Source of the DNA: Lachnospiraceae bacterium
Lineage (GTDB): Bacteria; Bacillota; Clostridia; Lachnospirales; Lachnospiraceae
Direction: 5' to 3'
Assembly: GCA_022794265.1 (NCBI GenBank)
Contig: JAAWEK010000015.1
Span: forward strand, 62,001 to 126,000
DNA: 64,000 nucleotides
A program made the translations under genes and the position numbers. This document shows, piece after piece, positions 1-64,000 of the stretch; position 1 is the stretch's first letter, and the number at the start of each line of letters is the position of its first letter. The notes beneath the pieces were generated by a model. It ran no database searches. It had not been told where the DNA came from and saw only the letters and a list, made by a program, of their open reading frames with translations.

Positions 1-817
1 CGCTACCGATTCCTTTGCTGACCATTTTAATTCCTTCCGCAAATTCCTCCACTGTATAAGACCCTGAGACCAGAGAAAAGGTTTTCATAAAATCCTCACC
101 GGAAATTACTGCTTCTCCAACAGAGACTGTTTTAACATAATTGCTGTTTTCACACTTATTTACTGTTATTTTACTAATCAGCTCTTCCGGTTTTAATTCC
201 ACGCCGCAAGCTGCCTTTATTTTGGCAATTACCTCATCTTTTGTAAAATACGTTATTCCCAGATAATTATCTGCAGATATATCCGAACTGCTTTCTACCG
301 GTTTTAAATACGGCTGTTCTCCCTCACAGGTAGTTCCCTCGCTGATTTCATGATAATAGGGATGTATCAGCTGTCCCTCATACTTTATTACCTGCATTTC
401 CGTATTATTAATAAGTTTGTTTGTATAATTATATAACTTTTCGTAATCCCTTCCCCATTCTTTTTCCAAATCTGCATATGTTGTATAAGGAAGTCCCAGT
501 TCACTTCCGCTGATTTCATTATTTTGTCCCATTTTCAGCATGATATAAGTGCGGATGATAACAATCTGCGCCTTTAATGCCTCCTCTTCATATTCATAGG
601 GCAGCATGGCATACAATACACACGGTATAAATTCCTCCATATCCAGTTTCACAGAACCGTCCAATACTACAGTTCTTCCGCTTGCCTTCGGTGTATAGAT
701 ACGGCCGGTATCCGACCTGATTTTTGCACATGTGACTATGTAGGGAAATAATATTGAAAACAGTATCATTGCTGTTATACACAATATGCTTTTCCTATAG
801 TTTAATGTTGTCCCCAT
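1..817 (-). CDS. SpoIID/LytB-domain protein, 3' end beyond window
   Basis: About 272 codons are visible, starting at the ATG whose first base is 817; the C-terminus lies off the left edge. The N-terminus has one hydrophobic segment, as in the membrane-anchored SpoIID family, whose members are lytic transglycosylases that trim septal peptidoglycan during engulfment. The family signature is clear: the stretch LPYEYEEEALKAQ followed by IRTYIM, and near the edge SKGIGS, which would lead into the usual glycine-rich C-terminal motif. The catalytic Glu of SpoIID normally sits just before this signature (family pattern AAEMP); here the corresponding stretch reads YAMLP, with Met at the aligned position. 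It may therefore be a catalytically altered paralogue rather than canonical spoIID. A GTGGAG-like ribosome binding site precedes the ATG. Confidence 0.8.
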   Translation of the reverse strand, partial: MGTTLNYRKSILCITAMILFSILFPYIVTCAKIRSDTGRIYTPKASGRTVVLDGSVKLDMEEFIPCVLYAMLPYEYEEEALKAQIVIIRTYIMLKMGQNNEISGSELGLPYTTYADLEKEWGRDYEKLYNYTNKLINNTEMQVIKYEGQLIHPYYHEISEGTTCEGEQPYLKPVESSSDISADNYLGITYFTKDEVIAKIKAACGVELKPEELISKITVNKCENSNYVKTVSVGEAVISGEDFMKTFSLVSGSYTVEEFAEGIKMVSKGIGS

Positions 818-892
818 ACTCCACGCTCCTATCCATACAGTTTCCGAATTGCACCTTAGAATATATCTATGAACCGGAATACAATTTTATGT

Positions 893-922
893 ATAAAAAG
901 AAGAGACCGGACGGTCCCTTCT
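893..922 (-). terminator. Intrinsic terminator of glgP
   Basis: Read on the minus strand, an 11-bp stem (AGAAGGGACCG pairing with CGGTCTCTTCT, one G-U pair) with a 2-nt loop is followed by a short T run. It lies 17 bases past the glgP stop and separates glgP from the SpoIID-like gene. Confidence 0.85.
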
Positions 923-939
923 TTCATGCTGCTTTTCTA

Positions 940-3387
940 TTATAATACAACCTTATCCAGTTTCCAGATATCCTGAACATACTCCTCAATAGTTCTGTCC
1001 GAAGAAAATTTACCCACACTGCTTACATTGATGATGGCTGATTTTGCCCAGCCGGATTCATCTTTATACGCCGCTTCCACTCTTTTCTGGGCTTCTGCAT
1101 AAGACTTAAAGTCTTTCAGAATAAAATACTGGTCCGCACGATTGGAATGGTTGGTATTTAACAGTGAATCATAAATCTCTCTGAATCTTTCCGGGTCCTG
1201 TGGAGAATAAAATCCGTTAATCAGCTGCATCAATACCTTTCTTACTTCCATATCATTGTTAAAGATATCCATCGGATTGTATCCGCCGTTATTCTCAAAA
1301 TTAATAACTTCATCAGAGGAAAGACCAAATATAAATGTATTCTCCTCTCCAGCTTCTTCTACAATTTCTACGTTGGCGCCGTCCATGGTGCCCAGTGTCA
1401 GAGCGCCGTTCAACATAAACTTCATATTGCCGGTTCCCGATGCTTCCTTGCTGGCAGTGGAAATCTGCTCACTGACATCCGCTGCAGCAAATATCATCTC
1501 TGCATTGGATACACGGTAATTCTCTATAAACACCACTTTAATCTTTCCATTAATGGATTTATCATTGTTTATCACATCTGCAACACTGTTAATCAGTTTA
1601 ATGGTAAGTTTGGCTCTCCGGTATCCGGCTGCCGCCTTTGCTCCAAATATAAACGTTCTCGGATAGAAATCCATCTCCGGATGTTCCTTCAGTTCATTAT
1701 ATAAATACATTACATGAAGAATATTTAAAAGCTGACGCTTATATTCATGCAGACGTTTTACCTGCACATCAAATATGGAGCGCGGATTTACCTCAATTCC
1801 ATTGTGTTCTTTAATATATTTTGCCAGACGCACCTTATTCTGGTATTTGATATTCATAAATTCTTTCTGGCATTTTGTATCATCTGCATATATTTCAAGA
1901 TTTTTGATATGAGCAAGGTTTGTTGTCCACTCATCACCGATTTTATCGGATACCCACTGCGCCAGCAGCGGATTACCGTGAAGCAGAAATCTTCTCTGGG
2001 TAATTCCGTTGGTTTTATTATTAAATTTCTGCGGCATCATCTCATAAAAATCATGTAATTCCTGATTCTTTAATATCTCGGTATGAAGTCTTGCCACACC
2101 GTTTACAGAAAATCCTGCGCATATAGCAAGGTTTGCCATCTTCACCTGACCATCGTATATGATTGCCATTTTTCTGATTTTATCCTGATTTCCCGGATAT
2201 TTATTCTGAATAGAAAGTACAAACCGCTTATTAATCTCTTCCACAATCTGATAACATCTTGGCAGAAGTCTGGAAAATAATTCAATCGGCCACTTTTCCA
2301 GTGCTTCGCTCATAATCGTATGATTGGTATATGCACAGGATCTGGTGGTTACCTCCCATGCCTCATCCCAGTTCAGACGGTATTCGTCCATGAGAATCCG
2401 CATTAGTTCCGCAACCGCAACCGTAGGATGGGTATCATTTAACTGGAATACAACTTTTTCATGTAATTTTTTAATATCATCATGGTTATCCATGTATTTC
2501 TTAATAGCTGTCTGTATACTGGCAGATACAAAGAAATACTGCTGTTTCAGTCTCAATTCCTTTCCGGCATAGTGCTCGTCGCATGGATATAATACTTCTA
2601 CAATATTTTTAGCCAGATTCTCCTGTTCCGTTGCCTTCTGATAATCCCCCCGGTTAAAGGAATCCAGCATAAAATGCTGCATCGGCTCTGCATCCCAGAT
2701 TCGCAGGGTATTGACAATTCCATTTCCGTATCCTACCACCGGCAGGTCAAAAGGAACGGCTCTGACTGAACGGTAATCTTCCTGTTTAAATATTTCTCTT
2801 CCTTCTGCATCCCGTTCTACCTTAATATATCCGCCGAATTTAACCTCGCAGGCATACTCTTCTCTTCTCACTTCAAAAGGATTTCCGTTTTTTAACCAGT
2901 TATCCGGTATTTCTACCTGATAACCGTCTTCTATCTTCTGTTCAAACATACCATATCTGTAACGGATTCCGCAACCGTATGCCGGATATCCCAGCGTTGC
3001 AAGAGAATCCAGAAAGCAGGCCGCCAGACGTCCCAGACCGCCGTTACCCAGCGCAGCATCCGGCTCCTGGTCTTCAATGGCATTTAAATCCAGTCCCAGC
3101 TCTTCAATGGCTTCCTTTATCTCATTTCTTGCGGATAAGTTAATGATAATGTTTCCAAGGGCCCTTCCCATTAAAAATTCCATGGATAAGTAGTAAACCG
3201 TCTTGGCATCCTGCTTTTCATATTCTTTATGGGTTTCTATCCACTGGTCTATTATGAAATCTTTTAACGCATATGCCACGCCCTGATACTTCTCATACTG
3301 CGAAGCCTCATCCAGAGTCTTACGCGAAAGTATCTTTACATAATCATTTACTTCTTTTTTAAATTCTGCTTTCGAAAACGTATCCAT
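940..3387 (-). CDS. glgP: Glycogen/starch (maltodextrin) phosphorylase
   Basis: Phosphorolysis of alpha-1,4-glucan chains to glucose-1-phosphate; cytosolic, PLP-dependent, GT35 family. The 815-residue product has the usual family length. It shows the family stretches LGNGGLGRLAACFLDS and YRYGMFEQ, and the PLP-lysine motif GTGNMKFMLNGA near residue 660. The open frame extends upstream to 3462, but the ATG at 3387 is preceded seven bases earlier by GGAGG and begins MDTFSKAEF, so the extra 25 residues are not used. It follows ileS with a gap of about 100 bases that shows no clear terminator, so it may be partly co-transcribed. A strong hairpin ends the gene. No glycogen synthesis genes are adjacent, so a storage role versus maltodextrin use cannot be decided here. 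Confidence 0.97.
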   Translation of the reverse strand: MDTFSKAEFKKEVNDYVKILSRKTLDEASQYEKYQGVAYALKDFIIDQWIETHKEYEKQDAKTVYYLSMEFLMGRALGNIIINLSARNEIKEAIEELGLDLNAIEDQEPDAALGNGGLGRLAACFLDSLATLGYPAYGCGIRYRYGMFEQKIEDGYQVEIPDNWLKNGNPFEVRREEYACEVKFGGYIKVERDAEGREIFKQEDYRSVRAVPFDLPVVGYGNGIVNTLRIWDAEPMQHFMLDSFNRGDYQKATEQENLAKNIVEVLYPCDEHYAGKELRLKQQYFFVSASIQTAIKKYMDNHDDIKKLHEKVVFQLNDTHPTVAVAELMRILMDEYRLNWDEAWEVTTRSCAYTNHTIMSEALEKWPIELFSRLLPRCYQIVEEINKRFVLSIQNKYPGNQDKIRKMAIIYDGQVKMANLAICAGFSVNGVARLHTEILKNQELHDFYEMMPQKFNNKTNGITQRRFLLHGNPLLAQWVSDKIGDEWTTNLAHIKNLEIYADDTKCQKEFMNIKYQNKVRLAKYIKEHNGIEVNPRSIFDVQVKRLHEYKRQLLNILHVMYLYNELKEHPEMDFYPRTFIFGAKAAAGYRRAKLTIKLINSVADVINNDKSINGKIKVVFIENYRVSNAEMIFAAADVSEQISTASKEASGTGNMKFMLNGALTLGTMDGANVEIVEEAGEENTFIFGLSSDEVINFENNGGYNPMDIFNNDMEVRKVLMQLINGFYSPQDPERFREIYDSLLNTNHSNRADQYFILKDFKSYAEAQKRVEAAYKDESGWAKSAIINVSSVGKFSSDRTIEEYVQDIWKLDKVVL

Positions 3388-3484
3388 TCTAAACCTCCAA
3401 ATCTGCCTTTTATAACAGGATACACAGCCGCCTGACGGCCGGTGTATCCATTTTGCAATCAAATTTATATTTAATATCTGCGGG

Positions 3485-6400
3485 CTAATTCTTTTTTACA
3501 CCCATAACCACATCTTCACCGTTTACGTTCCAGGATTTCTCATACCCTTCCGTGGTTCCGGTTACTATTTTGGTGGCAAGAACTGCCGACTTAATTTCTG
3601 TTCCGTTTTTATCCAGTATTTCAATTATCTTAGCATTGTCCTTTGCATATACCGTAATCTTATCCATAACCTCAAATCCGGCTTCTTTCCGCATGGTCTG
3701 GACTTTGCTGATGATTTCCTTTACAAATCCTTCTTCTAACAATTCCGGTGTCAGATTGGTATCCAGCACTACCGTAATTTTATTATCGCTTTCGGACACA
3801 TAGCCTTCCTTCTGTGCAATATCGATTAACAGGTCATCTTTTTCTAACAGGATTTCACCGCCTGAAAGTGCCAGCTTCAACGCTCCCGTTTCATTCACTT
3901 CGTCCATGGCGGCATTGCCGTCCAGATTGGTTAATGCATTCCTGATTTCTCCAAGCTGCTTGCCAAATTTCGGTCCCACCGTCTTAAGCTGCGGTTTAAA
4001 ACTGTAAGAAGAGAAATCCCGTACGTCATCAGTAAAAGTTACCTGCTTAACGTTCAGTTCATCAGCAATGATATCAACATAGAATTCAGATAAATCAAAG
4101 TCCGCTTTGATATACATCTGACCAATCGGCTGACGGTTCTTAATATTTGATGCATTTCTGCAGGCACGTCCCATAACCACCACTTCCAGCAAATCTTCCA
4201 TATCTTCTTCCAGTTTCCTGTCAATCATGGTTTCTTCCACGACAGGGAAGTCACAGAGATGAATACTTTCTGGCGCCTCTTTATCTACGCTGCGGACAAG
4301 ATTCTGATAAATATCCTCAGTCATAAAAGGAATCATCGGCGCCGCTGCCTTGCAAATGGTTACAAGAGCTGTATATAATGTCATATAAGCATTAATCTTA
4401 TCCTGTTCCATACCTTTTGCCCAGAACCGTTCTCTGGAACGTCTGACATACCAGTTGCTCATTTCGTCCACAAAATCCTGCAATGCCCTTGCTGATTCCG
4501 GAATCCGGTATGCAGCCAGATTGTCATCCACAGCTTTCACTACCGTATTTAATCTGGATAACAGCCATTTATCCATTACCGCTAATTTATCGTATTCCAA
4601 AGTGTAATTCATCGGATTAAATTCATCTATATTGGCGTATAACACATAAAAAGCATAGGTATTCCACAGGGTTCCCATAAATTTGCGCTGTCCTTCAGTC
4701 ACAGCCTTGTCATGGAAACGGTTCGGAAGCCATGGGGCGCTGTTGGTGTAGAAATACCAGCGGATGGCATCCGCTCCATGGGTCTCCAGCGCTTCAAACG
4801 GGTCCACGGCATTCCCCTTGGATTTGGACATCTTCTGTCCATTTTCATCCTGTACATGTCCCAAAACGATTACATTTTCATACGGTGCCTTGTTAAACAA
4901 CAGCGTGGATTCCGCCATCAGAGAATAGAACCAGCCTCTTGTCTGGTCTACCGCTTCCGAGATAAACTGTGCCGGGAACTGTTTTTCAAACAAATCTTTA
5001 TTTTCAAACGGATAATGATGCTGTGCAAACGGCATGGCTCCGGAGTCAAACCAGCAGTCGATGACTTCCGGTACCCTGTGCATATCCTTTCCACATTCCG
5101 GACATGGTATCGTAATCTTATCTATATATGGTCTGTGAAGTTCCACATTTTTTGCTTCCGGATTGCCGCTAAGCTGTTCCAGCTCTTCCCGGCTTCCAAT
5201 GGCATGCTGGTGTCCGCACTCACATTCCCAGATATTCAGCGGAGTTCCCCAATAACGGTTCCGGGATACGCCCCAGTCCTGAATATTTTCCAACCAGTCT
5301 CCAAAACGTCCTTTACCGATAGATTCCGGAATCCAGTTTACCGTATTATTATTTCGTACCAGTTCTTCTTTTACCGCAGTCATTTTAATAAACCAGGACT
5401 CTCTTGCATAGTATATCAGCGGTGTATCACATCTCCAGCAGTGAGGATAACTATGCTCAAATTTCGGCGCATCATATAATAAGCCTTTATCCTCTAAATC
5501 CTTTAATATCATTGAATCAGCCTTTTTACAGAATACACCGGAATATGGGGTTTCTTCCGTCATTTCGCCCTTGCTGTTTACAAGTTGTACAAAAGGCAGG
5601 TCATAATTTCTTCCCACCTTGGCATCGTCCTCGCCGAATGCAGGTGCAATATGAACTACTCCGGTACCGTCGGTAAGAGTTACATAGGTATCACATACCA
5701 CATAATGAGCTTTCTTATGCTGTTTTGCAATGATTTCCGATGCACAGTCCATGAGCGGCTCATATTCTTTTCCTTCCAGTTCTTTACCAGTAAAGGTTTC
5801 AACCACCTGATAAGGCGCTGTTGGCTTATCTCCGCCTAAAATGGTTTCGCAGAGCGCCTCTGCCAGATAATAAGTATATCCGTCGGCAGTGGTAACTTTT
5901 ACATAGGTCTCATCCGGATTGACACAAAGTGCCACATTGGATGGCAGGGTCCACGGCGTAGTGGTCCATGCCAGTATATAGGCCTCTTCCCCTTTTACTT
6001 TAAACCGGGCAACTGCCGAACGTTCCTTTATATCCTTATATCCCTGGGCAACCTCATGGCTGGACAGCGGTGTTCCGCAACGCGGGCAGTAAGGCACAAT
6101 TTTAAACCCTTTATATAACAGTTTCTTATCCCATATCTGCTTTAATGCCCACCATTCCGATTCTATAAAGTCATCATGGTAAGTTACATAAGGATCATCC
6201 ATATCCGCCCAGAAACCAACGGTACCTGAAAAATCCTCCCACATTCCTTTATATTTCCATACGCTTTCCTTACATTTGCTGATAAATGGGTCAAGTCCGT
6301 ATTCTTCAATTTGCTCTTTTCCGTCCAGTCCCAAAAGCTTCTCCACTTCCAGCTCTACCGGAAGTCCGTGGGTATCCCAGCCTGCTTTTCTCGGCACCAT

Positions 6401-6631
6401 ATAGCCTTTCATTGTTTTATATCTTGGAATCATGTCTTTAATGACGCGGGTCAGCACATGACCGATATGGGGCTTTCCATTGGCTGTAGGCGGTCCGTCA
6501 TAGAAGGTATAGGTTTCTCCTTCTTTTCTGTTTTCCATGCTCTTTCTGAAAATATCATTATCTTTCCAGAACTGTTCCGTTTTCTTTTCTCTCTCAACAA
6601 AATTGAGATTTGTAGAAACTTTTTCGTACAT
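3485..6631 (-). CDS. ileS: Isoleucyl-tRNA synthetase, eukaryote-like class
   Basis: Charges tRNA-Ile with isoleucine in the cytosol. The 1048-residue protein carries the class I motifs HIGH (residues 55-58) and KMSKSKGN, the GWDTHGLPVE segment, and a CP1 editing domain with TTTPWTLPSN. Several Cys pairs (CPRCG, CECGH, CPECG) suggest zinc sites. Length and sequence style match the eukaryote-like IleRS class, known in the family for low mupirocin sensitivity, rather than the shorter typical bacterial class; that resistance is an inference. Start ATG at 6631 follows an aAGGAGAg ribosome binding site. Many Firmicute ileS genes have T-box leaders; I could not find the conserved T-box sequence upstream. 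A palindromic repeat and a hairpin terminator lie between it and the preceding small gene. Confidence 0.97.
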   Translation of the reverse strand: MYEKVSTNLNFVEREKKTEQFWKDNDIFRKSMENRKEGETYTFYDGPPTANGKPHIGHVLTRVIKDMIPRYKTMKGYMVPRKAGWDTHGLPVELEVEKLLGLDGKEQIEEYGLDPFISKCKESVWKYKGMWEDFSGTVGFWADMDDPYVTYHDDFIESEWWALKQIWDKKLLYKGFKIVPYCPRCGTPLSSHEVAQGYKDIKERSAVARFKVKGEEAYILAWTTTPWTLPSNVALCVNPDETYVKVTTADGYTYYLAEALCETILGGDKPTAPYQVVETFTGKELEGKEYEPLMDCASEIIAKQHKKAHYVVCDTYVTLTDGTGVVHIAPAFGEDDAKVGRNYDLPFVQLVNSKGEMTEETPYSGVFCKKADSMILKDLEDKGLLYDAPKFEHSYPHCWRCDTPLIYYARESWFIKMTAVKEELVRNNNTVNWIPESIGKGRFGDWLENIQDWGVSRNRYWGTPLNIWECECGHQHAIGSREELEQLSGNPEAKNVELHRPYIDKITIPCPECGKDMHRVPEVIDCWFDSGAMPFAQHHYPFENKDLFEKQFPAQFISEAVDQTRGWFYSLMAESTLLFNKAPYENVIVLGHVQDENGQKMSKSKGNAVDPFEALETHGADAIRWYFYTNSAPWLPNRFHDKAVTEGQRKFMGTLWNTYAFYVLYANIDEFNPMNYTLEYDKLAVMDKWLLSRLNTVVKAVDDNLAAYRIPESARALQDFVDEMSNWYVRRSRERFWAKGMEQDKINAYMTLYTALVTICKAAAPMIPFMTEDIYQNLVRSVDKEAPESIHLCDFPVVEETMIDRKLEEDMEDLLEVVVMGRACRNASNIKNRQPIGQMYIKADFDLSEFYVDIIADELNVKQVTFTDDVRDFSSYSFKPQLKTVGPKFGKQLGEIRNALTNLDGNAAMDEVNETGALKLALSGGEILLEKDDLLIDIAQKEGYVSESDNKITVVLDTNLTPELLEEGFVKEIISKVQTMRKEAGFEVMDKITVYAKDNAKIIEILDKNGTEIKSAVLATKIVTGTTEGYEKSWNVNGEDVVMGVKKN

Positions 6632-6664
6632 GATAACTCTCCTTTTCTGAATAATTTAAAGACA

Positions 6665-6706
6665 GGCGATTGCGAAACTTATAGTCAGAGGTCAGAAATT
6701 TCGCAA
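6665..6706. repeat. Palindromic interspersed repeat, copy A
   Basis: An imperfect palindrome (outer arms TTGCGAAA / TTTCGCAA) upstream of ileS. Its left portion, beginning GGCGATTGCGAAACT, is nearly the same as copy B between tatD and rsmA (60900-60955, opposite orientation). The two look like members of one REP- or MITE-like family. Confidence 0.7.
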
Positions 6707-6718
6707 TTACTTATAATA

Positions 6719-6760
6719 TAAAAATGAGAGCTTTTTCCTGTAATAGGACGAAAGCTCTCG
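6719..6760 (-). terminator. Hairpin terminator between the 68-codon gene and ileS
   Basis: On the minus strand GAGAGCTTT and AAAGCTCTC form the outer stem, with an inner TCCT/AGGA stem, followed by ATTTTTA. The T run is short. It could end transcription of the 68-codon gene or act as an attenuator ahead of ileS. Confidence 0.6.
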
Positions 6761-6802
6761 TATCGTTGACCACCTGTTACAGACATACGCAGGACTTTAT
6801 GC

Positions 6803-7009
6803 TTACGGCTCAATTATCCGTTCCGTAATATTAAAACCTGAAATATGCGTTCCCGGTAACGTGGGAAATACGTCAGTTCCTACTGTATATTTCTTTGGCG
6901 AAATATGGTTCAGACTGCAGCTCCGAAGTGATATATCATAAACGTTACTCATATCCGCTTCCACCTGATACGGACTCTCTGTGATTTTCCGGTTTATGAC
7001 GGTCTTCAT
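6803..7009 (-). CDS. Small protein of unknown function (68 aa)
   Basis: I do not recognise this product. It is included because a near-perfect sigma-A promoter (7035-7063) lies just upstream, giving a leader of only about 20 bases, and because a hairpin terminator follows the frame. The translated product is soluble-looking, with no membrane segment or signal peptide, and mixes charged and polar residues (for example TVGTDVFPTLPGTHISG) in a protein-like way. The ribosome binding site is weak (AAAGCAAAG). An alternative reading is that the whole promoter-hairpin unit is a leader RNA of ileS and the frame is incidental. Confidence 0.4.
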   Translation of the reverse strand: MKTVINRKITESPYQVEADMSNVYDISLRSCSLNHISPKKYTVGTDVFPTLPGTHISGFNITERIIEP

Positions 7010-7034
7010 CTTTGCTTTTAATTATTTTGTGGCT

Positions 7035-7063
7035 ATTATACTAATATTTTTGCAGGTTGTCAA
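7035..7063 (-). promoter_or_regulatory. Sigma-A promoter, consensus
   Basis: On the minus strand TTGACA (7058-7063) and TATAAT (7035-7040) are separated by exactly 17 bases. Both hexamers are consensus. It drives the 68-codon frame and possibly ileS. Confidence 0.85.
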
Positions 7064-7133
7064 TTGGTGAAAATCTGTTTAACTTCGTAATATTATTCGG
7101 CTTATTTTGACCAGTTTTTCCCTTTAAATTTAA

Positions 7134-7991
7134 TTAATGTATTTTTTCTCCATTTACACATTTCCACAGATATTCCCGTAACACAGCATTGCTAATGGCA
7201 CCTGAATATGCAGTACGCCCTATTGCCGAACAAACATATTCCTGTCCCTGGTCCGCCAGCATCTGAAATTTAGGTTTTAAAATAACATACTCTGGCGAAT
7301 CCCCGAAGCCTTCCGTTTCCAAAAAATCCACCCGGATTTCCTGTGCTGACAACTCAGGGACTGAAACCGGAGCGACCTTATAATTAAAATCATCTCCCAA
7401 ATATAATTCCTGAACAGTTATTTCATTTTTTGTTTTGTTTTCAATCGTATACTCAAATTTATCTAATCTTGCAGAATATGCGGTAGGAATTTCAATAACA
7501 GTCTGTTTACTTAAATCAGAAGACTGTAAAAGTTCAATTTCTATGTTTCCAAACTCACGTACCATCTCCCTTCCTTCTTCATTCTGTAATATCATTTTCG
7601 TAAAATTCAGTGTATTTCCCGAGACAAAAGTTCCATTTAACGGAAAACTGACAATTGACTGGGAAATTATCTCACCTTCATCAAACAATAGTTCTTTAAT
7701 ATTACTTGTTATATCTGACTGATATCTGATACCTGTATCCGTTTCAAAATAAATATTCTCATATTTCTCCATTGGATTTTTGCCGTTCCGATGCAGAGAG
7801 CAAAGAAGAATATCAATTGTTATTTCTTCTTCTGTTTCATATGCCATATATCCTTTGGTATTAAATACATAAATATCATCCGGCGGCCATTTTTCCTTAC
7901 GTTCCATCATTAAAACCATACTGCCACTGATTAATGATATACATAATATTGTTACAATGACTGCCAATATAAGTTTTGTATTTTTATTCAT
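7134..7991 (-). CDS. Membrane-anchored extracytoplasmic protein, unknown function
   Basis: 285 residues with one N-terminal hydrophobic segment (about residues 7-28, after MNKNTK) and no cysteine lipobox, so it is probably a signal anchor with the remainder outside the membrane. The exported part is rich in Glu, Asn and beta-type alternation and carries no catalytic motif I recognise. It is the last gene of a three-gene minus-strand unit, 21 bases after the adenylate-forming enzyme, so a role linked to that enzyme or to the DUF4026-like protein is possible but unproven. Confidence 0.75.
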   Translation of the reverse strand: MNKNTKLILAVIVTILCISLISGSMVLMMERKEKWPPDDIYVFNTKGYMAYETEEEITIDILLCSLHRNGKNPMEKYENIYFETDTGIRYQSDITSNIKELLFDEGEIISQSIVSFPLNGTFVSGNTLNFTKMILQNEEGREMVREFGNIEIELLQSSDLSKQTVIEIPTAYSARLDKFEYTIENKTKNEITVQELYLGDDFNYKVAPVSVPELSAQEIRVDFLETEGFGDSPEYVILKPKFQMLADQGQEYVCSAIGRTAYSGAISNAVLREYLWKCVNGEKIH

Positions 7992-8012
7992 CTACATCTC
8001 CTATCCGCCATT

Positions 8013-9401
8013 TTAAAGTAGTTCCTTATAATATTTATAATCAATCTTCCCGTTCTCTTTCCTCGCTATATCACAAACGGATACTACCTGAAATACAATT
8101 CTGCTAAAACCGGTCTGTCCGCTTAAATATTCCGAAATCTCATCTTTTTCCCTGACATCGGAAAAAATAATGATTTTATCACCATCTGACAGACTGATAA
8201 AAGTATAAGCAGGAAACTCTCTTGCCAGTATTATTTCCAGCTCGTCCAGACTAATCCTGTTCCCGTATATTTTTGCCGTTCTGTCCATTCTCCCACAGAT
8301 ATAAAGATACCCCTTCCCGTCTATATATCCCTTATCCCCGGTATGCAATAAGCTCCTGTTTTCATCTCCCTTTGATAAATCCAAACGGTTCACTGCATAT
8401 CCCAAAGATACATTTTTACCCTTCACAAGTACCTCACCCTCTTCAGAAATATAGACCTCTTCCGTTCCGATAGGTCTGCCCACACTGCCCATCGGCTGTT
8501 CCAATGTGGATTTCATACATGCGATTCTGGCAGTTGCTTCTGTCTGGCCATACATTACATAAAAGTCTATTCCCTTCTGCTCCGCGCAGGCACAGATTTT
8601 TTTCTGCAATTCAACATCCAGACGGCCGCCGGCCTGGGTCATGGTTTTTAGTGAATCCGGCATCTTTTTATACAGTTTCAGCTTTTCCAGCATCTCATAG
8701 GTATAGGGTACCCCGGCAAAAGAAGTCCCTTTATGTTCATTAAAAAATTCCCAGAAATCATTGGATATGATTTTTTCCTCCGTCAGCAGAATAACCCCTC
8801 CGGAATATAAATGGGTATTGACCACAGATAAACCATAGGTATAATGCAGGGGCAGTGTGGTAACTGCCCGGTCATTTTCACTAATCTTAAGGGATTCTAT
8901 AATATCCAGTGTATTGGTTCGTATATTATCCTTACTGAGCCTGACCAGTTTGCTGCTTCCTGTTGATCCGGAAGTGGATAACAATAATGCCAAATCTTTA
9001 TATAAACTTTTTTCCGTAAATTCTTCCGATGGATGAAACCACGATTTAAGCAAACTGTAACTGCCATACCTATATACCCGGTTCCGTCCTGCCTGCCGTA
9101 AATAATCTGCCGTTTTATATTCAGGTTTCTGTGGAACCCACAGATACTCCGGCCGATAGTTTTCCATAAGTTCCGCTAATCTTTCTCCGTTGGTATCTGC
9201 ACTTACCATTATGGGAACAATTCCGTTTTTCAGGCATCCGGTATATGCCGTTAAAGTTTCAATATTATTGCCGCACAATATAAGAATCAGGCTACCTTTC
9301 CTGATTCCGTGTACAAAGGCAGCCTCCAGCTTTTCCAGTTCATCATAAGTTATTTTTAAGCCCTTATCTGTGATAACGGCATATTTATCCTTTTTATTCA
9401 T
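8013..9401 (-). CDS. Adenylate-forming enzyme (acyl-CoA synthetase / AMP-ligase family)
   Basis: ANL-superfamily enzyme that activates a carboxylic acid as an acyl-adenylate. It carries the core motifs: the P-loop-like STSGSTGSSKLVRLS near residue 150, YGQTEATAR, TGDKGY, GRMDRTAKIYGNRIS and the C-terminal catalytic-Lys segment ENGKIDYK. The 462-residue length is a little short, and the N-terminal lobe is compact. I use the ATG at 9401 (MNKKDKYAVIT) because the longer frame to 9470 would run into the preceding gene. No carrier protein gene is adjacent, so the acceptor (CoA or a carrier) and the substrate are unknown. It sits between a DUF4026-like gene and a membrane protein in one operon. Confidence 0.85.
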   Translation of the reverse strand: MNKKDKYAVITDKGLKITYDELEKLEAAFVHGIRKGSLILILCGNNIETLTAYTGCLKNGIVPIMVSADTNGERLAELMENYRPEYLWVPQKPEYKTADYLRQAGRNRVYRYGSYSLLKSWFHPSEEFTEKSLYKDLALLLSTSGSTGSSKLVRLSKDNIRTNTLDIIESLKISENDRAVTTLPLHYTYGLSVVNTHLYSGGVILLTEEKIISNDFWEFFNEHKGTSFAGVPYTYEMLEKLKLYKKMPDSLKTMTQAGGRLDVELQKKICACAEQKGIDFYVMYGQTEATARIACMKSTLEQPMGSVGRPIGTEEVYISEEGEVLVKGKNVSLGYAVNRLDLSKGDENRSLLHTGDKGYIDGKGYLYICGRMDRTAKIYGNRISLDELEIILAREFPAYTFISLSDGDKIIIFSDVREKDEISEYLSGQTGFSRIVFQVVSVCDIARKENGKIDYKYYKELL

Positions 9402-9426
9402 ACCGTTCCGTTTTCCCTGTTTTCTT

Positions 9427-10728
9427 TTACAATACCAAATATACCGAATCCGGTGTAATTCTCTGCTCATCCATAAACATCATCCAGTCTGTAATATCAT
9501 CATAGCTGATTTCCCGAAAATCGCCAGCTTTTAAGTTGTTTACATAATACGGCTCCTGTGTCAGTTCCGCCGTAAACGTGTTTTCCCTTAACTCCAACAA
9601 CTTAAACCATATATGCTCATGAAAACCTTCTTCCATATCATATTCCGGATCCGGGTCCAAACCGACTTTTATCAGAGCCTCTGCACCTCTGTTCTTTACA
9701 CAGTCTTTCAGAATATAAAGTCTTTCTTCCGCCAGGGCTTTCATTCTTGCAGTCTCTTCGTTTGTATACATAATCAGAGGATTGTCTGCCAGTTCCCTGT
9801 CATAAATGGAAACCGGTGAATAAACCTCATTATTATAATCCGACTCGGAGGCATAAAGATATACAATTCCGGTCTTTCCATTATGTCCTTCACCCGTGCG
9901 GTCCATTAAGCCGCCTAAATCCTTTTTGTCAATATTTGACATCACACGTTTCCAGTCCACCCATGTAGCCACCAATTCTATATCTTTGGATAACTGCGCT
10001 ATGTAGATAGGCTCGCTTTCATTTATAAAACCGTTTTTATCCACAATCCTGCCTGCCAGCGCCATAATAATATTATAATGGCTGTTGCAGTTTTCCTGAT
10101 CCGAATCCAGAATTTCCAGTTCCACACCGCCACAGCGATTCAGTCCGTGGGTATGAAGCCATACTTTATCTTTCTTGCCGGATACCGCCTGCACAGTATA
10201 CAGATATAACGGAGACGGCGGAACCTTTGACTGTGCCGCCAGTTTTGCCCACTTGCCGGAATAAATCTTCTCACAACTGAAATCTACAACTGCAACCAGA
10301 TCCGGTATCATTATATTTAACATTTTTAACTGCAAATGATAAGAAACCACATTCACACTTCCAAATGTCATGGTAATACTTAACCCCCTCTTATTATTCT
10401 GAATGATTCTGATACTGTCCTCATCCAGTAAATGGTTAATAGTAAATAATTCAGGAATTTCAAAAGTCGTCACATGAAACTCCACACTGTACTCTTCCTC
10501 TTTATATTTTACAACTACACACGGATTTTCACCTGTAGATTTTGCCACAACCTCTATTTCATCATCGCTTTTCACCCTGTCAATCATTTCATCCATGTTA
10601 TCAATATCCTGCTGGTTCCTCGGCACACCCAGCATATATGAATACTCCTTCGGTATGGTACCGGATAAAGGCTCCCTGTCGCCTAATTTTTCAGGAAGCT
10701 TTGTTTTTTTCTCTCCAAATATTCCCAT
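9427..10728 (-). CDS. DUF4026 / DUF2314-like protein
   Basis: 433 residues, soluble, with no signal peptide. The C-terminal third (EHIWFKLLELREN ... LKAGDFREISYDDITDWMM) resembles the DUF2314-type domain that ends many DUF4026 proteins; the N-terminal part starts with a Lys-rich stretch followed by a mixed alpha/beta region. The function of these families is not established. It begins at an ATG preceded by AGAGGAGAT and has its own upstream promoter (10777-10806). It is first in an operon with the adenylate-forming enzyme, 25 bases downstream. The family assignment rests on memory of the domain's pattern. Confidence 0.7.
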   Translation of the reverse strand: MGIFGEKKTKLPEKLGDREPLSGTIPKEYSYMLGVPRNQQDIDNMDEMIDRVKSDDEIEVVAKSTGENPCVVVKYKEEEYSVEFHVTTFEIPELFTINHLLDEDSIRIIQNNKRGLSITMTFGSVNVVSYHLQLKMLNIMIPDLVAVVDFSCEKIYSGKWAKLAAQSKVPPSPLYLYTVQAVSGKKDKVWLHTHGLNRCGGVELEILDSDQENCNSHYNIIMALAGRIVDKNGFINESEPIYIAQLSKDIELVATWVDWKRVMSNIDKKDLGGLMDRTGEGHNGKTGIVYLYASESDYNNEVYSPVSIYDRELADNPLIMYTNEETARMKALAEERLYILKDCVKNRGAEALIKVGLDPDPEYDMEEGFHEHIWFKLLELRENTFTAELTQEPYYVNNLKAGDFREISYDDITDWMMFMDEQRITPDSVYLVL

Positions 10729-10776
10729 GACTGTATCTCCTCTGCTATGATTTAAAATTTAAATATTGTTTTGTTT

Positions 10777-10806
10777 ATTATACACCGATAAATCTATTGA
10801 TGTAAA
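10777..10806 (-). promoter_or_regulatory. Sigma-A-type promoter of the DUF4026 operon
   Basis: TTTACA (10801-10806) and TATAAT (10777-10782) on the minus strand with an 18-base spacer. Confidence 0.6.
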
Positions 10807-10925
10807 TATAAATCCGTCTGATTATAATTTAAAATTTACATTCGAATAAAAAAATCTTGACATTTCTTAAATTATTTTTAAAATATAATTATAATATTTG
10901 GACAACCTGTCAAAAGGAGAACCAT

Positions 10926-11387
10926 ATGATTAACTTTTTAAAGAATACATATTACAGATTCTTTACATATAAACAGGAATATGAAAACAATAGTAAGAAT
11001 TTTTGCGAATATGCAAATAATAGAATAAATATTTTTAAACGTCTCTCTATTATCTGCCACCTTGTTTATCTGGCATTTACCGTTTATGCAGTTATTAAAA
11101 TAATTGAATGTGCAAGAAATCATGCCGGAGCCGATTTATATTTTGTTGAACTGATAGTTTTCAGCCTGATGGGTATTACCGCTATACTGACGAAACGGGA
11201 AAAGCTTTTAATGATACTTGTTCTTACGGCTTTAGCCTGCGCGCTCGGACAATATGAACATTTTAATTATTTCTTACAATATATGGCTTTGACATTCTGT
11301 ACCGGTTTTGCGTTTTACGGTTGCCAGCTGTATAGTTCGTTGAAATACTATCTACAACTAAATGCTGAAAACAAGCAGACAGCATAA
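10926..11387 (+). CDS. Small integral membrane protein, unknown function (153 aa)
   Basis: The ATG at 10926 has an AAAGGAGA ribosome binding site; a longer in-frame TTG start at 10857 lies in promoter-like sequence and is unlikely. The product MINFLKNTYYRF... has a short polar N-terminus and about four hydrophobic segments (around residues 37-55, 65-85, 90-110 and 112-130). No family was recognised. It stands alone on the plus strand between two minus-strand operons and ends in a strong hairpin. Confidence 0.75.
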   Translation: MINFLKNTYYRFFTYKQEYENNSKNFCEYANNRINIFKRLSIICHLVYLAFTVYAVIKIIECARNHAGADLYFVELIVFSLMGITAILTKREKLLMILVLTALACALGQYEHFNYFLQYMALTFCTGFAFYGCQLYSSLKYYLQLNAENKQTA

Positions 11388-11406
11388 TTGCCAAATTAAT
11401 AAAATT

Positions 11407-11451
11407 AAACACTCCGCATATGATGACATATACATATGCGGAGTGTTTTTT
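11407..11451. terminator. Bidirectional terminator
   Basis: A perfect 16-bp stem (AAACACTCCGCATATG and its complement) with a 10-base loop and T6 on the plus strand; the minus strand also ends in a T-rich tail. It serves the plus-strand membrane protein gene and the convergent minus-strand gene ending at 11544. Confidence 0.95.
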
Positions 11452-11543
11452 CAGTCATTGATTCAAATATCTGAATTTAACACAGCATTCTACCACAAAT
11501 ATAAGGCGACTCATTAATTATTTATTTCTGTCAAACAATTTCT

Positions 11544-12590
11544 TTATACAACTTGATAAATCATATCCAATAGAGCATCACAACGTTCCAGCTTTTCCTG
11601 TTCCAGCCGTATATTTTCTTTCACCGGCACACGCTGAAACAAATGCATAATCCATCTGCTGTATTTTAAATCTTTGTTTAAAAACAGACGAAGCCACCCA
11701 AAAATCATCTTAGTTATAAAGAGCATACAAAGTATATAGATTTCAAAAGCAACAGGATGCAAAAAACATACAAACATAAATATCAGCCCCCATATACTGT
11801 TTCGAACCACTGCTTTCCGCATTGCGGAATACTGCCGCTCCAAACACTTTATGTTTGCTCTTAATATTCGCGCCTCTTCCCCAATCACTCTTAAATCCCG
11901 GTCATCATATTCTTTTTCATAAATATATTGAAAGGATTTCTGTAGCGGTATTTCTATCTTCTGAATCATCTTCCACGGTCTGGAACCAGCAATCAGCAAT
12001 ACTGCCGCAAACAAAATCCAAAGCCCTTTCCTCATCCGGTCTTTTTCTTCATTCACATCCACGATCACAATTTTATATTCCGTAACTACCGTATGATTAA
12101 GAAGTTTGTTCAAACCATGTTCCTCTGCAACCTGCTCAGTCAGTTCCAGTGCTGTTTCATCGGTTTTCTCTATTTTCCCTGTAACCTTATATTCAGAATG
12201 TCCGGTATTATCAATGCCCGCCTGAAACGGGTCTTTTCCTTCCAGTCCAAAAGGCATGACCGACTGTACCGGTATGGCGAAAGCTTCCTTTCCATTATAA
12301 ATTTCAGCTACATAATATAGATTTTCCTTAGTTGTTATAAAATCATAACAGGAGGGAAAAAATCTGCCGTTGTTATATATGCCATAAACATTATAATCAG
12401 AAAGAGATATATATTTTCTCTCCGAAATCTTGTTTAAATCAAAAGTATCCTCATGTAATATTCTTTTCAGATTTTTTCTGTTTTCATATCCCTCTGATGT
12501 CATGGAAATTCCCCATATGAACAAAAAACAGCCAATAATAAACAATGCCGGAATATAAATCAGATATTTATATTTTATTTTCTCTTCCAT
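11544..12590 (-). CDS. Integral membrane protein, unknown function
   Basis: 348 residues from the ATG at 12590 (MEEKIKYKYLIYIP). An upstream in-frame TTG at 12629 would overlap pncB and is less likely. Hydrophobic segments lie near residues 8-30, about 190-207 and a pair around 265-300, so N- and C-terminal membrane regions flank an extracytoplasmic domain and a cytoplasmic, partly coiled stretch (EEARILRANIKCLERQYSAMRKA). No enzymatic motif was recognised. The gene follows pncB by 19 bases and is probably co-transcribed, but no functional link is evident. Confidence 0.75.
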   Translation of the reverse strand: MEEKIKYKYLIYIPALFIIGCFLFIWGISMTSEGYENRKNLKRILHEDTFDLNKISERKYISLSDYNVYGIYNNGRFFPSCYDFITTKENLYYVAEIYNGKEAFAIPVQSVMPFGLEGKDPFQAGIDNTGHSEYKVTGKIEKTDETALELTEQVAEEHGLNKLLNHTVVTEYKIVIVDVNEEKDRMRKGLWILFAAVLLIAGSRPWKMIQKIEIPLQKSFQYIYEKEYDDRDLRVIGEEARILRANIKCLERQYSAMRKAVVRNSIWGLIFMFVCFLHPVAFEIYILCMLFITKMIFGWLRLFLNKDLKYSRWIMHLFQRVPVKENIRLEQEKLERCDALLDMIYQVV

Positions 12591-12609
12591 ATCCCTGTTA
12601 TCCAGTATC

Positions 12610-14073
12610 CTATTTCGTCTTTCTGGCAATCTTATGATTATCCAATATCTCTTTTTTCATCTTATAAAGCCTGTCCGTTAAATCCACATAAACCTGATGG
12701 GGATTTACCAGCCGTCTGGTTTCATCCCACAGTGTTTCCTGCTCTTCCTTGCAATATTGCTGTATGGACATGACTTCTGGTGATTCATAAATACATACAC
12801 CACGATTAAAAACCTGTACCGGCAATTCCCTGACCGTATATGCACCAGCTTCCAGCAATGTCTTCTTCCATGTTTCAATCGGGTCAAATATTAACAGGTC
12901 TTCTTCCTCGTTAATCACTTCATCCACCAGAGCTATTAAATCCGCAATAATCTTATGGGTGTCTTTATCGTAAATCCGGAATACCGTTTTATTGCCTGGA
13001 TTCGTAATCTTAACGGTGTTCTCGGATAATTTAATCTTAGGAATAAACTCGCCAGTCTCATCATCCATGATTGCAGCCAGCTTATATACGCCGCCGAAAG
13101 CCGGACAGTCTCTGGAAGTAATCAGATTCGTTCCCACGCCCCAGGAAGAAATCTTAGCCCCCTGTGTTTTCAGACTGTCAATCAGATATTCGTCCAAATC
13201 ACTGGAGGCTGAAATAACTGCATCTGCAAATCCAGCATCGTCCAGCATCCTTCTTGCCTTCTTGGATAGATATGCCAAATCTCCGCTATCCAGACGGATT
13301 CCGTAATTTTTAAGTTCAATGCCTTTTTCCCGCATTTCCTTAAATACTTTTATGGCATTGGGAACACCGGAACGAAGAGTGTCATAAGTGTCCACCAAAA
13401 GAATACATGCTTCTGGATACAAATCAGCATATTTCTTAAATGCCGTATATTCATCGGTAAAACTCATAATCCAACTGTGTGCATGAGTTCCTTTTACCGG
13501 GACGTCAAACATCTCACCTGTAAGCACATTAGAAGTTCCGACACAGCCTCCGATGACCGCCGCTCTTGCGCCATAGATTCCCGCATCCGGCCCCTGGGCC
13601 CGTCTCAGCCCGAATTCCATGATACCGTCACCTTTCGCCGCATAAACCACCCTTGCCGCCTTTGTGGCAATCAGACTCTGATGATTAATGATATTTAAAA
13701 TCGCAGTCTCAACCAGTTGTGCTTCCATTATCGGCGCAACAACTTTTACCAGCGGTTCCATGGGAAATACTACCGTTCCCTCCGGCACCGCATAGATATC
13801 CCCGGTAAAATGGAATGAACTCAGATAATCCAAAAAATCTTCGTCAAAAATATTTAATCCTCTCAGATATACAATGTCATCATAGGAAAAATTCAGATTC
13901 TTGATATACTCGATTACCTGCTCCAGTCCGCAGGCAATGGCATACCCTCCGTCATTGGGATTCTTCCGGTAAAACGCGTCAAATACCACAACTTCGTTAA
14001 TCTTATTTTTAAAATATCCCTGCATCATTGTCAGTTCATACAAATCCGTTAATAACGTTAAACTTCTTCCCAT
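12610..14073 (-). CDS. pncB: Nicotinate phosphoribosyltransferase
   Basis: Converts nicotinate and PRPP to nicotinate mononucleotide in NAD salvage. The 487-residue protein starts MGRSLTLLTDLYELTMMQGY, the typical N-terminus, and contains FGLRRAQGPDAG, the GTHAHSWIMSF histidine motif, VDTYDTLRSGVPNAI, RLDSGDL and the GVGTNLITS phosphate-binding segment. The C-terminal extension (to KMKKEILDN) is common in Firmicute members. The ATG at 14073 is chosen over an in-frame TTG at 14085 because it matches the family N-terminus. A promoter lies at 14121-14149. Confidence 0.96.
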   Translation of the reverse strand: MGRSLTLLTDLYELTMMQGYFKNKINEVVVFDAFYRKNPNDGGYAIACGLEQVIEYIKNLNFSYDDIVYLRGLNIFDEDFLDYLSSFHFTGDIYAVPEGTVVFPMEPLVKVVAPIMEAQLVETAILNIINHQSLIATKAARVVYAAKGDGIMEFGLRRAQGPDAGIYGARAAVIGGCVGTSNVLTGEMFDVPVKGTHAHSWIMSFTDEYTAFKKYADLYPEACILLVDTYDTLRSGVPNAIKVFKEMREKGIELKNYGIRLDSGDLAYLSKKARRMLDDAGFADAVISASSDLDEYLIDSLKTQGAKISSWGVGTNLITSRDCPAFGGVYKLAAIMDDETGEFIPKIKLSENTVKITNPGNKTVFRIYDKDTHKIIADLIALVDEVINEEEDLLIFDPIETWKKTLLEAGAYTVRELPVQVFNRGVCIYESPEVMSIQQYCKEEQETLWDETRRLVNPHQVYVDLTDRLYKMKKEILDNHKIARKTK

Positions 14074-14120
14074 ATCTTCCACCAAACCTTTTCGTCTATA
14101 ATCGTCTTTCCAAATATGAT

Positions 14121-14149
14121 ATCATAAATCGAACATCAGAATAAAACAA
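14121..14149 (-). promoter_or_regulatory. Sigma-A-type promoter of pncB
   Basis: TTGTTT (14144-14149) and TATGAT (14121-14126) on the minus strand with a 17-base spacer, about 50 bases before the pncB start. Confidence 0.55.
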
Positions 14150-14319
14150 GTATATCCCATTCCGACAGATTTTACAATCCGAAATCAGAAAACCACCTCT
14201 TATTTAAATTACCAAATATAACAGAACAAATCCCCCTGTCCAATCATATACTTATACTAACCAAATAATTATTTTTTGTACACATTGTCCATGACGTTTG
14301 TATAAATATGAGGTGAACC

Positions 14320-14862
14320 ATGAGTAATTGTCCACATTACATAACCGACCGCTATCACCCGTTGCCGCCTGCCTATATTCCTGGCGACCTGATCCGTTCT
14401 TCCGTGCCGTTTATCGCTCCGATATCGGATATGAAACGCTGTGTTTCCAAGGTAATGTATGAACCTCTGCAACAGCTTTTTCGCGCCTGTCTCAAAGATG
14501 GTCTTTTCCTTATGGGGGTATCGGCATTCAGAAGCTACGAGAGGCAGAAAGAAATATATGATGACAGTATGATAAAGCGTGGGAAAGCACATACTAATTC
14601 CCATATAGCATTTCCCGGAACCAGCGAACATCAGACCGGACTGGCAATCGACGTTTCCTGCGCCGCTTTGGACTATGAATTATGCGAAGAATTCGAATAC
14701 ACCCCGGAAGGCATATGGCTAAAGAAAAATGCCGGAAAATTTGGATTTGTATTCAGTTTTACAAAAGAAAATTCCCAATATACCGGATATGTAGATGAAC
14801 CATGGCATATTCGCTATGTCTGCAAAGATGCTAAATATTTTTCAGATGAGTTTTTACAATAA
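14320..14862 (+). CDS. VanY-type D-alanyl-D-alanine carboxypeptidase, no signal peptide
   Basis: 180 residues matching the M15B peptidase domain that removes the terminal D-Ala from peptidoglycan stems. Zinc/catalytic motifs are present: SAFRSYERQ, SEHQTGLAIDV (the SxHxxGxAxD pattern) and EPWHIRYV. The N-terminus (MSNCPHYITDRYHPLPPAYIP) has no hydrophobic export signal, and an in-frame stop (TGA) immediately upstream of the ATG excludes an extension. The GAGGTG ribosome binding site supports this start. The enzyme could act on cytoplasmic precursors or leave by another route. plsC follows 60 bases later. Confidence 0.88.
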   Translation: MSNCPHYITDRYHPLPPAYIPGDLIRSSVPFIAPISDMKRCVSKVMYEPLQQLFRACLKDGLFLMGVSAFRSYERQKEIYDDSMIKRGKAHTNSHIAFPGTSEHQTGLAIDVSCAALDYELCEEFEYTPEGIWLKKNAGKFGFVFSFTKENSQYTGYVDEPWHIRYVCKDAKYFSDEFLQ

Positions 14863-14922
14863 TGGCAGAATATGTTATAATATGAAACACACATTACATA
14901 AAAAACGGAAGGAACAAACAAA

Positions 14923-15645
14923 ATGATAAGACTTTTAATCCTTATTTTATTTCTGATTTTCTTTTTCCTGCTGAGTATTCCTGTATATCTGATTGAATGG
15001 ATCATAGGAAAAATCAATATGAACGTCCGCCATAAATCTTCCAGATGCATTGTAGCAGGCGCCTTTCGGATATGTTTATTCATTTCAGGCGTCAAAATAG
15101 AGGCAAAGGGATGTGACAATATTCCCCCTGACAAAGCCTGCCTCTTCGTAGGCAATCATAACGGTTTTTTCGATATACTGGTTTCTTATGTACAGATTCA
15201 TAAAGTAATGGGCTATGTTGCTAAAAAAGAAATGATTAAAGTACCATTTCTGCGGATATGGATGTATTATGTAAACTGTCTCTTCTTAGACAGAAACGAT
15301 ATTAAAGCAGGTTTAAAAACCATTTTAAAGGGTGTGGAACAAATTAAAAATGGAGTTTCCATATTTGTTTTTCCCGAAGGCACCCGTTCCAAAGACGGAA
15401 AAATGCTGCCTTTTAAAGAAGGCAGTTTAAAAATGGGAGAAAAATCCAATTGCCCGATTATTCCGGTGGCCTTTTGGGGTACTTCGGCTATTTTCGAAGA
15501 CCAGTTTCCAAAATTACGAAAAGGTAAGGTAACCATACAGTTCGGCGAACCGGTCATTGTCTCCGAACTTGAAAAAGAAGATAAAAAATTTCTCGGCGCC
15601 TATGTGCAGCGAAAAATACAGGATATGCTTGATCAGCAGAAGTAA
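14923..15645 (+). CDS. plsC: 1-acyl-sn-glycerol-3-phosphate acyltransferase
   Basis: Acylates lysophosphatidic acid to phosphatidic acid at the membrane. The 240-residue protein has an N-terminal hydrophobic anchor (residues 2-28), the catalytic HX4D motif within GNHNGFFDIL near residue 78, the FPEGTRSKDG motif near residue 150 and the downstream IPVAFWGTS segment. An AGGAAGGA-type ribosome binding site precedes the ATG. It lies downstream of the VanY-type gene and ends in a bidirectional hairpin shared with the convergent CotH gene. Confidence 0.93.
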   Translation: MIRLLILILFLIFFFLLSIPVYLIEWIIGKINMNVRHKSSRCIVAGAFRICLFISGVKIEAKGCDNIPPDKACLFVGNHNGFFDILVSYVQIHKVMGYVAKKEMIKVPFLRIWMYYVNCLFLDRNDIKAGLKTILKGVEQIKNGVSIFVFPEGTRSKDGKMLPFKEGSLKMGEKSNCPIIPVAFWGTSAIFEDQFPKLRKGKVTIQFGEPVIVSELEKEDKKFLGAYVQRKIQDMLDQQK

Positions 15646-15715
15646 CCGCTCCGGCAGTCCAAATTTCTTTCAGGCAAATAAAAAAGGCAATTGCAAACCG
15701 CATATTATTATAAAT

Positions 15716-15756
15716 AAAACGGAAGGCTATCCATCTAAGGATACCTTCCGTTTTTT
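15716..15756. terminator. Bidirectional terminator between plsC and the CotH gene
   Basis: Stem AAAACGGAAGG / CCTTCCGTTTT with an additional inner TATCC/GGATA pairing, then T6 on the plus strand and a T-rich tail on the minus strand. The preceding stretch 15646-15715 shows no gene. Confidence 0.9.
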
Positions 15757-15771
15757 CAACAATTTCAGGGA

Positions 15772-17244
15772 TTATCTGTCTGCTGCTTTATTATATGTGT
15801 CCAGAATCCGCTCAAAAAATTCGGCGGCTGACATATTATCCTCATCCCCACCAGTAAATTTTCCGTCCAGGCTGAAATAAAACCGCTCTTCATCCGCATT
15901 GGCAAAATCATAGTCCGGACGGCACACCTCTTCGTAATTTGCCTTCGCAGTCTCATAATAAGCATTAAATGTTTCCTCTTTCAGCCATTTGCTACCTGCC
16001 AGTTTTTCCAACTCTCCTTTATACTGCTCATACAGAAATTCTCCCTCAAAAATAGAGTTGCGTATCAGTGGATTTGACTGGTTCGAACGATTTCCTTCCG
16101 CCCTCTCCGAAAACGGCGATACGGCAGTCATGCCGGATCCTTCCGGATTCCAGTTATAGGTAATCCCCAGACAGCGGTCATAATCATACGGAATAAAAAT
16201 AGCTTTTCCCGAACTTTTCAGAAAATAAACATAATGATTATTATAATTATTCCTCATGTCATCAGGATTTCCTGTAAAATAACTTAAAGCAAAAAACTTT
16301 GAAAGCTGATCCGTATCCACAACGGTTTCAAAAGTCTCTTTTGATAACTCTGTACTGTTCAGAACCTCTAACAGATGCTTCAGACTTTCATGCTCCGAAT
16401 GAGACTTATTCGTCTTCAGATCATGGTTAAAAACTTTTCGGGCATCTTCATCCTCAATTCCATATGTTACACGATTGGTATAATTGGCCGGCGAAAATGT
16501 CCAGCCGCATTTATACAAATCTCCGTCCCAGTCCTCCTCCGGCAGATTCTTTTTTATAAAAATATTATCAATTGGTTCATAAATACTGTAAACACCATAA
16601 TTCTTATCCTGCACAATAACCTGACTGAGACCTGTATGTGCTGCCAGTACACCGTTCTCCCGAAACATGGTAAAAGCATAATATTCCCTTACATAAGTAT
16701 TGTCATAATTGCCGTTCCATTTCAGTTCCAAAGACTTCAATGTAGCAAAACGCCTGTCTTTTCTCGCCTGACGCTCTTCTTCGCTAACCCAGGCTTTTGC
16801 TTCCTCACCGTAATAGGCTTCATCATCAAAAGTTTCATTAAAACTAAGCCTGTAATGTGTCAGATTTAAATTTCCGCTTCTTCTGTCCCAGACCGGTTCT
16901 CTGGTAGTATTACCTTTAATCCGGATTCCCACTTCTTCTATCTCATAGGATTCATCACCGATGGTAATCGTAACTTTATCTGCAATCCTGTAAATAGGTG
17001 ATTTATTCCCCATGCTGTCATACTTATCAAAATCCTTCTGAATCTTCTCTAATTCCTTTTCTGAAATATCTACTCTGACCGTAACCTTATTTTCCAGATT
17101 GAACAATTCATCAAAGATTTTTTCATCCTCCGTCCTATTGGATTCCCCGCCGCTTTCTGTCTTTATCCCCTTACTCCCGCTGCATGCCGGTAATGATACG
17201 GCAACTAGTATCACCATAAGTAATAATGCCAGTTTTTTTCCCAT
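15772..17244 (-). CDS. CotH-family kinase-like lipoprotein
   Basis: 490 residues with a lipoprotein signal (hydrophobic stretch after MGKK, lipobox LPAC with Cys near residue 21), so it is secreted and membrane-tethered. The remainder matches the CotH family, which includes spore-coat protein kinases: early VGIRIKGNTTRE, the central GLSQVIVQDKNYGVYSIYEPID, KCGWTFSPANY, and the acidic active-site region GNPDDMRNNYNNHY and FIPYDYDRCLG. Many Clostridia carry secreted CotH homologues outside coat operons, some on cellulosomal or surface proteins, so a spore role is not certain. It is divergent from the sigma-like gene. Confidence 0.9.
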   Translation of the reverse strand: MGKKLALLLMVILVAVSLPACSGSKGIKTESGGESNRTEDEKIFDELFNLENKVTVRVDISEKELEKIQKDFDKYDSMGNKSPIYRIADKVTITIGDESYEIEEVGIRIKGNTTREPVWDRRSGNLNLTHYRLSFNETFDDEAYYGEEAKAWVSEEERQARKDRRFATLKSLELKWNGNYDNTYVREYYAFTMFRENGVLAAHTGLSQVIVQDKNYGVYSIYEPIDNIFIKKNLPEEDWDGDLYKCGWTFSPANYTNRVTYGIEDEDARKVFNHDLKTNKSHSEHESLKHLLEVLNSTELSKETFETVVDTDQLSKFFALSYFTGNPDDMRNNYNNHYVYFLKSSGKAIFIPYDYDRCLGITYNWNPEGSGMTAVSPFSERAEGNRSNQSNPLIRNSIFEGEFLYEQYKGELEKLAGSKWLKEETFNAYYETAKANYEEVCRPDYDFANADEERFYFSLDGKFTGGDEDNMSAAEFFERILDTYNKAADR

Positions 17245-17285
17245 AAGCGTTTCTCCATTCTTATAATTTTTGAAATAAACCTTCC

Positions 17286-17314
17286 TTGCTATATTTTATC
17301 AAATAGGCTACAAT
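17286..17314 (+). promoter_or_regulatory. Promoter of the sigma-like gene
   Basis: TTGCTA (17286-17291) and TACAAT (17309-17314) with a 17-base spacer, followed by AAAGGAGGAAC as the ribosome binding site. Confidence 0.5.
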
Positions 17315-17347
17315 ATAGCAATAACAATAAAGGAGGAACAAAGATTT

Positions 17348-18217
17348 ATGGGCAGAACCGATTCAGAAAAAAATGACAAAGACAAACAGCTTCAGTTTCA
17401 TGAAGCTCTGGCTTTTCTTGTGGAAACCTCAAATATCAACAACGGCATTGTAAGCCTTGATGAAATACATCAGACCTTTAACGGCATTATAGAAGATGAA
17501 TCCATGTATCAATATATCTATGATTATTTACTGGAAAACAAAATAACGATACAGGATTATATTCAGCATAACACAAAATCCAAAGACAATTTTCAGGAAA
17601 ATGATCAGCAGCTGGAAAAACTCTCGAAAACAGTTCCTTTTGAAACTGAAGAAGAACAGAAATTTGTCAACATGTACCTGGAAGAAACAAATTCTCTTGC
17701 CCCACTGGAAGACTCCAGGGAATTGGAATTATTAAAACTGCTTTATGATTCCATACCGGAAAATAATACAAGCCATACGGTCAATCAGCTGATTGAAGGA
17801 AATCTCCATCTTGTACTTTCCGTACTGGATGATTATAAGAACAAAGGGGTGACCACCGGAGACCTGATACAGGAAGGCAACCTTGGGCTGACAGAAGGCG
17901 TATCAACCTATTTTTCCGATTCTTCCGGTACCATAGATTTATCAGAATTCCATGACTATCTGCTACAATGTATCTCCCGTGCCATGAGTGATGCCATTCA
18001 TGAACAGAATATCTCCTGCCGTCTGGGAAAGCATCTGGCGGACAATGCCAACCGGATGGACAAGGCTTCCGTGGAATTAAGCCGGGATCTTGGACGAACT
18101 CCCACGCTTCCGGAACTTGCAAAATATCTGTCCATTTCTGAAGAAGAAGCAGAACGGATTATGAAGATGTCATTGGATGCGCTGAATGCAGATAATGCAG
18201 GTTCTAATGAACCTTAA
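17348..18217 (+). CDS. Sigma-70-like protein lacking region 4
   Basis: 289 residues. The N-terminal 75 residues (LDEIHQTFNGIIEDESMYQY...LLENKITI) resemble region 1.1 of RpoD. Residues about 145-190 (LIEGNLHLVLSVL, then TGDLIQEGNLGL) match regions 2.1-2.2, the core-polymerase-binding helices. Residues about 225-280 (DKASVELSRDLGRTPTLPEL, then AKYLSISEEEAERIM) match region 3. Region 2.4 lacks the paired tryptophans of real sigma factors (HDYLLQCISRAMSDAIHEQN in their place), and the protein ends without region 4. It could bind core polymerase without full promoter recognition, as an accessory or anti-sigma-like regulator. That is inference; only the similarity and the missing parts are seen. 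Confidence 0.75.
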   Translation: MGRTDSEKNDKDKQLQFHEALAFLVETSNINNGIVSLDEIHQTFNGIIEDESMYQYIYDYLLENKITIQDYIQHNTKSKDNFQENDQQLEKLSKTVPFETEEEQKFVNMYLEETNSLAPLEDSRELELLKLLYDSIPENNTSHTVNQLIEGNLHLVLSVLDDYKNKGVTTGDLIQEGNLGLTEGVSTYFSDSSGTIDLSEFHDYLLQCISRAMSDAIHEQNISCRLGKHLADNANRMDKASVELSRDLGRTPTLPELAKYLSISEEEAERIMKMSLDALNADNAGSNEP

Positions 18218-18221
18218 ATAT

Positions 18222-18263
18222 AAAAGCCGGAATAATAAATATTATTTACTATCCCGGCTTTTT
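18222..18263. terminator. Bidirectional terminator
   Basis: AAAGCCGG / CCGGCTTT outer stem with an inner AATAAT/ATTATT pairing and T-rich tails on both strands. Shared by the sigma-like gene and the transketolase operon. Confidence 0.85.
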
Positions 18264-18276
18264 ATATTGAAACAAA

Positions 18277-19215
18277 TCATATGAATTTCTTTACTGATTC
18301 ATAAATACCATCCCCATCCAGTCCGTATTTCTTTACCAGCTCCACTGCCGGACCGGATTCTCCGTATCTGTCATAAACCCCCAGTTTTTTAACCGGAGTC
18401 GGATAATTCTCGCTTAAAACATCGCAGACCGCACTTCCCAGACCACCAATAACCGAATGCTCCTCTACTGTTACGATTTTCCCGGTTTCCTTTGCCGCAG
18501 CGATTACCAGTTCTTCATCCAATGGCTTAATCGTGTGCATATTGATTACCTTAGCCTCTATTCCATCTGTTGCCAGCCGCATTGCAGCCTCCAGTGCGCC
18601 GGATACCGTAAGTCCGGTAGCAATAATCGTTACGTCTTTTCCTTCCCGCAGGGTAACTCCCTTTCCTATTTCAAATTTATATTCGGCATTGTCATTGATA
18701 ACCGGTACTGCCAATCTGCCGAATCTTAAGTAACATGGGCCGTCATATTCATATGCCGCCCGGACCGCAGCCTTTGCCTCAATATAATCGGAAGGATTTA
18801 AGATTACCATTCCCGGAATGGTTCTCATCAAGGCAATATCCTCATTGCATTGATGGGTGGCTCCGTCTTCTCCCACCGATATACCGGCATGGGTAGCACC
18901 TATCTTAACATTCAGATGAGGATATCCAATGGAATTTCGAACCTGCTCAAACGCCCGGCCTGCCGAAAACATGGCAAAAGAACTGGCAAACGGTACCTTT
19001 CCTGTAGCCGCAAGCCCTGCAGCCACGCCCATCATATTACACTCTGCAATCCCACAGTCAATATGACGCTCAGGAAATTCCTTTTTAAATACACAGGTCT
19101 TTGTAGCTTCTGCAAGGTCTGCATCCAAAACCACAAGATTATCAAACTCTTTTCCTATTTCAACAAGGCCGTCTCCATAACCTTCTCTTGTTGCTTTCTT
19201 TATAACTTCTGACAT
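18277..19215 (-). CDS. Transketolase, C-terminal subunit
   Basis: 312 residues corresponding to the pyrimidine-binding and C-terminal domains of transketolase. Typical segments are IDCGIAECNMMGVAAGLA, the GATHAGISVGEDGATHQ region, LNPSDYIEAKAAV and TVEEHSVIGGLGSAV. It works with the separately encoded N-terminal subunit as a split transketolase in the non-oxidative pentose phosphate pathway, transferring two-carbon units with thiamine diphosphate. It begins 22 bases after its partner ends. Split transketolases are common in Clostridia and archaea; the similar split DXP-synthase-like family is the main alternative. Confidence 0.93.
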   Translation of the reverse strand: MSEVIKKATREGYGDGLVEIGKEFDNLVVLDADLAEATKTCVFKKEFPERHIDCGIAECNMMGVAAGLAATGKVPFASSFAMFSAGRAFEQVRNSIGYPHLNVKIGATHAGISVGEDGATHQCNEDIALMRTIPGMVILNPSDYIEAKAAVRAAYEYDGPCYLRFGRLAVPVINDNAEYKFEIGKGVTLREGKDVTIIATGLTVSGALEAAMRLATDGIEAKVINMHTIKPLDEELVIAAAKETGKIVTVEEHSVIGGLGSAVCDVLSENYPTPVKKLGVYDRYGESGPAVELVKKYGLDGDGIYESVKKFI

Positions 19216-19237
19216 AATCTAACCTCATTTCTACATT

Positions 19238-20068
19238 CTACTTAAGGCTTTCACCAATTTTTTCCAAATCTGACATTGCAATTTTAAATTCTTCGTCGTT
19301 TGGAGCGCTGCCATGCCATTTCACATTATTTTCCATGAAAGACACACCCTTGCCCTTGATACTTTTCGCTATGATAGCCGTTGGCTGTCCCTTGGTATTT
19401 TTTGCCTCTTTAAATGCCTGAGCCAGTTCGGTAAAATCATGCGCATCTACATTTATAACATGGAAGTTAAATGCCTTAAACTTTTCATCAATTGGATAAG
19501 GCGAGCATACTTCATCCACAGAACCGTCTATCTGAAGATTATTGTTATCAACAATGACCACCAGGTTGTCCAGTTTGCGGAACCCTGCAAACATAGCGGC
19601 TTCCCAGACCTGTCCCTCCTGTATCTCACCGTCGCCCAGCAAAGTATACACACGGTATGATTCACCAGATAATCTGGCAGAAATAGCCATTCCCACAGCT
19701 ACCGAAATGCCCTGTCCCAATGAACCGCTGGACATATCCACACCGGCTGTACCCTTCATATCAGGATGTCCCTGAAGATAAGAACCGGTCTTTCTCAATT
19801 GCACAAGATCTTCTTTCGGAAAAAAGCCTCTCTGTGCAAGTGTGGAATAAAGAGCAGGCGCCACATGACCTTTGGATAATACAAATCTATCCCTGTCTGC
19901 CTTTTTCGGCTCCTCAGGGTCCACGTTCATCTCTTCAAAATATAAATAAGTCATGATATCTGCTGCCGATAACGAACCACCCGGATGTCCTGACTTTGCA
20001 CTGTGCACAGCCGTTATAATGCCTTTTCTCACTTCATTTGCAATCTGCTTAAGTTCTGATACTTCCAT
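19238..20068 (-). CDS. Transketolase, N-terminal subunit
   Basis: 276 residues forming the thiamine-diphosphate-binding half of a split transketolase. It shows SAKSGHPGGSLSAADI near the N-terminus, FVLSKGHVAPALY, and the ThDP motif beginning GDGEIQEGQVWEA and ending at VDNNNLQIDG. A GGAGGT ribosome binding site precedes the ATG. A promoter just upstream uses sequence inside the terminator hairpin of the preceding gene (20109-20137). Confidence 0.94.
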   Translation of the reverse strand: MEVSELKQIANEVRKGIITAVHSAKSGHPGGSLSAADIMTYLYFEEMNVDPEEPKKADRDRFVLSKGHVAPALYSTLAQRGFFPKEDLVQLRKTGSYLQGHPDMKGTAGVDMSSGSLGQGISVAVGMAISARLSGESYRVYTLLGDGEIQEGQVWEAAMFAGFRKLDNLVVIVDNNNLQIDGSVDEVCSPYPIDEKFKAFNFHVINVDAHDFTELAQAFKEAKNTKGQPTAIIAKSIKGKGVSFMENNVKWHGSAPNDEEFKIAMSDLEKIGESLK

Positions 20069-20108
20069 GATTACCTCCGTCTTAGTCTAATATTCCTTGC
20101 AAAGTCCT

Positions 20109-20137
20109 ACTATAACATAGAAAAAAAGAAGTTTCAA
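20109..20137 (-). promoter_or_regulatory. Promoter of the transketolase operon
   Basis: TTGAAA (20132-20137) and TATAGT (20109-20114) on the minus strand with a 17-base spacer. The -35 box falls in the 3' half of the hairpin that ends the upstream gene. Confidence 0.6.
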
Positions 20138-20157
20138 CAATTGTGTCAAAACTTCTT
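20120..20157 (-). terminator. Terminator of the DUF4097-like gene
   Basis: Stem AAGAAGTTT / AAACTTCTT with a 14-base loop and a T7 tail on the minus strand, eight bases past the stop of the gene ending at 20166. Confidence 0.85.
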
Positions 20158-20165
20158 ATAAAATG

Positions 20166-20936
20166 TTATTTCCTGATATTAATTTTTACATCCCCAATGC
20201 CGCTGTCACAGCTGATTTCATATTTCGCTTTTTCTGTTTCATAATTTTTTCTGTTCTCACCATTAATCTCGTTATCGCCAATACCGTTATCAATTTCAAT
20301 CTCATAATTGTCGATATCGCCCTCCAGTTCCAATCTCACATCTCCGATTCCATTTTCGGCTTTTATATCTCCCATTTTGCAGTTTTCCATCCGTATGTCG
20401 CCAATTCCCAAATCATATTCGGAAGAAAGAATTTCACAGTCTGTTAACCTGATATCTCCCACTCCATTGTCAACATTCAGTTCTGCTGCCTTCAGCTGCT
20501 CCATCCTCAGGTCGCCTACACCTAATTCCATTTCTACAACATCCAGTTTTACATTTTTCGGAATATATATATATATGGAAGGGCTGTGCCGAAACAGGTT
20601 AAATATAAAAGTTCCGGTATTCTTATTCCTTATTACAATGGTACCTTCATCACCAAGTTCACAGGTAAATCTTTCCGAAACCTTTTTCCCTTCTATCAGA
20701 ATCTTATCCCCGTCAGTCTCAAATATCCTTATATCTCCCACCGAAGATTCTATCTGGATATTTCGAACCTGTTTTGCCTCAAACGACTGACTGCTATCAA
20801 TGGTTTTTCCATAATTGCCGCCGATTATTCCTATTAAGAACAAAATCCCCTGCAGAATGCCTACAACGATTCCTACTGCCAGCAATGCAGCAAATGCGGT
20901 TGCTGTATATTTTACAATTTTCTCAAATGATGTCAT
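20166..20936 (-). CDS. DUF4097-like membrane-anchored beta-repeat protein
   Basis: 256 residues. A hydrophobic segment at about residues 10-38 anchors it; the rest is a series of short beta repeats, each ending in a variant of GIGDI or GVGDI (SVGDIRIFE, GVGDLRME, GVGDIRLT, GIGDIRME, GIGDVRLE, GIGDNEIN, GIGDVKIN). This is the pattern of DUF4097/adhesin-like beta-helix proteins. Its ATG overlaps the end of the LiaF-like gene by four bases, so the two are translationally coupled. Such pairs are usually linked to envelope-stress sensing; that role is inferred from family and context. Confidence 0.82.
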   Translation of the reverse strand: MTSFEKIVKYTATAFAALLAVGIVVGILQGILFLIGIIGGNYGKTIDSSQSFEAKQVRNIQIESSVGDIRIFETDGDKILIEGKKVSERFTCELGDEGTIVIRNKNTGTFIFNLFRHSPSIYIYIPKNVKLDVVEMELGVGDLRMEQLKAAELNVDNGVGDIRLTDCEILSSEYDLGIGDIRMENCKMGDIKAENGIGDVRLELEGDIDNYEIEIDNGIGDNEINGENRKNYETEKAKYEISCDSGIGDVKINIRK

Positions 20937-21616
20937 TTCACCGTCACACCTCCAAACATACAGGTTGCATTGATATAAAGCGTCGGAGCATTTTCGTTTT
21001 CATAATTTATGCATTTGTTTGTTACACCGCCGAAAATCGGAAGCCCGGAAACTTTGATATTTACACCGGCCGGTACAAAGATGTCTGCACCACCAAAAAT
21101 CGCCGTACAATTTATTACTGCATCATTTGTGATTACAGCTTCTCTCATGTTCATCTCCACTCCCCCAAATACAGCCGTAATCTCTGCTCCGTTAAATACG
21201 TCGTGGGGAAGATTTACCTTATTAGCACTGAATATAGCTGTATAACTATCTCCGTCACTCTGTTTAAAAAAGTCTCCGCCTACGGATTTTGGTGCATTTC
21301 TGTCAAATATTCTGTCTCTGAATATAAATGCGATTCCAATTACGATGAGACAGATTGGAATAAATAATTTATCCAGTATCCTGTCATTCACGATATTCAT
21401 GGAATCCAGCAAAATCGCCAGTCCCAAAAAGAAAAAGATAATATTTCCAACCCTCGGTCCTTTTTTCAGCATACTGTTAATACTTGGCAGAATAATCAGC
21501 AGCGGCCATAAATCCCAGATATCAAACGGTAATCCAAAGAATTCATTTAAAATATACAGAATTCCTGCAAGGATAAATATAAACCCCCATATTAAATTTG
21601 ATTTTTTTACTTTCAT
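20933..21616 (-). CDS. LiaF-like / DUF5668 transmembrane protein
   Basis: 227 residues. Four hydrophobic segments occupy the first 100 residues (starting NLIWGFIFILAGILYIL), matching the LiaI/LiaF-type N-terminal domain. The C-terminal half carries repeated beta motifs ending in FGG (AVFGGVEMNM, IFGGADIFV, IFGGVTNKC, MFGGVTVK), the C-terminal 'cell-wall-active antibiotics response' fold. LiaF represses the LiaRS envelope-stress system in Bacillus; no liaRS is adjacent here. First gene of a two-gene operon with the DUF4097-like protein. Confidence 0.85.
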   Translation of the reverse strand: MKVKKSNLIWGFIFILAGILYILNEFFGLPFDIWDLWPLLIILPSINSMLKKGPRVGNIIFFFLGLAILLDSMNIVNDRILDKLFIPICLIVIGIAFIFRDRIFDRNAPKSVGGDFFKQSDGDSYTAIFSANKVNLPHDVFNGAEITAVFGGVEMNMREAVITNDAVINCTAIFGGADIFVPAGVNIKVSGLPIFGGVTNKCINYENENAPTLYINATCMFGGVTVK

Positions 21617-21670
21617 TAAACTACCTTCCTTCCATATATAAAAATTGTTATTGTTTTTGTTTATGATATT

Positions 21671-21699
21671 ATTCTATTAAATACCACCTCTAAACACAA
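21671..21699 (-). promoter_or_regulatory. Promoter of the LiaF-like operon
   Basis: TTGTGT (21694-21699) and TAGAAT (21671-21676) on the minus strand with a 17-base spacer. Confidence 0.5.
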
Positions 21700-21725
21700 G
21701 TTACAATTGTCATATTCTCTGTATG

Positions 21726-21782
21726 AAAAAAATCATGTTATAAAAATATCCATAAAATCAAGGATTTATTATAACATGATTT
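21726..21782 (-). terminator. Terminator of the TPR-ATPase gene
   Basis: A 14-bp stem (AAATCATGTTATAA and its complement) with a 25-base loop, followed on the minus strand by a run of T. The long loop is unusual but the tail is clear. Confidence 0.8.
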
Positions 21783-21815
21783 CCATTTATTGTTTCAATT
21801 CAGGTGCTGACAGGA

Positions 21816-24698
21816 TTATAAGAAATCTTCCTCCGTCAGAACACCCATTCCTAATTTATTCTTTTTCAGTTTTCCGATAATCTTTCCTATGGTAAACCGG
21901 TTGGCATGGTCAATGGCATCGTCAATCACTTCTTCAACTTCCTCAAAAGTCATTCCCTGGTTTCTTCCACTGATATCATCAATTTTAGCATATAGCGCCA
22001 GAATTCCTATATCATCAATGGTGTAATGTTCCCGTTCCGCATATGCCTTTGCAACCTTCACCAAATCATTAATCTCAAATTCCATGATATCCACACGGTT
22101 ATTGAACAGTTCTTTCAGATCAGGCATATTATCCAGCATTCTGTCTATGGCTGCCTTGTCATCTTCCAGAATAATCAGCATTTCTTCCGTATATGATTTC
22201 ATAACGGTCATCAAATCAATTAAGGTATTTGGCATTAGATTTCCTGCCTGTTCAATAATCAAATCGGTTCCCAGTATCTGCATCATTGCAGTGGATACGC
22301 CCCGTTTGTTTAATGCCGTAGCTTTCACTTTGGCGACTTTTCTGCGTTTTCTCTTTCTTCCCCTGTTGGCCGCTTTGATGATACTCAGGCCCAGAGCAGT
22401 TTTTCCCACTTTGGCACTTCCGGTTATTATCACATTATTTGTTTTGGAGGTTCCGTCCATCACAAAATTATTGATAAGATTATTCAATGTATCCGCAATC
22501 TTTTCTTCCATGCCTTCAAATGTCAGGAAATCTCCAAACATATTTTTAAATATTTCCGGAATCTTATGCACGGATAATGCCTGCAGATTAATATCGTTTA
22601 CCTTACCAGGAACGGCAGTTTCTGGCGCTTCCTTTGGAACGACAGTTTCTGGCGCTTCCTTCGGAACGACAGTTTCTGGCGCTTCCTTCGGAACGGCTGG
22701 CTCCGCTGTTTTCTCCTGAGCAGGCGCTTCTTCTTCCTTTTGTACTATATCCGTGTCCGTCTCCTGCTTCACTTCAATGTGGACTACCGGTTCCGTCTGC
22801 TTCAGATTTAACGCTTCCTGTTCTTCGGCTGCCATCTCCGCCTTCACAGCTTCAATGGCTTCCGCCATTTTAGCCGTATTCATGGTTTCTTCTTTTCGGC
22901 GCTCATACTCTGTCAAAACTTCTTCGATGGTTACCTGGCCTTCAATCTGTTCATTTATCTCCATTGGTTCATCCAAATCAATATCTTCTTCCATGGATAT
23001 CTTAGAGAAAAACTCCTTCTGTCTTGCCATCGCCCGGCTGATAGCTTCCCTGTCTATAACTTTGGTCCGCTCCAGATTAATATCTCCTGATACGGATTCC
23101 GATTCTGTAGATTTCGAAAGTTCAGTTTTCTCTGATATATCAGATTCGGTAACTTCTTCTATAAATGTCCGTTCCGGTATGTCTGTCTCTGCATCTGCCT
23201 GTTCCTGTTCCGTCTCTTTCGTCTGTACGGAATCTGTCATTTCCAGTTCCGGTTGCAGTTCTGCTGATTCCTCAGTATTCGGCTCAAACGGATTTCTGGC
23301 TTCTTCCGGTTTCGAAGATTCCATATCCATGATTTTTTCCATACTGACAGCCAATGCCGCCTGAATATTGGCAGTATCATAAATATTATTTTCCGTTTTC
23401 TCTATTTGAAAATTGATTTCCTCTATATCAATTTCCGCCGTTTTGGTAAGTTCCTCGCCAATATGGCTGCATTTTCCATCTTTTTTCTCATCAAATTCAA
23501 ATATTTCAATAACATCTTTCGGGGCGATTTCGGCATCGCCTTTTAAAATATCCTCTTCTTCCATCTGCCGGCTGATTTCTTCTCCCGACAGACCTGCATA
23601 GATATCATCCTCGTCTTCTTCGTCATCATCAATATCCAAATCGGATATATCCTCATGCCTGGCCGCCTTTTCTGCTGCCTGTGCCTTTAACTGTGCTTCC
23701 CTGGCCAGTCTTTTTGCCACTTCAGCCGCTTTCTGCGCCTCATATGCTGCCTTTTCTGCCGCTTTGATTGCCTCTAATGCGGCATTTACTGCTGCCGCAT
23801 CTGTATCATCTGCCAATGCAGCATCGATTTTTTCCTGAACGGATAAATCCTGTGCCGCCGTTTCCGGTTGTATGGCAGATTCCTCCTGCCATTTCACTTC
23901 CTCCGGCTCTCCGGTTTCTTCCATCAGGTTATCCAGTCCTTTGAGAATTCCGGTTATGCCTTCTACTGACCTTTCTTTTTCACGTAAACTGCCTTTCAAA
24001 ACAATATTCTGTAATGTATTATCGCTGACCGGCTGTTTTGTTTCTTCCGAAAGTTCAGATATAACAGGTGTGCTTTCGATTTCTTTTTTTGCAGGAATGT
24101 CCGGCTGAACTGCAGACTTCTTATGGAGCTGCTTCAGTTTTATGGCCTTTTCCACATACTTTCCGCCGTTAAACCAGACGATGATGTCTTCACACATGGA
24201 TACACACTTATCTTCATATCCTGCATCATGATATAATTTCGCCAGTTCATATTGCCATCTCTCATCCTTTTCCACTTCTACATAAGCTTCCAGAATACTA
24301 ATCAGTATATCCGTATCTTCTCCCTTGGCTTTAGCAATTCTGTATTTTAAAATATATTGTGCCACATCCATCGGAGACATCTCCACAAAATCCTGATAAA
24401 ATTCATCCGCTTCCACAAAATCCCTGGTCCGGAGAGATAATATGGTCAGCCGGTATGCCAGCTGCCTGCCCAGAGGAGAACGTTCATAGGCAATCAGCAG
24501 TATCTCCTTTGCTTTGCTGTATTCCTTATTATTTTCATAAACATCCGCCACTCTGGATATCATGGAGTTATCCTTCACTTTTCTCCAGTCAATCTCATCT
24601 GCAATTTTGGCAGCTGCTTCATATTCCTTATGGCTATATAACTTCCTAATCTGGTCTGATTTTACATTGTATTCATACTTATCCAAAACGCACCTCAT
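21816..24698 (-). CDS. Large TPR plus AAA-type ATPase protein
   Basis: 960 residues in three parts. Residues 1-200 are helical TPR-like repeats (KEYEAAAKIADEID, NKEYSKAKEILLIAYERSP). Residues about 200-690 are low-complexity, very acidic and Glu/Ala/Pro-rich, including an alanine/lysine helix (AAEKAAYEAQKAAEVAKRLA) and a short tandem repeat. Residues about 700-960 are an ATPase domain with Walker A GSAKVGKTAL, Walker B-like EEMLIILEDD and a basic stretch (RGRKRKRRK). I recall no named function. The ATG at 24698 is used; a TTG four codons later with GAGGTG before it is a credible alternative. It has its own promoter and terminator, so it is monocistronic. Confidence 0.8.
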   Translation of the reverse strand: MRCVLDKYEYNVKSDQIRKLYSHKEYEAAAKIADEIDWRKVKDNSMISRVADVYENNKEYSKAKEILLIAYERSPLGRQLAYRLTILSLRTRDFVEADEFYQDFVEMSPMDVAQYILKYRIAKAKGEDTDILISILEAYVEVEKDERWQYELAKLYHDAGYEDKCVSMCEDIIVWFNGGKYVEKAIKLKQLHKKSAVQPDIPAKKEIESTPVISELSEETKQPVSDNTLQNIVLKGSLREKERSVEGITGILKGLDNLMEETGEPEEVKWQEESAIQPETAAQDLSVQEKIDAALADDTDAAAVNAALEAIKAAEKAAYEAQKAAEVAKRLAREAQLKAQAAEKAARHEDISDLDIDDDEEDEDDIYAGLSGEEISRQMEEEDILKGDAEIAPKDVIEIFEFDEKKDGKCSHIGEELTKTAEIDIEEINFQIEKTENNIYDTANIQAALAVSMEKIMDMESSKPEEARNPFEPNTEESAELQPELEMTDSVQTKETEQEQADAETDIPERTFIEEVTESDISEKTELSKSTESESVSGDINLERTKVIDREAISRAMARQKEFFSKISMEEDIDLDEPMEINEQIEGQVTIEEVLTEYERRKEETMNTAKMAEAIEAVKAEMAAEEQEALNLKQTEPVVHIEVKQETDTDIVQKEEEAPAQEKTAEPAVPKEAPETVVPKEAPETVVPKEAPETAVPGKVNDINLQALSVHKIPEIFKNMFGDFLTFEGMEEKIADTLNNLINNFVMDGTSKTNNVIITGSAKVGKTALGLSIIKAANRGRKRKRRKVAKVKATALNKRGVSTAMMQILGTDLIIEQAGNLMPNTLIDLMTVMKSYTEEMLIILEDDKAAIDRMLDNMPDLKELFNNRVDIMEFEINDLVKVAKAYAEREHYTIDDIGILALYAKIDDISGRNQGMTFEEVEEVIDDAIDHANRFTIGKIIGKLKKNKLGMGVLTEEDFL
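22610..22696 (-). repeat. Tandem 27-bp repeat inside the TPR-ATPase gene
   Basis: Units beginning GGCGCTTCCTT start at 22624, 22651 and 22678, with partial units at both ends. They encode the nine-residue unit VPKEAPETV, repeated about three times in the flexible linker. Copies differ at one or two bases. Confidence 0.9.
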
Positions 24699-24780
24699 TC
24701 CTGCACCGCTTTTGTTTTTCCATCATTAAACATCTGACCTGTCCGCAGTGCCCAGGTCCCGACTGTACATACTTATTTAA

Positions 24781-24809
24781 AGTTTATCACACCGATAAAC
24801 AGATGTCAA
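24781..24809 (-). promoter_or_regulatory. Promoter of the TPR-ATPase gene
   Basis: TTGACA (24804-24809) and TAAACT (24781-24786) on the minus strand, 17-base spacer. The spacer contains the small palindrome TTTATC-5-GATAAA. Confidence 0.65.
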
Positions 24810-24815
24810 AACAAA

Positions 24816-26729
24816 TTACGACATATTCAGCTTCCCTGTGTACAATTGGTAGTATTTCCCTTTTTCCGTCAGCAGCTCCTCATGACTGCCCTTTTCAATA
24901 ATCCTTCCCTGCTCCAGAACAATAATACAATCACTGTTTTTTACCGTTGACAACCTATGGGCAATTACAAACGTAGTCCTTCCTGCCATCAGTTTATCCA
25001 TTCCGTCCTGTACAATCTTCTCTGTTCTGGTATCAATGGAGCTGGTAGCCTCATCCAGAATCAGCACCGGCGGGTTTGCCACCGCCGCTCTTGCGATTGC
25101 CAGAAGCTGCCGCTGTCCCTGGCTTAAATTTGCTCCGTCCCCGGTAAGCATGGTATTATATCCGTTTGGCAGATGTTTTATAAAACCGTGGGCATTTGCC
25201 AGCTTTGCTGCCGCAATTACTTCTTCATCCGTTGCTTCCAGATTTCCATACCGTATATTCTCCATAACCGTATTGGTAAACAGATGGGTATCCTGAAGCA
25301 CGATTCCCAGAGAACGTCTCAAATCCGCTTTCTTAATTTTATTTATATTGATTCCGTCGTATCGTATCTTGCCATCCTGAATATCATAAAACCGGTTAAT
25401 CAGATTTGTAATCGTTGTCTTGCCTGCGCCGGTGGAACCAACAAAAGCAATTTTCTGTCCCGGCTTTGCATATAGTTTTACATTATGCAATACAATTTTA
25501 TCGTCCCTATATCCAAAATCCACATCGTTAAATACCACATCCCCCTTCAATTCCTTATAGTCAACAGAGCCGTCTGCCTGATGAACATGTTTCCATGCCC
25601 ATTTTCCGGTACGGTTTTCAGATTCTGTAATCACTCCGTTTACTTCCCTGATATTTACCAGACTGACATACCCGTCATCGGTTTCCGGCTGTTCATCCAG
25701 AAGGGCAAAGATACGCCCTGCGCCCGCCATGGCCATTACAATACTGTTTAGCTGCTGGCTCACCTGATTGATAGGCATATTGAAACTTTTATTAAATGTC
25801 AGAAAACTGGCAAGGCCCCCCAAAGTAAAACCTCCAATTCCATTCAGAGCCAGAACCCCTCCTACCATGGTACATAATACATAACTAATATTTCCCAGCT
25901 GGGCAATAACCGGCGCCAGAACATTGGCAAATGTATTAGCTTTATCCGCACATTCGAACAAACGCTGGTTTAATTTATCAAATTCGGCAATACTCTCTTC
26001 CTCATGACAGAATACTTTTATAACTTTCTGTCCGTCCATCATTTCTTCTATATATCCGTTTACAGCACCGATTGCCTTCTGCTGCGCCACAAAATATCTT
26101 CCGCTGAGTCCTGCCAGCTTTTTTGTAGCAGTCAGCATAATAATTACCATGAGCAGGGTTAAGCCCGTCAGTGGTATACTTAACAGCAGCATACTGATAA
26201 ATACGCTGACTATTGTAATCAGGCCGGACAGCAATTGCGGCATACTCTGCCCCACCATCTGACGAAGAGTATCCGTATCATTGGTATAAATTGACATAAT
26301 ATCTCCATGAACATGGGTATCAAAATATTTTATCGGAAGACTTTCCATATGGGTAAACATGTCGATTCTCAGATTATTTAAGGTTCCCTGGCTGACATAT
26401 ATCATAATCCGGTTATATATATAAGTTGCAGCCACACCGATTCCGTAAAATGCAGCTACTTTTCCTATTGCATACAGCAGACTGCTAAAATCGGGATTTT
26501 CGCTGCCAATCAACGGAAGTATATATTCATCTACCAGAGTCTTCATAAACAGAGTCCCCTGTACACTGGCCAGTACACTGATAAAGATACCGACTACCAC
26601 TGCCGCCAAATGCCATTTGTAATTTTTAAAAATATATTTCATCAGTCTTCGAAACACGGTTCCAAAAACCTTGTTTTTTGATACTCCTTCTTTTGTAGCT
26701 CCTGCTGCCGTTTTGTTTCTGCCTGCCAT
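24816..26729 (-). CDS. ABC exporter half-transporter, second subunit
   Basis: 637 residues from the ATG at 26729 (MAGRNKTAAG), which has GGAGGTG before it; the frame extends upstream but would overlap the partner gene. Six membrane segments precede a nucleotide-binding domain with Walker A GSTGAGKTT, Walker B VLILDEATSSID and switch-His IAHRLSTV. The signature is LSQGQ instead of LSGGQ. A roughly 45-residue insert precedes the nucleotide-binding domain. With its partner it forms a heterodimeric multidrug-type exporter of the BmrCD/LmrCD kind, with one consensus and one degenerate ATP site. The substrate is unknown. Confidence 0.93.
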   Translation of the reverse strand: MAGRNKTAAGATKEGVSKNKVFGTVFRRLMKYIFKNYKWHLAAVVVGIFISVLASVQGTLFMKTLVDEYILPLIGSENPDFSSLLYAIGKVAAFYGIGVAATYIYNRIMIYVSQGTLNNLRIDMFTHMESLPIKYFDTHVHGDIMSIYTNDTDTLRQMVGQSMPQLLSGLITIVSVFISMLLLSIPLTGLTLLMVIIMLTATKKLAGLSGRYFVAQQKAIGAVNGYIEEMMDGQKVIKVFCHEEESIAEFDKLNQRLFECADKANTFANVLAPVIAQLGNISYVLCTMVGGVLALNGIGGFTLGGLASFLTFNKSFNMPINQVSQQLNSIVMAMAGAGRIFALLDEQPETDDGYVSLVNIREVNGVITESENRTGKWAWKHVHQADGSVDYKELKGDVVFNDVDFGYRDDKIVLHNVKLYAKPGQKIAFVGSTGAGKTTITNLINRFYDIQDGKIRYDGININKIKKADLRRSLGIVLQDTHLFTNTVMENIRYGNLEATDEEVIAAAKLANAHGFIKHLPNGYNTMLTGDGANLSQGQRQLLAIARAAVANPPVLILDEATSSIDTRTEKIVQDGMDKLMAGRTTFVIAHRLSTVKNSDCIIVLEQGRIIEKGSHEELLTEKGKYYQLYTGKLNMS

Positions 26730-26730
26730 A

Positions 26731-28479
26731 TTACACACCTCCGTTCTGGTCAAAATCTCCGCTGCCTCCGGTTTGCGACTCGTAGACATCTCTGTATATT
26801 TCATTGTTTAAAAGAAGTTCTTCATGGGTTCCCCAGCCGTTAATCCTTCCGTCTTCCATAACCAGAATACGGTCTGCATTCTGAACACTGGATATCCGCT
26901 GTGCAATAATCAGCTTGGTGGTTCCCGGTATATGACCGGCAAATGCTTCCCGGATCTTTGCATCCGTAGCAGTATCCACCGCACTGGTACTGTCATCCAG
27001 AATCAGAATCTTCGGCTTCTTCAGTAATGCCCGGGCGATACATAATCTTTGTTTCTGCCCGCCAGACACATTGGTTCCGCCCTGTTCTATATAAGTCTCG
27101 TATTTATCCGGAAACTTCTCTATAAATTCATCGGCACAGGCAAGAATACAGGCCTGCTTACACTCTTCTTCCGTGGCCTCCTTATTTCCCCATCGAAGGT
27201 TCTCCAATATGGTTCCGCTGAACAGTACGTTTTTCTGAAGTACTACTGCCACCTCATTTCGAAGCACCTCCAGGTCATATTCCCTGACATCCCTTCCTCC
27301 TACGGTCACTGTTCCTTCTGTAACGTCATACAGACGGCTGATCAGATTAATCAGACTGGTCTTGGCGCTTCCGGTTCCCCCGATAATACCGATGGTTTCA
27401 CCGGATTTGATTTGCAGATTGATATTTTTTAATACCGGCTCCTCACTGTCCGGACCATAACTGAATTCCACATTCCGGAATTCTATACTGCCATCCTTAA
27501 CCTCCATAACCGGATTCTCCGGATTATGAATATCCGGCTGCTCATTTAATACCTGTGTTATACGCTCCGCGCTGGCAATACTCATAGTAATCATGACAAA
27601 AACCATGGACAGCATCATTAAACTCATCAATATGTTCATGCAGTATGCCAGCAGACTCATTAGTTCTCCGGTTTCCAGATTTCCTGCCACTATGGTCTTT
27701 GCACCCAGCCAGCTAATCAGCAGAATACAACCGTATACGGTAATCTGCATAAGCGGGGCGTTCCATATAATGATTTTCTCCGCCTTTAAAAACATATTAT
27801 ATAAATTCACGCTTGCCTTTGTAAAAATATTCTTCTCATAGTCCTCTCTCACATAAGCCTTTACTACCCGGATGGCAGATACGTTTTCCTGTACACTGGC
27901 ATTTAAGTCATCATATTTCTGAAAGACCCTGCTGAAATATTTATGGGCATTCATCATTATAAATACAAGAAAGGAACCCAGAATAATAACCGCTGCAAGA
28001 TATATACAGGCTAACTTTGCATGAATAAAAAATGCCATGGTCATGGCGCAGACCATACTGGCAGGCGCTCTCATACACATTCGCAGTATCATCTGGTATG
28101 CATTTTGCAGATTTGTCACATCTGTTGTCAACCGTGTTACCAGCCCTGCCGTGCTGTATCTGTCAATATTTGAAAAAGAAAAGGTCTGTATATTCTCATA
28201 CATTGACTTCCGCAGATTCTTTGCAAATCCGGCAGAAGCCCTTGCTCCGTACTTTCCGCCCATAACGCCGGCAAATAATCCCAGTACCGCCACTACAGCC
28301 ATTCCTGTTCCCATCAGATAAATATGTTTAATATCTCCGCGGTTCACTCCGTCATCTATGATGGAGGCCATCATAAGCGGAATAACGGTCTCCATAATAA
28401 CCTCCAGAAGCATAAAGAGCGGGGTCAGTATGGAATCCCGTTTATATTCTTTTATTTGTGCAGCTAATGTCTTTAACAT
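26731..28479 (-). CDS. ABC exporter half-transporter, first subunit
   Basis: 582 residues with six membrane segments (residues about 15-310) and a nucleotide-binding domain. Walker A reads GGTGSAKTS (Ala for the third Gly), the signature VSGGQKQR is normal, and Walker B ILILDDSTSAVD has Asp where the catalytic Glu is expected. These changes mark the degenerate half of an asymmetric heterodimer. Its stop codon is one base before the partner's start region. The ATG at 28479 follows AGGAGGTTCAT. The mRNA leader contains a hairpin that could attenuate expression. Confidence 0.93.
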   Translation of the reverse strand: MLKTLAAQIKEYKRDSILTPLFMLLEVIMETVIPLMMASIIDDGVNRGDIKHIYLMGTGMAVVAVLGLFAGVMGGKYGARASAGFAKNLRKSMYENIQTFSFSNIDRYSTAGLVTRLTTDVTNLQNAYQMILRMCMRAPASMVCAMTMAFFIHAKLACIYLAAVIILGSFLVFIMMNAHKYFSRVFQKYDDLNASVQENVSAIRVVKAYVREDYEKNIFTKASVNLYNMFLKAEKIIIWNAPLMQITVYGCILLISWLGAKTIVAGNLETGELMSLLAYCMNILMSLMMLSMVFVMITMSIASAERITQVLNEQPDIHNPENPVMEVKDGSIEFRNVEFSYGPDSEEPVLKNINLQIKSGETIGIIGGTGSAKTSLINLISRLYDVTEGTVTVGGRDVREYDLEVLRNEVAVVLQKNVLFSGTILENLRWGNKEATEEECKQACILACADEFIEKFPDKYETYIEQGGTNVSGGQKQRLCIARALLKKPKILILDDSTSAVDTATDAKIREAFAGHIPGTTKLIIAQRISSVQNADRILVMEDGRINGWGTHEELLLNNEIYRDVYESQTGGSGDFDQNGGV

Positions 28480-28511
28480 ATGAACCTCCTATTACAGCTA
28501 AAGATAGCAAA

Positions 28512-28542
28512 CCCGCCAGTCATACAGTGATTGACCAGCGGG
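28512..28542 (-). promoter_or_regulatory. Leader hairpin ahead of the ABC exporter genes
   Basis: On the minus strand CCCGCTGGTCA pairs fully (two G-U) with TGACTGGCGGG, followed by TTTGCTATCTTT, within the predicted leader and 33 bases before the start codon. It could be a weak terminator or attenuator. Confidence 0.45.
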
Positions 28543-28571
28543 TATTCTTTGTTTTTGGTTTGTTGGTAAAC

Positions 28572-28600
28572 AGTTTAACACAAGATTTTGGAATTGTCAA
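28572..28600 (-). promoter_or_regulatory. Promoter of the ABC exporter operon
   Basis: TTGACA (28595-28600) and TAAACT (28572-28577) on the minus strand, 17-base spacer; same hexamers as the promoter at 24781. Confidence 0.65.
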
Positions 28601-28658
28601 AAAAAATGAGACGTTAGTGAGATATTTGCTGTTAAATCCGTAGTATAATGATGAGGCA

Positions 28659-28692
28659 GAAAAGATGGCAATCCGGTCAGCCCGGAATAGCC
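28659..28692 (-). terminator. Terminator of the condensin operon
   Basis: On the minus strand a GGC..TCCGG / CCGGA..GCC stem with a GCTGA loop and a small bulge is followed by ATCTTTTCT. It begins about 15 bases after the stop of the SMC-like gene. Confidence 0.65.
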
Positions 28693-28706
28693 TGTTAATT
28701 TTCACC

Positions 28707-31700
28707 TCAAAAGAGCGTATTCTGTTCATATTCCACTGCCGTATATTCCAGCTCCTCTCCGGACACACTGCTGTAAAAGTCCACTACCACCGTCTGCTGT
28801 CTGCCATTGCACATCTTCTGTCCGAGAATATAATTCACATCAAATCTTCCGGTAATGGCTGGTGTAGCACCCCTTGCCGGAACAATAAGCTGAACGTTAT
28901 TTGTCTTTAACAGCTTAAAAATCGGCTCCCAGATATAAATATCCTTTGCTGCACCAAACGGATTGTCAATAAATACTGCCTTTTTCAATCTGGCTGCATC
29001 CGAACTTCTGGAATTGATACTGGATATATAGTTGATAATGGAAATCAAAAACTGAATGTAAATTCCCTGAGACTGGCCTGTGCTTCCTACTGCTTCCTCA
29101 TAGGGCAGATACCGGGACTGGCCTGCCAGTCGTTCCCGTTTGTATAGATTCATCCGGATACCGTTCATATCCGTTACAATTACGGAGAACAGCTTTTTCC
29201 AGCATAGATTATTTCGGAGATATCTTAACTTTTCCCCAGCCTCTTTAAAACTGTCCGTTGCTTCTGCAATATGGTCAATATAATCTGACATCCGCTCCCG
29301 ATACTGCTCCTCTTTTACATAAGGAATTTTAAGCTGAATCATTCTGATCTTCTCATCCCCCATGGTGATAACGGATAATTTGTCCAATCGTTCCAGTTCG
29401 GTCCGTATATTGATGCAGGACTGTATACACTGATTCTCAAAATTTTCTTTAATCACCTGCATATCATCCAGTCCCTGCAAAACTCTCTGTTTCTCCAGTC
29501 CGATATAGCGGCTGGTTTCAGAAAAAGTCTGAATCAGCTGTTCCGTTTCCTCTGCATTTGAGGGCATAGTGATATTATTTCTTATCTCCAGAGCAAGGGC
29601 GTGGGAATTCAGACTGTTTAAGGTATCCACCAGCAAATTTAAATTCTTATCAAATTCCCTGCCACGTTTAAACCGTTCTTCTATAAAATTATCAAGCTGC
29701 TCTGAAAGATTCTGACATTCCTGCTGTAAATCCACCCCGCTCTCCAACATTCCAACAGAAGCGGAAATGTTCAGTCCGGAACGGTTCAGAAGCCGCTCCG
29801 TATCCCGTTTCAACATTTGAAGCGTCATATCCCTCTGTTCCAGTTCTTTCAGTTTTTCACTTTCCTGTTCCATCCGGCTTTCAATGGCAGATAATAAGGC
29901 ATCATTCTGATTCAGAAATACCCGGACCTCCTGCTGGCTGACCATATCTGCATCAAAATATCCATATTTTTTGGAAATCATGGATACCGCATGGGTAATC
30001 TTCCCCTGTAGTTTATCCCGGACAGAACGCTTTTCGTCGACAAATTGTTTTTGCTTTGCCAAACGCTCTAAAAGTTCTTTCTGATTTTCCTTATGTTTTG
30101 AAAGCTGAACATCCTCCGTCCATATCAGAAGGTTTCTCTCCTGCTGTTGTTTAAACTCCAAAAGATTTCCTCCCAGATATTCTATGCGGCTGATACACTT
30201 TTTCATGGAATCCCCATAATTCCTTAAAAGCTTCTCTTTATCGGCGGCTGACGAATGCTCCCGATTCAGGCTCTCCACCAGCGCCGCCAGTTTTATATTC
30301 ACCTCCTCGGCAGAAAAACCGTTATACCCGGAATTATTTCCGGTCATTTCCAGTGTCTCATCAGAATCCTCATCATATTTTGCATAATCCCGGCTCCACT
30401 GTTCCTCTATTTCTTCATATTCCTGCCGCATACTATCCAGACGTTTTTTCCGATTTTCCGCCTGATTTTGCAATGCTTCCAGATGTTTTTGGGAAGAACG
30501 GCAGATATCCGACAGATGTTGATACTCCCTTTCCGCCAATTCCGAATCCTCCGTCCGGGACCGGTATTCTTTTAAAAGGCTAATCACATGCCCCAGTATT
30601 TCTTTCTTCTCATGAAGCATATCCCGTCCAGAAATAAGTTCCTGTTTTTCTCTCCAAATTGCGGAGATTGCATTATCTCCCTCCTTCAGAGCCTTTAAAA
30701 CCTCCTCTTCCTGCGCTTCATAATCCTTCAATATATTTCTGATTTCTTCCGCTTTCGTCTTACTGTCTACAGTTTTATACTCGGAAATCCCTGCCAGAAA
30801 TCCATAATCCTCTAAAATTATCTGTTCATTTTCCCGTTTCCGGTTACAGGCAGTTTCCAATTCCAGCAATTCCCGCTCCAGTTTTTTTAAATAAGTACCT
30901 TCCTTCTCATTGTCATAATAATCTTTATTTTTTATAATATAAACCACTTCACTGTTGTAAGTACAGTTATCCGTAATCTTATCAATGGCGGTTCCGTCAA
31001 TCAAAACTACCGCTCCATTGTCACTGATGAGTTCCGTCAGTTTTCCGTCATATATTATCTCCTCAAAATCCCTGGTTATAACTACGGAAAAGGGCAGAAA
31101 CGGCATAGCCTCCAACACTTCTTTTATTCTCTCATATTTCAGTTCTGCCAGATACTCGGCGCCGGATATGGCAGCATTTCCGTGATACCGGGTAATGTAC
31201 TGCAGAATATTTATCACTTCCTGGTTTTCACAGATGGGTTTATGCCGTTTCAAAGCTTCTATCTGCTGCTGCTTTAAATCTATGCTCTGCTGCTGTTGCT
31301 GGCAATCCGTTATTGTCTTTTTATACAACTCCAATATCTTCTGCCTCAGCCGGCAGATATCCGGCTCACCATATACTTCTTTCAGCTTGTCCAGCTTATC
31401 TTCACTGGATAATCCCGTAGTCCGTTCCGACTGAAACTGTTCCAAATCCCTTTGGGCGGTTTCCATTTTAAACCGCAGGTTTTCCAGCCGGATTCTTTTT
31501 TCCAGTTGTTTCTCTTTTAAACTATCTTCTTCCGTTTCCAGTTCTTTCAGACGCAGACTGATTTTCCCAAGTTCGGTTTCCGTTTCCGTTAAGGCTTCGG
31601 GTGCTGACGCCGCCAGTAAAAGTTCCGTCCGGCTCATGGCTTCCTGTAATTTTTTATCCAGCTCTTCCCTACTATTCTGGCAGGTCTGAATCTGATACTC

Positions 31701-33158
31701 CCAGACCGCAAGTTCCTGCTCCGACTTTTTCAAATCCCCATGCAATCTCTCCAACCGTTCCCGCTCACCGTTTAATGCCTGCTGTTCCTTCTCAGTCTCT
31801 CTGGACAACTGTTTCTTCCGAAGGGCATCCTGCTGTTTTTTTACCCCAGCCAGTTTCCGGATTTCGGACATAACAACCGCACTGTCTTCCTGCATATTGG
31901 CGATTACCTGCTTTAATGTTTCATATTCTTTCCGGTATTCCGTATACTCCAGATAATAATTTCCACATTCACTTATTTTTAACTGTTCCTGAATCCGGTT
32001 CAACTTTTCCTCATAGTCCTTTAATTCTGATTCCATTCCTTCTAATTCCCGGCTGAACGATTCCAGTTCCTCCATATCTGCAAGGACCCTTGCCGTCTCA
32101 ACTTTCATGGCAAGTTCATTTTTATCTTTTAATAGGGCCAGACGCTTATCTGCAGAGGTTTCCTTTTCCTGTTTATTCCGCTGTTCTTCCGCTGCCAGCG
32201 TGTTATATAATTTCTGTAACCTTAGAATGGCGCTGTCAATTCCTGAATACAGCTGCTTAAAGGAAGCCAGCCGCTCCGTAAATCCTTCCACAATGGATAT
32301 CTGTCTGTCATAGTTGTGAATTTCTTCCTTTTTCTTTGACAGTTCCAATAATTTGTCCTTAATATTCAGCAGAGTTTCCGCAAGGGCATCCCGGTTTTCC
32401 TCACCTGCATATTTATTACGGAAAGACTTTTCTATAATCTCTTCAATTAACAAATCCTCCACTACTTTTCTGGTGGTCTTGTAATTAGTTTCAAAATAAG
32501 TTCTGACATGACCCTCGGTCTTATTGATTCCCCTGATAATTTCCCACTCGCTCTCATAAATTCCGTACTCTGCAATAAAACGCTGATAATCCCCTTTTCT
32601 CTCAAATATCCTTACTTCCAGACTTAAATCTTTCTTTTCCAGTTCTTTCAGATAATTTTTCAGTCCGGAATATGTAATCTTTTCTCCGTTCTTTTCCAAC
32701 GGCAGATTTTTGATATCGTTTTCATTGTATTTTCTGTAAAAAATACAGTAGTTAAAATACTGAATCGCCGCGGAATTCCCCTGTTCTTCTTCCGTCCCGG
32801 TGCCAGGCTCCGGTTCATCCACCGCCATATCCCTGGCCCTTCTGGCACAAAATCCGGTCAGCATATATTTATAATTATTTCTGATATGGGCATCACTTAA
32901 ATCCCATTCAATCAGGGAGTGAATGGTGGTACTGCCTTCACTGGTCCGGAATAATTTTTCAACCGGCTGTTTATCATCCAACGTACAATTGGGTATCATA
33001 TTCTGTAAAAGCAACAGCATCAAAACACTCTTTCCCCCGCCGTTTGCCAGATCATAAATAGTATTTTTGCAGGAAAAACGCATAAGAAAATCATCATAAT
33101 ACTGGGTTCCAAAATTATATTTTATGTTATTTACCCGGATTCTGTTAATGTGCGGCAT
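28707..33158 (-). CDS. SMC-like ATPase of an MksBEF/JetABC condensin (MksB/JetC)
   Basis: 1483 residues. The N-terminal half-ATPase has Walker A ANGGGKSVLMLLLLQ (residues 38-52). Very long coiled-coil arms follow (about residues 240-1200, with a non-coiled hinge-like part near 620-750), and the C-terminal half-ATPase has STGQSQGIYIQFLI in place of the LSGGQ signature and Walker B KKAVFIDNPFG. The residue after the Walker B Asp is Asn, not the usual Glu. The protein would form the DNA-binding and loop-extruding motor with the two preceding gene products. Similar sets with a JetD nuclease are Wadjet plasmid-defence systems; no such nuclease is encoded beside this one. It starts three bases after the MksE/JetB stop. 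Confidence 0.88.
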   Translation of the reverse strand: MPHINRIRVNNIKYNFGTQYYDDFLMRFSCKNTIYDLANGGGKSVLMLLLLQNMIPNCTLDDKQPVEKLFRTSEGSTTIHSLIEWDLSDAHIRNNYKYMLTGFCARRARDMAVDEPEPGTGTEEEQGNSAAIQYFNYCIFYRKYNENDIKNLPLEKNGEKITYSGLKNYLKELEKKDLSLEVRIFERKGDYQRFIAEYGIYESEWEIIRGINKTEGHVRTYFETNYKTTRKVVEDLLIEEIIEKSFRNKYAGEENRDALAETLLNIKDKLLELSKKKEEIHNYDRQISIVEGFTERLASFKQLYSGIDSAILRLQKLYNTLAAEEQRNKQEKETSADKRLALLKDKNELAMKVETARVLADMEELESFSRELEGMESELKDYEEKLNRIQEQLKISECGNYYLEYTEYRKEYETLKQVIANMQEDSAVVMSEIRKLAGVKKQQDALRKKQLSRETEKEQQALNGERERLERLHGDLKKSEQELAVWEYQIQTCQNSREELDKKLQEAMSRTELLLAASAPEALTETETELGKISLRLKELETEEDSLKEKQLEKRIRLENLRFKMETAQRDLEQFQSERTTGLSSEDKLDKLKEVYGEPDICRLRQKILELYKKTITDCQQQQQSIDLKQQQIEALKRHKPICENQEVINILQYITRYHGNAAISGAEYLAELKYERIKEVLEAMPFLPFSVVITRDFEEIIYDGKLTELISDNGAVVLIDGTAIDKITDNCTYNSEVVYIIKNKDYYDNEKEGTYLKKLERELLELETACNRKRENEQIILEDYGFLAGISEYKTVDSKTKAEEIRNILKDYEAQEEEVLKALKEGDNAISAIWREKQELISGRDMLHEKKEILGHVISLLKEYRSRTEDSELAEREYQHLSDICRSSQKHLEALQNQAENRKKRLDSMRQEYEEIEEQWSRDYAKYDEDSDETLEMTGNNSGYNGFSAEEVNIKLAALVESLNREHSSAADKEKLLRNYGDSMKKCISRIEYLGGNLLEFKQQQERNLLIWTEDVQLSKHKENQKELLERLAKQKQFVDEKRSVRDKLQGKITHAVSMISKKYGYFDADMVSQQEVRVFLNQNDALLSAIESRMEQESEKLKELEQRDMTLQMLKRDTERLLNRSGLNISASVGMLESGVDLQQECQNLSEQLDNFIEERFKRGREFDKNLNLLVDTLNSLNSHALALEIRNNITMPSNAEETEQLIQTFSETSRYIGLEKQRVLQGLDDMQVIKENFENQCIQSCINIRTELERLDKLSVITMGDEKIRMIQLKIPYVKEEQYRERMSDYIDHIAEATDSFKEAGEKLRYLRNNLCWKKLFSVIVTDMNGIRMNLYKRERLAGQSRYLPYEEAVGSTGQSQGIYIQFLISIINYISSINSRSSDAARLKKAVFIDNPFGAAKDIYIWEPIFKLLKTNNVQLIVPARGATPAITGRFDVNYILGQKMCNGRQQTVVVDFYSSVSGEELEYTAVEYEQNTLF

Positions 33159-33161
33159 AGG

Positions 33162-33893
33162 TTAAGCTTCTCCTTTCATAATTTCATACAGCCTTCCCTT
33201 ATAATCTTCAAAATAATGTTCCACCATTCCCCGGAACCGCTTTTTCGGATAATACCGGCCTTCATGCTCCACCATCAGTTCCTGTTTAACCAGAAAATTA
33301 AAGGTCATTTTTACAAATCCCAGCTTGGAGCCTCTGGCAGCGCGCACCGCAACATCTTCCCCGTTCCCGCTCATCATAGGTAAATCCTCCCATATCAGGG
33401 CAATGGTTTTAAAACTGTGTTCCTCCACTTCATTTAAGGCAACCACAGACAGCCCTCTCATAACAGAAGAAAGAGAACCATCCACGGCATGAATCACATC
33501 TTCTGCCTTTATATATTCCGTAAAAGTATAACTTCCGGTATCGTTATAAAATCTGGTTATGATATTATAGATAATAAAATAACACAGAAATAATTCCCGG
33601 TTCAGCCGAACCCCGATTTCTTTTTTCATTTCGTCATTGGTATATCCGAATACCCGGTTGTTTTCCCCGGCACAGGCATAGAGACTGTTTTCATGCTCAA
33701 ATACCAGAAGATTCAGTTTCCGGCAAATTTCCATGGTAATATCATAAACTTCACCGTTATTTACATATTCATCATATAATCCGGCGCTGCCTTTGTCATC
33801 ACGTCCCACTTCCTCTCCCTTCAGCAACCGTGATACAATCTCCAGCGCCTTTGACAAATTCTTATCTTCCATTTCCGTCTCCGTTTCTTTCAT
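33162..33893 (-). CDS. Condensin accessory subunit (MksE/JetB-like)
   Basis: 243 residues, all soluble, with winged-helix-like segments (KLGFVKMTFNFLVKQELMVEHEGRYYPKKRF near the end looks like the wing). Assignment as the MksE/JetB (KITE-type) subunit rests mainly on size and position between the kleisin-like and SMC-like genes. It overlaps the upstream gene by 32 bases, indicating translational coupling. The ATG at 33893 (MKETETEMEDKN) is used; a later in-frame ATG (MEDKNLSKAL) is possible. Confidence 0.75.
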   Translation of the reverse strand: MKETETEMEDKNLSKALEIVSRLLKGEEVGRDDKGSAGLYDEYVNNGEVYDITMEICRKLNLLVFEHENSLYACAGENNRVFGYTNDEMKKEIGVRLNRELFLCYFIIYNIITRFYNDTGSYTFTEYIKAEDVIHAVDGSLSSVMRGLSVVALNEVEEHSFKTIALIWEDLPMMSGNGEDVAVRAARGSKLGFVKMTFNFLVKQELMVEHEGRYYPKKRFRGMVEHYFEDYKGRLYEIMKGEA

Positions 33894-35451
33894 TCCGTGT
33901 ATTACTGCCTACCGCAGCCCCGTCTGTCAGAAATTCAATATTTTTCACTTCATTTCCGTATATATCAATGAAATCTGATTCCCAGGCCTCTGCTCCTTCA
34001 AACTGAATATAAAAACTGAATCTGCAGTCCCCGGTTGTCAGCAATCCTTCCTCTGTCATTTTCTGAATAATTTCATCCAGAAAGGTTTCTGGCTGATCCT
34101 TAATCTGATTCAGATTATAATAATATTTCTGACACAAATGGACAAGAAAGGAATAATAATCTGCATTTTTCAATATGGAAGGGCCGCAGCTTTCAATCAG
34201 TATCTGATTCCATTCCCCCAACGTCAGATGCTCTCTGTCTCTGATGGCGGAAAGCAATACTTTGAAAAACAGGCTGTAATTCTCATAAATCCGTTCTTCC
34301 TCCAGTTCATCGGCATATTTAAAATCTTCCTTATAGTCCGGCTGCCGGGATTTTTCTGCCGGTTCGGAATCTTCCTGCCTGCAGGACAGCAAATTGTCTA
34401 TCATGGTAAGAGCAAATAGTTTATGTATCGCTGGTTTCCTGAATGGCAGCATAAATGCTTCCAAAAGTTCCGTATTATCCCCAGCCATAATATCCGCCAG
34501 TCCTTTTCTGAAATCAAAAGACCGTTTCAGCCGGTTTAACTTTGTTCCGGTAATGATTTCATCCGTCTGTTTCTGAAGTTCCATACAGGCACTTAACAAT
34601 TCCCCGTGTTTTTTCATGGCATGATTGAGCTGGACTTCCAGATGATAGATATCATCCATTGCCTCAAAATAGCGGTTATCCTGCTCTCCGGCCCGCAGCG
34701 CCCGGTTAATCAGCTGTTTGTTCCTAAGAAACAGTTTCTGTTCCTCTTCAAACCATTTCATACCGTTTTTCACAAACTCTTCATACGCTTTTGTCCCTTC
34801 AAACACATCGTATCCCAGAAGATTTAATATCTCATTTTTCTTTGAGATAAGTCTCGCCACTTCACTGTTGATTCTGGATACCACCTCGGTTCCGCCTTTA
34901 AAATTTTTATTGGATATCATTTTTTCCAATAAAATCTGGGCAATTGTAATATTACTTTCTTCTTTGATTTCTTTTGTATCCAGATAAAATTCTATGGCAT
35001 CACCGGTGAGATAATAAACGATTCTGTCGTTTTCCAGTTTGTTATGGATGAGACGCACCCTGACGTTTTTTTTCTTTTTTTCGGCAGGGTCAAAGTATTC
35101 ATAACAAAATGGTTTTCCATCATTCCTCAGTTTATCAAAAATATAGGAAGTTAATTCTGCTTCCTCCTCTTCTGGCAGTATAAGTTCAAAATCCCGGACC
35201 AGAACTTCATGGATAAATCCGGCATAAGCCGGATATGTTACCATTTTTTCTCTGAAATTGTTTTCTTCAATAAAAAAGCGTATTACACCCATCACGATAT
35301 ATCCCATATCCAAACCGGCATACCTCCCCTCCTTATATTGGGAAAAGGAGGTTTCTGCCAGCTTGAAAAAAGGATAATACTTTTTGATGTTATGCATACG
35401 CTCATTATGCTCATAGACAATATCCCGTACCAGGGTATATTCCTCAGACAT
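33862..35451 (-). CDS. Condensin kleisin-like subunit (MksF/JetA-like)
   Basis: 529 residues, mostly helical. The N-terminal part (HNERMHNIKKYYPFFKLAE, MGYIVMGVIRFFIEEN) and the central helical region (SNITIAQILLEKMISNKNF) look like the DUF5716/JetA group of Firmicutes. It would be the kleisin that bridges the SMC heads. It is the first of the three condensin genes and begins 15 bases after the small duplicated-cysteine gene, so these four genes seem to form one transcription unit downstream of recR. No membrane or nuclease motif was seen. Confidence 0.78.
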   Translation of the reverse strand: MSEEYTLVRDIVYEHNERMHNIKKYYPFFKLAETSFSQYKEGRYAGLDMGYIVMGVIRFFIEENNFREKMVTYPAYAGFIHEVLVRDFELILPEEEEAELTSYIFDKLRNDGKPFCYEYFDPAEKKKKNVRVRLIHNKLENDRIVYYLTGDAIEFYLDTKEIKEESNITIAQILLEKMISNKNFKGGTEVVSRINSEVARLISKKNEILNLLGYDVFEGTKAYEEFVKNGMKWFEEEQKLFLRNKQLINRALRAGEQDNRYFEAMDDIYHLEVQLNHAMKKHGELLSACMELQKQTDEIITGTKLNRLKRSFDFRKGLADIMAGDNTELLEAFMLPFRKPAIHKLFALTMIDNLLSCRQEDSEPAEKSRQPDYKEDFKYADELEEERIYENYSLFFKVLLSAIRDREHLTLGEWNQILIESCGPSILKNADYYSFLVHLCQKYYYNLNQIKDQPETFLDEIIQKMTEEGLLTTGDCRFSFYIQFEGAEAWESDFIDIYGNEVKNIEFLTDGAAVGSNTRNERNGDGNGR

Positions 35452-35466
35452 TGTTATTAGACCTTT

Positions 35467-35715
35467 CTATTCTTCATTGGGACATTTATGCAACTGCTTC
35501 ATATTGCAGTCCTGTATTCTTCCGGCACTGCAGGAAACCAATTCTCCTTTATAAAAACAAAAACCATTTGCTTTTTTTATCTTTTCCTGTACGATTTTCT
35601 GCTCATCCATTATACAGGATCTAACCCGTTTCATGTTGCAGTCCTGTACCCGGCCTGGGATGCAATCCACTAATTCACCTTTTAAAAAACAAAAACTTCT
35701 TGTTTCATTACTCAT
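35467..35715 (-). CDS. Small protein with two identical four-cysteine repeats
   Basis: 82 residues in two copies of one unit: FCF-K-GELV-C-GR-QDCNMK-C. Cysteines lie at 9, 18, 26, 34 and at 53, 62, 70, 78, so the spacing (8, 7 and 7 intervening residues) is the same in both copies, offset by 44 residues. Four spaced cysteines per unit suggest a zinc or iron-sulphur site, or disulphides; nothing more can be said. I recognise no family. It lies between recR (47 bases away) and the MksF/JetA gene (15 bases away), all in one direction, so it could be a partner of the condensin. The plausible ribosome binding site (GGAAAGG) is rather far from the ATG. Confidence 0.7.
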   Translation of the reverse strand: MSNETRSFCFLKGELVDCIPGRVQDCNMKRVRSCIMDEQKIVQEKIKKANGFCFYKGELVSCSAGRIQDCNMKQLHKCPNEE

Positions 35716-35762
35716 ATTAATCTATCATGCCTTTCCATTACTTTATGCTCAACTGAGAACAA

Positions 35763-36362
35763 TCATTTCATCAGAACCCTTCCCTCTAACGCTTTCAGTA
35801 ATGTTACAGAATCTATATATTCCAAATCTCCGCCCACTGGAACACCGCTTGCGATTCTGGTGACTTTTATCCCCATGGGCCTGATCAGTTTACTGATATA
35901 TACAGCTGTCGTTTCACCTTCTAAACTGGAATTTGTAGACACTATAACTTCATCTATATCCCCTTTTAGTCTTTCAATTAACTCTTTTAATTTAATATCA
36001 TTGGGACCAATCCCAAGCATGGGTGAGATAGCTCCATGCAGCACATGATATACACCATCATATTGTCCCGTCTTTTCATATGCCGCCAAATCTCTGGTGT
36101 TTTCCACTACCATAATCGTTTTATGATCCCGTTTCGCACTCCTGCAAATCGGACATAATTCTTCATCTGTCAGGGTATAACATTCTCTACAGTAACGGAC
36201 GTTTTCTTTGGCTGAGGTTATAGCGCCGGTCAATGCGGCAACCTGTTCCCCCGACATATTGATAATATGAAACGCAAGACGTGCTGCTGACTTACTGCCG
36301 ATTCCCGGCAATCTGGAAAATTCTTCTATCAGCTTCGATATATGACTGCTGTAGTAATCCAT
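35763..36362 (-). CDS. recR: Recombination protein RecR
   Basis: 199 residues, the full family length. N-terminal helix-hairpin-helix (FSRLPGIGSKSAARLAFHI), a four-cysteine zinc finger (CRECYTLTDEELCPIC), then a Toprim domain beginning IMVVENTRDLAAYEKTG and the C-terminal ASGVPVGGDLEYIDSVTL. It acts with RecF and RecO in loading RecA during gap repair. It follows ybaB by about 75 bases in the conserved dnaX-ybaB-recR order. Confidence 0.98.
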   Translation of the reverse strand: MDYYSSHISKLIEEFSRLPGIGSKSAARLAFHIINMSGEQVAALTGAITSAKENVRYCRECYTLTDEELCPICRSAKRDHKTIMVVENTRDLAAYEKTGQYDGVYHVLHGAISPMLGIGPNDIKLKELIERLKGDIDEVIVSTNSSLEGETTAVYISKLIRPMGIKVTRIASGVPVGGDLEYIDSVTLLKALEGRVLMK

Positions 36363-36436
36363 TTTGTTACCAATGCAGCCGGCAACAGACGGACTGCATA
36401 TTCCTTTCTAAATCATCAGACCGGATTTTTCTGTCT

Positions 36437-36790
36437 TTAGAACGGAAATCCTCCGCCTAATCCTCCCAGCCCTCCGGTAATCTTAGACATTTCCTTGTTG
36501 GAAAGTTCATCCATTTCCCTCAGCGCCTCATTTGTGGCCGCCATAATCAGGTCTTCCAGCATTTCAATATCGTCAGGATCTACAACTTCCTCCGACAGTT
36601 TAATCTTTACGACTTCCTTTTTACCAGAAACAGTAACTTCTACTGCGCCGCCCCCTGCAGATGCAGTAATCTCTTTTTCTTCCAGTTCTTTTGTGGTTTC
36701 TTCCATCTGTTTCTGCATTCTCTGGGCCTGCTTCATCAGATTATTCATATTTCCCGGCATACCTCCCGGAAATCCACCTCTTTTTGCCAT
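36437..36790 (-). CDS. YbaB/EbfC nucleoid-associated protein
   Basis: 117 residues with the glycine/methionine-rich N-terminus ([20 protein letters not shown]), the conserved [21 protein letters not shown] segment split over two strands, and a C-terminal glycine-rich tail. The family binds DNA as a dimer. It lies between dnaX and recR, its usual place. The AGGAGG ribosome binding site is close to the ATG. Confidence 0.95.
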
Positions 36791-36815
36791 AATATCATAT
36801 CCTCCTTTATATTAT

Positions 36816-38426
36816 TCAGATAAATTCTTCTTCGTCATCCTCATCGGACTCTTCTATTTTAAAATTAATTGCTTCTTCTGTCAAACTCATATAACTCCTG
36901 TCGAAATCTATTCCCTGAGGCAGCAACCGCAACTCTACATCTACTTCCCGGTGAATGATATCCGCAATGGTCTGTCTGATTAGTTCAACATTTTCCGGCT
37001 TATTATCCTGCTGCCAGTCAATATCTGAATCATAAACAATGCATAATCTGGAGTTTTCGTCGATACTCAGACGGTTTTTCCTTAAGCATACACCCAGATG
37101 TCCGTCTATCTTTCTTGCAATATCAAACCATCGCTCTGCCACTTTCTGCACTTCCTCCGGAATGGCTCTCTGCAACTTCGGCTCCTCTGGTTTTGTAGCT
37201 GCTTGCGGCTGTTTTCCTTTGTCCTGGCCATTCCTGGCGTCTGAAACCGGCATCGAAGTCTGTACCGGAATCCCTTCCTCCAGCTTCTTTTCAATATTGG
37301 CGATACGGTTTTTCAGAGAATCAAAATTTGTTTCCATAGCCGGCTGTGTCAGTTTGATCAGGGCAATCTCTATCAGTACCCGCTTCTGGGCTGCAAACCG
37401 GATTTGATTGGTCAGTTCCGACAAAACCCGGATATAACGCATAATTACGTCTGAATCCAGTTGTTCTGCTTCTTCTTTCAGCCGTTCCATTTTTTCACCG
37501 GACATATCAATGATTTCTTCTGCTCCATCAGAAGTCTTTACCAAAAGGAGATTGCGAAGATACCATGTAAAATCTGTCACAAACTGCGACAGGTCCCTTC
37601 CCAGATTTACCATTTCCTCCAGTTGCTCAATACAGCCGATGCTGTTTCCTGCTATCACATTTTCCAGCATATTGCTGAATATATCCGTATCCACTGCTCC
37701 CAGAATATCCAAAGCCTTTTCATAAGTCAGCTCCTGTCCCATACAGAAGGCATCGCACTGGTCTAACAGACTCAGCGCATCCCGCATGGATCCGTCAGCA
37801 GATTTGGCAATAAAACGTAATGCCTTATCTTCCGCCTTCATATTCTCAATATCTGCCAGCTCCCTTAACCGCCCCTGAATGGTATCAATGGAAATATGTT
37901 TAAAATCATACCTCTGGCATCTGGATAAAATGGTAATTGGCAATTTGTGGACCTCTGTGGTAGCCAGTATGAACATCACATATTCCGGCGGTTCTTCCAA
38001 CGTTTTCAGCAATGCATTAAAGGCACTTGTGGATAACATATGCACTTCATCCACGATATAGACCTTATACCTCCCTTCGGTGGGACGGTACTGTACTTCA
38101 TCTATAATTTGCCGGATATCCTCTACGCCGTTATTGGATGCCGCATCCATTTCAATAACGTTCATGGATGTTCCCGCACTGATGCTTTTGCACATATTAC
38201 ACTGATTACAAGGATTTCCGTTTACCGGATGTTCACAGTTCACTGCCCGGGCAAATATCTTTGCAATCGTGGTCTTTCCAGTCCCACGGGTTCCACAGAA
38301 CAGATACGCATGTCCCATCCTTCCGGATTTTATCTGATTACTAAGTGTAGTTGTAATATGCTCCTGTCCTTTGACATCCTCGTAGGTGTCGGGACGAAAT
38401 TTACGATATAATGCTGTATATGACAT
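36816..38426 (-). CDS. dnaX: DNA polymerase III subunits gamma/tau
   Basis: 536 residues from the ATG at 38426 (MSYTALYRKFRPDTYEDV); the four extra upstream codons include the ribosome binding site itself (GGAGAT). The clamp-loader ATPase has Walker A GTRGTGKTTIAK, a four-Cys zinc module (CEHPVNGNPCNQCNMC), Walker B VYIVDEVHML and the sensor ATTEVHKLP. The C-terminal tau-like part continues to a very acidic end (ESDEDDEEEFI). The start lies one base after the pfkA stop, so the two are co-transcribed. Confidence 0.97.
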   Translation of the reverse strand: MSYTALYRKFRPDTYEDVKGQEHITTTLSNQIKSGRMGHAYLFCGTRGTGKTTIAKIFARAVNCEHPVNGNPCNQCNMCKSISAGTSMNVIEMDAASNNGVEDIRQIIDEVQYRPTEGRYKVYIVDEVHMLSTSAFNALLKTLEEPPEYVMFILATTEVHKLPITILSRCQRYDFKHISIDTIQGRLRELADIENMKAEDKALRFIAKSADGSMRDALSLLDQCDAFCMGQELTYEKALDILGAVDTDIFSNMLENVIAGNSIGCIEQLEEMVNLGRDLSQFVTDFTWYLRNLLLVKTSDGAEEIIDMSGEKMERLKEEAEQLDSDVIMRYIRVLSELTNQIRFAAQKRVLIEIALIKLTQPAMETNFDSLKNRIANIEKKLEEGIPVQTSMPVSDARNGQDKGKQPQAATKPEEPKLQRAIPEEVQKVAERWFDIARKIDGHLGVCLRKNRLSIDENSRLCIVYDSDIDWQQDNKPENVELIRQTIADIIHREVDVELRLLPQGIDFDRSYMSLTEEAINFKIEESDEDDEEEFI

Positions 38427-38427
38427 T

Positions 38428-39504
38428 TTAATCTCCAAAACTAATGCCTACAAGTTTGGCTTCATTAATAATGGAAGCATCCGGATTCACCATTTTCAAT
38501 TTGCCGGCAACTTCTTCCAAAGGCACTTTTACGATTTCACCATTTCTCATACCCACCATATAGCCGTAATCTTTATGCAGAATCAGCTTTGCTGCCGCCG
38601 CTCCGAATCTGGTGGATAATACGCGGTCATATGCACACGGGCTCCCACCTCTCTGGGTATGTCCCGGTATCGTTACCCTGATTTCCTGACCAGTCTTTTC
38701 TTCTATCTTAGCACCGATTTCATAGGAAACCGACGGATATTTTTTCGCTGCCTGCGCCCGTTTTTCTTTTAATTTTTTCTTTGGCAGTGCTGCATCCTCT
38801 TTAGATATGGCGCCCTCTGCCACTGCCAGTATGGAAAAGCTTTTACCTTCCCTGGTTCTTTTTTCAATAGCTTCCACTACTTTGTCAATATCATACGGAA
38901 TCTCCGGCAGTAAAATAATATCCGCTCCGCTGGCGATTCCTGCATGCAGCGTCAGCCATCCCACCTTGTGTCCCATTACTTCCACTATAAATACCCGTCC
39001 ATGGGAAGCCGCAGTGGTATGAATACAGTCAATGGCATTGGATGCAATATTCACCGCACTCTGGAAACCAAAGGTAATATCCGTTCCCCAGATATCGTTA
39101 TCAATGGTTTTCGGCAGAGTGACCACATTTAAGCCTTCCTCCCGTAACAAATTGGCTGTTTTATGGGTTCCGTTTCCGCCTAAAATGACCAGACATTCCA
39201 GTCCCAGCTTTTTATAATTGTCTTTCATGGCCTTCACCTTATCCAGTCCGTTGGCATCCGGCGTACGCATTAATTTAAAAGGCTGTCTGGAAGTTCCGAT
39301 AATGGTTCCGCCTTCTGTCAGTATTCCCGAGAAATCTCTGGTTTCCATTTTTCTGTAATTTCCATAAATCAGACCCTTATATCCCTCCAAAAATCCTATA
39401 ATTTCCACATCTTTCAGATTTTCATACAGGGATTTAGCCACGCCTCTCATAGAAGCGTTCAGACTCTGACAGTCGCCGCCACTTGTTAACATTCCAATTC
39501 TCAT
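38428..39504 (-). CDS. pfkA: 6-phosphofructokinase, mixed-substrate type
   Basis: 358 residues from the ATG at 39504 (MRIGMLTSGGDCQSLNA), which has AAGGTGG eight bases before it; an upstream in-frame extension is not needed. Active-site stretches are GGNGTHKTA, LPKTIDNDIWGTD, ASHGRVFIVEVMGHKVGW and GHTQRGGSP. Using E. coli numbering, Gly at 104 points to ATP, while Lys at the position equivalent to 124 is a feature seen in PPi-type enzymes. This combination is typical of the 'mixed-substrate' clade, so the phosphate donor should not be assumed. It is first in the pfkA-dnaX-ybaB-recR run. Confidence 0.93.
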   Translation of the reverse strand: MRIGMLTSGGDCQSLNASMRGVAKSLYENLKDVEIIGFLEGYKGLIYGNYRKMETRDFSGILTEGGTIIGTSRQPFKLMRTPDANGLDKVKAMKDNYKKLGLECLVILGGNGTHKTANLLREEGLNVVTLPKTIDNDIWGTDITFGFQSAVNIASNAIDCIHTTAASHGRVFIVEVMGHKVGWLTLHAGIASGADIILLPEIPYDIDKVVEAIEKRTREGKSFSILAVAEGAISKEDAALPKKKLKEKRAQAAKKYPSVSYEIGAKIEEKTGQEIRVTIPGHTQRGGSPCAYDRVLSTRFGAAAAKLILHKDYGYMVGMRNGEIVKVPLEEVAGKLKMVNPDASIINEAKLVGISFGD

Positions 39505-39561
39505 AGAAATACCACCTTTCCTAATTCTATTATTTATTTTAAACATTTTTTTTAGCTTAGT

Positions 39562-39595
39562 AAAAAACCACTTTAAACATGACAGTCTAAAGTGG
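39562..39595 (-). terminator. Terminator of the SRP RNA gene
   Basis: CCACTTTA / TAAAGTGG stem with a 12-base loop and T6 on the minus strand, just past the 3' end of the SRP RNA. Confidence 0.85.
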
Positions 39596-39611
39596 CAGAT
39601 ATATCTTTTTA

Positions 39612-39882
39612 AATCCGTGCATTCTGCTTTGTATACAGCTCATAAGCGTTACCTCTACAGTTAACTCGGCCCAGGCTGCCTCACGTCACACAGGAGGTTC
39701 CATTTAGTGCTGCTTCATTCCTGACCTGACACGATTCATAGATTCCTGTTGCGTAAGACCTGAACGTCAACGCCACTTATAAAGGGCAGCCCTACAAGAT
39801 ATATCCGACACAGAACATCACCCCTGCTAGAGCGGATTGCAGGTATAGGGCACCGCTATCTCCCCGGCTAGCACGGAAGCTT
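39612..39882 (-). ncRNA. ffs: Signal recognition particle RNA, large (Alu-containing) type
   Basis: Minus-strand sequence follows the Bacillus scRNA from end to end: the 5' Alu-domain part (GTGCTAGCCGGGGAGATAGC, then TGCCC and CCGCTCTAGCAGGG), TGGCGTTGACGTTCAGG, the domain IV core GTCAGGTCAGGAATGAAGC, GCCTGGGCCGAGTTAACTG and AACGCTTA near the 3' end. Total about 270 bases, with ends set by the terminal GCACGG/CCGTGC pairing. The apical GGAA tetraloop is closed by an A-U pair in place of the usual C-G. Exact ends are approximate. Confidence 0.95.
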
Positions 39883-39907
39883 TCAAACATATTTAAAATG
39901 CCCTTAA

Positions 39908-39936
39908 AGTATAACTAAAATAAAGGGAAAAGTCAA
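39908..39936 (-). promoter_or_regulatory. Promoter of the SRP RNA gene
   Basis: TTGACT (39931-39936) and TATACT (39908-39913) on the minus strand with a 17-base spacer, about 25 bases before the mature 5' end. Confidence 0.75.
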
Positions 39937-39961
39937 GGTATAGTGACGGAATTGTAACACT

Positions 39962-40459
39962 TTATTTCTTCGATTCCCGGAGCCTTTTGAAAAATCCGCT
40001 CAGCATCCTGCTACATTCCTCCTCCATCAGCCCCCTGTCTATTTCTACCTGATGGTTAAACTGTCTGACATCCAGAAGGTTCAATACTGAGCCGGCGCAC
40101 CCTGCCTTGGGATTCATGCAGGCAATATACACTTTTTTAATTCGAGACTGAACGATGGCCCCTGCACACATCTGACACGGTTCCAGGGTAATATACATCT
40201 CGCAATCATCCAGACGCCAGTCCCCCAGTTTCTTAGCCGCCTTTCGAATAGCATTTAACTCGGCGTGAGACAGGGTATTTTTATCTATATTTCTCCGGTT
40301 GTAGCCCCGGGCAATAATTTTATCCTGATATACAATCACACAGCCAATCGGCACTTCATTTAGCTGTTCTGCTTTTACTGCCTGTTTCATGGCTTCTTTC
40401 ATATATCTTATCTTTCCGGTTCCGGAATATTCTTTTTGTTCTGTTTCATTCATCTGCAC
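39962..40459 (-). CDS. tadA: tRNA-specific adenosine deaminase
   Basis: 165 residues. Deaminates adenosine 34 to inosine in tRNA-Arg. Zinc-site motifs are SHAELNAI (HAE) and EPCQMCAGAI (PCxxC), with NPKAGCAGSVLNLL in the C-terminal half. The ATG at 40459 has AAGGAG eight bases upstream. A short N-terminal extension (MQMNETEQKEYSGTG) precedes the domain; a start at a later Met is possible. It lies directly upstream of the SRP RNA gene and borders the AT-rich biosynthetic island. Confidence 0.96.
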   Translation of the reverse strand: MQMNETEQKEYSGTGKIRYMKEAMKQAVKAEQLNEVPIGCVIVYQDKIIARGYNRRNIDKNTLSHAELNAIRKAAKKLGDWRLDDCEMYITLEPCQMCAGAIVQSRIKKVYIACMNPKAGCAGSVLNLLDVRQFNHQVEIDRGLMEEECSRMLSGFFKRLRESKK

Positions 40460-40551
40460 TGCTCCTTGCCGGCTAACTACCGTTTTTTAATATTATACCG
40501 AAGAAAATTATATTATAACAGTACTGATTTATAAACTCTTTAACCGATGTA

Positions 40552-41175
40552 TTATAAAATCTCCAAATTAACATATTTAATATCTCCGTTTTTTGCTGTA
40601 TTAGCACACAAGGCATACCAATGTACTTCGTCCAGTTTAATACTTTTAAATTTTTCTTTCCTTTTTTCTATAACCGAAAAACTGTTTAAAGAGCATTTAA
40701 ACCCTTTTCCAGTATATTTAATATAACTTTCTTTTAATGTCCATATTTTATAGAACCAATTTACCTGATTAGATTCTTCCAATGATTCTAAAAAAAAACG
40801 CTCTTCTTCTGAAAAATAAACAAGCTGTTCCGGCAATTTTGTTTCTTTGATTTTTTCTACATCAACGCCTATTTCTTCATCTCCAACAGCAACTACTATC
40901 CAATCTCCAGAATGAGATATATTAAAATATATACCTTTCATGTCTATATATGGCTTTTTATATTTGGGATAATTGATTATTATACTATCACCATTTAATC
41001 CAATTCCTTCTGTTAGCCCATACCTTACTATTGCCTCTGATATAATTGATCTAATCTTATCTTTCTCTTTATAATATCTATCAGCTCTTGTTATTCTTTC
41101 TTTTGAACAATGCAGCCCTTTTATTTGTTCTATTGAATTTATATTTGCTATATTTATTGCATATTCATAAATCAA
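40552..41175 (-). CDS. 4'-phosphopantetheinyl transferase, Sfp type
   Basis: 207 residues. Transfers the phosphopantetheine arm from CoA to the Ser of a carrier protein. Motifs are FNISHSGDWIVVAVG, GVDVEKIKE (Mg-binding Asp) and the FYKIWTLKESYIKYTGKGF core. Last gene of the cluster, three bases after the metallo-hydrolase. Its likely partner is the ACP domain at the end of the large synthase. No clear terminator follows in the 92 bases before tadA. Confidence 0.92.
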   Translation of the reverse strand: MIYEYAINIANINSIEQIKGLHCSKERITRADRYYKEKDKIRSIISEAIVRYGLTEGIGLNGDSIIINYPKYKKPYIDMKGIYFNISHSGDWIVVAVGDEEIGVDVEKIKETKLPEQLVYFSEEERFFLESLEESNQVNWFYKIWTLKESYIKYTGKGFKCSLNSFSVIEKRKEKFKSIKLDEVHWYALCANTAKNGDIKYVNLEIL

Positions 41176-41178
41176 TGC

Positions 41179-41874
41179 TCAACACCCATTTATAATTTTT
41201 CCTTTACTATATCGTTCTTTCATTTTAATAAATTGATTTTTTGTAGTTGAATAAAAGTATATGTTATTTTCCTTAACATAATCAAAGCTTACTCCCAAAT
41301 CACTTTTAAATTTGTGTCCCGGAAACACCTTTGTTTCACCAAATACTCTTTCTTTCAAAAACAATAAAGAATCATACATTTGTTCCTTTGAACCACCAGC
41401 AAATTCACATGATCCGCATCCTTCTATGAATAGTGTATCTCCAGAAAAAAGAACATCATCAACAAAAAAGCAAGTGCTACCGACAGTATGTCCCGGAGTT
41501 AACATACATTTAATATTTATATCGTTTAAAAAAAATATATCTTCATTTACAAATCCTTTAATATTTTTACAGTTAAAATTATAATATTCGATTTCTTCAT
41601 TTGAAATATGTACAGCCACATCATATTTTTCCGCAAAATATTCTGCTAAATTTGTGTGATCCTCATGAGTATGCGTAAGCAATATCATTTTCAAATGAAC
41701 TCCTTTTTTTGAAATACATTCTTCAATTTTTTTTGCATCCCATGCCGGATCAACCAATAAAGCCTCCTTTGTATTTTTATCGTTGCATAAATAAACATAA
41801 TTAATATAATTATGTCTGCTGGTACGTATAGCTGTTACTTCTATTCTTCCATTATCATAATAATATCCAGACAT
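41179..41874 (-). CDS. Metallo-beta-lactamase-fold hydrolase, BaeB/PksB-like
   Basis: 231 residues with all glyoxalase-II-type metal motifs: HTHEDHTNL near residue 68, PGHTVGST, FSGDTLF and the C-terminal FPGHKF. Similar enzymes (BaeB, PksB) are found in trans-AT polyketide clusters such as bacillaene, where a housekeeping or thioester-hydrolysing role has been proposed. In this cluster, which has no thioesterase, it is a candidate for product release or removal of stalled chains; that is inference. It is five bases after the large synthase gene. Confidence 0.85.
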   Translation of the reverse strand: MSGYYYDNGRIEVTAIRTSRHNYINYVYLCNDKNTKEALLVDPAWDAKKIEECISKKGVHLKMILLTHTHEDHTNLAEYFAEKYDVAVHISNEEIEYYNFNCKNIKGFVNEDIFFLNDINIKCMLTPGHTVGSTCFFVDDVLFSGDTLFIEGCGSCEFAGGSKEQMYDSLLFLKERVFGETKVFPGHKFKSDLGVSFDYVKENNIYFYSTTKNQFIKMKERYSKGKIINGC

Positions 41875-41879
41875 TTTAT

Positions 41880-44800
41880 TTAAAATTCCATTCTTATATA
41901 ATCTGCCAAATCATACACGTTATCATATGCGAATAAATCCATTGGCGTCAATTTGATATTAAGCTTTTTGTTCAAGGCTTTTATCATCTCTAATTCTGTA
42001 ATTGAGTCCATACCCATGTCCAAAAATGAATCATCCATTGAGATATCTTCTTTTTGAATATATAAAATTTCGCCAAGTGTTTCACATAATGTTTTTATTA
42101 AAGATACTTCCTCATCTTTATTACATTCATTAAAAATGAGTTCATCCATTTGCATAACTTCTTTAATATATCTTTTACCTTTTCGATAAGCCACTTCCTG
42201 ACACTTTTCATTATCATTTTCTCTAAGCAACAAATCAAAATTATTACTTAAGGTATCATTTAAATCCAAATCATAAAGTTTAACATTCCATTTATCAAAC
42301 TCTTTCATGATACTTTTTGCAAGACCATTGATGCCATAGTTAATGAACGAACAGCATTCACTTTTATCTATTTGGTTTACGTTATTTGTTATGATTTTAA
42401 AGTCTATTTTCTTTTCAGAATAGCCACAAATATGTAGTAACTTTATTATATTTAACAGTTCAATGTATTCTTTCTCATGAATAGAAATGAAATCCGTTAC
42501 TGTGTATTTTCCATTTAAATCAAATTTCATTGTCGTGAAATAATAAACCATACTAACATTATCTGTAAACATAAGTTTTCTTTGTATAATTTGTTGACTG
42601 TTGCCAGAATCAATTTTTATATAATAAATTTGTGAGTTTATATATTTTTTATTAAATTTTAACTGTATATCCTGCTCATTGTCGTGAAAAAAAACAATAA
42701 TGCTACAATTATATTCCTGATTCAGTTCTTCTTTTACAGCCTCAGCTATCCACTCTTTTGATGTACTTTCAATTAGAGTATCATTTGAAATCTGATTATT
42801 CCAATATTTATTTTCATCAAAACAATACTTCGGCAAATCAACTCTCTTGTAATGTTTCTCGTCAATTAAAGAATTCCAGTTTATATTTAAGCCTTTTTTC
42901 CATAGCTCTATCACAAATTCTTTTCTGTTCTCTTTATCCAGTAAAGAACTATTGATAGTAAAAAGGGTATACTGATCCGGTAAACACTTCATTTTGCATT
43001 TTGAATCAATATTTTCTTTTATGAGCTTCTCTATTTCATATGAAGAAATATTATTTTCACCACTTAAAATCTCATACTGATTTTTTAATGTTTTCTTATT
43101 AAAATTAGAATTACAATTTATAATAACTTCAGAGTATTTTTCTTCATTCATATTTCTTAGAATAATTCCAATACAATCTTCTTTAGTGATAATATCTTCT
43201 GTTAACATATTTAGTAATTCATATATCTCTCGGTTCTCAAAATTTCTTTGTCTACTTAAACTCCATTTAACATTTAACCTATCCAATGAATTTAATATTA
43301 TAATCATAAGAATTAATTTTTTCGGAGTTCCAGTTGTAACATTTTCAGTTATTGACTCTTCAAGAAGAGACTCGAAAATTCCATATTCCTCAATATACAA
43401 ATTCCATTCATCAGCGTATTTTTTAAATGTATGCTGAAATTTATATAAAATCTTTGCTTTTTCAATAAATTCATTACACTGTTTTGAATCCAAACTAATA
43501 CCATCAAATAATTTTCTTAACTGCATTTTTGATATATTAATTCTTTTATATAAACGATTATTAGACCAATCATAAAACGGTATACTAGGACAACCTATTT
43601 TTATTTCTTTAATTGTTTTTTTACCATTTATATAAGCCCTCATGTCCTCAATAGATATAATTCCGCTAATAACTAATGCAACACAAATACCTTCATTTTC
43701 TGAAGTTATAACATCTGATTTCAATCCTATTTTTTCGAGACCCTTATACAAATCATATACTTCTTCAAAATCACCTTTACCAATTACAGAAATAATCTGC
43801 TTCTTTGATTTAGTATCACATATATTTCCCTTATTTGCCAATAATTTTATGATATCTTCCTTATTTTTAACCAAACCACCTATTCTATATTGAAATTGTT
43901 TTCTCCCATTCATTAATGTAAATGAAATATCGGATATTTCATTCTTGCATATTTCATTAATATTTGCAGACCATTCATTTTTTGTTTTAATTAAGCTATT
44001 CTCACTTTTTGCTGAAAGAAGAAAATAATAAGAAACTTCATTGGAATTCGAACATACTTCATCCCTTACATCTTTTTCTTCCATATATTCTTCAAGTAAT
44101 ACGTGTGCATTCGTTCCACCCAATCCAAAAGAACTAATACCTGCTCTAAGAGGCTGATCCTTATTTAATCTTTTCCATTCAGTGCTTTCAGTAACTAATT
44201 TAAACGGGCTATCTTTCATTTCAAGAATCGGATTAATCGTGTTCAAATGCAAACTTTTAGGAATAAATTTGTTGTTTAGCATAAGCACAACCTTTATCAG
44301 ACTTGCCATAGCCGCACAACCTTCTAAATGTCCTATATTTGCTTTTACAGAACCAATCGTACAAAACTGCTTTTCATCTGTATATTCTCTAAACAATTGT
44401 GTTAACGCCTCTACTTCTATAGGATCTCCAAGTGATGTTCCTGTTCCATGAGTTTCAACATATGACACTTCGTTTGGCATAAAGTCCGTTTGCAAATATG
44501 CGTTATGTATTACTTCTTTTTGTGCTTCAACACTCGGCGCAGTCAATGATAATGCATGTCCACCATGATTAATTGCACATCCCTTAATCACAGCATAAAT
44601 CTTGCTATTGGCCTCTACTGCTTTTTCCAATGGTTGTAATAATATAACTGCTACACCTTCTCCAGGAACATATCCATCTGCATCTTTATCAAATGTATGA
44701 CATTTCCCTGTTTCACTAAACATCCTGCTTTTTGACCATGTAGTAAGTTTATTTGATGATAAATGTAAATTTACACCACCTACAAATGCATAATCCGAAG

Positions 44801-45356
44801 ATTCCTCAATCAAAGCCTGACAAGCTGTTTTAAGAGCTACAAATGATGATGAACAACCTGTATCTAATGTAAAGCTTCCACCTTTCAAATCCATATAATA
44901 TGATATTTTGTTTGCTAACATAAAATAATATGTTCCATTTGCAGTACTAATATCTGTTTTTTCGGTTTTATACGGTTCATATGCAACAGATCCAACATGT
45001 ACAGAAGTTATTTTATCTTTAATTTCCTCATATGATATAGAAGAATCTTCAATGCAATGCCATGCCTCTTGTAATAATAATCTCTGGCAAGGATCCATGT
45101 TCTCTGCTTCTCTTGGAGATATATTAAAAAAGTTGTTATCAAATTTATCAATATCTTCAAGAGCACCTAACCATTTACAATATGTTTTGCCTTGTTCCAT
45201 AATATCTGCGGAATATATTTTCAGCGCATCCCATCTCTCTTTTGGAATTACATCAACTGCATCTACACCATTTACAAGATTATCCCAAAACATTTTTTTA
45301 TTTTTAGCTTTAGGAAATCTACATGCCATTCCAACAATCGCTATATCTTTATTCAT
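41880..45356 (-). CDS. Modular polyketide synthase: KS, degenerate middle, ACP
   Basis: 1158 residues. Residues 1-430 are a complete ketosynthase with catalytic Cys168 (LDTGCSSSF), His303 (VETHGTGTSLGDP) and His343 (KANIGHLEGC). Residues about 470-870 sit where an acyltransferase would be but show no GHSxG; a segment ending VDLPKYCFDENKYW matches the linker that normally follows an AT. Residues about 880-1070 look like the structural half of a ketoreductase (INYGINGLAKSIMKEFDKW, VAYRKGKRYIKEV) without a catalytic half. The C-terminus is an ACP with Ser1118 (DMGMDSITELEM). Acyl units would have to be loaded by another protein. It is AT-rich, with many AAA/ATT/TTA codons. Confidence 0.88.
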   Translation of the reverse strand: MNKDIAIVGMACRFPKAKNKKMFWDNLVNGVDAVDVIPKERWDALKIYSADIMEQGKTYCKWLGALEDIDKFDNNFFNISPREAENMDPCQRLLLQEAWHCIEDSSISYEEIKDKITSVHVGSVAYEPYKTEKTDISTANGTYYFMLANKISYYMDLKGGSFTLDTGCSSSFVALKTACQALIEESSDYAFVGGVNLHLSSNKLTTWSKSRMFSETGKCHTFDKDADGYVPGEGVAVILLQPLEKAVEANSKIYAVIKGCAINHGGHALSLTAPSVEAQKEVIHNAYLQTDFMPNEVSYVETHGTGTSLGDPIEVEALTQLFREYTDEKQFCTIGSVKANIGHLEGCAAMASLIKVVLMLNNKFIPKSLHLNTINPILEMKDSPFKLVTESTEWKRLNKDQPLRAGISSFGLGGTNAHVLLEEYMEEKDVRDEVCSNSNEVSYYFLLSAKSENSLIKTKNEWSANINEICKNEISDISFTLMNGRKQFQYRIGGLVKNKEDIIKLLANKGNICDTKSKKQIISVIGKGDFEEVYDLYKGLEKIGLKSDVITSENEGICVALVISGIISIEDMRAYINGKKTIKEIKIGCPSIPFYDWSNNRLYKRINISKMQLRKLFDGISLDSKQCNEFIEKAKILYKFQHTFKKYADEWNLYIEEYGIFESLLEESITENVTTGTPKKLILMIIILNSLDRLNVKWSLSRQRNFENREIYELLNMLTEDIITKEDCIGIILRNMNEEKYSEVIINCNSNFNKKTLKNQYEILSGENNISSYEIEKLIKENIDSKCKMKCLPDQYTLFTINSSLLDKENRKEFVIELWKKGLNINWNSLIDEKHYKRVDLPKYCFDENKYWNNQISNDTLIESTSKEWIAEAVKEELNQEYNCSIIVFFHDNEQDIQLKFNKKYINSQIYYIKIDSGNSQQIIQRKLMFTDNVSMVYYFTTMKFDLNGKYTVTDFISIHEKEYIELLNIIKLLHICGYSEKKIDFKIITNNVNQIDKSECCSFINYGINGLAKSIMKEFDKWNVKLYDLDLNDTLSNNFDLLLRENDNEKCQEVAYRKGKRYIKEVMQMDELIFNECNKDEEVSLIKTLCETLGEILYIQKEDISMDDSFLDMGMDSITELEMIKALNKKLNIKLTPMDLFAYDNVYDLADYIRMEF

Positions 45357-45374
45357 TTATCTTTCTTTAGCCTC

Positions 45375-46985
45375 CTATGCTTGCAAATCTCTTTTTCCAT
45401 ATCCTAAATATCCAACTATTGTTAAAATTGCTGAAATTAGAATAAATACCACTAATTTGATCCAATCCGTACCATCCGCAAAAGTATTTGGTACATTAAC
45501 GTATGGAGATAATTTCATCATCCATTTATCCAAATTCAACATTGAACCAAAATAACTTACAAAAAATGAATATGCCAAAAATGCCCACACTAAAATTGTT
45601 ATTCTTGGTATTAATCCAATTACAGCAATTGCGGCACCCGCTATAATCCAAATTGCTGGAATAAATGCACATGCAGCCTTCAACATATCGCTTAATTCAA
45701 ATGGTGTATCACCAATCACCTGATTTCCAGAAATCCAGAAACTTACCGCAAATATCAATTGCAATACAATAGAAATAAAGATAGAACAAATCAAAAATGC
45801 AGATAACAGTTTTCTTCTTGTTATAGATTTTGAAATGAGGCATTCAATTCTATTTGTAATTTCTTCTTCTCTAATCTTTATGATTGTTGTAATAACAGGA
45901 ATTGTTGTAATCATTGCAAAAATTGAAGTAATAACATTAATAAACTGATACAACAGTTCACCACTATTCGAATCACATGCCAATATTTGTAACATTAACC
46001 CGTTTGACTCAAGTTGGGTTCTTATTTCTTCCAGCATGGCTCCAAACGATATTCCCAGTATTATATAAGCGATTATCCATGCTAAATACTCTACTCTCAG
46101 AATTTTAACAACCAATCCCAACGGACCATGTAAAAATACAGATCCACTGTCTCTGCCGGTTTTTTCATGAAATAATCCAATACCTAAATCTCTTTTACTG
46201 TTAATTAAAAAAGCCAAAAGAATAAATACAACTGAAATTACTATTGATAATATAACTGGCCATATTTTATTCTCAACATACACCTGCGCTCTCATAATCC
46301 AGCCTAATGGTGAAAGGACTGCAACATTTTCATTTCCAATATCACCTATAGCTCTAACAAAATATGAAATTCCAAGTATTGCAAATGAAAAACCTAATGA
46401 AGCTTTTGAATTAGTAAGCAATTGGTTAATACACGCTGTAATTGCAGCAAACATAATACCTGATATTCCCAAAACTATTCCAAACATCATTGAACCAACG
46501 AAATTTATTGATTCTATATTTAATGCAGTCAAACTCAATCCTACTAAAAGACTTAATAGAATATTGATTCCTACACAAACTATTGTTGTCGCCAGTACGT
46601 TAAAAAGTCTCCCAGTTGATTTGGAACGAATAAGTTCTATTCTTCCTGCTTCTTCATCACCTCTAAGATTTCGATTTACAATCAAAATATTCATAATTGC
46701 CACTGCAACAATTGTAAAAAGCAGAGATTGTTGAGACATTAATGCCCCTAAAGAATAATTATCTTTTCCATATGCTTTTCCCATCATTGCCACCATTACA
46801 GGATTACTCATAGACTCTGCAACAATCTGCCTATCAGCCTGTGTTGGATATAAATCACCAAACATTTGTGCCTGCCCTATTGTAATAACCCAAAGTAATA
46901 TTAGCCACACAATAATAAATACTCTCTCTTTTCTCAGTACAAACCTGATATACGTATATGTATTATTAAAGAGATTTTTTAACAT
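45375..46985 (-). CDS. ABC exporter permease of the polyketide-antibiotic type (TnrB3-like)
   Basis: 536 residues from the ATG at 46985 (MLKNLFNNTY), preceded by GGAGATG; upstream in-frame Met codons are worse placed. About twelve hydrophobic segments in two similar halves: each half has an N-terminal amphipathic stretch, then a Glu/Arg loop (NLRGDEEAGRIELIRSKSTG and REEEITNRIECLISKSITRR) after the second segment. This layout matches the 'exporter of polyketide antibiotics' family that includes the tetronasin exporter. It overlaps the ATPase gene by 20 bases and probably exports the cluster product. Confidence 0.87.
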   Translation of the reverse strand: MLKNLFNNTYTYIRFVLRKERVFIIVWLILLWVITIGQAQMFGDLYPTQADRQIVAESMSNPVMVAMMGKAYGKDNYSLGALMSQQSLLFTIVAVAIMNILIVNRNLRGDEEAGRIELIRSKSTGRLFNVLATTIVCVGINILLSLLVGLSLTALNIESINFVGSMMFGIVLGISGIMFAAITACINQLLTNSKASLGFSFAILGISYFVRAIGDIGNENVAVLSPLGWIMRAQVYVENKIWPVILSIVISVVFILLAFLINSKRDLGIGLFHEKTGRDSGSVFLHGPLGLVVKILRVEYLAWIIAYIILGISFGAMLEEIRTQLESNGLMLQILACDSNSGELLYQFINVITSIFAMITTIPVITTIIKIREEEITNRIECLISKSITRRKLLSAFLICSIFISIVLQLIFAVSFWISGNQVIGDTPFELSDMLKAACAFIPAIWIIAGAAIAVIGLIPRITILVWAFLAYSFFVSYFGSMLNLDKWMMKLSPYVNVPNTFADGTDWIKLVVFILISAILTIVGYLGYGKRDLQA

Positions 46986-47877
46986 TGATATCATCTCCAT
47001 TTTCATTGTAGTAATGCATAAATAAATCTTCTAATGCCATTGGAGTCACTTCTATTTTTTCGATATTAAATGCTGATACCTGTTTCATAATTTCTCCAAT
47101 TTTTTCAGAATCAACCTGAAACTTTATTAACCTGTCTTTCTGCTCTACACAATGAACTCCTATTATTTTTTCAATTTGCGTTGCTGAAACTGATGCCATA
47201 ATTTCTACATTCGTTCTTGTAAGATGTCTCAACTTATCTAATGTTCCGGTTTCTATAATCTTCCCATGTTTAATAATTCCAACTTTATCACATAATCTCT
47301 CAACTTCAGATAAAATATGACTTGATAATAGAACACTTTTTCCCTTTTCTTTTGATTCTGCAACACATTCCTGAAAAACACTTTCCATCAGCGGGTCCAA
47401 CCCTGATGTAGGTTCATCTAAAATAAGGAAATCAGCATCTGATGCAAATGCAGCAACCAGAGCAACTTTCTGTCTATTTCCTTTTGAATAAGTTCTACAC
47501 TTTTTTTTAGGATCAAAATCAAATCTCTCAATCAGTTCTTTTTTCTTTAAATCATTCTGTTTTCCATTTAATCTAAGGAAAAAGTCTATCACTTCGCCCC
47601 CAGTTAGATTGTTCCACAAATTAACATCTCCTGGTACATATGCCAGCTTTTTATGAATCTCTTCTGCTTGCTTCCAAACATCTTTTCCAAAAATGGAAGC
47701 ATATCCGGATGTTGCTTTATATACACCTAAAAGAGTTCTTATAGTTGTTGTTTTCCCTGCCCCATTAGGCCCAATAAATCCAAACACTTCGCCTTTCCCA
47801 ATTTGAAAACTTATTTCATTTAAAGCTCGGAAATCACCAAATTGTTTTACCAATTTATTTACATTTAAAACATTCAT
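46966..47877 (-). CDS. ABC exporter ATPase (TnrB2-like)
   Basis: 303 residues from the ATG at 47877 (MNVLNVNKLVKQFG), with GAGGCGAT as the ribosome binding site; the longer frame to 47910 overlaps fabG. Walker A GPNGAGKTTTIR, signature YSKGNRQKV (variant of LSGGQ), Walker B FLILDEPTSGLDP and switch SSHILSEVERL. The C-terminal 80 residues form the family's accessory domain ending ALEDLFMHYY. It powers the adjacent permease. The variant signature with Lys and Asn is common in this exporter family. Confidence 0.93.
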   Translation of the reverse strand: MNVLNVNKLVKQFGDFRALNEISFQIGKGEVFGFIGPNGAGKTTTIRTLLGVYKATSGYASIFGKDVWKQAEEIHKKLAYVPGDVNLWNNLTGGEVIDFFLRLNGKQNDLKKKELIERFDFDPKKKCRTYSKGNRQKVALVAAFASDADFLILDEPTSGLDPLMESVFQECVAESKEKGKSVLLSSHILSEVERLCDKVGIIKHGKIIETGTLDKLRHLTRTNVEIMASVSATQIEKIIGVHCVEQKDRLIKFQVDSEKIGEIMKQVSAFNIEKIEVTPMALEDLFMHYYNENGDDINVKKSL

Positions 47878-47900
47878 TTCTTTATCGCCTCTATACTTTC

Positions 47901-48644
47901 CTAGATACAAATACCACCATTTACTTCACATATCATTCCATTACAATAGGCTCCGTCATCACTTGCAAGCATCATAACTACAGAAGCAATTTCTTCTGGT
48001 TTTCCAAACCTTCCAAGCGGTATTTTTTTTAAATTACGCTCTTTAATTTTTTGTGGAATATTTTCCACCATATCTGTAGAAACCAGTCCCGGAGATACAG
48101 CGTTAACAGTGATTCCTTTTAATCCCAATTCCTGAGAGAGGGTTACAGTCATACCGATTATTCCAGCTTTTGAAGCAGCATAGTTTGCTTGTGTTCTAGC
48201 CCCCTTTTGACCGGCAATTGAAGCTATATTAATGATACGTCCATATTGCTGTTCAATCATATAATTAACCACTGCTTTTGTACAAAAGAATGTTCCATTT
48301 AAATTTGTACTTATAACATTCATCCATTGTTCACAGCTCATCTTCTCAAAAAAATTATCATCTTTGATTCCTGCATTATTTACAAGAATATCAACCCTTC
48401 CATACCTTTCAATTATAAAATCAACCATAGCCTTTGTCTGTTCAAAATCTGTTATATCCACCGCAAACGAAACAGCAGTTCCGCCTTGTTTTATTATTTT
48501 TTTTACTACTTCTTCACACTTTGCATAGTTTCTTGACGCTACAACCACATTTGCCCCCTCTTTGGCAAAACGAATGGCGATACTTTCTCCTATTCCCCTA
48601 CTTGCACCAGTCACTATGGCTATTTTATTCTCTAATATTCCCAT
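47901..48644 (-). CDS. FabG-like 3-oxoacyl-ACP reductase (SDR family)
   Basis: 247 residues. NADPH-dependent short-chain reductase with TGASRGIGES (cofactor), NNAG, catalytic Ser (NIASIAGQKG) and YAASK, and the VSPGLVSTDM segment. Its start overlaps the preceding KASIII stop as TAATG, so the two are translationally coupled. In this cluster it is the only complete ketoreductase and would act on free-standing beta-ketoacyl carriers. A role in general fatty-acid synthesis is unlikely given the position. Confidence 0.93.
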   Translation of the reverse strand: MGILENKIAIVTGASRGIGESIAIRFAKEGANVVVASRNYAKCEEVVKKIIKQGGTAVSFAVDITDFEQTKAMVDFIIERYGRVDILVNNAGIKDDNFFEKMSCEQWMNVISTNLNGTFFCTKAVVNYMIEQQYGRIINIASIAGQKGARTQANYAASKAGIIGMTVTLSQELGLKGITVNAVSPGLVSTDMVENIPQKIKERNLKKIPLGRFGKPEEIASVVMMLASDDGAYCNGMICEVNGGICI

Positions 48645-49651
48645 TATGAATCAATAAAATCCTCCTCACAACACCATTTTATTAACACTGCCCCCCATGC
48701 GAATCCTGCACCAAAAGATGCTAATGCTACTCTTTGCCCCGGCTTTATCAAACCTTTTTCTGAAGCTTCAGCTAATGCAATCATTACTGATCCTGCACCT
48801 GTATTTGCATATTTTTGAAGATTTATATATGCTTTATCCATAGGAAGATGTAATTCATTCATACCAAACTCAATCATATTTATATTTGCTTGATGCGGAA
48901 TAATCCAATCTATATCCTTTGTTTCACAATTTACATTTGCTGCCAACTGTCTGATAGCCAACGGAAATAGCTTCGTCCCAAACTTCCATACTTCCCTTCC
49001 GTCTAAAGTGATTTTAAACTTATTTTGTTTAAAAGCTTTCTCTGTTATTGGAACCCGCGATCCGCCTTCACAAACAATACAATCTGCTCCCCATTCACCA
49101 TCTGCACCAATAAGCGATGTTTCAAAACCGCTTCCTTCTTTACATCTTCTTAAAACAGCAGCACCTACTCCATCTCCAAAATAAACAGATACATACTTAT
49201 CTGAAATATCAACAAGTTTTGAATAGATGTCTCCTGCTATAACAAGTACGTTTTTGTACATTTCATTTTCTATGAATTGTTGCGCTACAACTAATGAATA
49301 ACAGCTTCCAGGACACCCACCTACATTAATGTCAAAAGCTGCCGCATTACATGCACCAAGCTTTTTCTGCATAATAACTGCTGTTGAAGGAACCCGGCAA
49401 TCTTGATTAATAGCACACACGATAATTAATTCAATATCTTCGGACTTTATGCCTGAATTTTTAATTGCATTTAAAGCTGCCGGATAAGCCATATCTGATA
49501 AACATTCATTATCTGCTGCAATTCTTCGCTCTTTAATCCCTATTTTCTTTTGAATCCACTCATCTGTTACATCTGCATACTGTTCTAATTCCTTATTTGT
49601 CATTACTCTCTTTGGCAAATAGTATCCCATTCCTGCAATTCCAACTTTCAT
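48644..49651 (-). CDS. Ketosynthase III with intact triad (typical KASIII, copy 5)
   Basis: 335 residues, FabH-like. Catalytic Cys113 lies in DINVGGCPGSCYSL, His in IPHQANINMI near residue 252, and Asn in YANTGAGSVM. Condensation of an acyl-CoA or acyl-ACP starter with malonyl-ACP is the family reaction. The GGCPGS pattern replaces the usual NAACAGF of FabH and is shared with the other typical copy, so the two are probably duplicates with altered substrates. It is coupled to the FabG-like gene. Confidence 0.92.
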   Translation of the reverse strand: MKVGIAGMGYYLPKRVMTNKELEQYADVTDEWIQKKIGIKERRIAADNECLSDMAYPAALNAIKNSGIKSEDIELIIVCAINQDCRVPSTAVIMQKKLGACNAAAFDINVGGCPGSCYSLVVAQQFIENEMYKNVLVIAGDIYSKLVDISDKYVSVYFGDGVGAAVLRRCKEGSGFETSLIGADGEWGADCIVCEGGSRVPITEKAFKQNKFKITLDGREVWKFGTKLFPLAIRQLAANVNCETKDIDWIIPHQANINMIEFGMNELHLPMDKAYINLQKYANTGAGSVMIALAEASEKGLIKPGQRVALASFGAGFAWGAVLIKWCCEEDFIDS

Positions 49652-49665
49652 TTTTATGTACTCCT

Positions 49666-50493
49666 TTAATTATATGTATAGTATCCTTTTCCGGATTTTC
49701 TTCCTAAATTTCCGTCATCCTTCATTTTCCGAAGTTGCGGACATACTATATATCTTTCGTTATTAAACGCTTTATACATAGTATCGATAACATTAACTGC
49801 AATATCAATTCCTACTTCATCCGCAAGACTTAATGGTCCTATTGGTAAATTCATCCCTAATTTTGCGATAGTATCTATATCCTCTTTATTTGCAACTCCT
49901 TCCATACAGATTGAAGCAGCTTCGTTAACAAGTACTGCCACAAGACGGCTTACAACAAATCCGGGAAAATCATTAACTACTATTGGTATTTTATTTATTA
50001 ATCGAGCTATGTTGCATACATATTCTATCGTCTTGTCAGATGTCTTATTTGTTTTGACAATTTCAACTAATTTCATAACTGGTACCGGCGACATAAAATG
50101 CATTCCAGCTATTTTATCTAACCTATCAACTGCAATATCACCAATTGAAATACTGGATGTATTTGAAACAAGAATTGTATCTGGTGGACATATTTCTATC
50201 AAGTGTGTAAAGACTTGTTTTTTCATTTCCAGATTTTCATTTATACTTTCTATCACCAGTTCACAGTTTTTTACTTCATTAATTTCGCATGTTATATGGA
50301 TATTTGACATCACTTCTTTGTATTCCTCTTCAGTTAGCTTTCCTTTATTTTTTTCGTGAGCAATATATTCATTCAGACGCTCATCATCTACTCGTCTCTT
50401 AATGGCCACAACTTCAATCCCATGAGTTGCACATGATAGTATTATCCCTCTTCCCATTAATCCATGTCCTATCACAGCTACTTTTCTCTTCAT
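49666..50493 (-). CDS. 3-hydroxyacyl-CoA dehydrogenase-like
   Basis: 275 residues, the length of single-domain clostridial enzymes. N-terminal NAD-binding motif VIGHGLMGRGI, the ESINENLEMK and SNTSSISI segments, catalytic His in GMHFMSPVPVMKLVE, and the C-terminal domain with NDFPGFVVSRL and GRKSGKGYYTY. Such enzymes interconvert 3-hydroxyacyl- and 3-ketoacyl-CoA. Inside the cluster, flanked by the two typical KASIII genes, it could make or consume a 3-hydroxyacyl building block. Confidence 0.92.
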   Translation of the reverse strand: MKRKVAVIGHGLMGRGIILSCATHGIEVVAIKRRVDDERLNEYIAHEKNKGKLTEEEYKEVMSNIHITCEINEVKNCELVIESINENLEMKKQVFTHLIEICPPDTILVSNTSSISIGDIAVDRLDKIAGMHFMSPVPVMKLVEIVKTNKTSDKTIEYVCNIARLINKIPIVVNDFPGFVVSRLVAVLVNEAASICMEGVANKEDIDTIAKLGMNLPIGPLSLADEVGIDIAVNVIDTMYKAFNNERYIVCPQLRKMKDDGNLGRKSGKGYYTYN

Positions 50494-50512
50494 ACAGAAT
50501 TACCTCCTGATG

Positions 50513-51499
50513 TTACAATTCAAGTAAAACAGTTCCCCATGCGGTTCCCGCACCAAAAGATACCAGAACTACTTTATCTCCTTTTTTTATTACACCATTC
50601 TCTATTGCCTCAGCTAATGCAATACCAACAGAGGCAGAACTAGTATTTCCATATTTATGAATATTATAATACGTTTTTTCCATTGGTATTCCAAGGTTCT
50701 CCATAGACTGCCTTATGATATTTAAGTTTGCCTGATGCGAAATCACAAAATCTATATCTGATAATGTCATTTTATTTTTTTTGACAATCTCTTTCACTGC
50801 ATCAGGAAATGCCTTCGTGGCAAAATCAAATATAGCTCTTCCATCCATTCTGAAATATTGCCTTTTTTCTTTAATTGCTTGTTCTGTTATAGGTTCTGCA
50901 ACTCCTCCAGCCGGGATGTATGCTGCATAGTAACCTTCCGGATCTGTATATAACTTTGAATCAATAATTCCTGCTTCAGTTTCATCCACAGACTTTAAAA
51001 TGATTGCAGCAGCGCCATCACCAAATATTACTGCTGTTGATCTATCTTCCCAATCAAGTCCTTTTGAATTTATATCTGCTGTAGCGACTAATATTGTTTT
51101 ACATGTTCCATCTGCAATATACTTTGATGCTATAGAAAGAGAAAATACACTTCCAGGACATCCACCGGTTCGTATGTCAAAAGCAAATGCGTTTTTTGCC
51201 CCTATTTTTTTCTGTATTGCCACACTTGTAGCTGGACTTATATGATCCGGAAAATTTGTAGCAAGAAGAATCATATCAATATCGTCAGCCGTTATATTTG
51301 CATTTTTCATTGCTTTTTTAGCTGCCTCAGCTGCCATATCTGAAGTTAATTCATCTTCGGCTGCAATTCTTCTCTCTTTTATTCCAATCTTTGTTGTTAT
51401 CCATTCATCACTCGTATCCATAATTTTCATTAAATCAAAGTTTGTTACAATTTTCCCAGGAACATAATATCCTGTTCCAATTATTTGAGATTTTCTCAT
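50513..51499 (-). CDS. Ketosynthase III with intact triad (typical KASIII, copy 4)
   Basis: 328 residues. Catalytic Cys114 (DIRTGGCPGSVFSL), His (ISHQANLNII) and Asn (YGNTSSASVG) are all present, and the N-terminus (GTGYYVPGKIVTN, GIKERRIAAEDE) is standard FabH. It closely resembles the copy at 48644-49651. The preceding gene of the cluster ends 10 bases before it. It could prime the synthase or perform one extension. Confidence 0.92.
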   Translation of the reverse strand: MRKSQIIGTGYYVPGKIVTNFDLMKIMDTSDEWITTKIGIKERRIAAEDELTSDMAAEAAKKAMKNANITADDIDMILLATNFPDHISPATSVAIQKKIGAKNAFAFDIRTGGCPGSVFSLSIASKYIADGTCKTILVATADINSKGLDWEDRSTAVIFGDGAAAIILKSVDETEAGIIDSKLYTDPEGYYAAYIPAGGVAEPITEQAIKEKRQYFRMDGRAIFDFATKAFPDAVKEIVKKNKMTLSDIDFVISHQANLNIIRQSMENLGIPMEKTYYNIHKYGNTSSASVGIALAEAIENGVIKKGDKVVLVSFGAGTAWGTVLLEL

Positions 51500-51509
51500 T
51501 TACTTCTCC

Positions 51510-52487
51510 TTATACTTTAATTACTAAAGCCGTCCATGTCATTCCAGCTCCTTGAGCCATCATAAGAACATGTTCACCTTTCTTTAACAAGCTGTCATGC
51601 TTCATCCTATAGTAATTCAATAACATATCCACTGTTCCGCAATCCCCTGTATATGATACATATCTGTAATTTGTTTTTTCTAAAGGCATATTAAATGTTT
51701 TTATTACTTTTTCAAATAAACCATATCCCACATTTGGAAAAATAATATGATCAATATCTGATACATTCAATCCACTATTTTTTACTGCCATAATTCCAAC
51801 TTCATGAAAACAGTCAATATTAACAGGTATCATCTTATCTCTGGCTTTTTCATTATCAACAACTCTATAATAATAGTCATCTCCCTGATTCCTGTTTGCC
51901 GGAGGCTTAATTGTTCCAACCTGCATACGAGCCATATCGTGTAGATATCCTTTTCCAATTTGGCCATACCCCAAAATAAAATTTCCTGTACTATTATTTT
52001 GTACAATAGCAGCTACAGCAGCTTCCCCCATAATTAACTTTCCAATCATTCTCTTTGGTACTGTTTCATCCCACTTTTCTGAAGTATTGACAAGTACCGT
52101 ATTAGTTAAATTATCTCCTAATATATAGTTTTTTGCAGTAATCAAGCCTGTAACAAATCCACTACAATTTTGATAAAGATCAAAAAAGGCGGCATTTACA
52201 GCACCAATTTCATTTTGTATTTTTCCAGAAACCTGCCAGGTCAAATAGTCTGGCAAAGTTGCCTGAGTATTTATAATCCAATCAATTTTATCCGCCTTTA
52301 TGTTAGCATCATCAATTGCTCTTTTTGAAGCTATTACTGCCATATCTGTCGCTGTAAAATCAGTCTCATACAATACTGATTTAATACCTGTTTTGATTCT
52401 AAATTCCTCATTAAAATCTGACGCTATCTCATCAATCAAAATATTTGTTTTCGGTACATATACTCCAATCCCTGTTATTCCAATCAT
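51510..52487 (-). CDS. Atypical ketosynthase III-family protein (copy 3)
   Basis: 325 residues with the KASIII fold pattern throughout. The nucleophile is retained as Cys108 (LYQNCSGFVTG). At the His position the sequence reads IFPNVGYG instead of PHQAN, and at the Asn position SYTGDCGTV instead of GNTS, so both decarboxylation residues are changed. KASIII relatives with altered triads include acyltransferases that form esters (CerJ-type) and starter-selecting proteins (DpsC-type). It may transfer rather than condense acyl groups. Alignment is by eye. Confidence 0.85.
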   Translation of the reverse strand: MIGITGIGVYVPKTNILIDEIASDFNEEFRIKTGIKSVLYETDFTATDMAVIASKRAIDDANIKADKIDWIINTQATLPDYLTWQVSGKIQNEIGAVNAAFFDLYQNCSGFVTGLITAKNYILGDNLTNTVLVNTSEKWDETVPKRMIGKLIMGEAAVAAIVQNNSTGNFILGYGQIGKGYLHDMARMQVGTIKPPANRNQGDDYYYRVVDNEKARDKMIPVNIDCFHEVGIMAVKNSGLNVSDIDHIIFPNVGYGLFEKVIKTFNMPLEKTNYRYVSYTGDCGTVDMLLNYYRMKHDSLLKKGEHVLMMAQGAGMTWTALVIKV

Positions 52488-52499
52488 TCTTATTCACTC

Positions 52500-53495
52500 C
52501 TAAAATTTTAGCAAACCAGAGAACCATGCCACACCACCAATTCCTATAAAAAGTATTAAATCGCCTTTTTTTATTTTATTGTTCTTCTTTGCCTTTTCTA
52601 AAAGGACATATATGTCGCCACCACTAAAATGTCCTATATCCTTTTTGAATTCCTGAGCTGTTGGAATGTCTCGTCTTCCCAGAGCTTCTAGTATTCGCTT
52701 ATCAAAATTATCCTGTTGAACAAGAGATATCATATAATCAACATCTTTTAAGCCAAATCCATTTCGTTCCAAAACATTTTTTACTACTTGCACAAATTTT
52801 ATAAATACATAAGGTTTAATTTCGTTCAAGTACATATCTTCTTTGACAGTAACATTACTTACAAAATCCGTTCCATTCCATTCCATTCCTCTTTTAAACG
52901 GAAATGCAGTTCCTCCATTTTTCACATAAGCCATGTCATGACATTTAACATAATTACATATTTCAAAATCCAAGTAATTGAAATCTTTTGCATTTTTCTG
53001 TAATACAACCGCCTGCCCACCTGCACTTAAAAATGTTGGCCACCCATATCCGAACAATCTTTCTCCAGCCACCACCAAAACCGTTTCAATACCTGTATTA
53101 GCTTTAATTTGATTGGCAGCTATTTCTATAGACTCAAAATAGGCTGAACATGCCCCTTTTACATCAAAAGTCAAAGCCTTATCGGCCTTTAATTTATACC
53201 TCAAATAATTACTGAGCTGCCAACTAATATAATCTGTTTTAAATGAAGAAACAATAATCATATCTATGTCGCTTCCGTTAATTCCTGCATCTTTTATTGC
53301 ATTTTTAGAAGCCTCAAGAGCCATAAATGAAGACTGCTCTTCTTCATCAGGAATAAAAATCCGATTCACTCCAATATGTTTATATGCTTTTTCTGTCATG
53401 TTTAACTCATCTGCAATTGCTCTTGTATCTGCCATTTTTTTAGGAAAATAAAATCCCATTCCTGCAATTCCTACCGAAACTGTCTCTTTGTTCAT
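52500..53495 (-). CDS. Atypical ketosynthase III-family protein (copy 2)
   Basis: 331 residues. Cys116 (VKGACSAYFES) is kept. The His position reads ISLVQQDNF in place of IPHQANL, and the Asn position has IGHFSGGDIYV, which offers a His where Asn is usual. As in its neighbours, normal decarboxylating condensation is doubtful. N-terminal GIAGMGFYFPKKMADT and C-terminal FIGIGGVAWFSGLLKF are recognisably KASIII. It forms part of a run of three divergent copies at the start of the operon. Confidence 0.85.
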   Translation of the reverse strand: MNKETVSVGIAGMGFYFPKKMADTRAIADELNMTEKAYKHIGVNRIFIPDEEEQSSFMALEASKNAIKDAGINGSDIDMIIVSSFKTDYISWQLSNYLRYKLKADKALTFDVKGACSAYFESIEIAANQIKANTGIETVLVVAGERLFGYGWPTFLSAGGQAVVLQKNAKDFNYLDFEICNYVKCHDMAYVKNGGTAFPFKRGMEWNGTDFVSNVTVKEDMYLNEIKPYVFIKFVQVVKNVLERNGFGLKDVDYMISLVQQDNFDKRILEALGRRDIPTAQEFKKDIGHFSGGDIYVLLEKAKKNNKIKKGDLILFIGIGGVAWFSGLLKF

Positions 53496-53522
53496 TTCTA
53501 TTTCTCTTTCTTCAAAGTTCTA

Positions 53523-54512
53523 TTACTTTTGAATTACCATTGCTTCCATATTGCAGTCTATACCATTAGAAATAACTAACAACACATCACCTTTTTTATA
53601 AGTTGTATTATTAATAAACTCTGCCAATACTCTCATAGCTCCTACTGTTCCTAGAAATCCTTCATTAGAGATTAAATCAATTCTCTTTGATATATTAAAT
53701 TTACTTAAAATATTATTATTTATTTTCTTACTGAATCCAGCTATTCCAATATAATCTATTTCGTCTTCAGACAATCCTGATTTTTCAATTGCCTTACGTC
53801 CAACTAATACACTAAACTCTTCTGAACATTCTATTATGCCTGCGAGATGAGAATCATCCAATATTCCATATGTAAATTCCCCGTTTTCCAAGGCTTCTTT
53901 TGGTAGTTCGTACTTTGTTCCTCCATATTTGAATCCGGCTACAAGATTATATTTACTTATACTCTCATATGCTATACTCAATATTTCATTTTTTCCTATA
54001 TTGGTTTGAAGAACAACACTTCCTGCAGCATCACCGAGATATGTTGGCCCGAGTTTTCTCTTGTTAGAATGATTATCCCACAAAAGAGAAGATGTAATGA
54101 TTGCCGTCGAAATGTTTTTATTACTAATCAACTGATTTCCTACAAATTGAATTGTCTTTATTGTTCCACAGTTTCCGGTACAAATATCATATGTATATAC
54201 TACATCATCATCTCGCCCGCCTATATTTCTCAGAATTGATTTTGAAGTATCCATATAAAGATAATCAGATATTCCCTCTGAAATACAGACTAATTCATCA
54301 ATTGACTTCGGATTAATATTTTCTATTGATTTTTTCACTACTCTTGTTGCCATTTCTGTAGTCAGTTCGCCTTTATTAGCCACACATATTTGTTCAATTC
54401 CCGATTCATCTGCAACCTCTAAATCATCTGCTAATGTCATTTTACTTATTCTATTATCAGGTATTTCAGTTGCTATAGAATTAATACAGATTTTGAATTT
54501 ATTATCTAACAA
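53523..54512 (-). CDS. Atypical ketosynthase III-family protein (copy 1), TTG start
   Basis: First gene of the cluster. The open frame reaches 54554, but that part contains GAAGGAGGC, nine bases before a TTG at 54512; starting there gives 330 residues, the length of the other copies. Cys115 in TGNCGTIK aligns with the KASIII nucleophile, with a second Cys at 111. The His position is replaced (IGIAGFSKKI) and the Asn position reads NEGFLGTVG. It is the most divergent of the five, and could be non-catalytic or an acyl-transfer partner of another copy, as in PqsBC-type pairs. Confidence 0.8.
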   Translation of the reverse strand: MLDNKFKICINSIATEIPDNRISKMTLADDLEVADESGIEQICVANKGELTTEMATRVVKKSIENINPKSIDELVCISEGISDYLYMDTSKSILRNIGGRDDDVVYTYDICTGNCGTIKTIQFVGNQLISNKNISTAIITSSLLWDNHSNKRKLGPTYLGDAAGSVVLQTNIGKNEILSIAYESISKYNLVAGFKYGGTKYELPKEALENGEFTYGILDDSHLAGIIECSEEFSVLVGRKAIEKSGLSEDEIDYIGIAGFSKKINNNILSKFNISKRIDLISNEGFLGTVGAMRVLAEFINNTTYKKGDVLLVISNGIDCNMEAMVIQK

Positions 54513-54644
54513 ATACTTTCTGCCTCCTTCTAATACCGATTTAAAACGAAACAAATTATTTAATAATATTGATTTTGCATCAATTTTTATTCAATAATCA
54601 GTTACAGTAATTAACAACCGGATATCAAAATGTAATTTTTTATT

Positions 54645-54687
54645 AAACTTTGCACATGAATAAAAATAGAACTCATATGCAAAGTTT
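54645..54687 (-). promoter_or_regulatory. Strong leader hairpin before the biosynthetic cluster
   Basis: A 15-bp stem (arms AAACTTTGCATATGA and TCATGTGCAAAGTTT on the minus strand, one G-U pair) with a 13-base loop. It begins about a dozen bases past the stop of the 17-codon frame. The tail is not a T run, so it may be a processing, stability or antitermination element rather than a terminator. Confidence 0.65.
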
Positions 54688-54698
54688 AAGTCTTTTGT

Positions 54699-54752
54699 TT
54701 AATTTTTCCAAAAGTATTTCCACAAATAGTCCCATAGAGTATAATATATCAT
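54699..54752 (-). CDS. Possible 17-residue aromatic-rich peptide
   Basis: The frame reads MIYYTLWDYLWKYFWKN and stop. GGGAG lies seven bases before its ATG, an ideal distance. Nine of 17 residues are Trp, Tyr, Phe or Leu, giving an amphipathic look. It lies between the terminator of the kinase gene and the leader hairpin of the cluster. It could be a secreted signal for the adjacent AgrC-like kinase, a leader peptide controlling the cluster, or chance; in so AT-rich a gap a 17-codon frame alone would mean little. Confidence 0.35.
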   Translation of the reverse strand: MIYYTLWDYLWKYFWKN

Positions 54753-54770
54753 AAAATCTCTCCCTTCAAA

Positions 54771-54808
54771 TAAAAAACAGACTAAAACATTAGGTACAGT
54801 TTTAGTCT
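54771..54808 (-). terminator. Terminator of the two-component operon
   Basis: AGACTAAAAC / GTTTTAGTCT stem, 10-base loop, then GTTTTTT on the minus strand. The stop of the kinase gene is about 60 bases earlier. This separates the regulatory pair from the cluster. The rest of 54513-54870 (AT-rich) shows only the peptide frame and hairpin; a TTGAAG-17-TATTAT promoter candidate overlaps the peptide frame. Confidence 0.85.
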
Positions 54809-54870
54809 ATCTCATATTCGAACTATAATCCACTATTTTCCCGCAAACGGTCCAATTAATCTGCAAGTGG

Positions 54871-56154
54871 TTAATTCCTTATTCTAAGTTCCACAATAAA
54901 CTGATTTTTTTCGACTTTTAATACAAGTTCTCCACTATTTTTTTCAACAATATTTTTAACATTTTTTAATCCATAACCATGATTTCTTTTATCTGATTTT
55001 GTTGTAAGTATCTCATTTTGGATTATTTTATCTTCTGTATTTTGATATGTATTTTTTATAATAAAATATGTAAAAATTTTTCCAACCTTTATGGTAAAAC
55101 TAATTTTTTTCTCATAATTAACCACCTTATCAACTGCTTCAATTGCATTTAAGATCAAATTAGATATGACGATACATAAATCCCTGTCAGAAACATTTAC
55201 TGAATCCGAAAAATATCCATTTATCTCTATTTTGCATCTTCTTCTAACGGGCAAAAGATAGTAATTCAATAATGTATTTACAGTATCATTACCAACATCA
55301 TAATCATACTTGCTTATAAAAGATATTTCTTTTAAAGTTTCTGCTATATATTTTTCCAATCCATCGTAATCTCTTTTTATAGAAAGGTTTTTTATTTGTA
55401 TCAATTCTGCTATGATATCATGCCGGAACTGTCTTGTTTTTTGCTCCTTCTCTAACAATAATTCAAAATATTTCTTCTGTTGTTCATTATATTTTTCCAA
55501 TACTTCATTCTTTATTTGGTATTTCTGCTGTACATTAAAATAATAAATCATCAATAAAAATGTAACTAGAATTATTCCACCTCCAAAAGTCACAAGACCC
55601 AGCCCAAAAAGCCCCTGTCTCGTATTTATGACCTCAGACAGTGCATATGTAAAATATGAAAGCATGGCAATAATAATAAGCAAAAATAGTGACAAAATAA
55701 TATTCATTCCTGCTTCTAAGATAAAAGCATCCCGTTCAATCTTCCTTCCAAGTAAAAAATAAAATACCCAAAGTAATGCAATAATAATAGTCAAATACGT
55801 TAATGATAGAACAGCATTATCCAGATGTAAAAGATATTTTAAAAAATATCCTGTTACACTTTCCAGAATTGACAACATAAGAAATGCCAGAAAATATAAA
55901 CTGACAGTTTCAAGCCATAATAGATGGTATATCAATGATAAATTTATTACAGACATAACTAATGCCAAAACAAGCGTTATTTCTGTTTTTCCAAGCCACA
56001 CTATACATACCAGGCAAGCTATATTGATAATTATAATAAATAATTTGTTTTCATACTGCTTATCCTGTCTTCTCTTTCCATATATCACATAAAAAAAAGA
56101 TAAATATTCAATTATAACCAGAAAAAATATTAAAATATTTACTAAAATATTCAT
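54871..56154 (-). CDS. AgrC-like sensor histidine kinase (GHKL type)
   Basis: 427 residues from the ATG at 56154 (MNILVNILIFF) with AAGGAT before it. Six or seven hydrophobic segments fill residues 1-215, then a coiled linker and a dimerisation region with the phospho-acceptor pattern TRQFRHDIIAELIQIKNL. The ATP-binding domain has NLILNAIEAVDK (N box) and NHGYGLKNVKNIV (G box). The layout is that of peptide-sensing kinases (AgrC/ComD), but no agrB or agrD gene is nearby. It begins one base after the response regulator stops. It may control the adjacent biosynthetic cluster. Confidence 0.9.
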   Translation of the reverse strand: MNILVNILIFFLVIIEYLSFFYVIYGKRRQDKQYENKLFIIIINIACLVCIVWLGKTEITLVLALVMSVINLSLIYHLLWLETVSLYFLAFLMLSILESVTGYFLKYLLHLDNAVLSLTYLTIIIALLWVFYFLLGRKIERDAFILEAGMNIILSLFLLIIIAMLSYFTYALSEVINTRQGLFGLGLVTFGGGIILVTFLLMIYYFNVQQKYQIKNEVLEKYNEQQKKYFELLLEKEQKTRQFRHDIIAELIQIKNLSIKRDYDGLEKYIAETLKEISFISKYDYDVGNDTVNTLLNYYLLPVRRRCKIEINGYFSDSVNVSDRDLCIVISNLILNAIEAVDKVVNYEKKISFTIKVGKIFTYFIIKNTYQNTEDKIIQNEILTTKSDKRNHGYGLKNVKNIVEKNSGELVLKVEKNQFIVELRIRN

Positions 56155-56155
56155 T

Positions 56156-56863
56156 TCAAATCCTTTTTTTATCAAAATCAATTATTTTTTGCAACACTTC
56201 TCTGAATTTTCGCCTTGCTATAGGTATTTTTTCGCCATTATCCATTTTTACATATTCTTTCCGGACATCACATACATGACATACATTAATAATATAACTT
56301 CGATGCACAGACAAAAAAATTCTTTCATCTAATTCGGCCTGTATGGATCTTAAAGATTTATTGCTTTCAAATATTTTTTCTTTCGAATATATTTTTAAGT
56401 AATCTCTATGAGATTCAATCACTTGTATCTCTCTCTGTTGTAATATACATTCTTTTCCATTATAATTTAATCTGATTATCTCAAAACCGAGTAAAGAAAA
56501 AAAAGCATTATCCAAAGCCTCAAATAATTCCTCTTTTTCAATCGGTTTTGTAACAAATCTTGTGGCGCCAATTTTAAATGCCTCTTTGAATCTTTCTCTT
56601 TTACTTGTCAGCATTATGATAATTTTTTCTTCATCTTTTTTAGATAGTTCCGCTGCTGTTTGAATCCCATCCATTTCAGGCATATCTATATCCAATAAAA
56701 TGATTTTGTATTCCGTCGATAACTCCAATAACTCCTTACCGGAATAACAGTCGAATAAATCATATCTAAAATTCTCTTTATTTTCATATTCCTCTAATAA
56801 TTTCCAAACCTCCTCATGTATCGCGTTTTCATCATCACAAATTACAATATTTATACTTTTCAA
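56156..56863 (-). CDS. LytTR-family response regulator
   Basis: 235 residues. Receiver domain with acidic pocket ICDDEN, phospho-Asp58 in IILLDIDMPEMDG and Lys in FVTKPIEK. C-terminal LytTR DNA-binding domain (YLKIYSKEKIFESNKSLRSI, FLSVHRSYIINVCHV, IARRKFREV). AgrA/ComE-type regulators bind pairs of short direct repeats upstream of target promoters; I could not find a convincing pair before the cluster. First gene of the operon with the kinase. Confidence 0.93.
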   Translation of the reverse strand: MKSINIVICDDENAIHEEVWKLLEEYENKENFRYDLFDCYSGKELLELSTEYKIILLDIDMPEMDGIQTAAELSKKDEEKIIIMLTSKRERFKEAFKIGATRFVTKPIEKEELFEALDNAFFSLLGFEIIRLNYNGKECILQQREIQVIESHRDYLKIYSKEKIFESNKSLRSIQAELDERIFLSVHRSYIINVCHVCDVRKEYVKMDNGEKIPIARRKFREVLQKIIDFDKKRI

Positions 56864-56897
56864 TTCTGAATTCTCCCATAATTATGTATTATTCTAA

Positions 56898-56926
56898 ACT
56901 CTATCAGACTCACTATAAATTGTCAA
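56898..56926 (-). promoter_or_regulatory. Promoter of the two-component operon
   Basis: TTGACA (56921-56926) and TAGAGT (56898-56903) on the minus strand, 17-base spacer. Confidence 0.55.
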
Positions 56927-56954
56927 CAATGGCAAAAAAACTTTTTGCCGTTGT
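56926..56954. promoter_or_regulatory. Palindrome between divergent promoters
   Basis: Arms of 13 bases (ACAATGGCAAAAA pairing with TTTTTGCCGTTGT, one non-Watson-Crick position) around a 3-base centre. Its outer ends touch the -35 boxes of both divergent promoters, as an operator shared by the two directions would. A bidirectional terminator is an alternative. Confidence 0.55.
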
Positions 56955-56979
56955 GGATTCAACATCAAAAGAGTATAAT
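56951..56979 (+). promoter_or_regulatory. Promoter of the GNAT gene
   Basis: TTGTGG (56951-56956) and TATAAT (56974-56979) with a 17-base spacer. Confidence 0.65.
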
Positions 56980-57014
56980 ATCATTGCGGAAATAAATTGT
57001 ATTGGAGGAATTCT

Positions 57015-57569
57015 GTGAATTTTCTTTACGAAACACCACGTTTACAACTAAAAGTATTAAATGAAGACCATGCAGCCGAAGTGCTGGATTTTCTTCAAAC
57101 AAATAAGGCTTTCTTTGAGCCCTTTGAAGCTCAAAAAAAGCCTTCTTATTATACTTTGTCTTATCAGACAGAAAATCTGAGAGCAGAATATAACGCTTTT
57201 TTAAAAACAAAATATGTTCGATTTTATGTCTTCCGAAAAGATGCTCCGAATCAGATTATTGGTACAATATCTTTCAGCAATCTGCTGCCATTTCCATATT
57301 CTACTGCTACCCTTGGATATAAATTCGCCTTTGAACACCAGCATATGGGATATGCTTCTGAAGCCGTAGCTGCAGCCTGCCATGCTTTGTTTAAGGATGC
57401 GCGCTTTCACAGAATTGAAGCTTTTGTACTTCCCGACAACCTGCCTTCCTGTCATGTTCTGGAACGGACCGGATTCAATTTAGAAGGTCTGTGCCGGGGT
57501 GCCATCAATATAAACGGAACCTACCGGGACCACTATAAATTTGCTTTGCTTAATCATGTACACCAATAA
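57015..57569 (+). CDS. GNAT acetyltransferase, RimJ/RimL type, GTG start
   Basis: 184 residues. GGAGG lies seven bases before the GTG at 57015; the in-frame TTG at 56997 would include that site. The domain shows ETPRLQLKVLNEDHAAEV at the N-terminus, YKFAFEHQHMGYASEAV (acetyl-CoA loop, QxxGxA variant), FHRIEAFVLPDNLPSCHVLE and FNLEGLCRGAININGTYRD. Acetylates protein N-termini or small amines in this family; the substrate here is unknown. It is divergent from the response regulator and convergent with the HD-GYP-like gene, with only ten bases between the stops and no visible terminator. Confidence 0.9.
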   Translation: MNFLYETPRLQLKVLNEDHAAEVLDFLQTNKAFFEPFEAQKKPSYYTLSYQTENLRAEYNAFLKTKYVRFYVFRKDAPNQIIGTISFSNLLPFPYSTATLGYKFAFEHQHMGYASEAVAAACHALFKDARFHRIEAFVLPDNLPSCHVLERTGFNLEGLCRGAININGTYRDHYKFALLNHVHQ

Positions 57570-57579
57570 CTGAGTCTGG

Positions 57580-58665
57580 TTATAATCCGAAGTTTTCAAT
57601 TGCATCTTTTCCAATTGGCACTCTGGTATCCATACTCTTTAATACATCATATATCTGAACAGTATTATAAATATTGCTGTCTTCCAAATCATATATTCTG
57701 TTATCATGAAATCCCAGAACCATAGGTCTTAAGATGTCTTTCTGATTTTCCCGAATGACCAGCCCTCTTTCTCCGCTGGTAAGTTCCACGCACACACCAG
57801 GATTCAGAATATTAATGCCCCTCAATAATCCGCCTACCATTCTGGCCTCAAATTTATCTTTGTGATTGATCAGGTAACGAACGGTTGCCACATCCGAATA
57901 AGGTTCCCCCGCCAGTCCCATGGATGTCATGGAATCAAACACGTCCGCCACCCGCAATACCCGTGTTCCATCCAGTATCTTTGCTTCTGGTTTATTCTTA
58001 CCGGAAATTTCCCGTATATTCTGTGCAATCATAATCCTCGTCAGGGACGGGATATCGAAATCCTGCTGAATCAGCTCATTGCCATCAATTTCACACTTGC
58101 TCACCACATAAGCATCTTCTTCTGAAAGTTTTGAACCTTTTTTCAGTATTTCCACCGGAATCATTGCTTTTCCGATTTCATGTAATAATGCAGCTGTCAC
58201 AATATTAATCTGTTCCATATATGACATATTCAGTTGGGCAGAAATAATCGCTGACAGTATCGCCACATTCAGGGAATGTTTATAGACATAATCTTCGGGA
58301 CTTCTCAGGGATTTCAGAAAATTTATCTTATGATTTGATTTTCCGTAACTACTGATAATCTTGGATGATAACTGCTCAATTTTCCTGGCTCCCTTATGGT
58401 CAATAATCAAATCCAGCTGTTCCTTCAATGCCAGTACGGACATGGCCTGAAAGCGCTCAAACTCCCTGTCTTCTTCCGACATTTCCTGGGCAGGCTCTGT
58501 GGGTTCCAGAATATACACACCAAGAAGTCCGAAATTTTTAATACTGTTTACACCCTGTCTTTTCAGTTTCGTATTGATATCATACAGCAATACTCCGGAT
58601 TTGTTATAGACCGGACGTCCCAACCGCATTCCTTTTTTAAGTTCTTCACTTCTTATGAATTTCAT
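57580..58665 (-). CDS. HD-GYP-like protein with altered catalytic motifs
   Basis: 361 residues. The N-terminal 80 residues (IRSEELKKGMRLGRPVYNKSG) match the domain often found before HD-GYP, and residues about 120-260 match the HD domain (YKHSLNVAILSAIISAQL, LLHEIGKAMIP, RVADVFDSMTSMGLAGEPYS). The usual HDIGK is HEIGK, and the HHExxDGxGYP motif is absent (replaced around CEIDGNELIQQDFDIP). Canonical members hydrolyse cyclic-di-GMP; this one probably lacks that activity and may bind ligand only. It follows the unknown gene by about 50 bases. Confidence 0.82.
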   Translation of the reverse strand: MKFIRSEELKKGMRLGRPVYNKSGVLLYDINTKLKRQGVNSIKNFGLLGVYILEPTEPAQEMSEEDREFERFQAMSVLALKEQLDLIIDHKGARKIEQLSSKIISSYGKSNHKINFLKSLRSPEDYVYKHSLNVAILSAIISAQLNMSYMEQINIVTAALLHEIGKAMIPVEILKKGSKLSEEDAYVVSKCEIDGNELIQQDFDIPSLTRIMIAQNIREISGKNKPEAKILDGTRVLRVADVFDSMTSMGLAGEPYSDVATVRYLINHKDKFEARMVGGLLRGINILNPGVCVELTSGERGLVIRENQKDILRPMVLGFHDNRIYDLEDSNIYNTVQIYDVLKSMDTRVPIGKDAIENFGL

Positions 58666-58716
58666 GGTTATGAATAACCTCCTTTGTCCCGATTCTTAAA
58701 TTTTCTGTTCCGTTTG

Positions 58717-59931
58717 CTACAAATACATGCACCAATATCCGAAATTCATTGTTCCATTTCTTTTATTTCCTTCAAACTCAGTAAATCCAAACATTCTGGC
58801 CATCGTTTGTTCTCTCTGATGATATAATCCCGGCACCCCGATAAGATATCTTTTTGTACCATTCATTATCTTTTCACAGAGAATCAGATATCTGTAATTG
58901 TAAAAACCATGCAGCATAAAACTATTATTACAAAGCTGCCAGTATTTCTTCGGAAGATATGAAATATCATGAGGTGTAATCTTAATACACTCTCCATCTA
59001 TTTCGTTCAGCCTGACTTTCGGATAGCATCCGGAAAGAATCTGGAAAAAATTTTTTTCTTCGTTAATTTCCATACCGTTTGTTTCATTTTCTTTTTCCAT
59101 TCTTTCGGAGCGATGAGCCGCCGTATCACAGCAGCCGGCCGATTCCTGTCTGTCTCCCTGAGTCCTTATATTTTCTGCATTATCAGTTATTTCTGTTTCA
59201 TTCACCGCAATATCTGCCACAGACTCCGGTTTCTCTGATGAAATTTCTTTAAACCGTGATTCTGACAATTCCTTTGCCTGCGGTTCCGGTAAAATTCCAG
59301 CTGCTGTCTGCGGTTCCTTCATATTTTCAGATTCCGTTTCTGCCATTTCTACTGGCAGTATCCCTGCTGATTCCCTTACCATCTGACTTACGGATGTATC
59401 TGCTACCTTTTCATACTCTTCCTCTCCGATATATGCCACATGAAGTTCCGAATTCTGATTATGTAGTATATTTTCAATATTTCCGCTTTTCAGATTCGAA
59501 TCCCCAAGAGGCTCTTCTTTACGAAAATCTTCAACCTCAATAGGTATATCGTCCCATTCGGAAGCATAAATAAGATTGAAAGAATTTTTATTTTTAAAAA
59601 ATGCCGGACTGCAGATAAAAATGCCGGATAATCCTTCTATTTCCCCGCCAAACAGTTCAAGATTTTTATTAATCTTTATAACACTGCTGCCCTTCACAAT
59701 TCTCATCTGCTCTAAATAATATTTCTTTATTCCTGACTGGTTCCGGCTGAAAAAATAAACTTCCATCATATTGTCTTCCGTTTCATTTAATAACTCTTCC
59801 GCAAACCGGACAGAAAGACTGATTCTGCAAACTCCGTTTCTGGATTCAATTTTTGCAAATCCTGCATTTTTTCCCTTTACTCCTTTTTCATATGAATATA
59901 TATATGAAATAAGCCTCTTATATTCCCCCAT
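58717..59931 (-). CDS. Uncharacterised protein with conserved N- and C-terminal domains
   Basis: 404 residues from the ATG at 59931 (MGEYKRLISYIYSYEKGVKG), with AAGGGGA before it. N-terminal domain of about 140 residues (KGKNAGFAKIESRNGVCRISLSV split over two strands) and C-terminal domain of about 115 residues (NFFQILSGCYPKVR to FGYWCMYL), joined by an acidic, Glu/Thr/Ser-rich linker. This resembles a Lachnospiraceae family I recall only as a domain of unknown function. No enzyme motif or export signal was seen. It is placed after rsmA and before the HD-GYP-like gene. Confidence 0.7.
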   Translation of the reverse strand: MGEYKRLISYIYSYEKGVKGKNAGFAKIESRNGVCRISLSVRFAEELLNETEDNMMEVYFFSRNQSGIKKYYLEQMRIVKGSSVIKINKNLELFGGEIEGLSGIFICSPAFFKNKNSFNLIYASEWDDIPIEVEDFRKEEPLGDSNLKSGNIENILHNQNSELHVAYIGEEEYEKVADTSVSQMVRESAGILPVEMAETESENMKEPQTAAGILPEPQAKELSESRFKEISSEKPESVADIAVNETEITDNAENIRTQGDRQESAGCCDTAAHRSERMEKENETNGMEINEEKNFFQILSGCYPKVRLNEIDGECIKITPHDISYLPKKYWQLCNNSFMLHGFYNYRYLILCEKIMNGTKRYLIGVPGLYHQREQTMARMFGFTEFEGNKRNGTMNFGYWCMYL

Positions 59932-60002
59932 TCCATGTTCCCCTTTCAATCACTTTAAATACAGCCTTTTTAATTTATTCTATGTGTAACAGAAAGGATA
60001 TA

Positions 60003-60866
60003 TTACAACTGATTCAATTCATCCGCTAATTTTGCAAATTGTTCCAGTGTCAATGCTTCTCCCCTTACGCTTTCCTTCTGGCCGGTTTTTGCCAGCGCCT
60101 CACCAATCTGTTCTTTAGTATATGATAGACCGGAAGCATTATTTAAACTGTTCATCAGCGTTTTTCTCCTCTGGTTAAAGGAAGCCCGAATAATTTTAAA
60201 CAGCAGCTCTTCATTGTTCACAGTAACGGGCGGGGTCTGATAGCGGCTCAGTCTGATGACCGCCGAGCTGACATTCGGTCTCGGCATAAAACAGTTCGGA
60301 GGGACAATTGCTACGATTTCCGGTCTGGCATAATATTGAACCGCCAGAGACAGTGCTCCATAGTCCTTGGTTCCCGGCCCCGCTTTCATTCTGTCAGCAA
60401 CTTCCTTTTGTACCATAATCGTTATACTTTCTAACGGTACTTTGCTTTCAAACAATCCCATTATAATTGGAGTTGTAATATAATACGGCAGATTTGCTAC
60501 TACTTTTATGGGGTTTCCATTATTTTTTTCCTCTACCAGCCGGTTAATATCCACTTTCAGAATATCTTCATTCAGCACACTTACATTGGAGTACCCGCTT
60601 AAGGTTTCTTTCAGAATCGGAATTAATGCCTCATCTATCTCGACTGCAACTACTGTTCTGGCATTTTCGCACAGATACTGGGTCATGGTTCCGATACCCG
60701 GCCCTATTTCCAATACCATATCCTCTTCGGTAATACCTGCTTCCTTAATAATTTTATCCAATACATGCGTATCAATCAAGAAGTTTTGTCCAAATTTTTT
60801 CTGAAAACGGAAATTATATTTTTGCAATATTTCTATTGTATTTTTGGGTATTCCTAAAGATGCCAT
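60003..60866 (-). CDS. rsmA: 16S rRNA (adenine1518-N6/adenine1519-N6)-dimethyltransferase
   Basis: 287 residues. Dimethylates two adjacent adenines in the 3' hairpin of 16S rRNA (KsgA). N-terminal RFQKKFGQNFLIDTHVLDKI, SAM-binding LEIGPGIGTMTQYL, catalytic motif NLPYYITTPI and NCFMPRPNVSSAVIRL, with the C-terminal helical domain. Downstream of tatD in the usual metG-tatD-rsmA order; a palindromic repeat fills the gap. Confidence 0.97.
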   Translation of the reverse strand: MASLGIPKNTIEILQKYNFRFQKKFGQNFLIDTHVLDKIIKEAGITEEDMVLEIGPGIGTMTQYLCENARTVVAVEIDEALIPILKETLSGYSNVSVLNEDILKVDINRLVEEKNNGNPIKVVANLPYYITTPIIMGLFESKVPLESITIMVQKEVADRMKAGPGTKDYGALSLAVQYYARPEIVAIVPPNCFMPRPNVSSAVIRLSRYQTPPVTVNNEELLFKIIRASFNQRRKTLMNSLNNASGLSYTKEQIGEALAKTGQKESVRGEALTLEQFAKLADELNQL

Positions 60867-60899
60867 TCTATTCTCCTAACTACCTTTTTCTTACTTAAA

Positions 60900-60955
60900 G
60901 TGAAACTCATAGTCGTTGAAACATCTGACCTGCGACTATGAGTTTCGCAATCGCC
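60900..60955. repeat. Palindromic interspersed repeat, copy B
   Basis: A 14-bp perfect stem (GAAACTCATAGTCG and its complement) with a 17-base loop, in the tatD-rsmA gap. Read on the minus strand, its first part (GGCGATTGCGAAACT, then ATAGTC and AGGTCAGA) matches copy A at 6665-6706. Confidence 0.75.
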
Positions 60956-60958
60956 ACA

Positions 60959-61756
60959 TTAACTTAAATGATACATTTTCAATGCATTTCCACAGGTAAT
61001 CCGTACAATATCGTCTTTCGGCCGTCCCAATAATTCTGCCATTCGTTCAGCAATATAATGAATCCTGGAAGATTCATTCCGTTTTCCCCGAAAAGGTTCC
61101 GGTGATAAATACGGACAATCAGTTTCCAGCACAATCTGATTTAACGGAAGCGCCATAACCGTTTCCGCAAGTTTTTTTCCGTTACTAAATGTGAGTACAC
61201 CGCCCACCCCGATATAATAACCCATTGCCGCATATTCCAACGCCAGTTCCCGGCTATAGGAATAACAATGAATAACCCCTCCCGACAATCTGTCGGTATA
61301 CTTCTTCATAATATCCATAGTATCTTTTGCCGCATCCCGGCTATGAATAATCACCGGCTTCTGCAGCTCCGCTGCCAGATCAAGCTGAGCCTCAAACCAG
61401 TATTTCTGCGTTTTTTCATCCGGCTCCATATAGTGATAGTCCAGACCGATTTCACCAACGGCAACCGATTTATCTTTTAATGCCATGGTTTTTAATTCTG
61501 ACAGGGAGTCTTTTTTCATTTCTCCGGTTTCATTTGGATGTACCCCCACTGCCGCATAGATAAAAGGATAGTTTTCGGATAGTTTTACGGAAGCCGCAGA
61601 TGATTTCATGGATGCCCCAACATTCACTATATATCCGATTCCCTGCCCGGCCATGGATTGCAATATTATTTCCCTGTCAATGTCAAACTGTTCATCATCA
61701 TAATGTGCATGGGTATCAAATATCATATCAGTTCTTAATTTTATATCCTGTATCAT
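60959..61756 (-). CDS. tatD: TatD-family metal-dependent hydrolase (DNase)
   Basis: 265 residues. Motifs are FDTHAHYDDEQF (HxH), GEIGLDYHY, VIHSRDA, GGVIHCYS and LETDCPYLSPEPFRGKRNE. Family members are metal-dependent 3'-5' exonucleases or D-tyr-tRNA-type hydrolases. The ATG at 61756 is chosen because GAGGAG lies eight bases before it, giving a ten-residue extension (MIQDIKLRTD) before the usual start. Confidence 0.95.
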   Translation of the reverse strand: MIQDIKLRTDMIFDTHAHYDDEQFDIDREIILQSMAGQGIGYIVNVGASMKSSAASVKLSENYPFIYAAVGVHPNETGEMKKDSLSELKTMALKDKSVAVGEIGLDYHYMEPDEKTQKYWFEAQLDLAAELQKPVIIHSRDAAKDTMDIMKKYTDRLSGGVIHCYSYSRELALEYAAMGYYIGVGGVLTFSNGKKLAETVMALPLNQIVLETDCPYLSPEPFRGKRNESSRIHYIAERMAELLGRPKDDIVRITCGNALKMYHLS

Positions 61757-61823
61757 AATGTTTCTCCTCTATCTCAATCAAATCTTCAGGGATATATGAT
61801 ATAAACACCTGTTTTAAGGGTAA

Positions 61824-61866
61824 ATAAGTTTGTAATAAGATTTTATCTATCTTATTACAAACTTAT
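61824..61866. terminator. Long inverted repeat between metG and tatD
   Basis: A 16-bp AT-rich stem (AAGTTTGTAATAAG and its complement plus two pairs) with an 11-base loop, 35 bases after the metG stop. Tails are AT-rich without a clear T run, so it may be a weak terminator or a processing site. Confidence 0.5.
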
Positions 61867-61901
61867 AATCATTTTCAAATATCTGCATCCTGTTTTCAGT
61901 A

Positions 61902-63857
61902 TTAACAGATTTCCGATCCTGCAATTATATCCTTATCCACAGTTAATACTGACAGATTTCCCTCATCATCTCCTGCTGCCAGAATCATTCCTTCTGACAG
62001 AATACCACATAATTTAACCGGTTTCAGATTTGTAATGACCGCTACTTTTTTACCCACCATTTCTTCCGGTGTATAGTGTAAAGCTATTCCTGATACAATC
62101 TGTCTTACCTCAGAACCAATTCTAATCTGAGATACCAAAAGCTTTTTCGCCTTCTTCACTCTTTCGCACTGCAGAATTTCACCGACTCTTAACTGCACCC
62201 TGTCAAAATCATCCAGTGCAATTTCTTCTTTCAGTTCCACTTCCGGATATTTCGGTCCTTCTGCTTTTTCTTTCATTTGTTCAACTCTTTCCAAAATTTC
62301 ATTTACATCCTGTCTGGCAAATAAAATTTCTGGTGTTGCAGTAACCTTTGTTCCTGAAACATATTTTCCAAAGGTATTCATATCATCAAATTCTCTATAT
62401 GAGGCATTTAACTGGGATAATATTTTCTTAGACGTCTCTGGCATAAATGGCTCCAGTAAACCTGCACCAATGCTGATGCTTTCCACCAGATTATAAAGTA
62501 CCGTGGCCAGCCGGTCGGACTGATTTTCATCCTTGGCCAATACCCAAGGCATTGTTTCATCTATATATTTATTACATCTTTTAAATAAAACAAATATTTC
62601 TGTAATCGCATCTGCAACCCGAAGCTTATCCATTTTTTCTTCCACTTTTTTCGGGGTTTCCAATACTGTTCTTTTCAAATCTTCATCGAATCCGCCTTCT
62701 CCAGCAACGCCCTTATCCGAAACAACACCATCAAAATATTTATTTGACATGGAAATAGTTCGATTTACAAGATTACCCAAAGTATTTGCCAGATCGGAAT
62801 TTACACGTTCCGTTACCAGTTCCCATGAAATAATTCCGTCATTCTCAAAAGGCATTTCATGCAATACAAAATATCTGACAGCGTCTACGCCAAATAATTC
62901 CACCAAATCATCTGCATAAATAACATTTCCTTTTGATTTACTCATTTTTCCATCATTTTGGATCAGCCATGGATGTCCAAATACCTGCTTTGGCAACGGA
63001 AGACCCAACGCCATAAGCATAATCGGCCAGTAAATCGTATGAAACCTTAAGATATCTTTACCTATCAGATGCAAATCTGCCGGCCAGTATTTCCCAAACA
63101 AATCTCCGCTGTTGCCATCCACATCATATCCAAGTCCGGTAATATAATTGGATAAGGCATCCACCCATACATACACCACATGTTTCTCATCAAAAGATAC
63201 CGGAATTCCCCATTTAAAGGAGGTTCTTGAAACACAAAGATCCTGTAAGCCTGGTAACAGAAAATTATTCATCATCTCATTTTTTCTGGATTCCGGCTGA
63301 ATAAACTCCGGATGGGTATTGATATGTTCAATCAGACGGTCTGCATATTTGGAAAGTTTCAGGAAATATGCTTCCTCTTTTGCCGGCTGGCATTCACGTC
63401 CGCAATCCGGACATTTTCCATCCACAAGCTGCGACGATGTAAAAAAGGATTCACACGGAGTACAATACATTCCTTCATAATATCCCTTATAGATATCTTC
63501 CTGATCATATAATTTCTTAAAGATTTTCTGAATCTGAAGCTCGTGGTCCGCATCCGTGGTTCTGATAAATTTATCATAGGAAGTATTCATCAAATCCCAG
63601 ATATTCTTTATCTTTCCTGCCACATCATCTACAAATTCCTTTGGTGTAATACCTGCCTCTTCTGCTTTTAATTCAATTTTCTGTCCATGCTCATCCGTTC
63701 CGGTCTGAAAACGCACGTCATATCCCTGTTTTCTCTTATACCTTACGATGCTGTCAGCCAGTACCACTTCATAAGTATTTCCAATATGAGGCTTTCCCGA
63801 AGTATATGCAATCGCCGTTGTTAAATAATAAGGTTTGTCCTTGCAAATTTTACACAT
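61902..63857 (-). CDS. metG: Methionyl-tRNA synthetase with C-terminal tRNA-binding domain
   Basis: 651 residues. Class I motifs GKPHIGNTYE near residue 25 and KMSKSKGNV near 305; a zinc module with CTPCESFF and CPDCGREC; anticodon-binding helical region; then the EMAP/OB-fold tRNA-binding domain (VQLRVGEILQCERV, SGIALHYTPEEMVGKKV, SEGMILAAG). Charges initiator and elongator tRNA-Met. AAAGGAGAT precedes the ATG at 63857. No T-box or S-box sequence is seen in the 140 bases upstream available here. Confidence 0.98.
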   Translation of the reverse strand: MCKICKDKPYYLTTAIAYTSGKPHIGNTYEVVLADSIVRYKRKQGYDVRFQTGTDEHGQKIELKAEEAGITPKEFVDDVAGKIKNIWDLMNTSYDKFIRTTDADHELQIQKIFKKLYDQEDIYKGYYEGMYCTPCESFFTSSQLVDGKCPDCGRECQPAKEEAYFLKLSKYADRLIEHINTHPEFIQPESRKNEMMNNFLLPGLQDLCVSRTSFKWGIPVSFDEKHVVYVWVDALSNYITGLGYDVDGNSGDLFGKYWPADLHLIGKDILRFHTIYWPIMLMALGLPLPKQVFGHPWLIQNDGKMSKSKGNVIYADDLVELFGVDAVRYFVLHEMPFENDGIISWELVTERVNSDLANTLGNLVNRTISMSNKYFDGVVSDKGVAGEGGFDEDLKRTVLETPKKVEEKMDKLRVADAITEIFVLFKRCNKYIDETMPWVLAKDENQSDRLATVLYNLVESISIGAGLLEPFMPETSKKILSQLNASYREFDDMNTFGKYVSGTKVTATPEILFARQDVNEILERVEQMKEKAEGPKYPEVELKEEIALDDFDRVQLRVGEILQCERVKKAKKLLVSQIRIGSEVRQIVSGIALHYTPEEMVGKKVAVITNLKPVKLCGILSEGMILAAGDDEGNLSVLTVDKDIIAGSEIC

Positions 63858-64000
63858 AACCGAATCTCCTTTATTTCAATCTGATTTTTTCACTCTATAC
63901 TATTCCTTTGACATCCCTGAAACAAAAAATGTCATTTCACATTATATTACCTTTAAATTCAAATTTTTTCAAGTATTTCCCATACATGTTTTGGGATTTA

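Follow-up and report, generated by a model that had tools for sequence, protein, structure and literature searches.

A recurrent gene cassette encoding five distinct KASIII-fold proteins

In the clusters known to us, one or two KASIII proteins are used for starting or joining chains. Lipstatin synthase, LstAB, is a KASIII heterodimer that condenses two acyl-CoAs and needs a glutamate (E60) for activity; its subunits are KASIII-like paralogs encoded side by side, 23% identical, one with a Cys-His-Asn (C-H-N) triad and the other more diverged (PMC12141560). The cassette described here likewise encodes a catalytic KASIII next to a diverged KASIII, but it has five such proteins where LstAB has two, and the portion of the LstAB paper considered here describes neither a C-P-D/C-L-H group nor a fixed order of HCDH, SDR and ABC genes (PMC12141560). 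The celluxanthene cluster (cex) of Clostridium thermocellum, with two KASIII proteins (CexA and CexC) against five, resembles our operon in coming from anaerobic bacteria and in combining a PPTase, a PKS, an ACP and a hydrolase. It differs in its iterative PKS (KS, AT, KR, DH, ACP) and AMP-dependent synthetase and, in the sections of the paper considered here, no HCDH or exporter is described for it (PMC12144888).

A domain search of the operon proteins returned no AMP-ligase. Compared with trans-AT PKS systems, the operon has one module only, a truncated KR and no AT gene in the window (the whole 64,000-nucleotide stretch of Lachnospiraceae DNA that was analysed). No cluster with this gene set is named in the open-access literature that we searched, mostly as titles and abstract openings. 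Some of these papers mention KAS III homologues; the part of PMC11839114 considered here makes no mention of KASIII.

The operon and its islet

The predicted twelve-gene operon proved real: it comprises 12 genes on the minus strand, from 54512 down to 40552, and neighbours are either 3–27 bp apart or overlap by at most 41 bp. The most likely start of K1, a TTG preceded by AGGAGG, lies at 54512, the end coordinate originally predicted. The features of the locus are as follows.

40460..56996, no strand: low-GC islet between tadA and a GNAT gene (GC 0.312, against 0.406 in the rest of the window)
56156..56863, minus: LytTR response regulator, inside the islet
54871..56181, minus: GHKL sensor kinase, upstream of the operon, inside the islet
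53523..54512, minus: K1, KASIII-fold pseudo-enzyme; catalytic Cys, His and Asn absent across the ortholog group
52500..53495, minus: K2, KASIII with C-(L/I)-H replacing C-H-N (domain matches, alignment, tree)
51510..52487, minus: K3, KASIII with C-P-D replacing C-H-N (domain matches, alignment, tree)
50513..51499, minus: K4, KASIII with C-H-N triad; GGCPG nucleophile loop one residue longer
49666..50493, minus: HCDH, 3-hydroxyacyl-CoA dehydrogenase (domain matches, ortholog comparison)
48644..49651, minus: K5, KASIII with C-H-N triad and GGCPG loop (domain matches, alignment, tree)
47901..48644, minus: SDR, FabG-like ketoreductase (domain matches, ortholog comparison)
46966..47910, minus: ABC transporter ATPase with DrrA-like C-terminal domain (domain matches)
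45375..47006, minus: putative ABC transporter permease, 543 aa (co-conserved)
44067..45356, minus: KS domain of the KS...ACP protein (residues 1–430), trans-AT PKS type
42753..43766, minus: AT relic of the KS...ACP protein (residues 531–868); GHSxG elbow replaced by TSENEG
42117..42752, minus: probable truncated ketoreductase region of the KS...ACP protein (residues 869–1080; alignment only)
41895..42092, minus: ACP domain of the KS...ACP protein (residues 1089–1154)
41179..41874, minus: metallo-beta-lactamase-fold hydrolase, SolJ/BaeB-like, accessory (domain search)
40552..41175, minus: Sfp-type phosphopantetheinyl transferase (PPTase), accessory (domain search)

Pfam and NCBIfam matches support the HCDH, SDR, ABC ATPase, KS...ACP protein and Sfp-type PPTase. 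The hydrolase has a metallo-beta-lactamase fold and is nearest to the SolJ model, at a score below that model's cut-off; with this proviso, the two oxidoreductases, Sfp-type transferase and BaeB-like hydrolase that had been proposed all have domain support. At E 0.001, neither Pfam nor NCBIfam gave a match for the permease. In its ..SRL motif the HCDH carries Ser, where four of five aligned HCDHs from outside the cassette have Asn. The host genome (91% complete) contains seven matches to the KASIII C-terminal domain, five of them in the operon. In the genomes of two species of the same genus, tadA and the GNAT gene are adjacent and the islet is absent; the 160-base flanks of the islet were searched for repeats as a sign of an integration site, and none of at least 10 bp was present.

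Recurrence of the set and the active sites of its KASIII proteins

The family came to light only through a DNA motif for the GGCPG nucleophile loop of K4 and K5. Twelve of the 31 stretches found, on 10 contigs, encode K4/K5-like proteins; the other 19 were dropped because they had none at E 1e-5. Two of the 10 contigs, from high-GC actinomycetes, were left aside, and K1–K5 are complete on four. Because the records were found by the loop, K4 or K5, if not both, must carry it in each record; the His and Asn of K4 and K5, and all of K1–K3, are independent of the search motif.

The gene order K1-K2-K3-K4-HCDH-K5-SDR-ABC ATPase-ABC permease is shared with three Clostridia records (Clostridiales Firm_05, Clostridium sp. 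AS23ysBPME_38 and Clostridiaceae AS08sgBPME_186). When 14 window proteins are compared with the stretches retrieved, these nine genes, a core of about 9 kb, are all reciprocal best hits in each record. K1–K5 and HCDH are likewise reciprocal best hits in a record labelled Aquimarina, where the SDR and the window permease have no match. Across all five records, K1-K2-K3-K4 stand in order, with a catalytic KASIII beside a diverged one, and HCDH directly adjoins K5. The genes therefore belong together, as predicted, rather than being separate housekeeping units, and an ABC pair travels with the cassette in the three Clostridia records. The hydrolase and the Sfp-type PPTase have no counterpart in the stretches compared around the relatives' cassettes.

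Searches with single proteins yielded no evident ortholog beyond the host among the matches listed, whether for K3 (397 genomes of the family and a genome contig collection), K2 (391 genomes of the class) or K1 (398 genomes of the phylum); the matches listed, best first, were 17–37% identical and some were partial. Neither plasmids (best identity 27% for K3, 40% for K5 and 30% for K2) nor viral contigs held an ortholog. A related locus in Anaerovirgula multivorans encodes eight KASIII proteins, together with pyruvate/2-oxoacid ferredoxin oxidoreductase-type subunits.

PF08541 and PF08545 are matched above the Pfam cut-offs by K2, K3, K4 and K5. K1 matches PF08541 only, scoring 24.7 against a cut-off of 26.6 in the search of operon proteins and 27.4 in the genome search. 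In a 57-row tree, each K group forms one clade with 100/100 support, which rules out recent duplication as the origin of the five-protein set; the branching order of K1, K2 and K3 is moderately supported (82/40, 92/86), and K1_AQUI has a long branch and an odd composition. The C-H-N triad is kept by K4 and K5 in 5/5 records each and is absent from K1, K2 and K3 in as many. K2 instead keeps C-(L/I)-H, with Leu or Ile in the middle, and K3 keeps C-P-D, each in all five records, and K1 has lost Cys, His and Asn in every one. One alignment had paired a K1 Cys with that of K4; this candidate nucleophile was ruled out, as the orthologs show Asn, Ser or Ala there and no neighbouring Cys. The set is thus inherited together, and its paralogs are separate old lineages, each with its own kept active-site signature. 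Given these lineages and signatures, K1–K5 look like five different jobs rather than five copies of FabH. The original count of five distinct KASIII proteins stands in that there are five lineages, four of them above Pfam cut-offs; it is weaker for K1, and only K4 and K5 have the triad.

OleA carries a Glu in its partner-facing loop. Judged by eye, a Glu in this loop is kept by K1 in 5/5 records and present in the C-L-H proteins, and it is absent from K4 and K5. CerJ and ChlB3, KASIII relatives with an acyl-transfer role, show weak sequence similarity to K2 and K3 in PDB matches. Beta-branching cassettes pair an HMG-CoA synthase (HMGS) with enoyl-CoA hydratases. This candidate was rejected: HMGS models fell far below cut-off for K2–K5 and were not among the K1 matches listed, and the enoyl-CoA hydratase family is missing from the operon.

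The KS...ACP protein

Between its KS and ACP domains, the KS...ACP protein gave no AT, KR or DH domain match. The AT relic nevertheless aligns with an AT profile (hhalign 69% over 53 columns, against 0.2% for a KASIII control), and it has no GHSxG, leaving a KS module without a working cis AT. The operon contains no discrete AT gene by domain search, in agreement with the AT-less KS-ACP synthase originally described; the single AT-family match in the host genome is a FabD-like protein on another contig. Two genomes of the same family encode KSs that share 49–51% identity with this one and follow closely on AT-like genes, with a KS-like ORF intervening in one of the two; the AT relic is degenerate in these genomes as well. 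The version in Firm_05 is fuller: where the KS...ACP gene stands, this record has a discrete AT together with a protein of KS-AT relic-KR-ACP layout. Judged by its sequence, the KS...ACP protein is a decayed trans-AT PKS module with an AT relic and a truncated KR. It is outside the cassette core, because the cassette-bearing Clostridiaceae AS08 genome has no such protein (its sole match is FabF-like, at 28%); none was found either in the stretches around the cassette in Clostridium sp. AS23 and the Aquimarina record.

Proposed pathway and alternatives

On balance, we think it probable that the locus is a conserved biosynthetic cassette of five functionally distinct KASIII-fold proteins and an HCDH, to which a FabG-type reductase and the same ABC pair are in most cases added. 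In our best reading, the KASIII proteins work in relay on thioesters of CoA or of a host ACP, leading to an exported hydroxyacyl or polyketide-like metabolite. K4 and K5 would each perform a Claisen condensation on such thioesters, yielding beta-keto products for reduction by HCDH and SDR. K2 and K3, in which Cys is kept and His and Asn are replaced, are candidate acyl-transferases or non-decarboxylating condensers. K1 may be a non-catalytic partner subunit, by analogy with LstB and LstA. Its invariant positions count against this explanation, because they are not restricted to the loop that would face the partner: 52/322 positions are invariant overall, 7/23 in that loop, and 3/16, 6/13 and 4/13 near the old Cys, His and Asn.

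In the host genome, the decayed one-module trans-AT PKS (KS-AT relic-KR relic-ACP), the hydrolase and the PPTase would be add-ons. Malonyl units would presumably come from the FabD-like protein, since the genome has no other AT match. The exported product would be a small hydroxyacyl or polyketide-like molecule, perhaps under the control of the LytTR system of the same islet (the host genome has eight LytTR matches). Tentatively, we go further and suggest a KASIII-only assembly line, in which acyl units on CoA or on a borrowed ACP are handed on and joined in a set sequence by five different KASIII-fold proteins, one of them dead, and a modular PKS is not required; the family would be spread between phyla and include the A. 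multivorans relative with eight KASIII. A set kept as five separate lineages, three of them with a non-canonical active site, would imply that the labour of a pathway can be split among KASIII-fold proteins, and the cassette is a compact, testable gene set with a residue-level prediction for each enzyme.

An unlikely, though still credible, alternative is membrane-lipid or fatty-acid tailoring, with the KASIII set giving unusual starters or an envelope lipid that the ABC pair moves. In Clostridiaceae AS08, the cassette comes after an apparent fatty-acid synthesis operon (NMO/FabK-, AccC- and AccD/A-type genes by Pfam, others by eye) and another KASIII, and in the Aquimarina record cassette genes flank a LolA-like protein and a MacB/FtsX-type permease. 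The window copy, however, sits in a low-GC islet that is missing at that site in two species of the genus, and it is joined by a PKS relic, a PPTase, a hydrolase and a two-component system, which is more like specialised metabolism.

We give still less credence to a catabolic or fermentative thioester pathway with the KASIII proteins as thiolases and HCDH as a beta-oxidation enzyme. The C-L-H signature of K2 also occurs in four proteins whose operons appear catabolic by eye, adjoining CoA-transferase-like genes and mostly also FabG-like and transport genes, so some cassette steps could be catabolic; the ferredoxin oxidoreductase-type subunits of the Anaerovirgula locus point the same way. The DrrA-type C-terminal domain of the ABC ATPase and the ACP-bearing PKS proteins of the window and Firm_05 copies argue against this, and a dead K1 is hard to fit into a plain thiolase route.

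The original interpretation is partly supported overall, its weakest part being the iterative work of several KASIII proteins on the one ACP of the KS-ACP protein: the genes are tightly packed in the window and Firm_05 likewise has both, but this is very improbable given that the cassette occurs in AS08 without that protein and that K1–K3, which have no canonical triad, appear to lack the residues for ordinary decarboxylating condensation, K1 even the nucleophile.

A KASIII-rich operon and its relatives

The original prediction had described twelve tightly packed genes, and the operon is borne out as 12 minus-strand genes separated by gaps of at most 27 bp or overlapping by up to 41 bp, with domain searches of the operon proteins upholding the gene names proposed. 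The features discussed here are as follows.

54512..40552, minus strand: operon of 12 genes
40460..56996: islet (16.5 kb) holding the operon stretch
54643..54689: strong hairpin after the 17-codon ORF
54699..54752, minus strand: 17-codon ORF (MIYYTLWDYLWKYFWKN)
54772..54808: terminator-like hairpin, 3' of the kinase gene and before the 17-codon ORF

Five of the seven KASIII C-terminal domains in the host genome lie inside the operon. Among its five KASIII-family proteins (K1–K5), K1 is the weakest, scoring 24.7 bits for PF08541 against a cut-off of 26.6, and 27.4 (above the cut-off) in the genome search. The 17-codon ORF, preceded by GGGAGAG and placed between the kinase-gene hairpin and K1, could encode a leader or signal peptide.

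Protein searches with K3 (397 family genomes), K2 (391 class genomes) and K1 (398 phylum genomes) gave no evident ortholog among the matches listed. Because K4 and K5 have in common a nucleophile loop that is one residue longer, FD-I-x-x-GGCPG, we searched the genome_contigs collection, described as covering 84,980 species, at the DNA level for sequences encoding it. This search returned 31 stretches, 12 of which, on 10 contigs, encode K4/K5-like proteins; the complete K1–K5 set is present on four contigs. The gene order of the window, K1-K2-K3-K4-HCDH-K5-SDR-ABCa-ABCp (the cassette, with a 3-hydroxyacyl-CoA dehydrogenase, a FabG-like ketoreductase, and an ABC transporter ATPase and putative permease), is repeated in Clostridiales bacterium Firm_05, Clostridium sp. 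AS23ysBPME_38 and Clostridiaceae bacterium AS08sgBPME_186. All nine cassette genes are reciprocal best hits in each of the three, at 35–68% identity, when the fetched stretches are tested against 14 window proteins. The window operon is a member of a family and, because the set is conserved, its interest exceeds what had been claimed for it.

The fourth record, labelled uncultured Aquimarina, carries K1–K4 in order, with HCDH, K5 and a sixth KASIII around 7 kb off; LolA-like, MacB/FtsX-type and ABC ATPase genes lie between the two groups. Its K1–K5 and HCDH are reciprocal best hits (33–56% identity), and the 40,000 bases fetched, out of 47,605, gave no match to the SDR or to the window's ABCp. 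The label, which is the record's own, may reflect mis-binning, since the GC content of one 20-kb stretch (0.409) is higher than that of Aquimarina, although the neighbouring genes are of Gram-negative type.

Five KASIII lineages and the proposed working of the cassette

In a tree of 57 rows, each of K1–K5 (five rows apiece) forms a single clade with support of 100/100; the paralogs therefore split before the records did. Reading the three catalytic columns in the order window, Firm_05, AS23, AS08, Aquimarina, we found C-H-N in all five copies of both K4 and K5, C-P-D in all five of K3 and C-(L/I)-H in all five of K2, whereas K1 has N/N/S/N/A, A/C/S/L/A and F/Y/Y/Y/Y. The records were selected through the GGCPG loop of K4/K5, and the remaining signatures are independent of that selection. 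In a separate KASIII set of 82 rows, C-H-N occurs in 66, and C-L-H in K2 and four proteins from other genomes. The cassette HCDH has Ser in its ..SRL motif in 5/5 copies; in the five non-cassette HCDHs aligned, the residue is Asn in four and Ser in the fifth, one of two from Anaerovirgula. A Cys beside the old position in the window K1, matched to the K4 nucleophile by one alignment, was rejected as a nucleophile because the orthologs lack it.

C-L-H KASIII proteins at L015, L088, L089 and L108 (surroundings, L139–L142) sit in operons that look catabolic; their neighbours, all judged by eye, are CoA-transferase-like and, mostly, FabG-like and branched-chain-type transport genes.

Beyond the observed conservation, gene order and signatures, we propose that K4 and K5 would condense, and that HCDH, which adjoins K5, and the SDR would reduce. 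K2 and K3 may carry out transfer, or condensation without decarboxylation, and K1 might be a partner subunit. The best precedent for the cassette KASIII proteins is LstAB, two KASIII proteins that together condense two acyl-CoAs and depend on complex formation for their solubility (PMC12141560). Invariant positions in K1 number 7/23 in the partner-facing loop, where a Glu is kept in 5/5 copies, 3/16 around the old Cys, 6/13 around the old His, 4/13 around the old Asn and 52/322 overall, a pattern that would fit a partner role only weakly. The cassette is possibly new within KASIII-containing biosynthetic clusters, a known kind, and may be a KASIII-only assembly line.

The KS–ACP protein and accessory genes

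The KS–ACP protein is a trans-AT type module comprising a KS, an AT relic, a probable KR remnant and an ACP. Its KS is 49–51% identical to KSs directly behind AT-like genes in two other genomes (G054 and G345), with one KS-like ORF intervening in G345. The AT relic has TSENEG in place of GHSxG, and hhalign matches it to an AT profile with a probability of 69% over 53 columns surrounding the elbow, and to a KASIII profile with one of 0.2%. The KR remnant, for which no Pfam match was found, is assigned by alignment.

The Firm_05 homolog has a complete KR and an adjoining AT gene. In the AS08 genome, the sole match at E 1e-3 is 28% identical and lies inside a FAS-like operon. In AS23, the cassette permease is followed by Csm6 instead of a KS protein, and the best match elsewhere in that genome (35%) covers part of the KS. 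PKS-type KS matches are numerous in the Aquimarina genome, none of those listed being on the cassette contig. Given this distribution, the KS–ACP protein is accessory, and partly lost by the window copy. The original prediction holds as an observation and is partly supported in its interpretation: the genes form a conserved set, and action of several KASIII enzymes on the one ACP of this protein is not supported. Five relatives were compared, and the stretches fetched from them contain no match to the metallo-beta-lactamase-fold hydrolase or the Sfp-type phosphopantetheinyl transferase. A PKS cluster in G345 (L070) encodes a hydrolase that shares 40% identity with the one in the window, and a LytTR/kinase-like pair, with a LanM-like protein upstream.

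The islet, its genomic site and related loci

The operon lies in an islet with a GC content of 0.312, compared with 0.406 in the remaining window. It includes the LytTR regulator and its kinase; LytTR matches number 8 in the 2.88 Mb of the host genome. Among eight other genomes of the genus, the three in which the flanking HD-domain gene has a close ortholog (60–65%) were fetched. In G780 and G776, 197 and 146 bp respectively lie between the matched portions of tadA and GNAT, leaving no space for the islet. In G182, the GNAT gene is adjoined by different genes, polysaccharide-like by eye (L136, 1–6990), and a tadA match was not found in the fetched stretch; such genes beside the same GNAT gene suggest an insertion hotspot. 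Against the KS–ACP protein, five of the eight genomes gave only a 23–26% match, in ORFs of 419–445 aa, and three gave none.

Related gene content extends further. Anaerovirgula multivorans (L205/L206; G1170 C15) has eight KASIII-like ORFs, two HCDH, two SDR and ferredoxin-oxidoreductase-type genes within about 19 kb, and the same block also encodes glyoxalase-fold, SCP2 and DUF362 proteins. The Clostridia records SKW22 (L209) and N1 (L210) combine a K4-type KASIII with HCDH-, KS- and PPTase-like genes; SKW22, the one scanned for others, additionally has a B12-radical-SAM protein, two condensation-domain proteins and a glycosyltransferase-like protein. An uncharacterised block in G321 (L115/L116) encodes three KASIII proteins (C-H-N, C-N-Y and C-P-N), together with an HCDH, two KS, two PPTase-like ORFs, an SDR and a LytTR/kinase-like pair.
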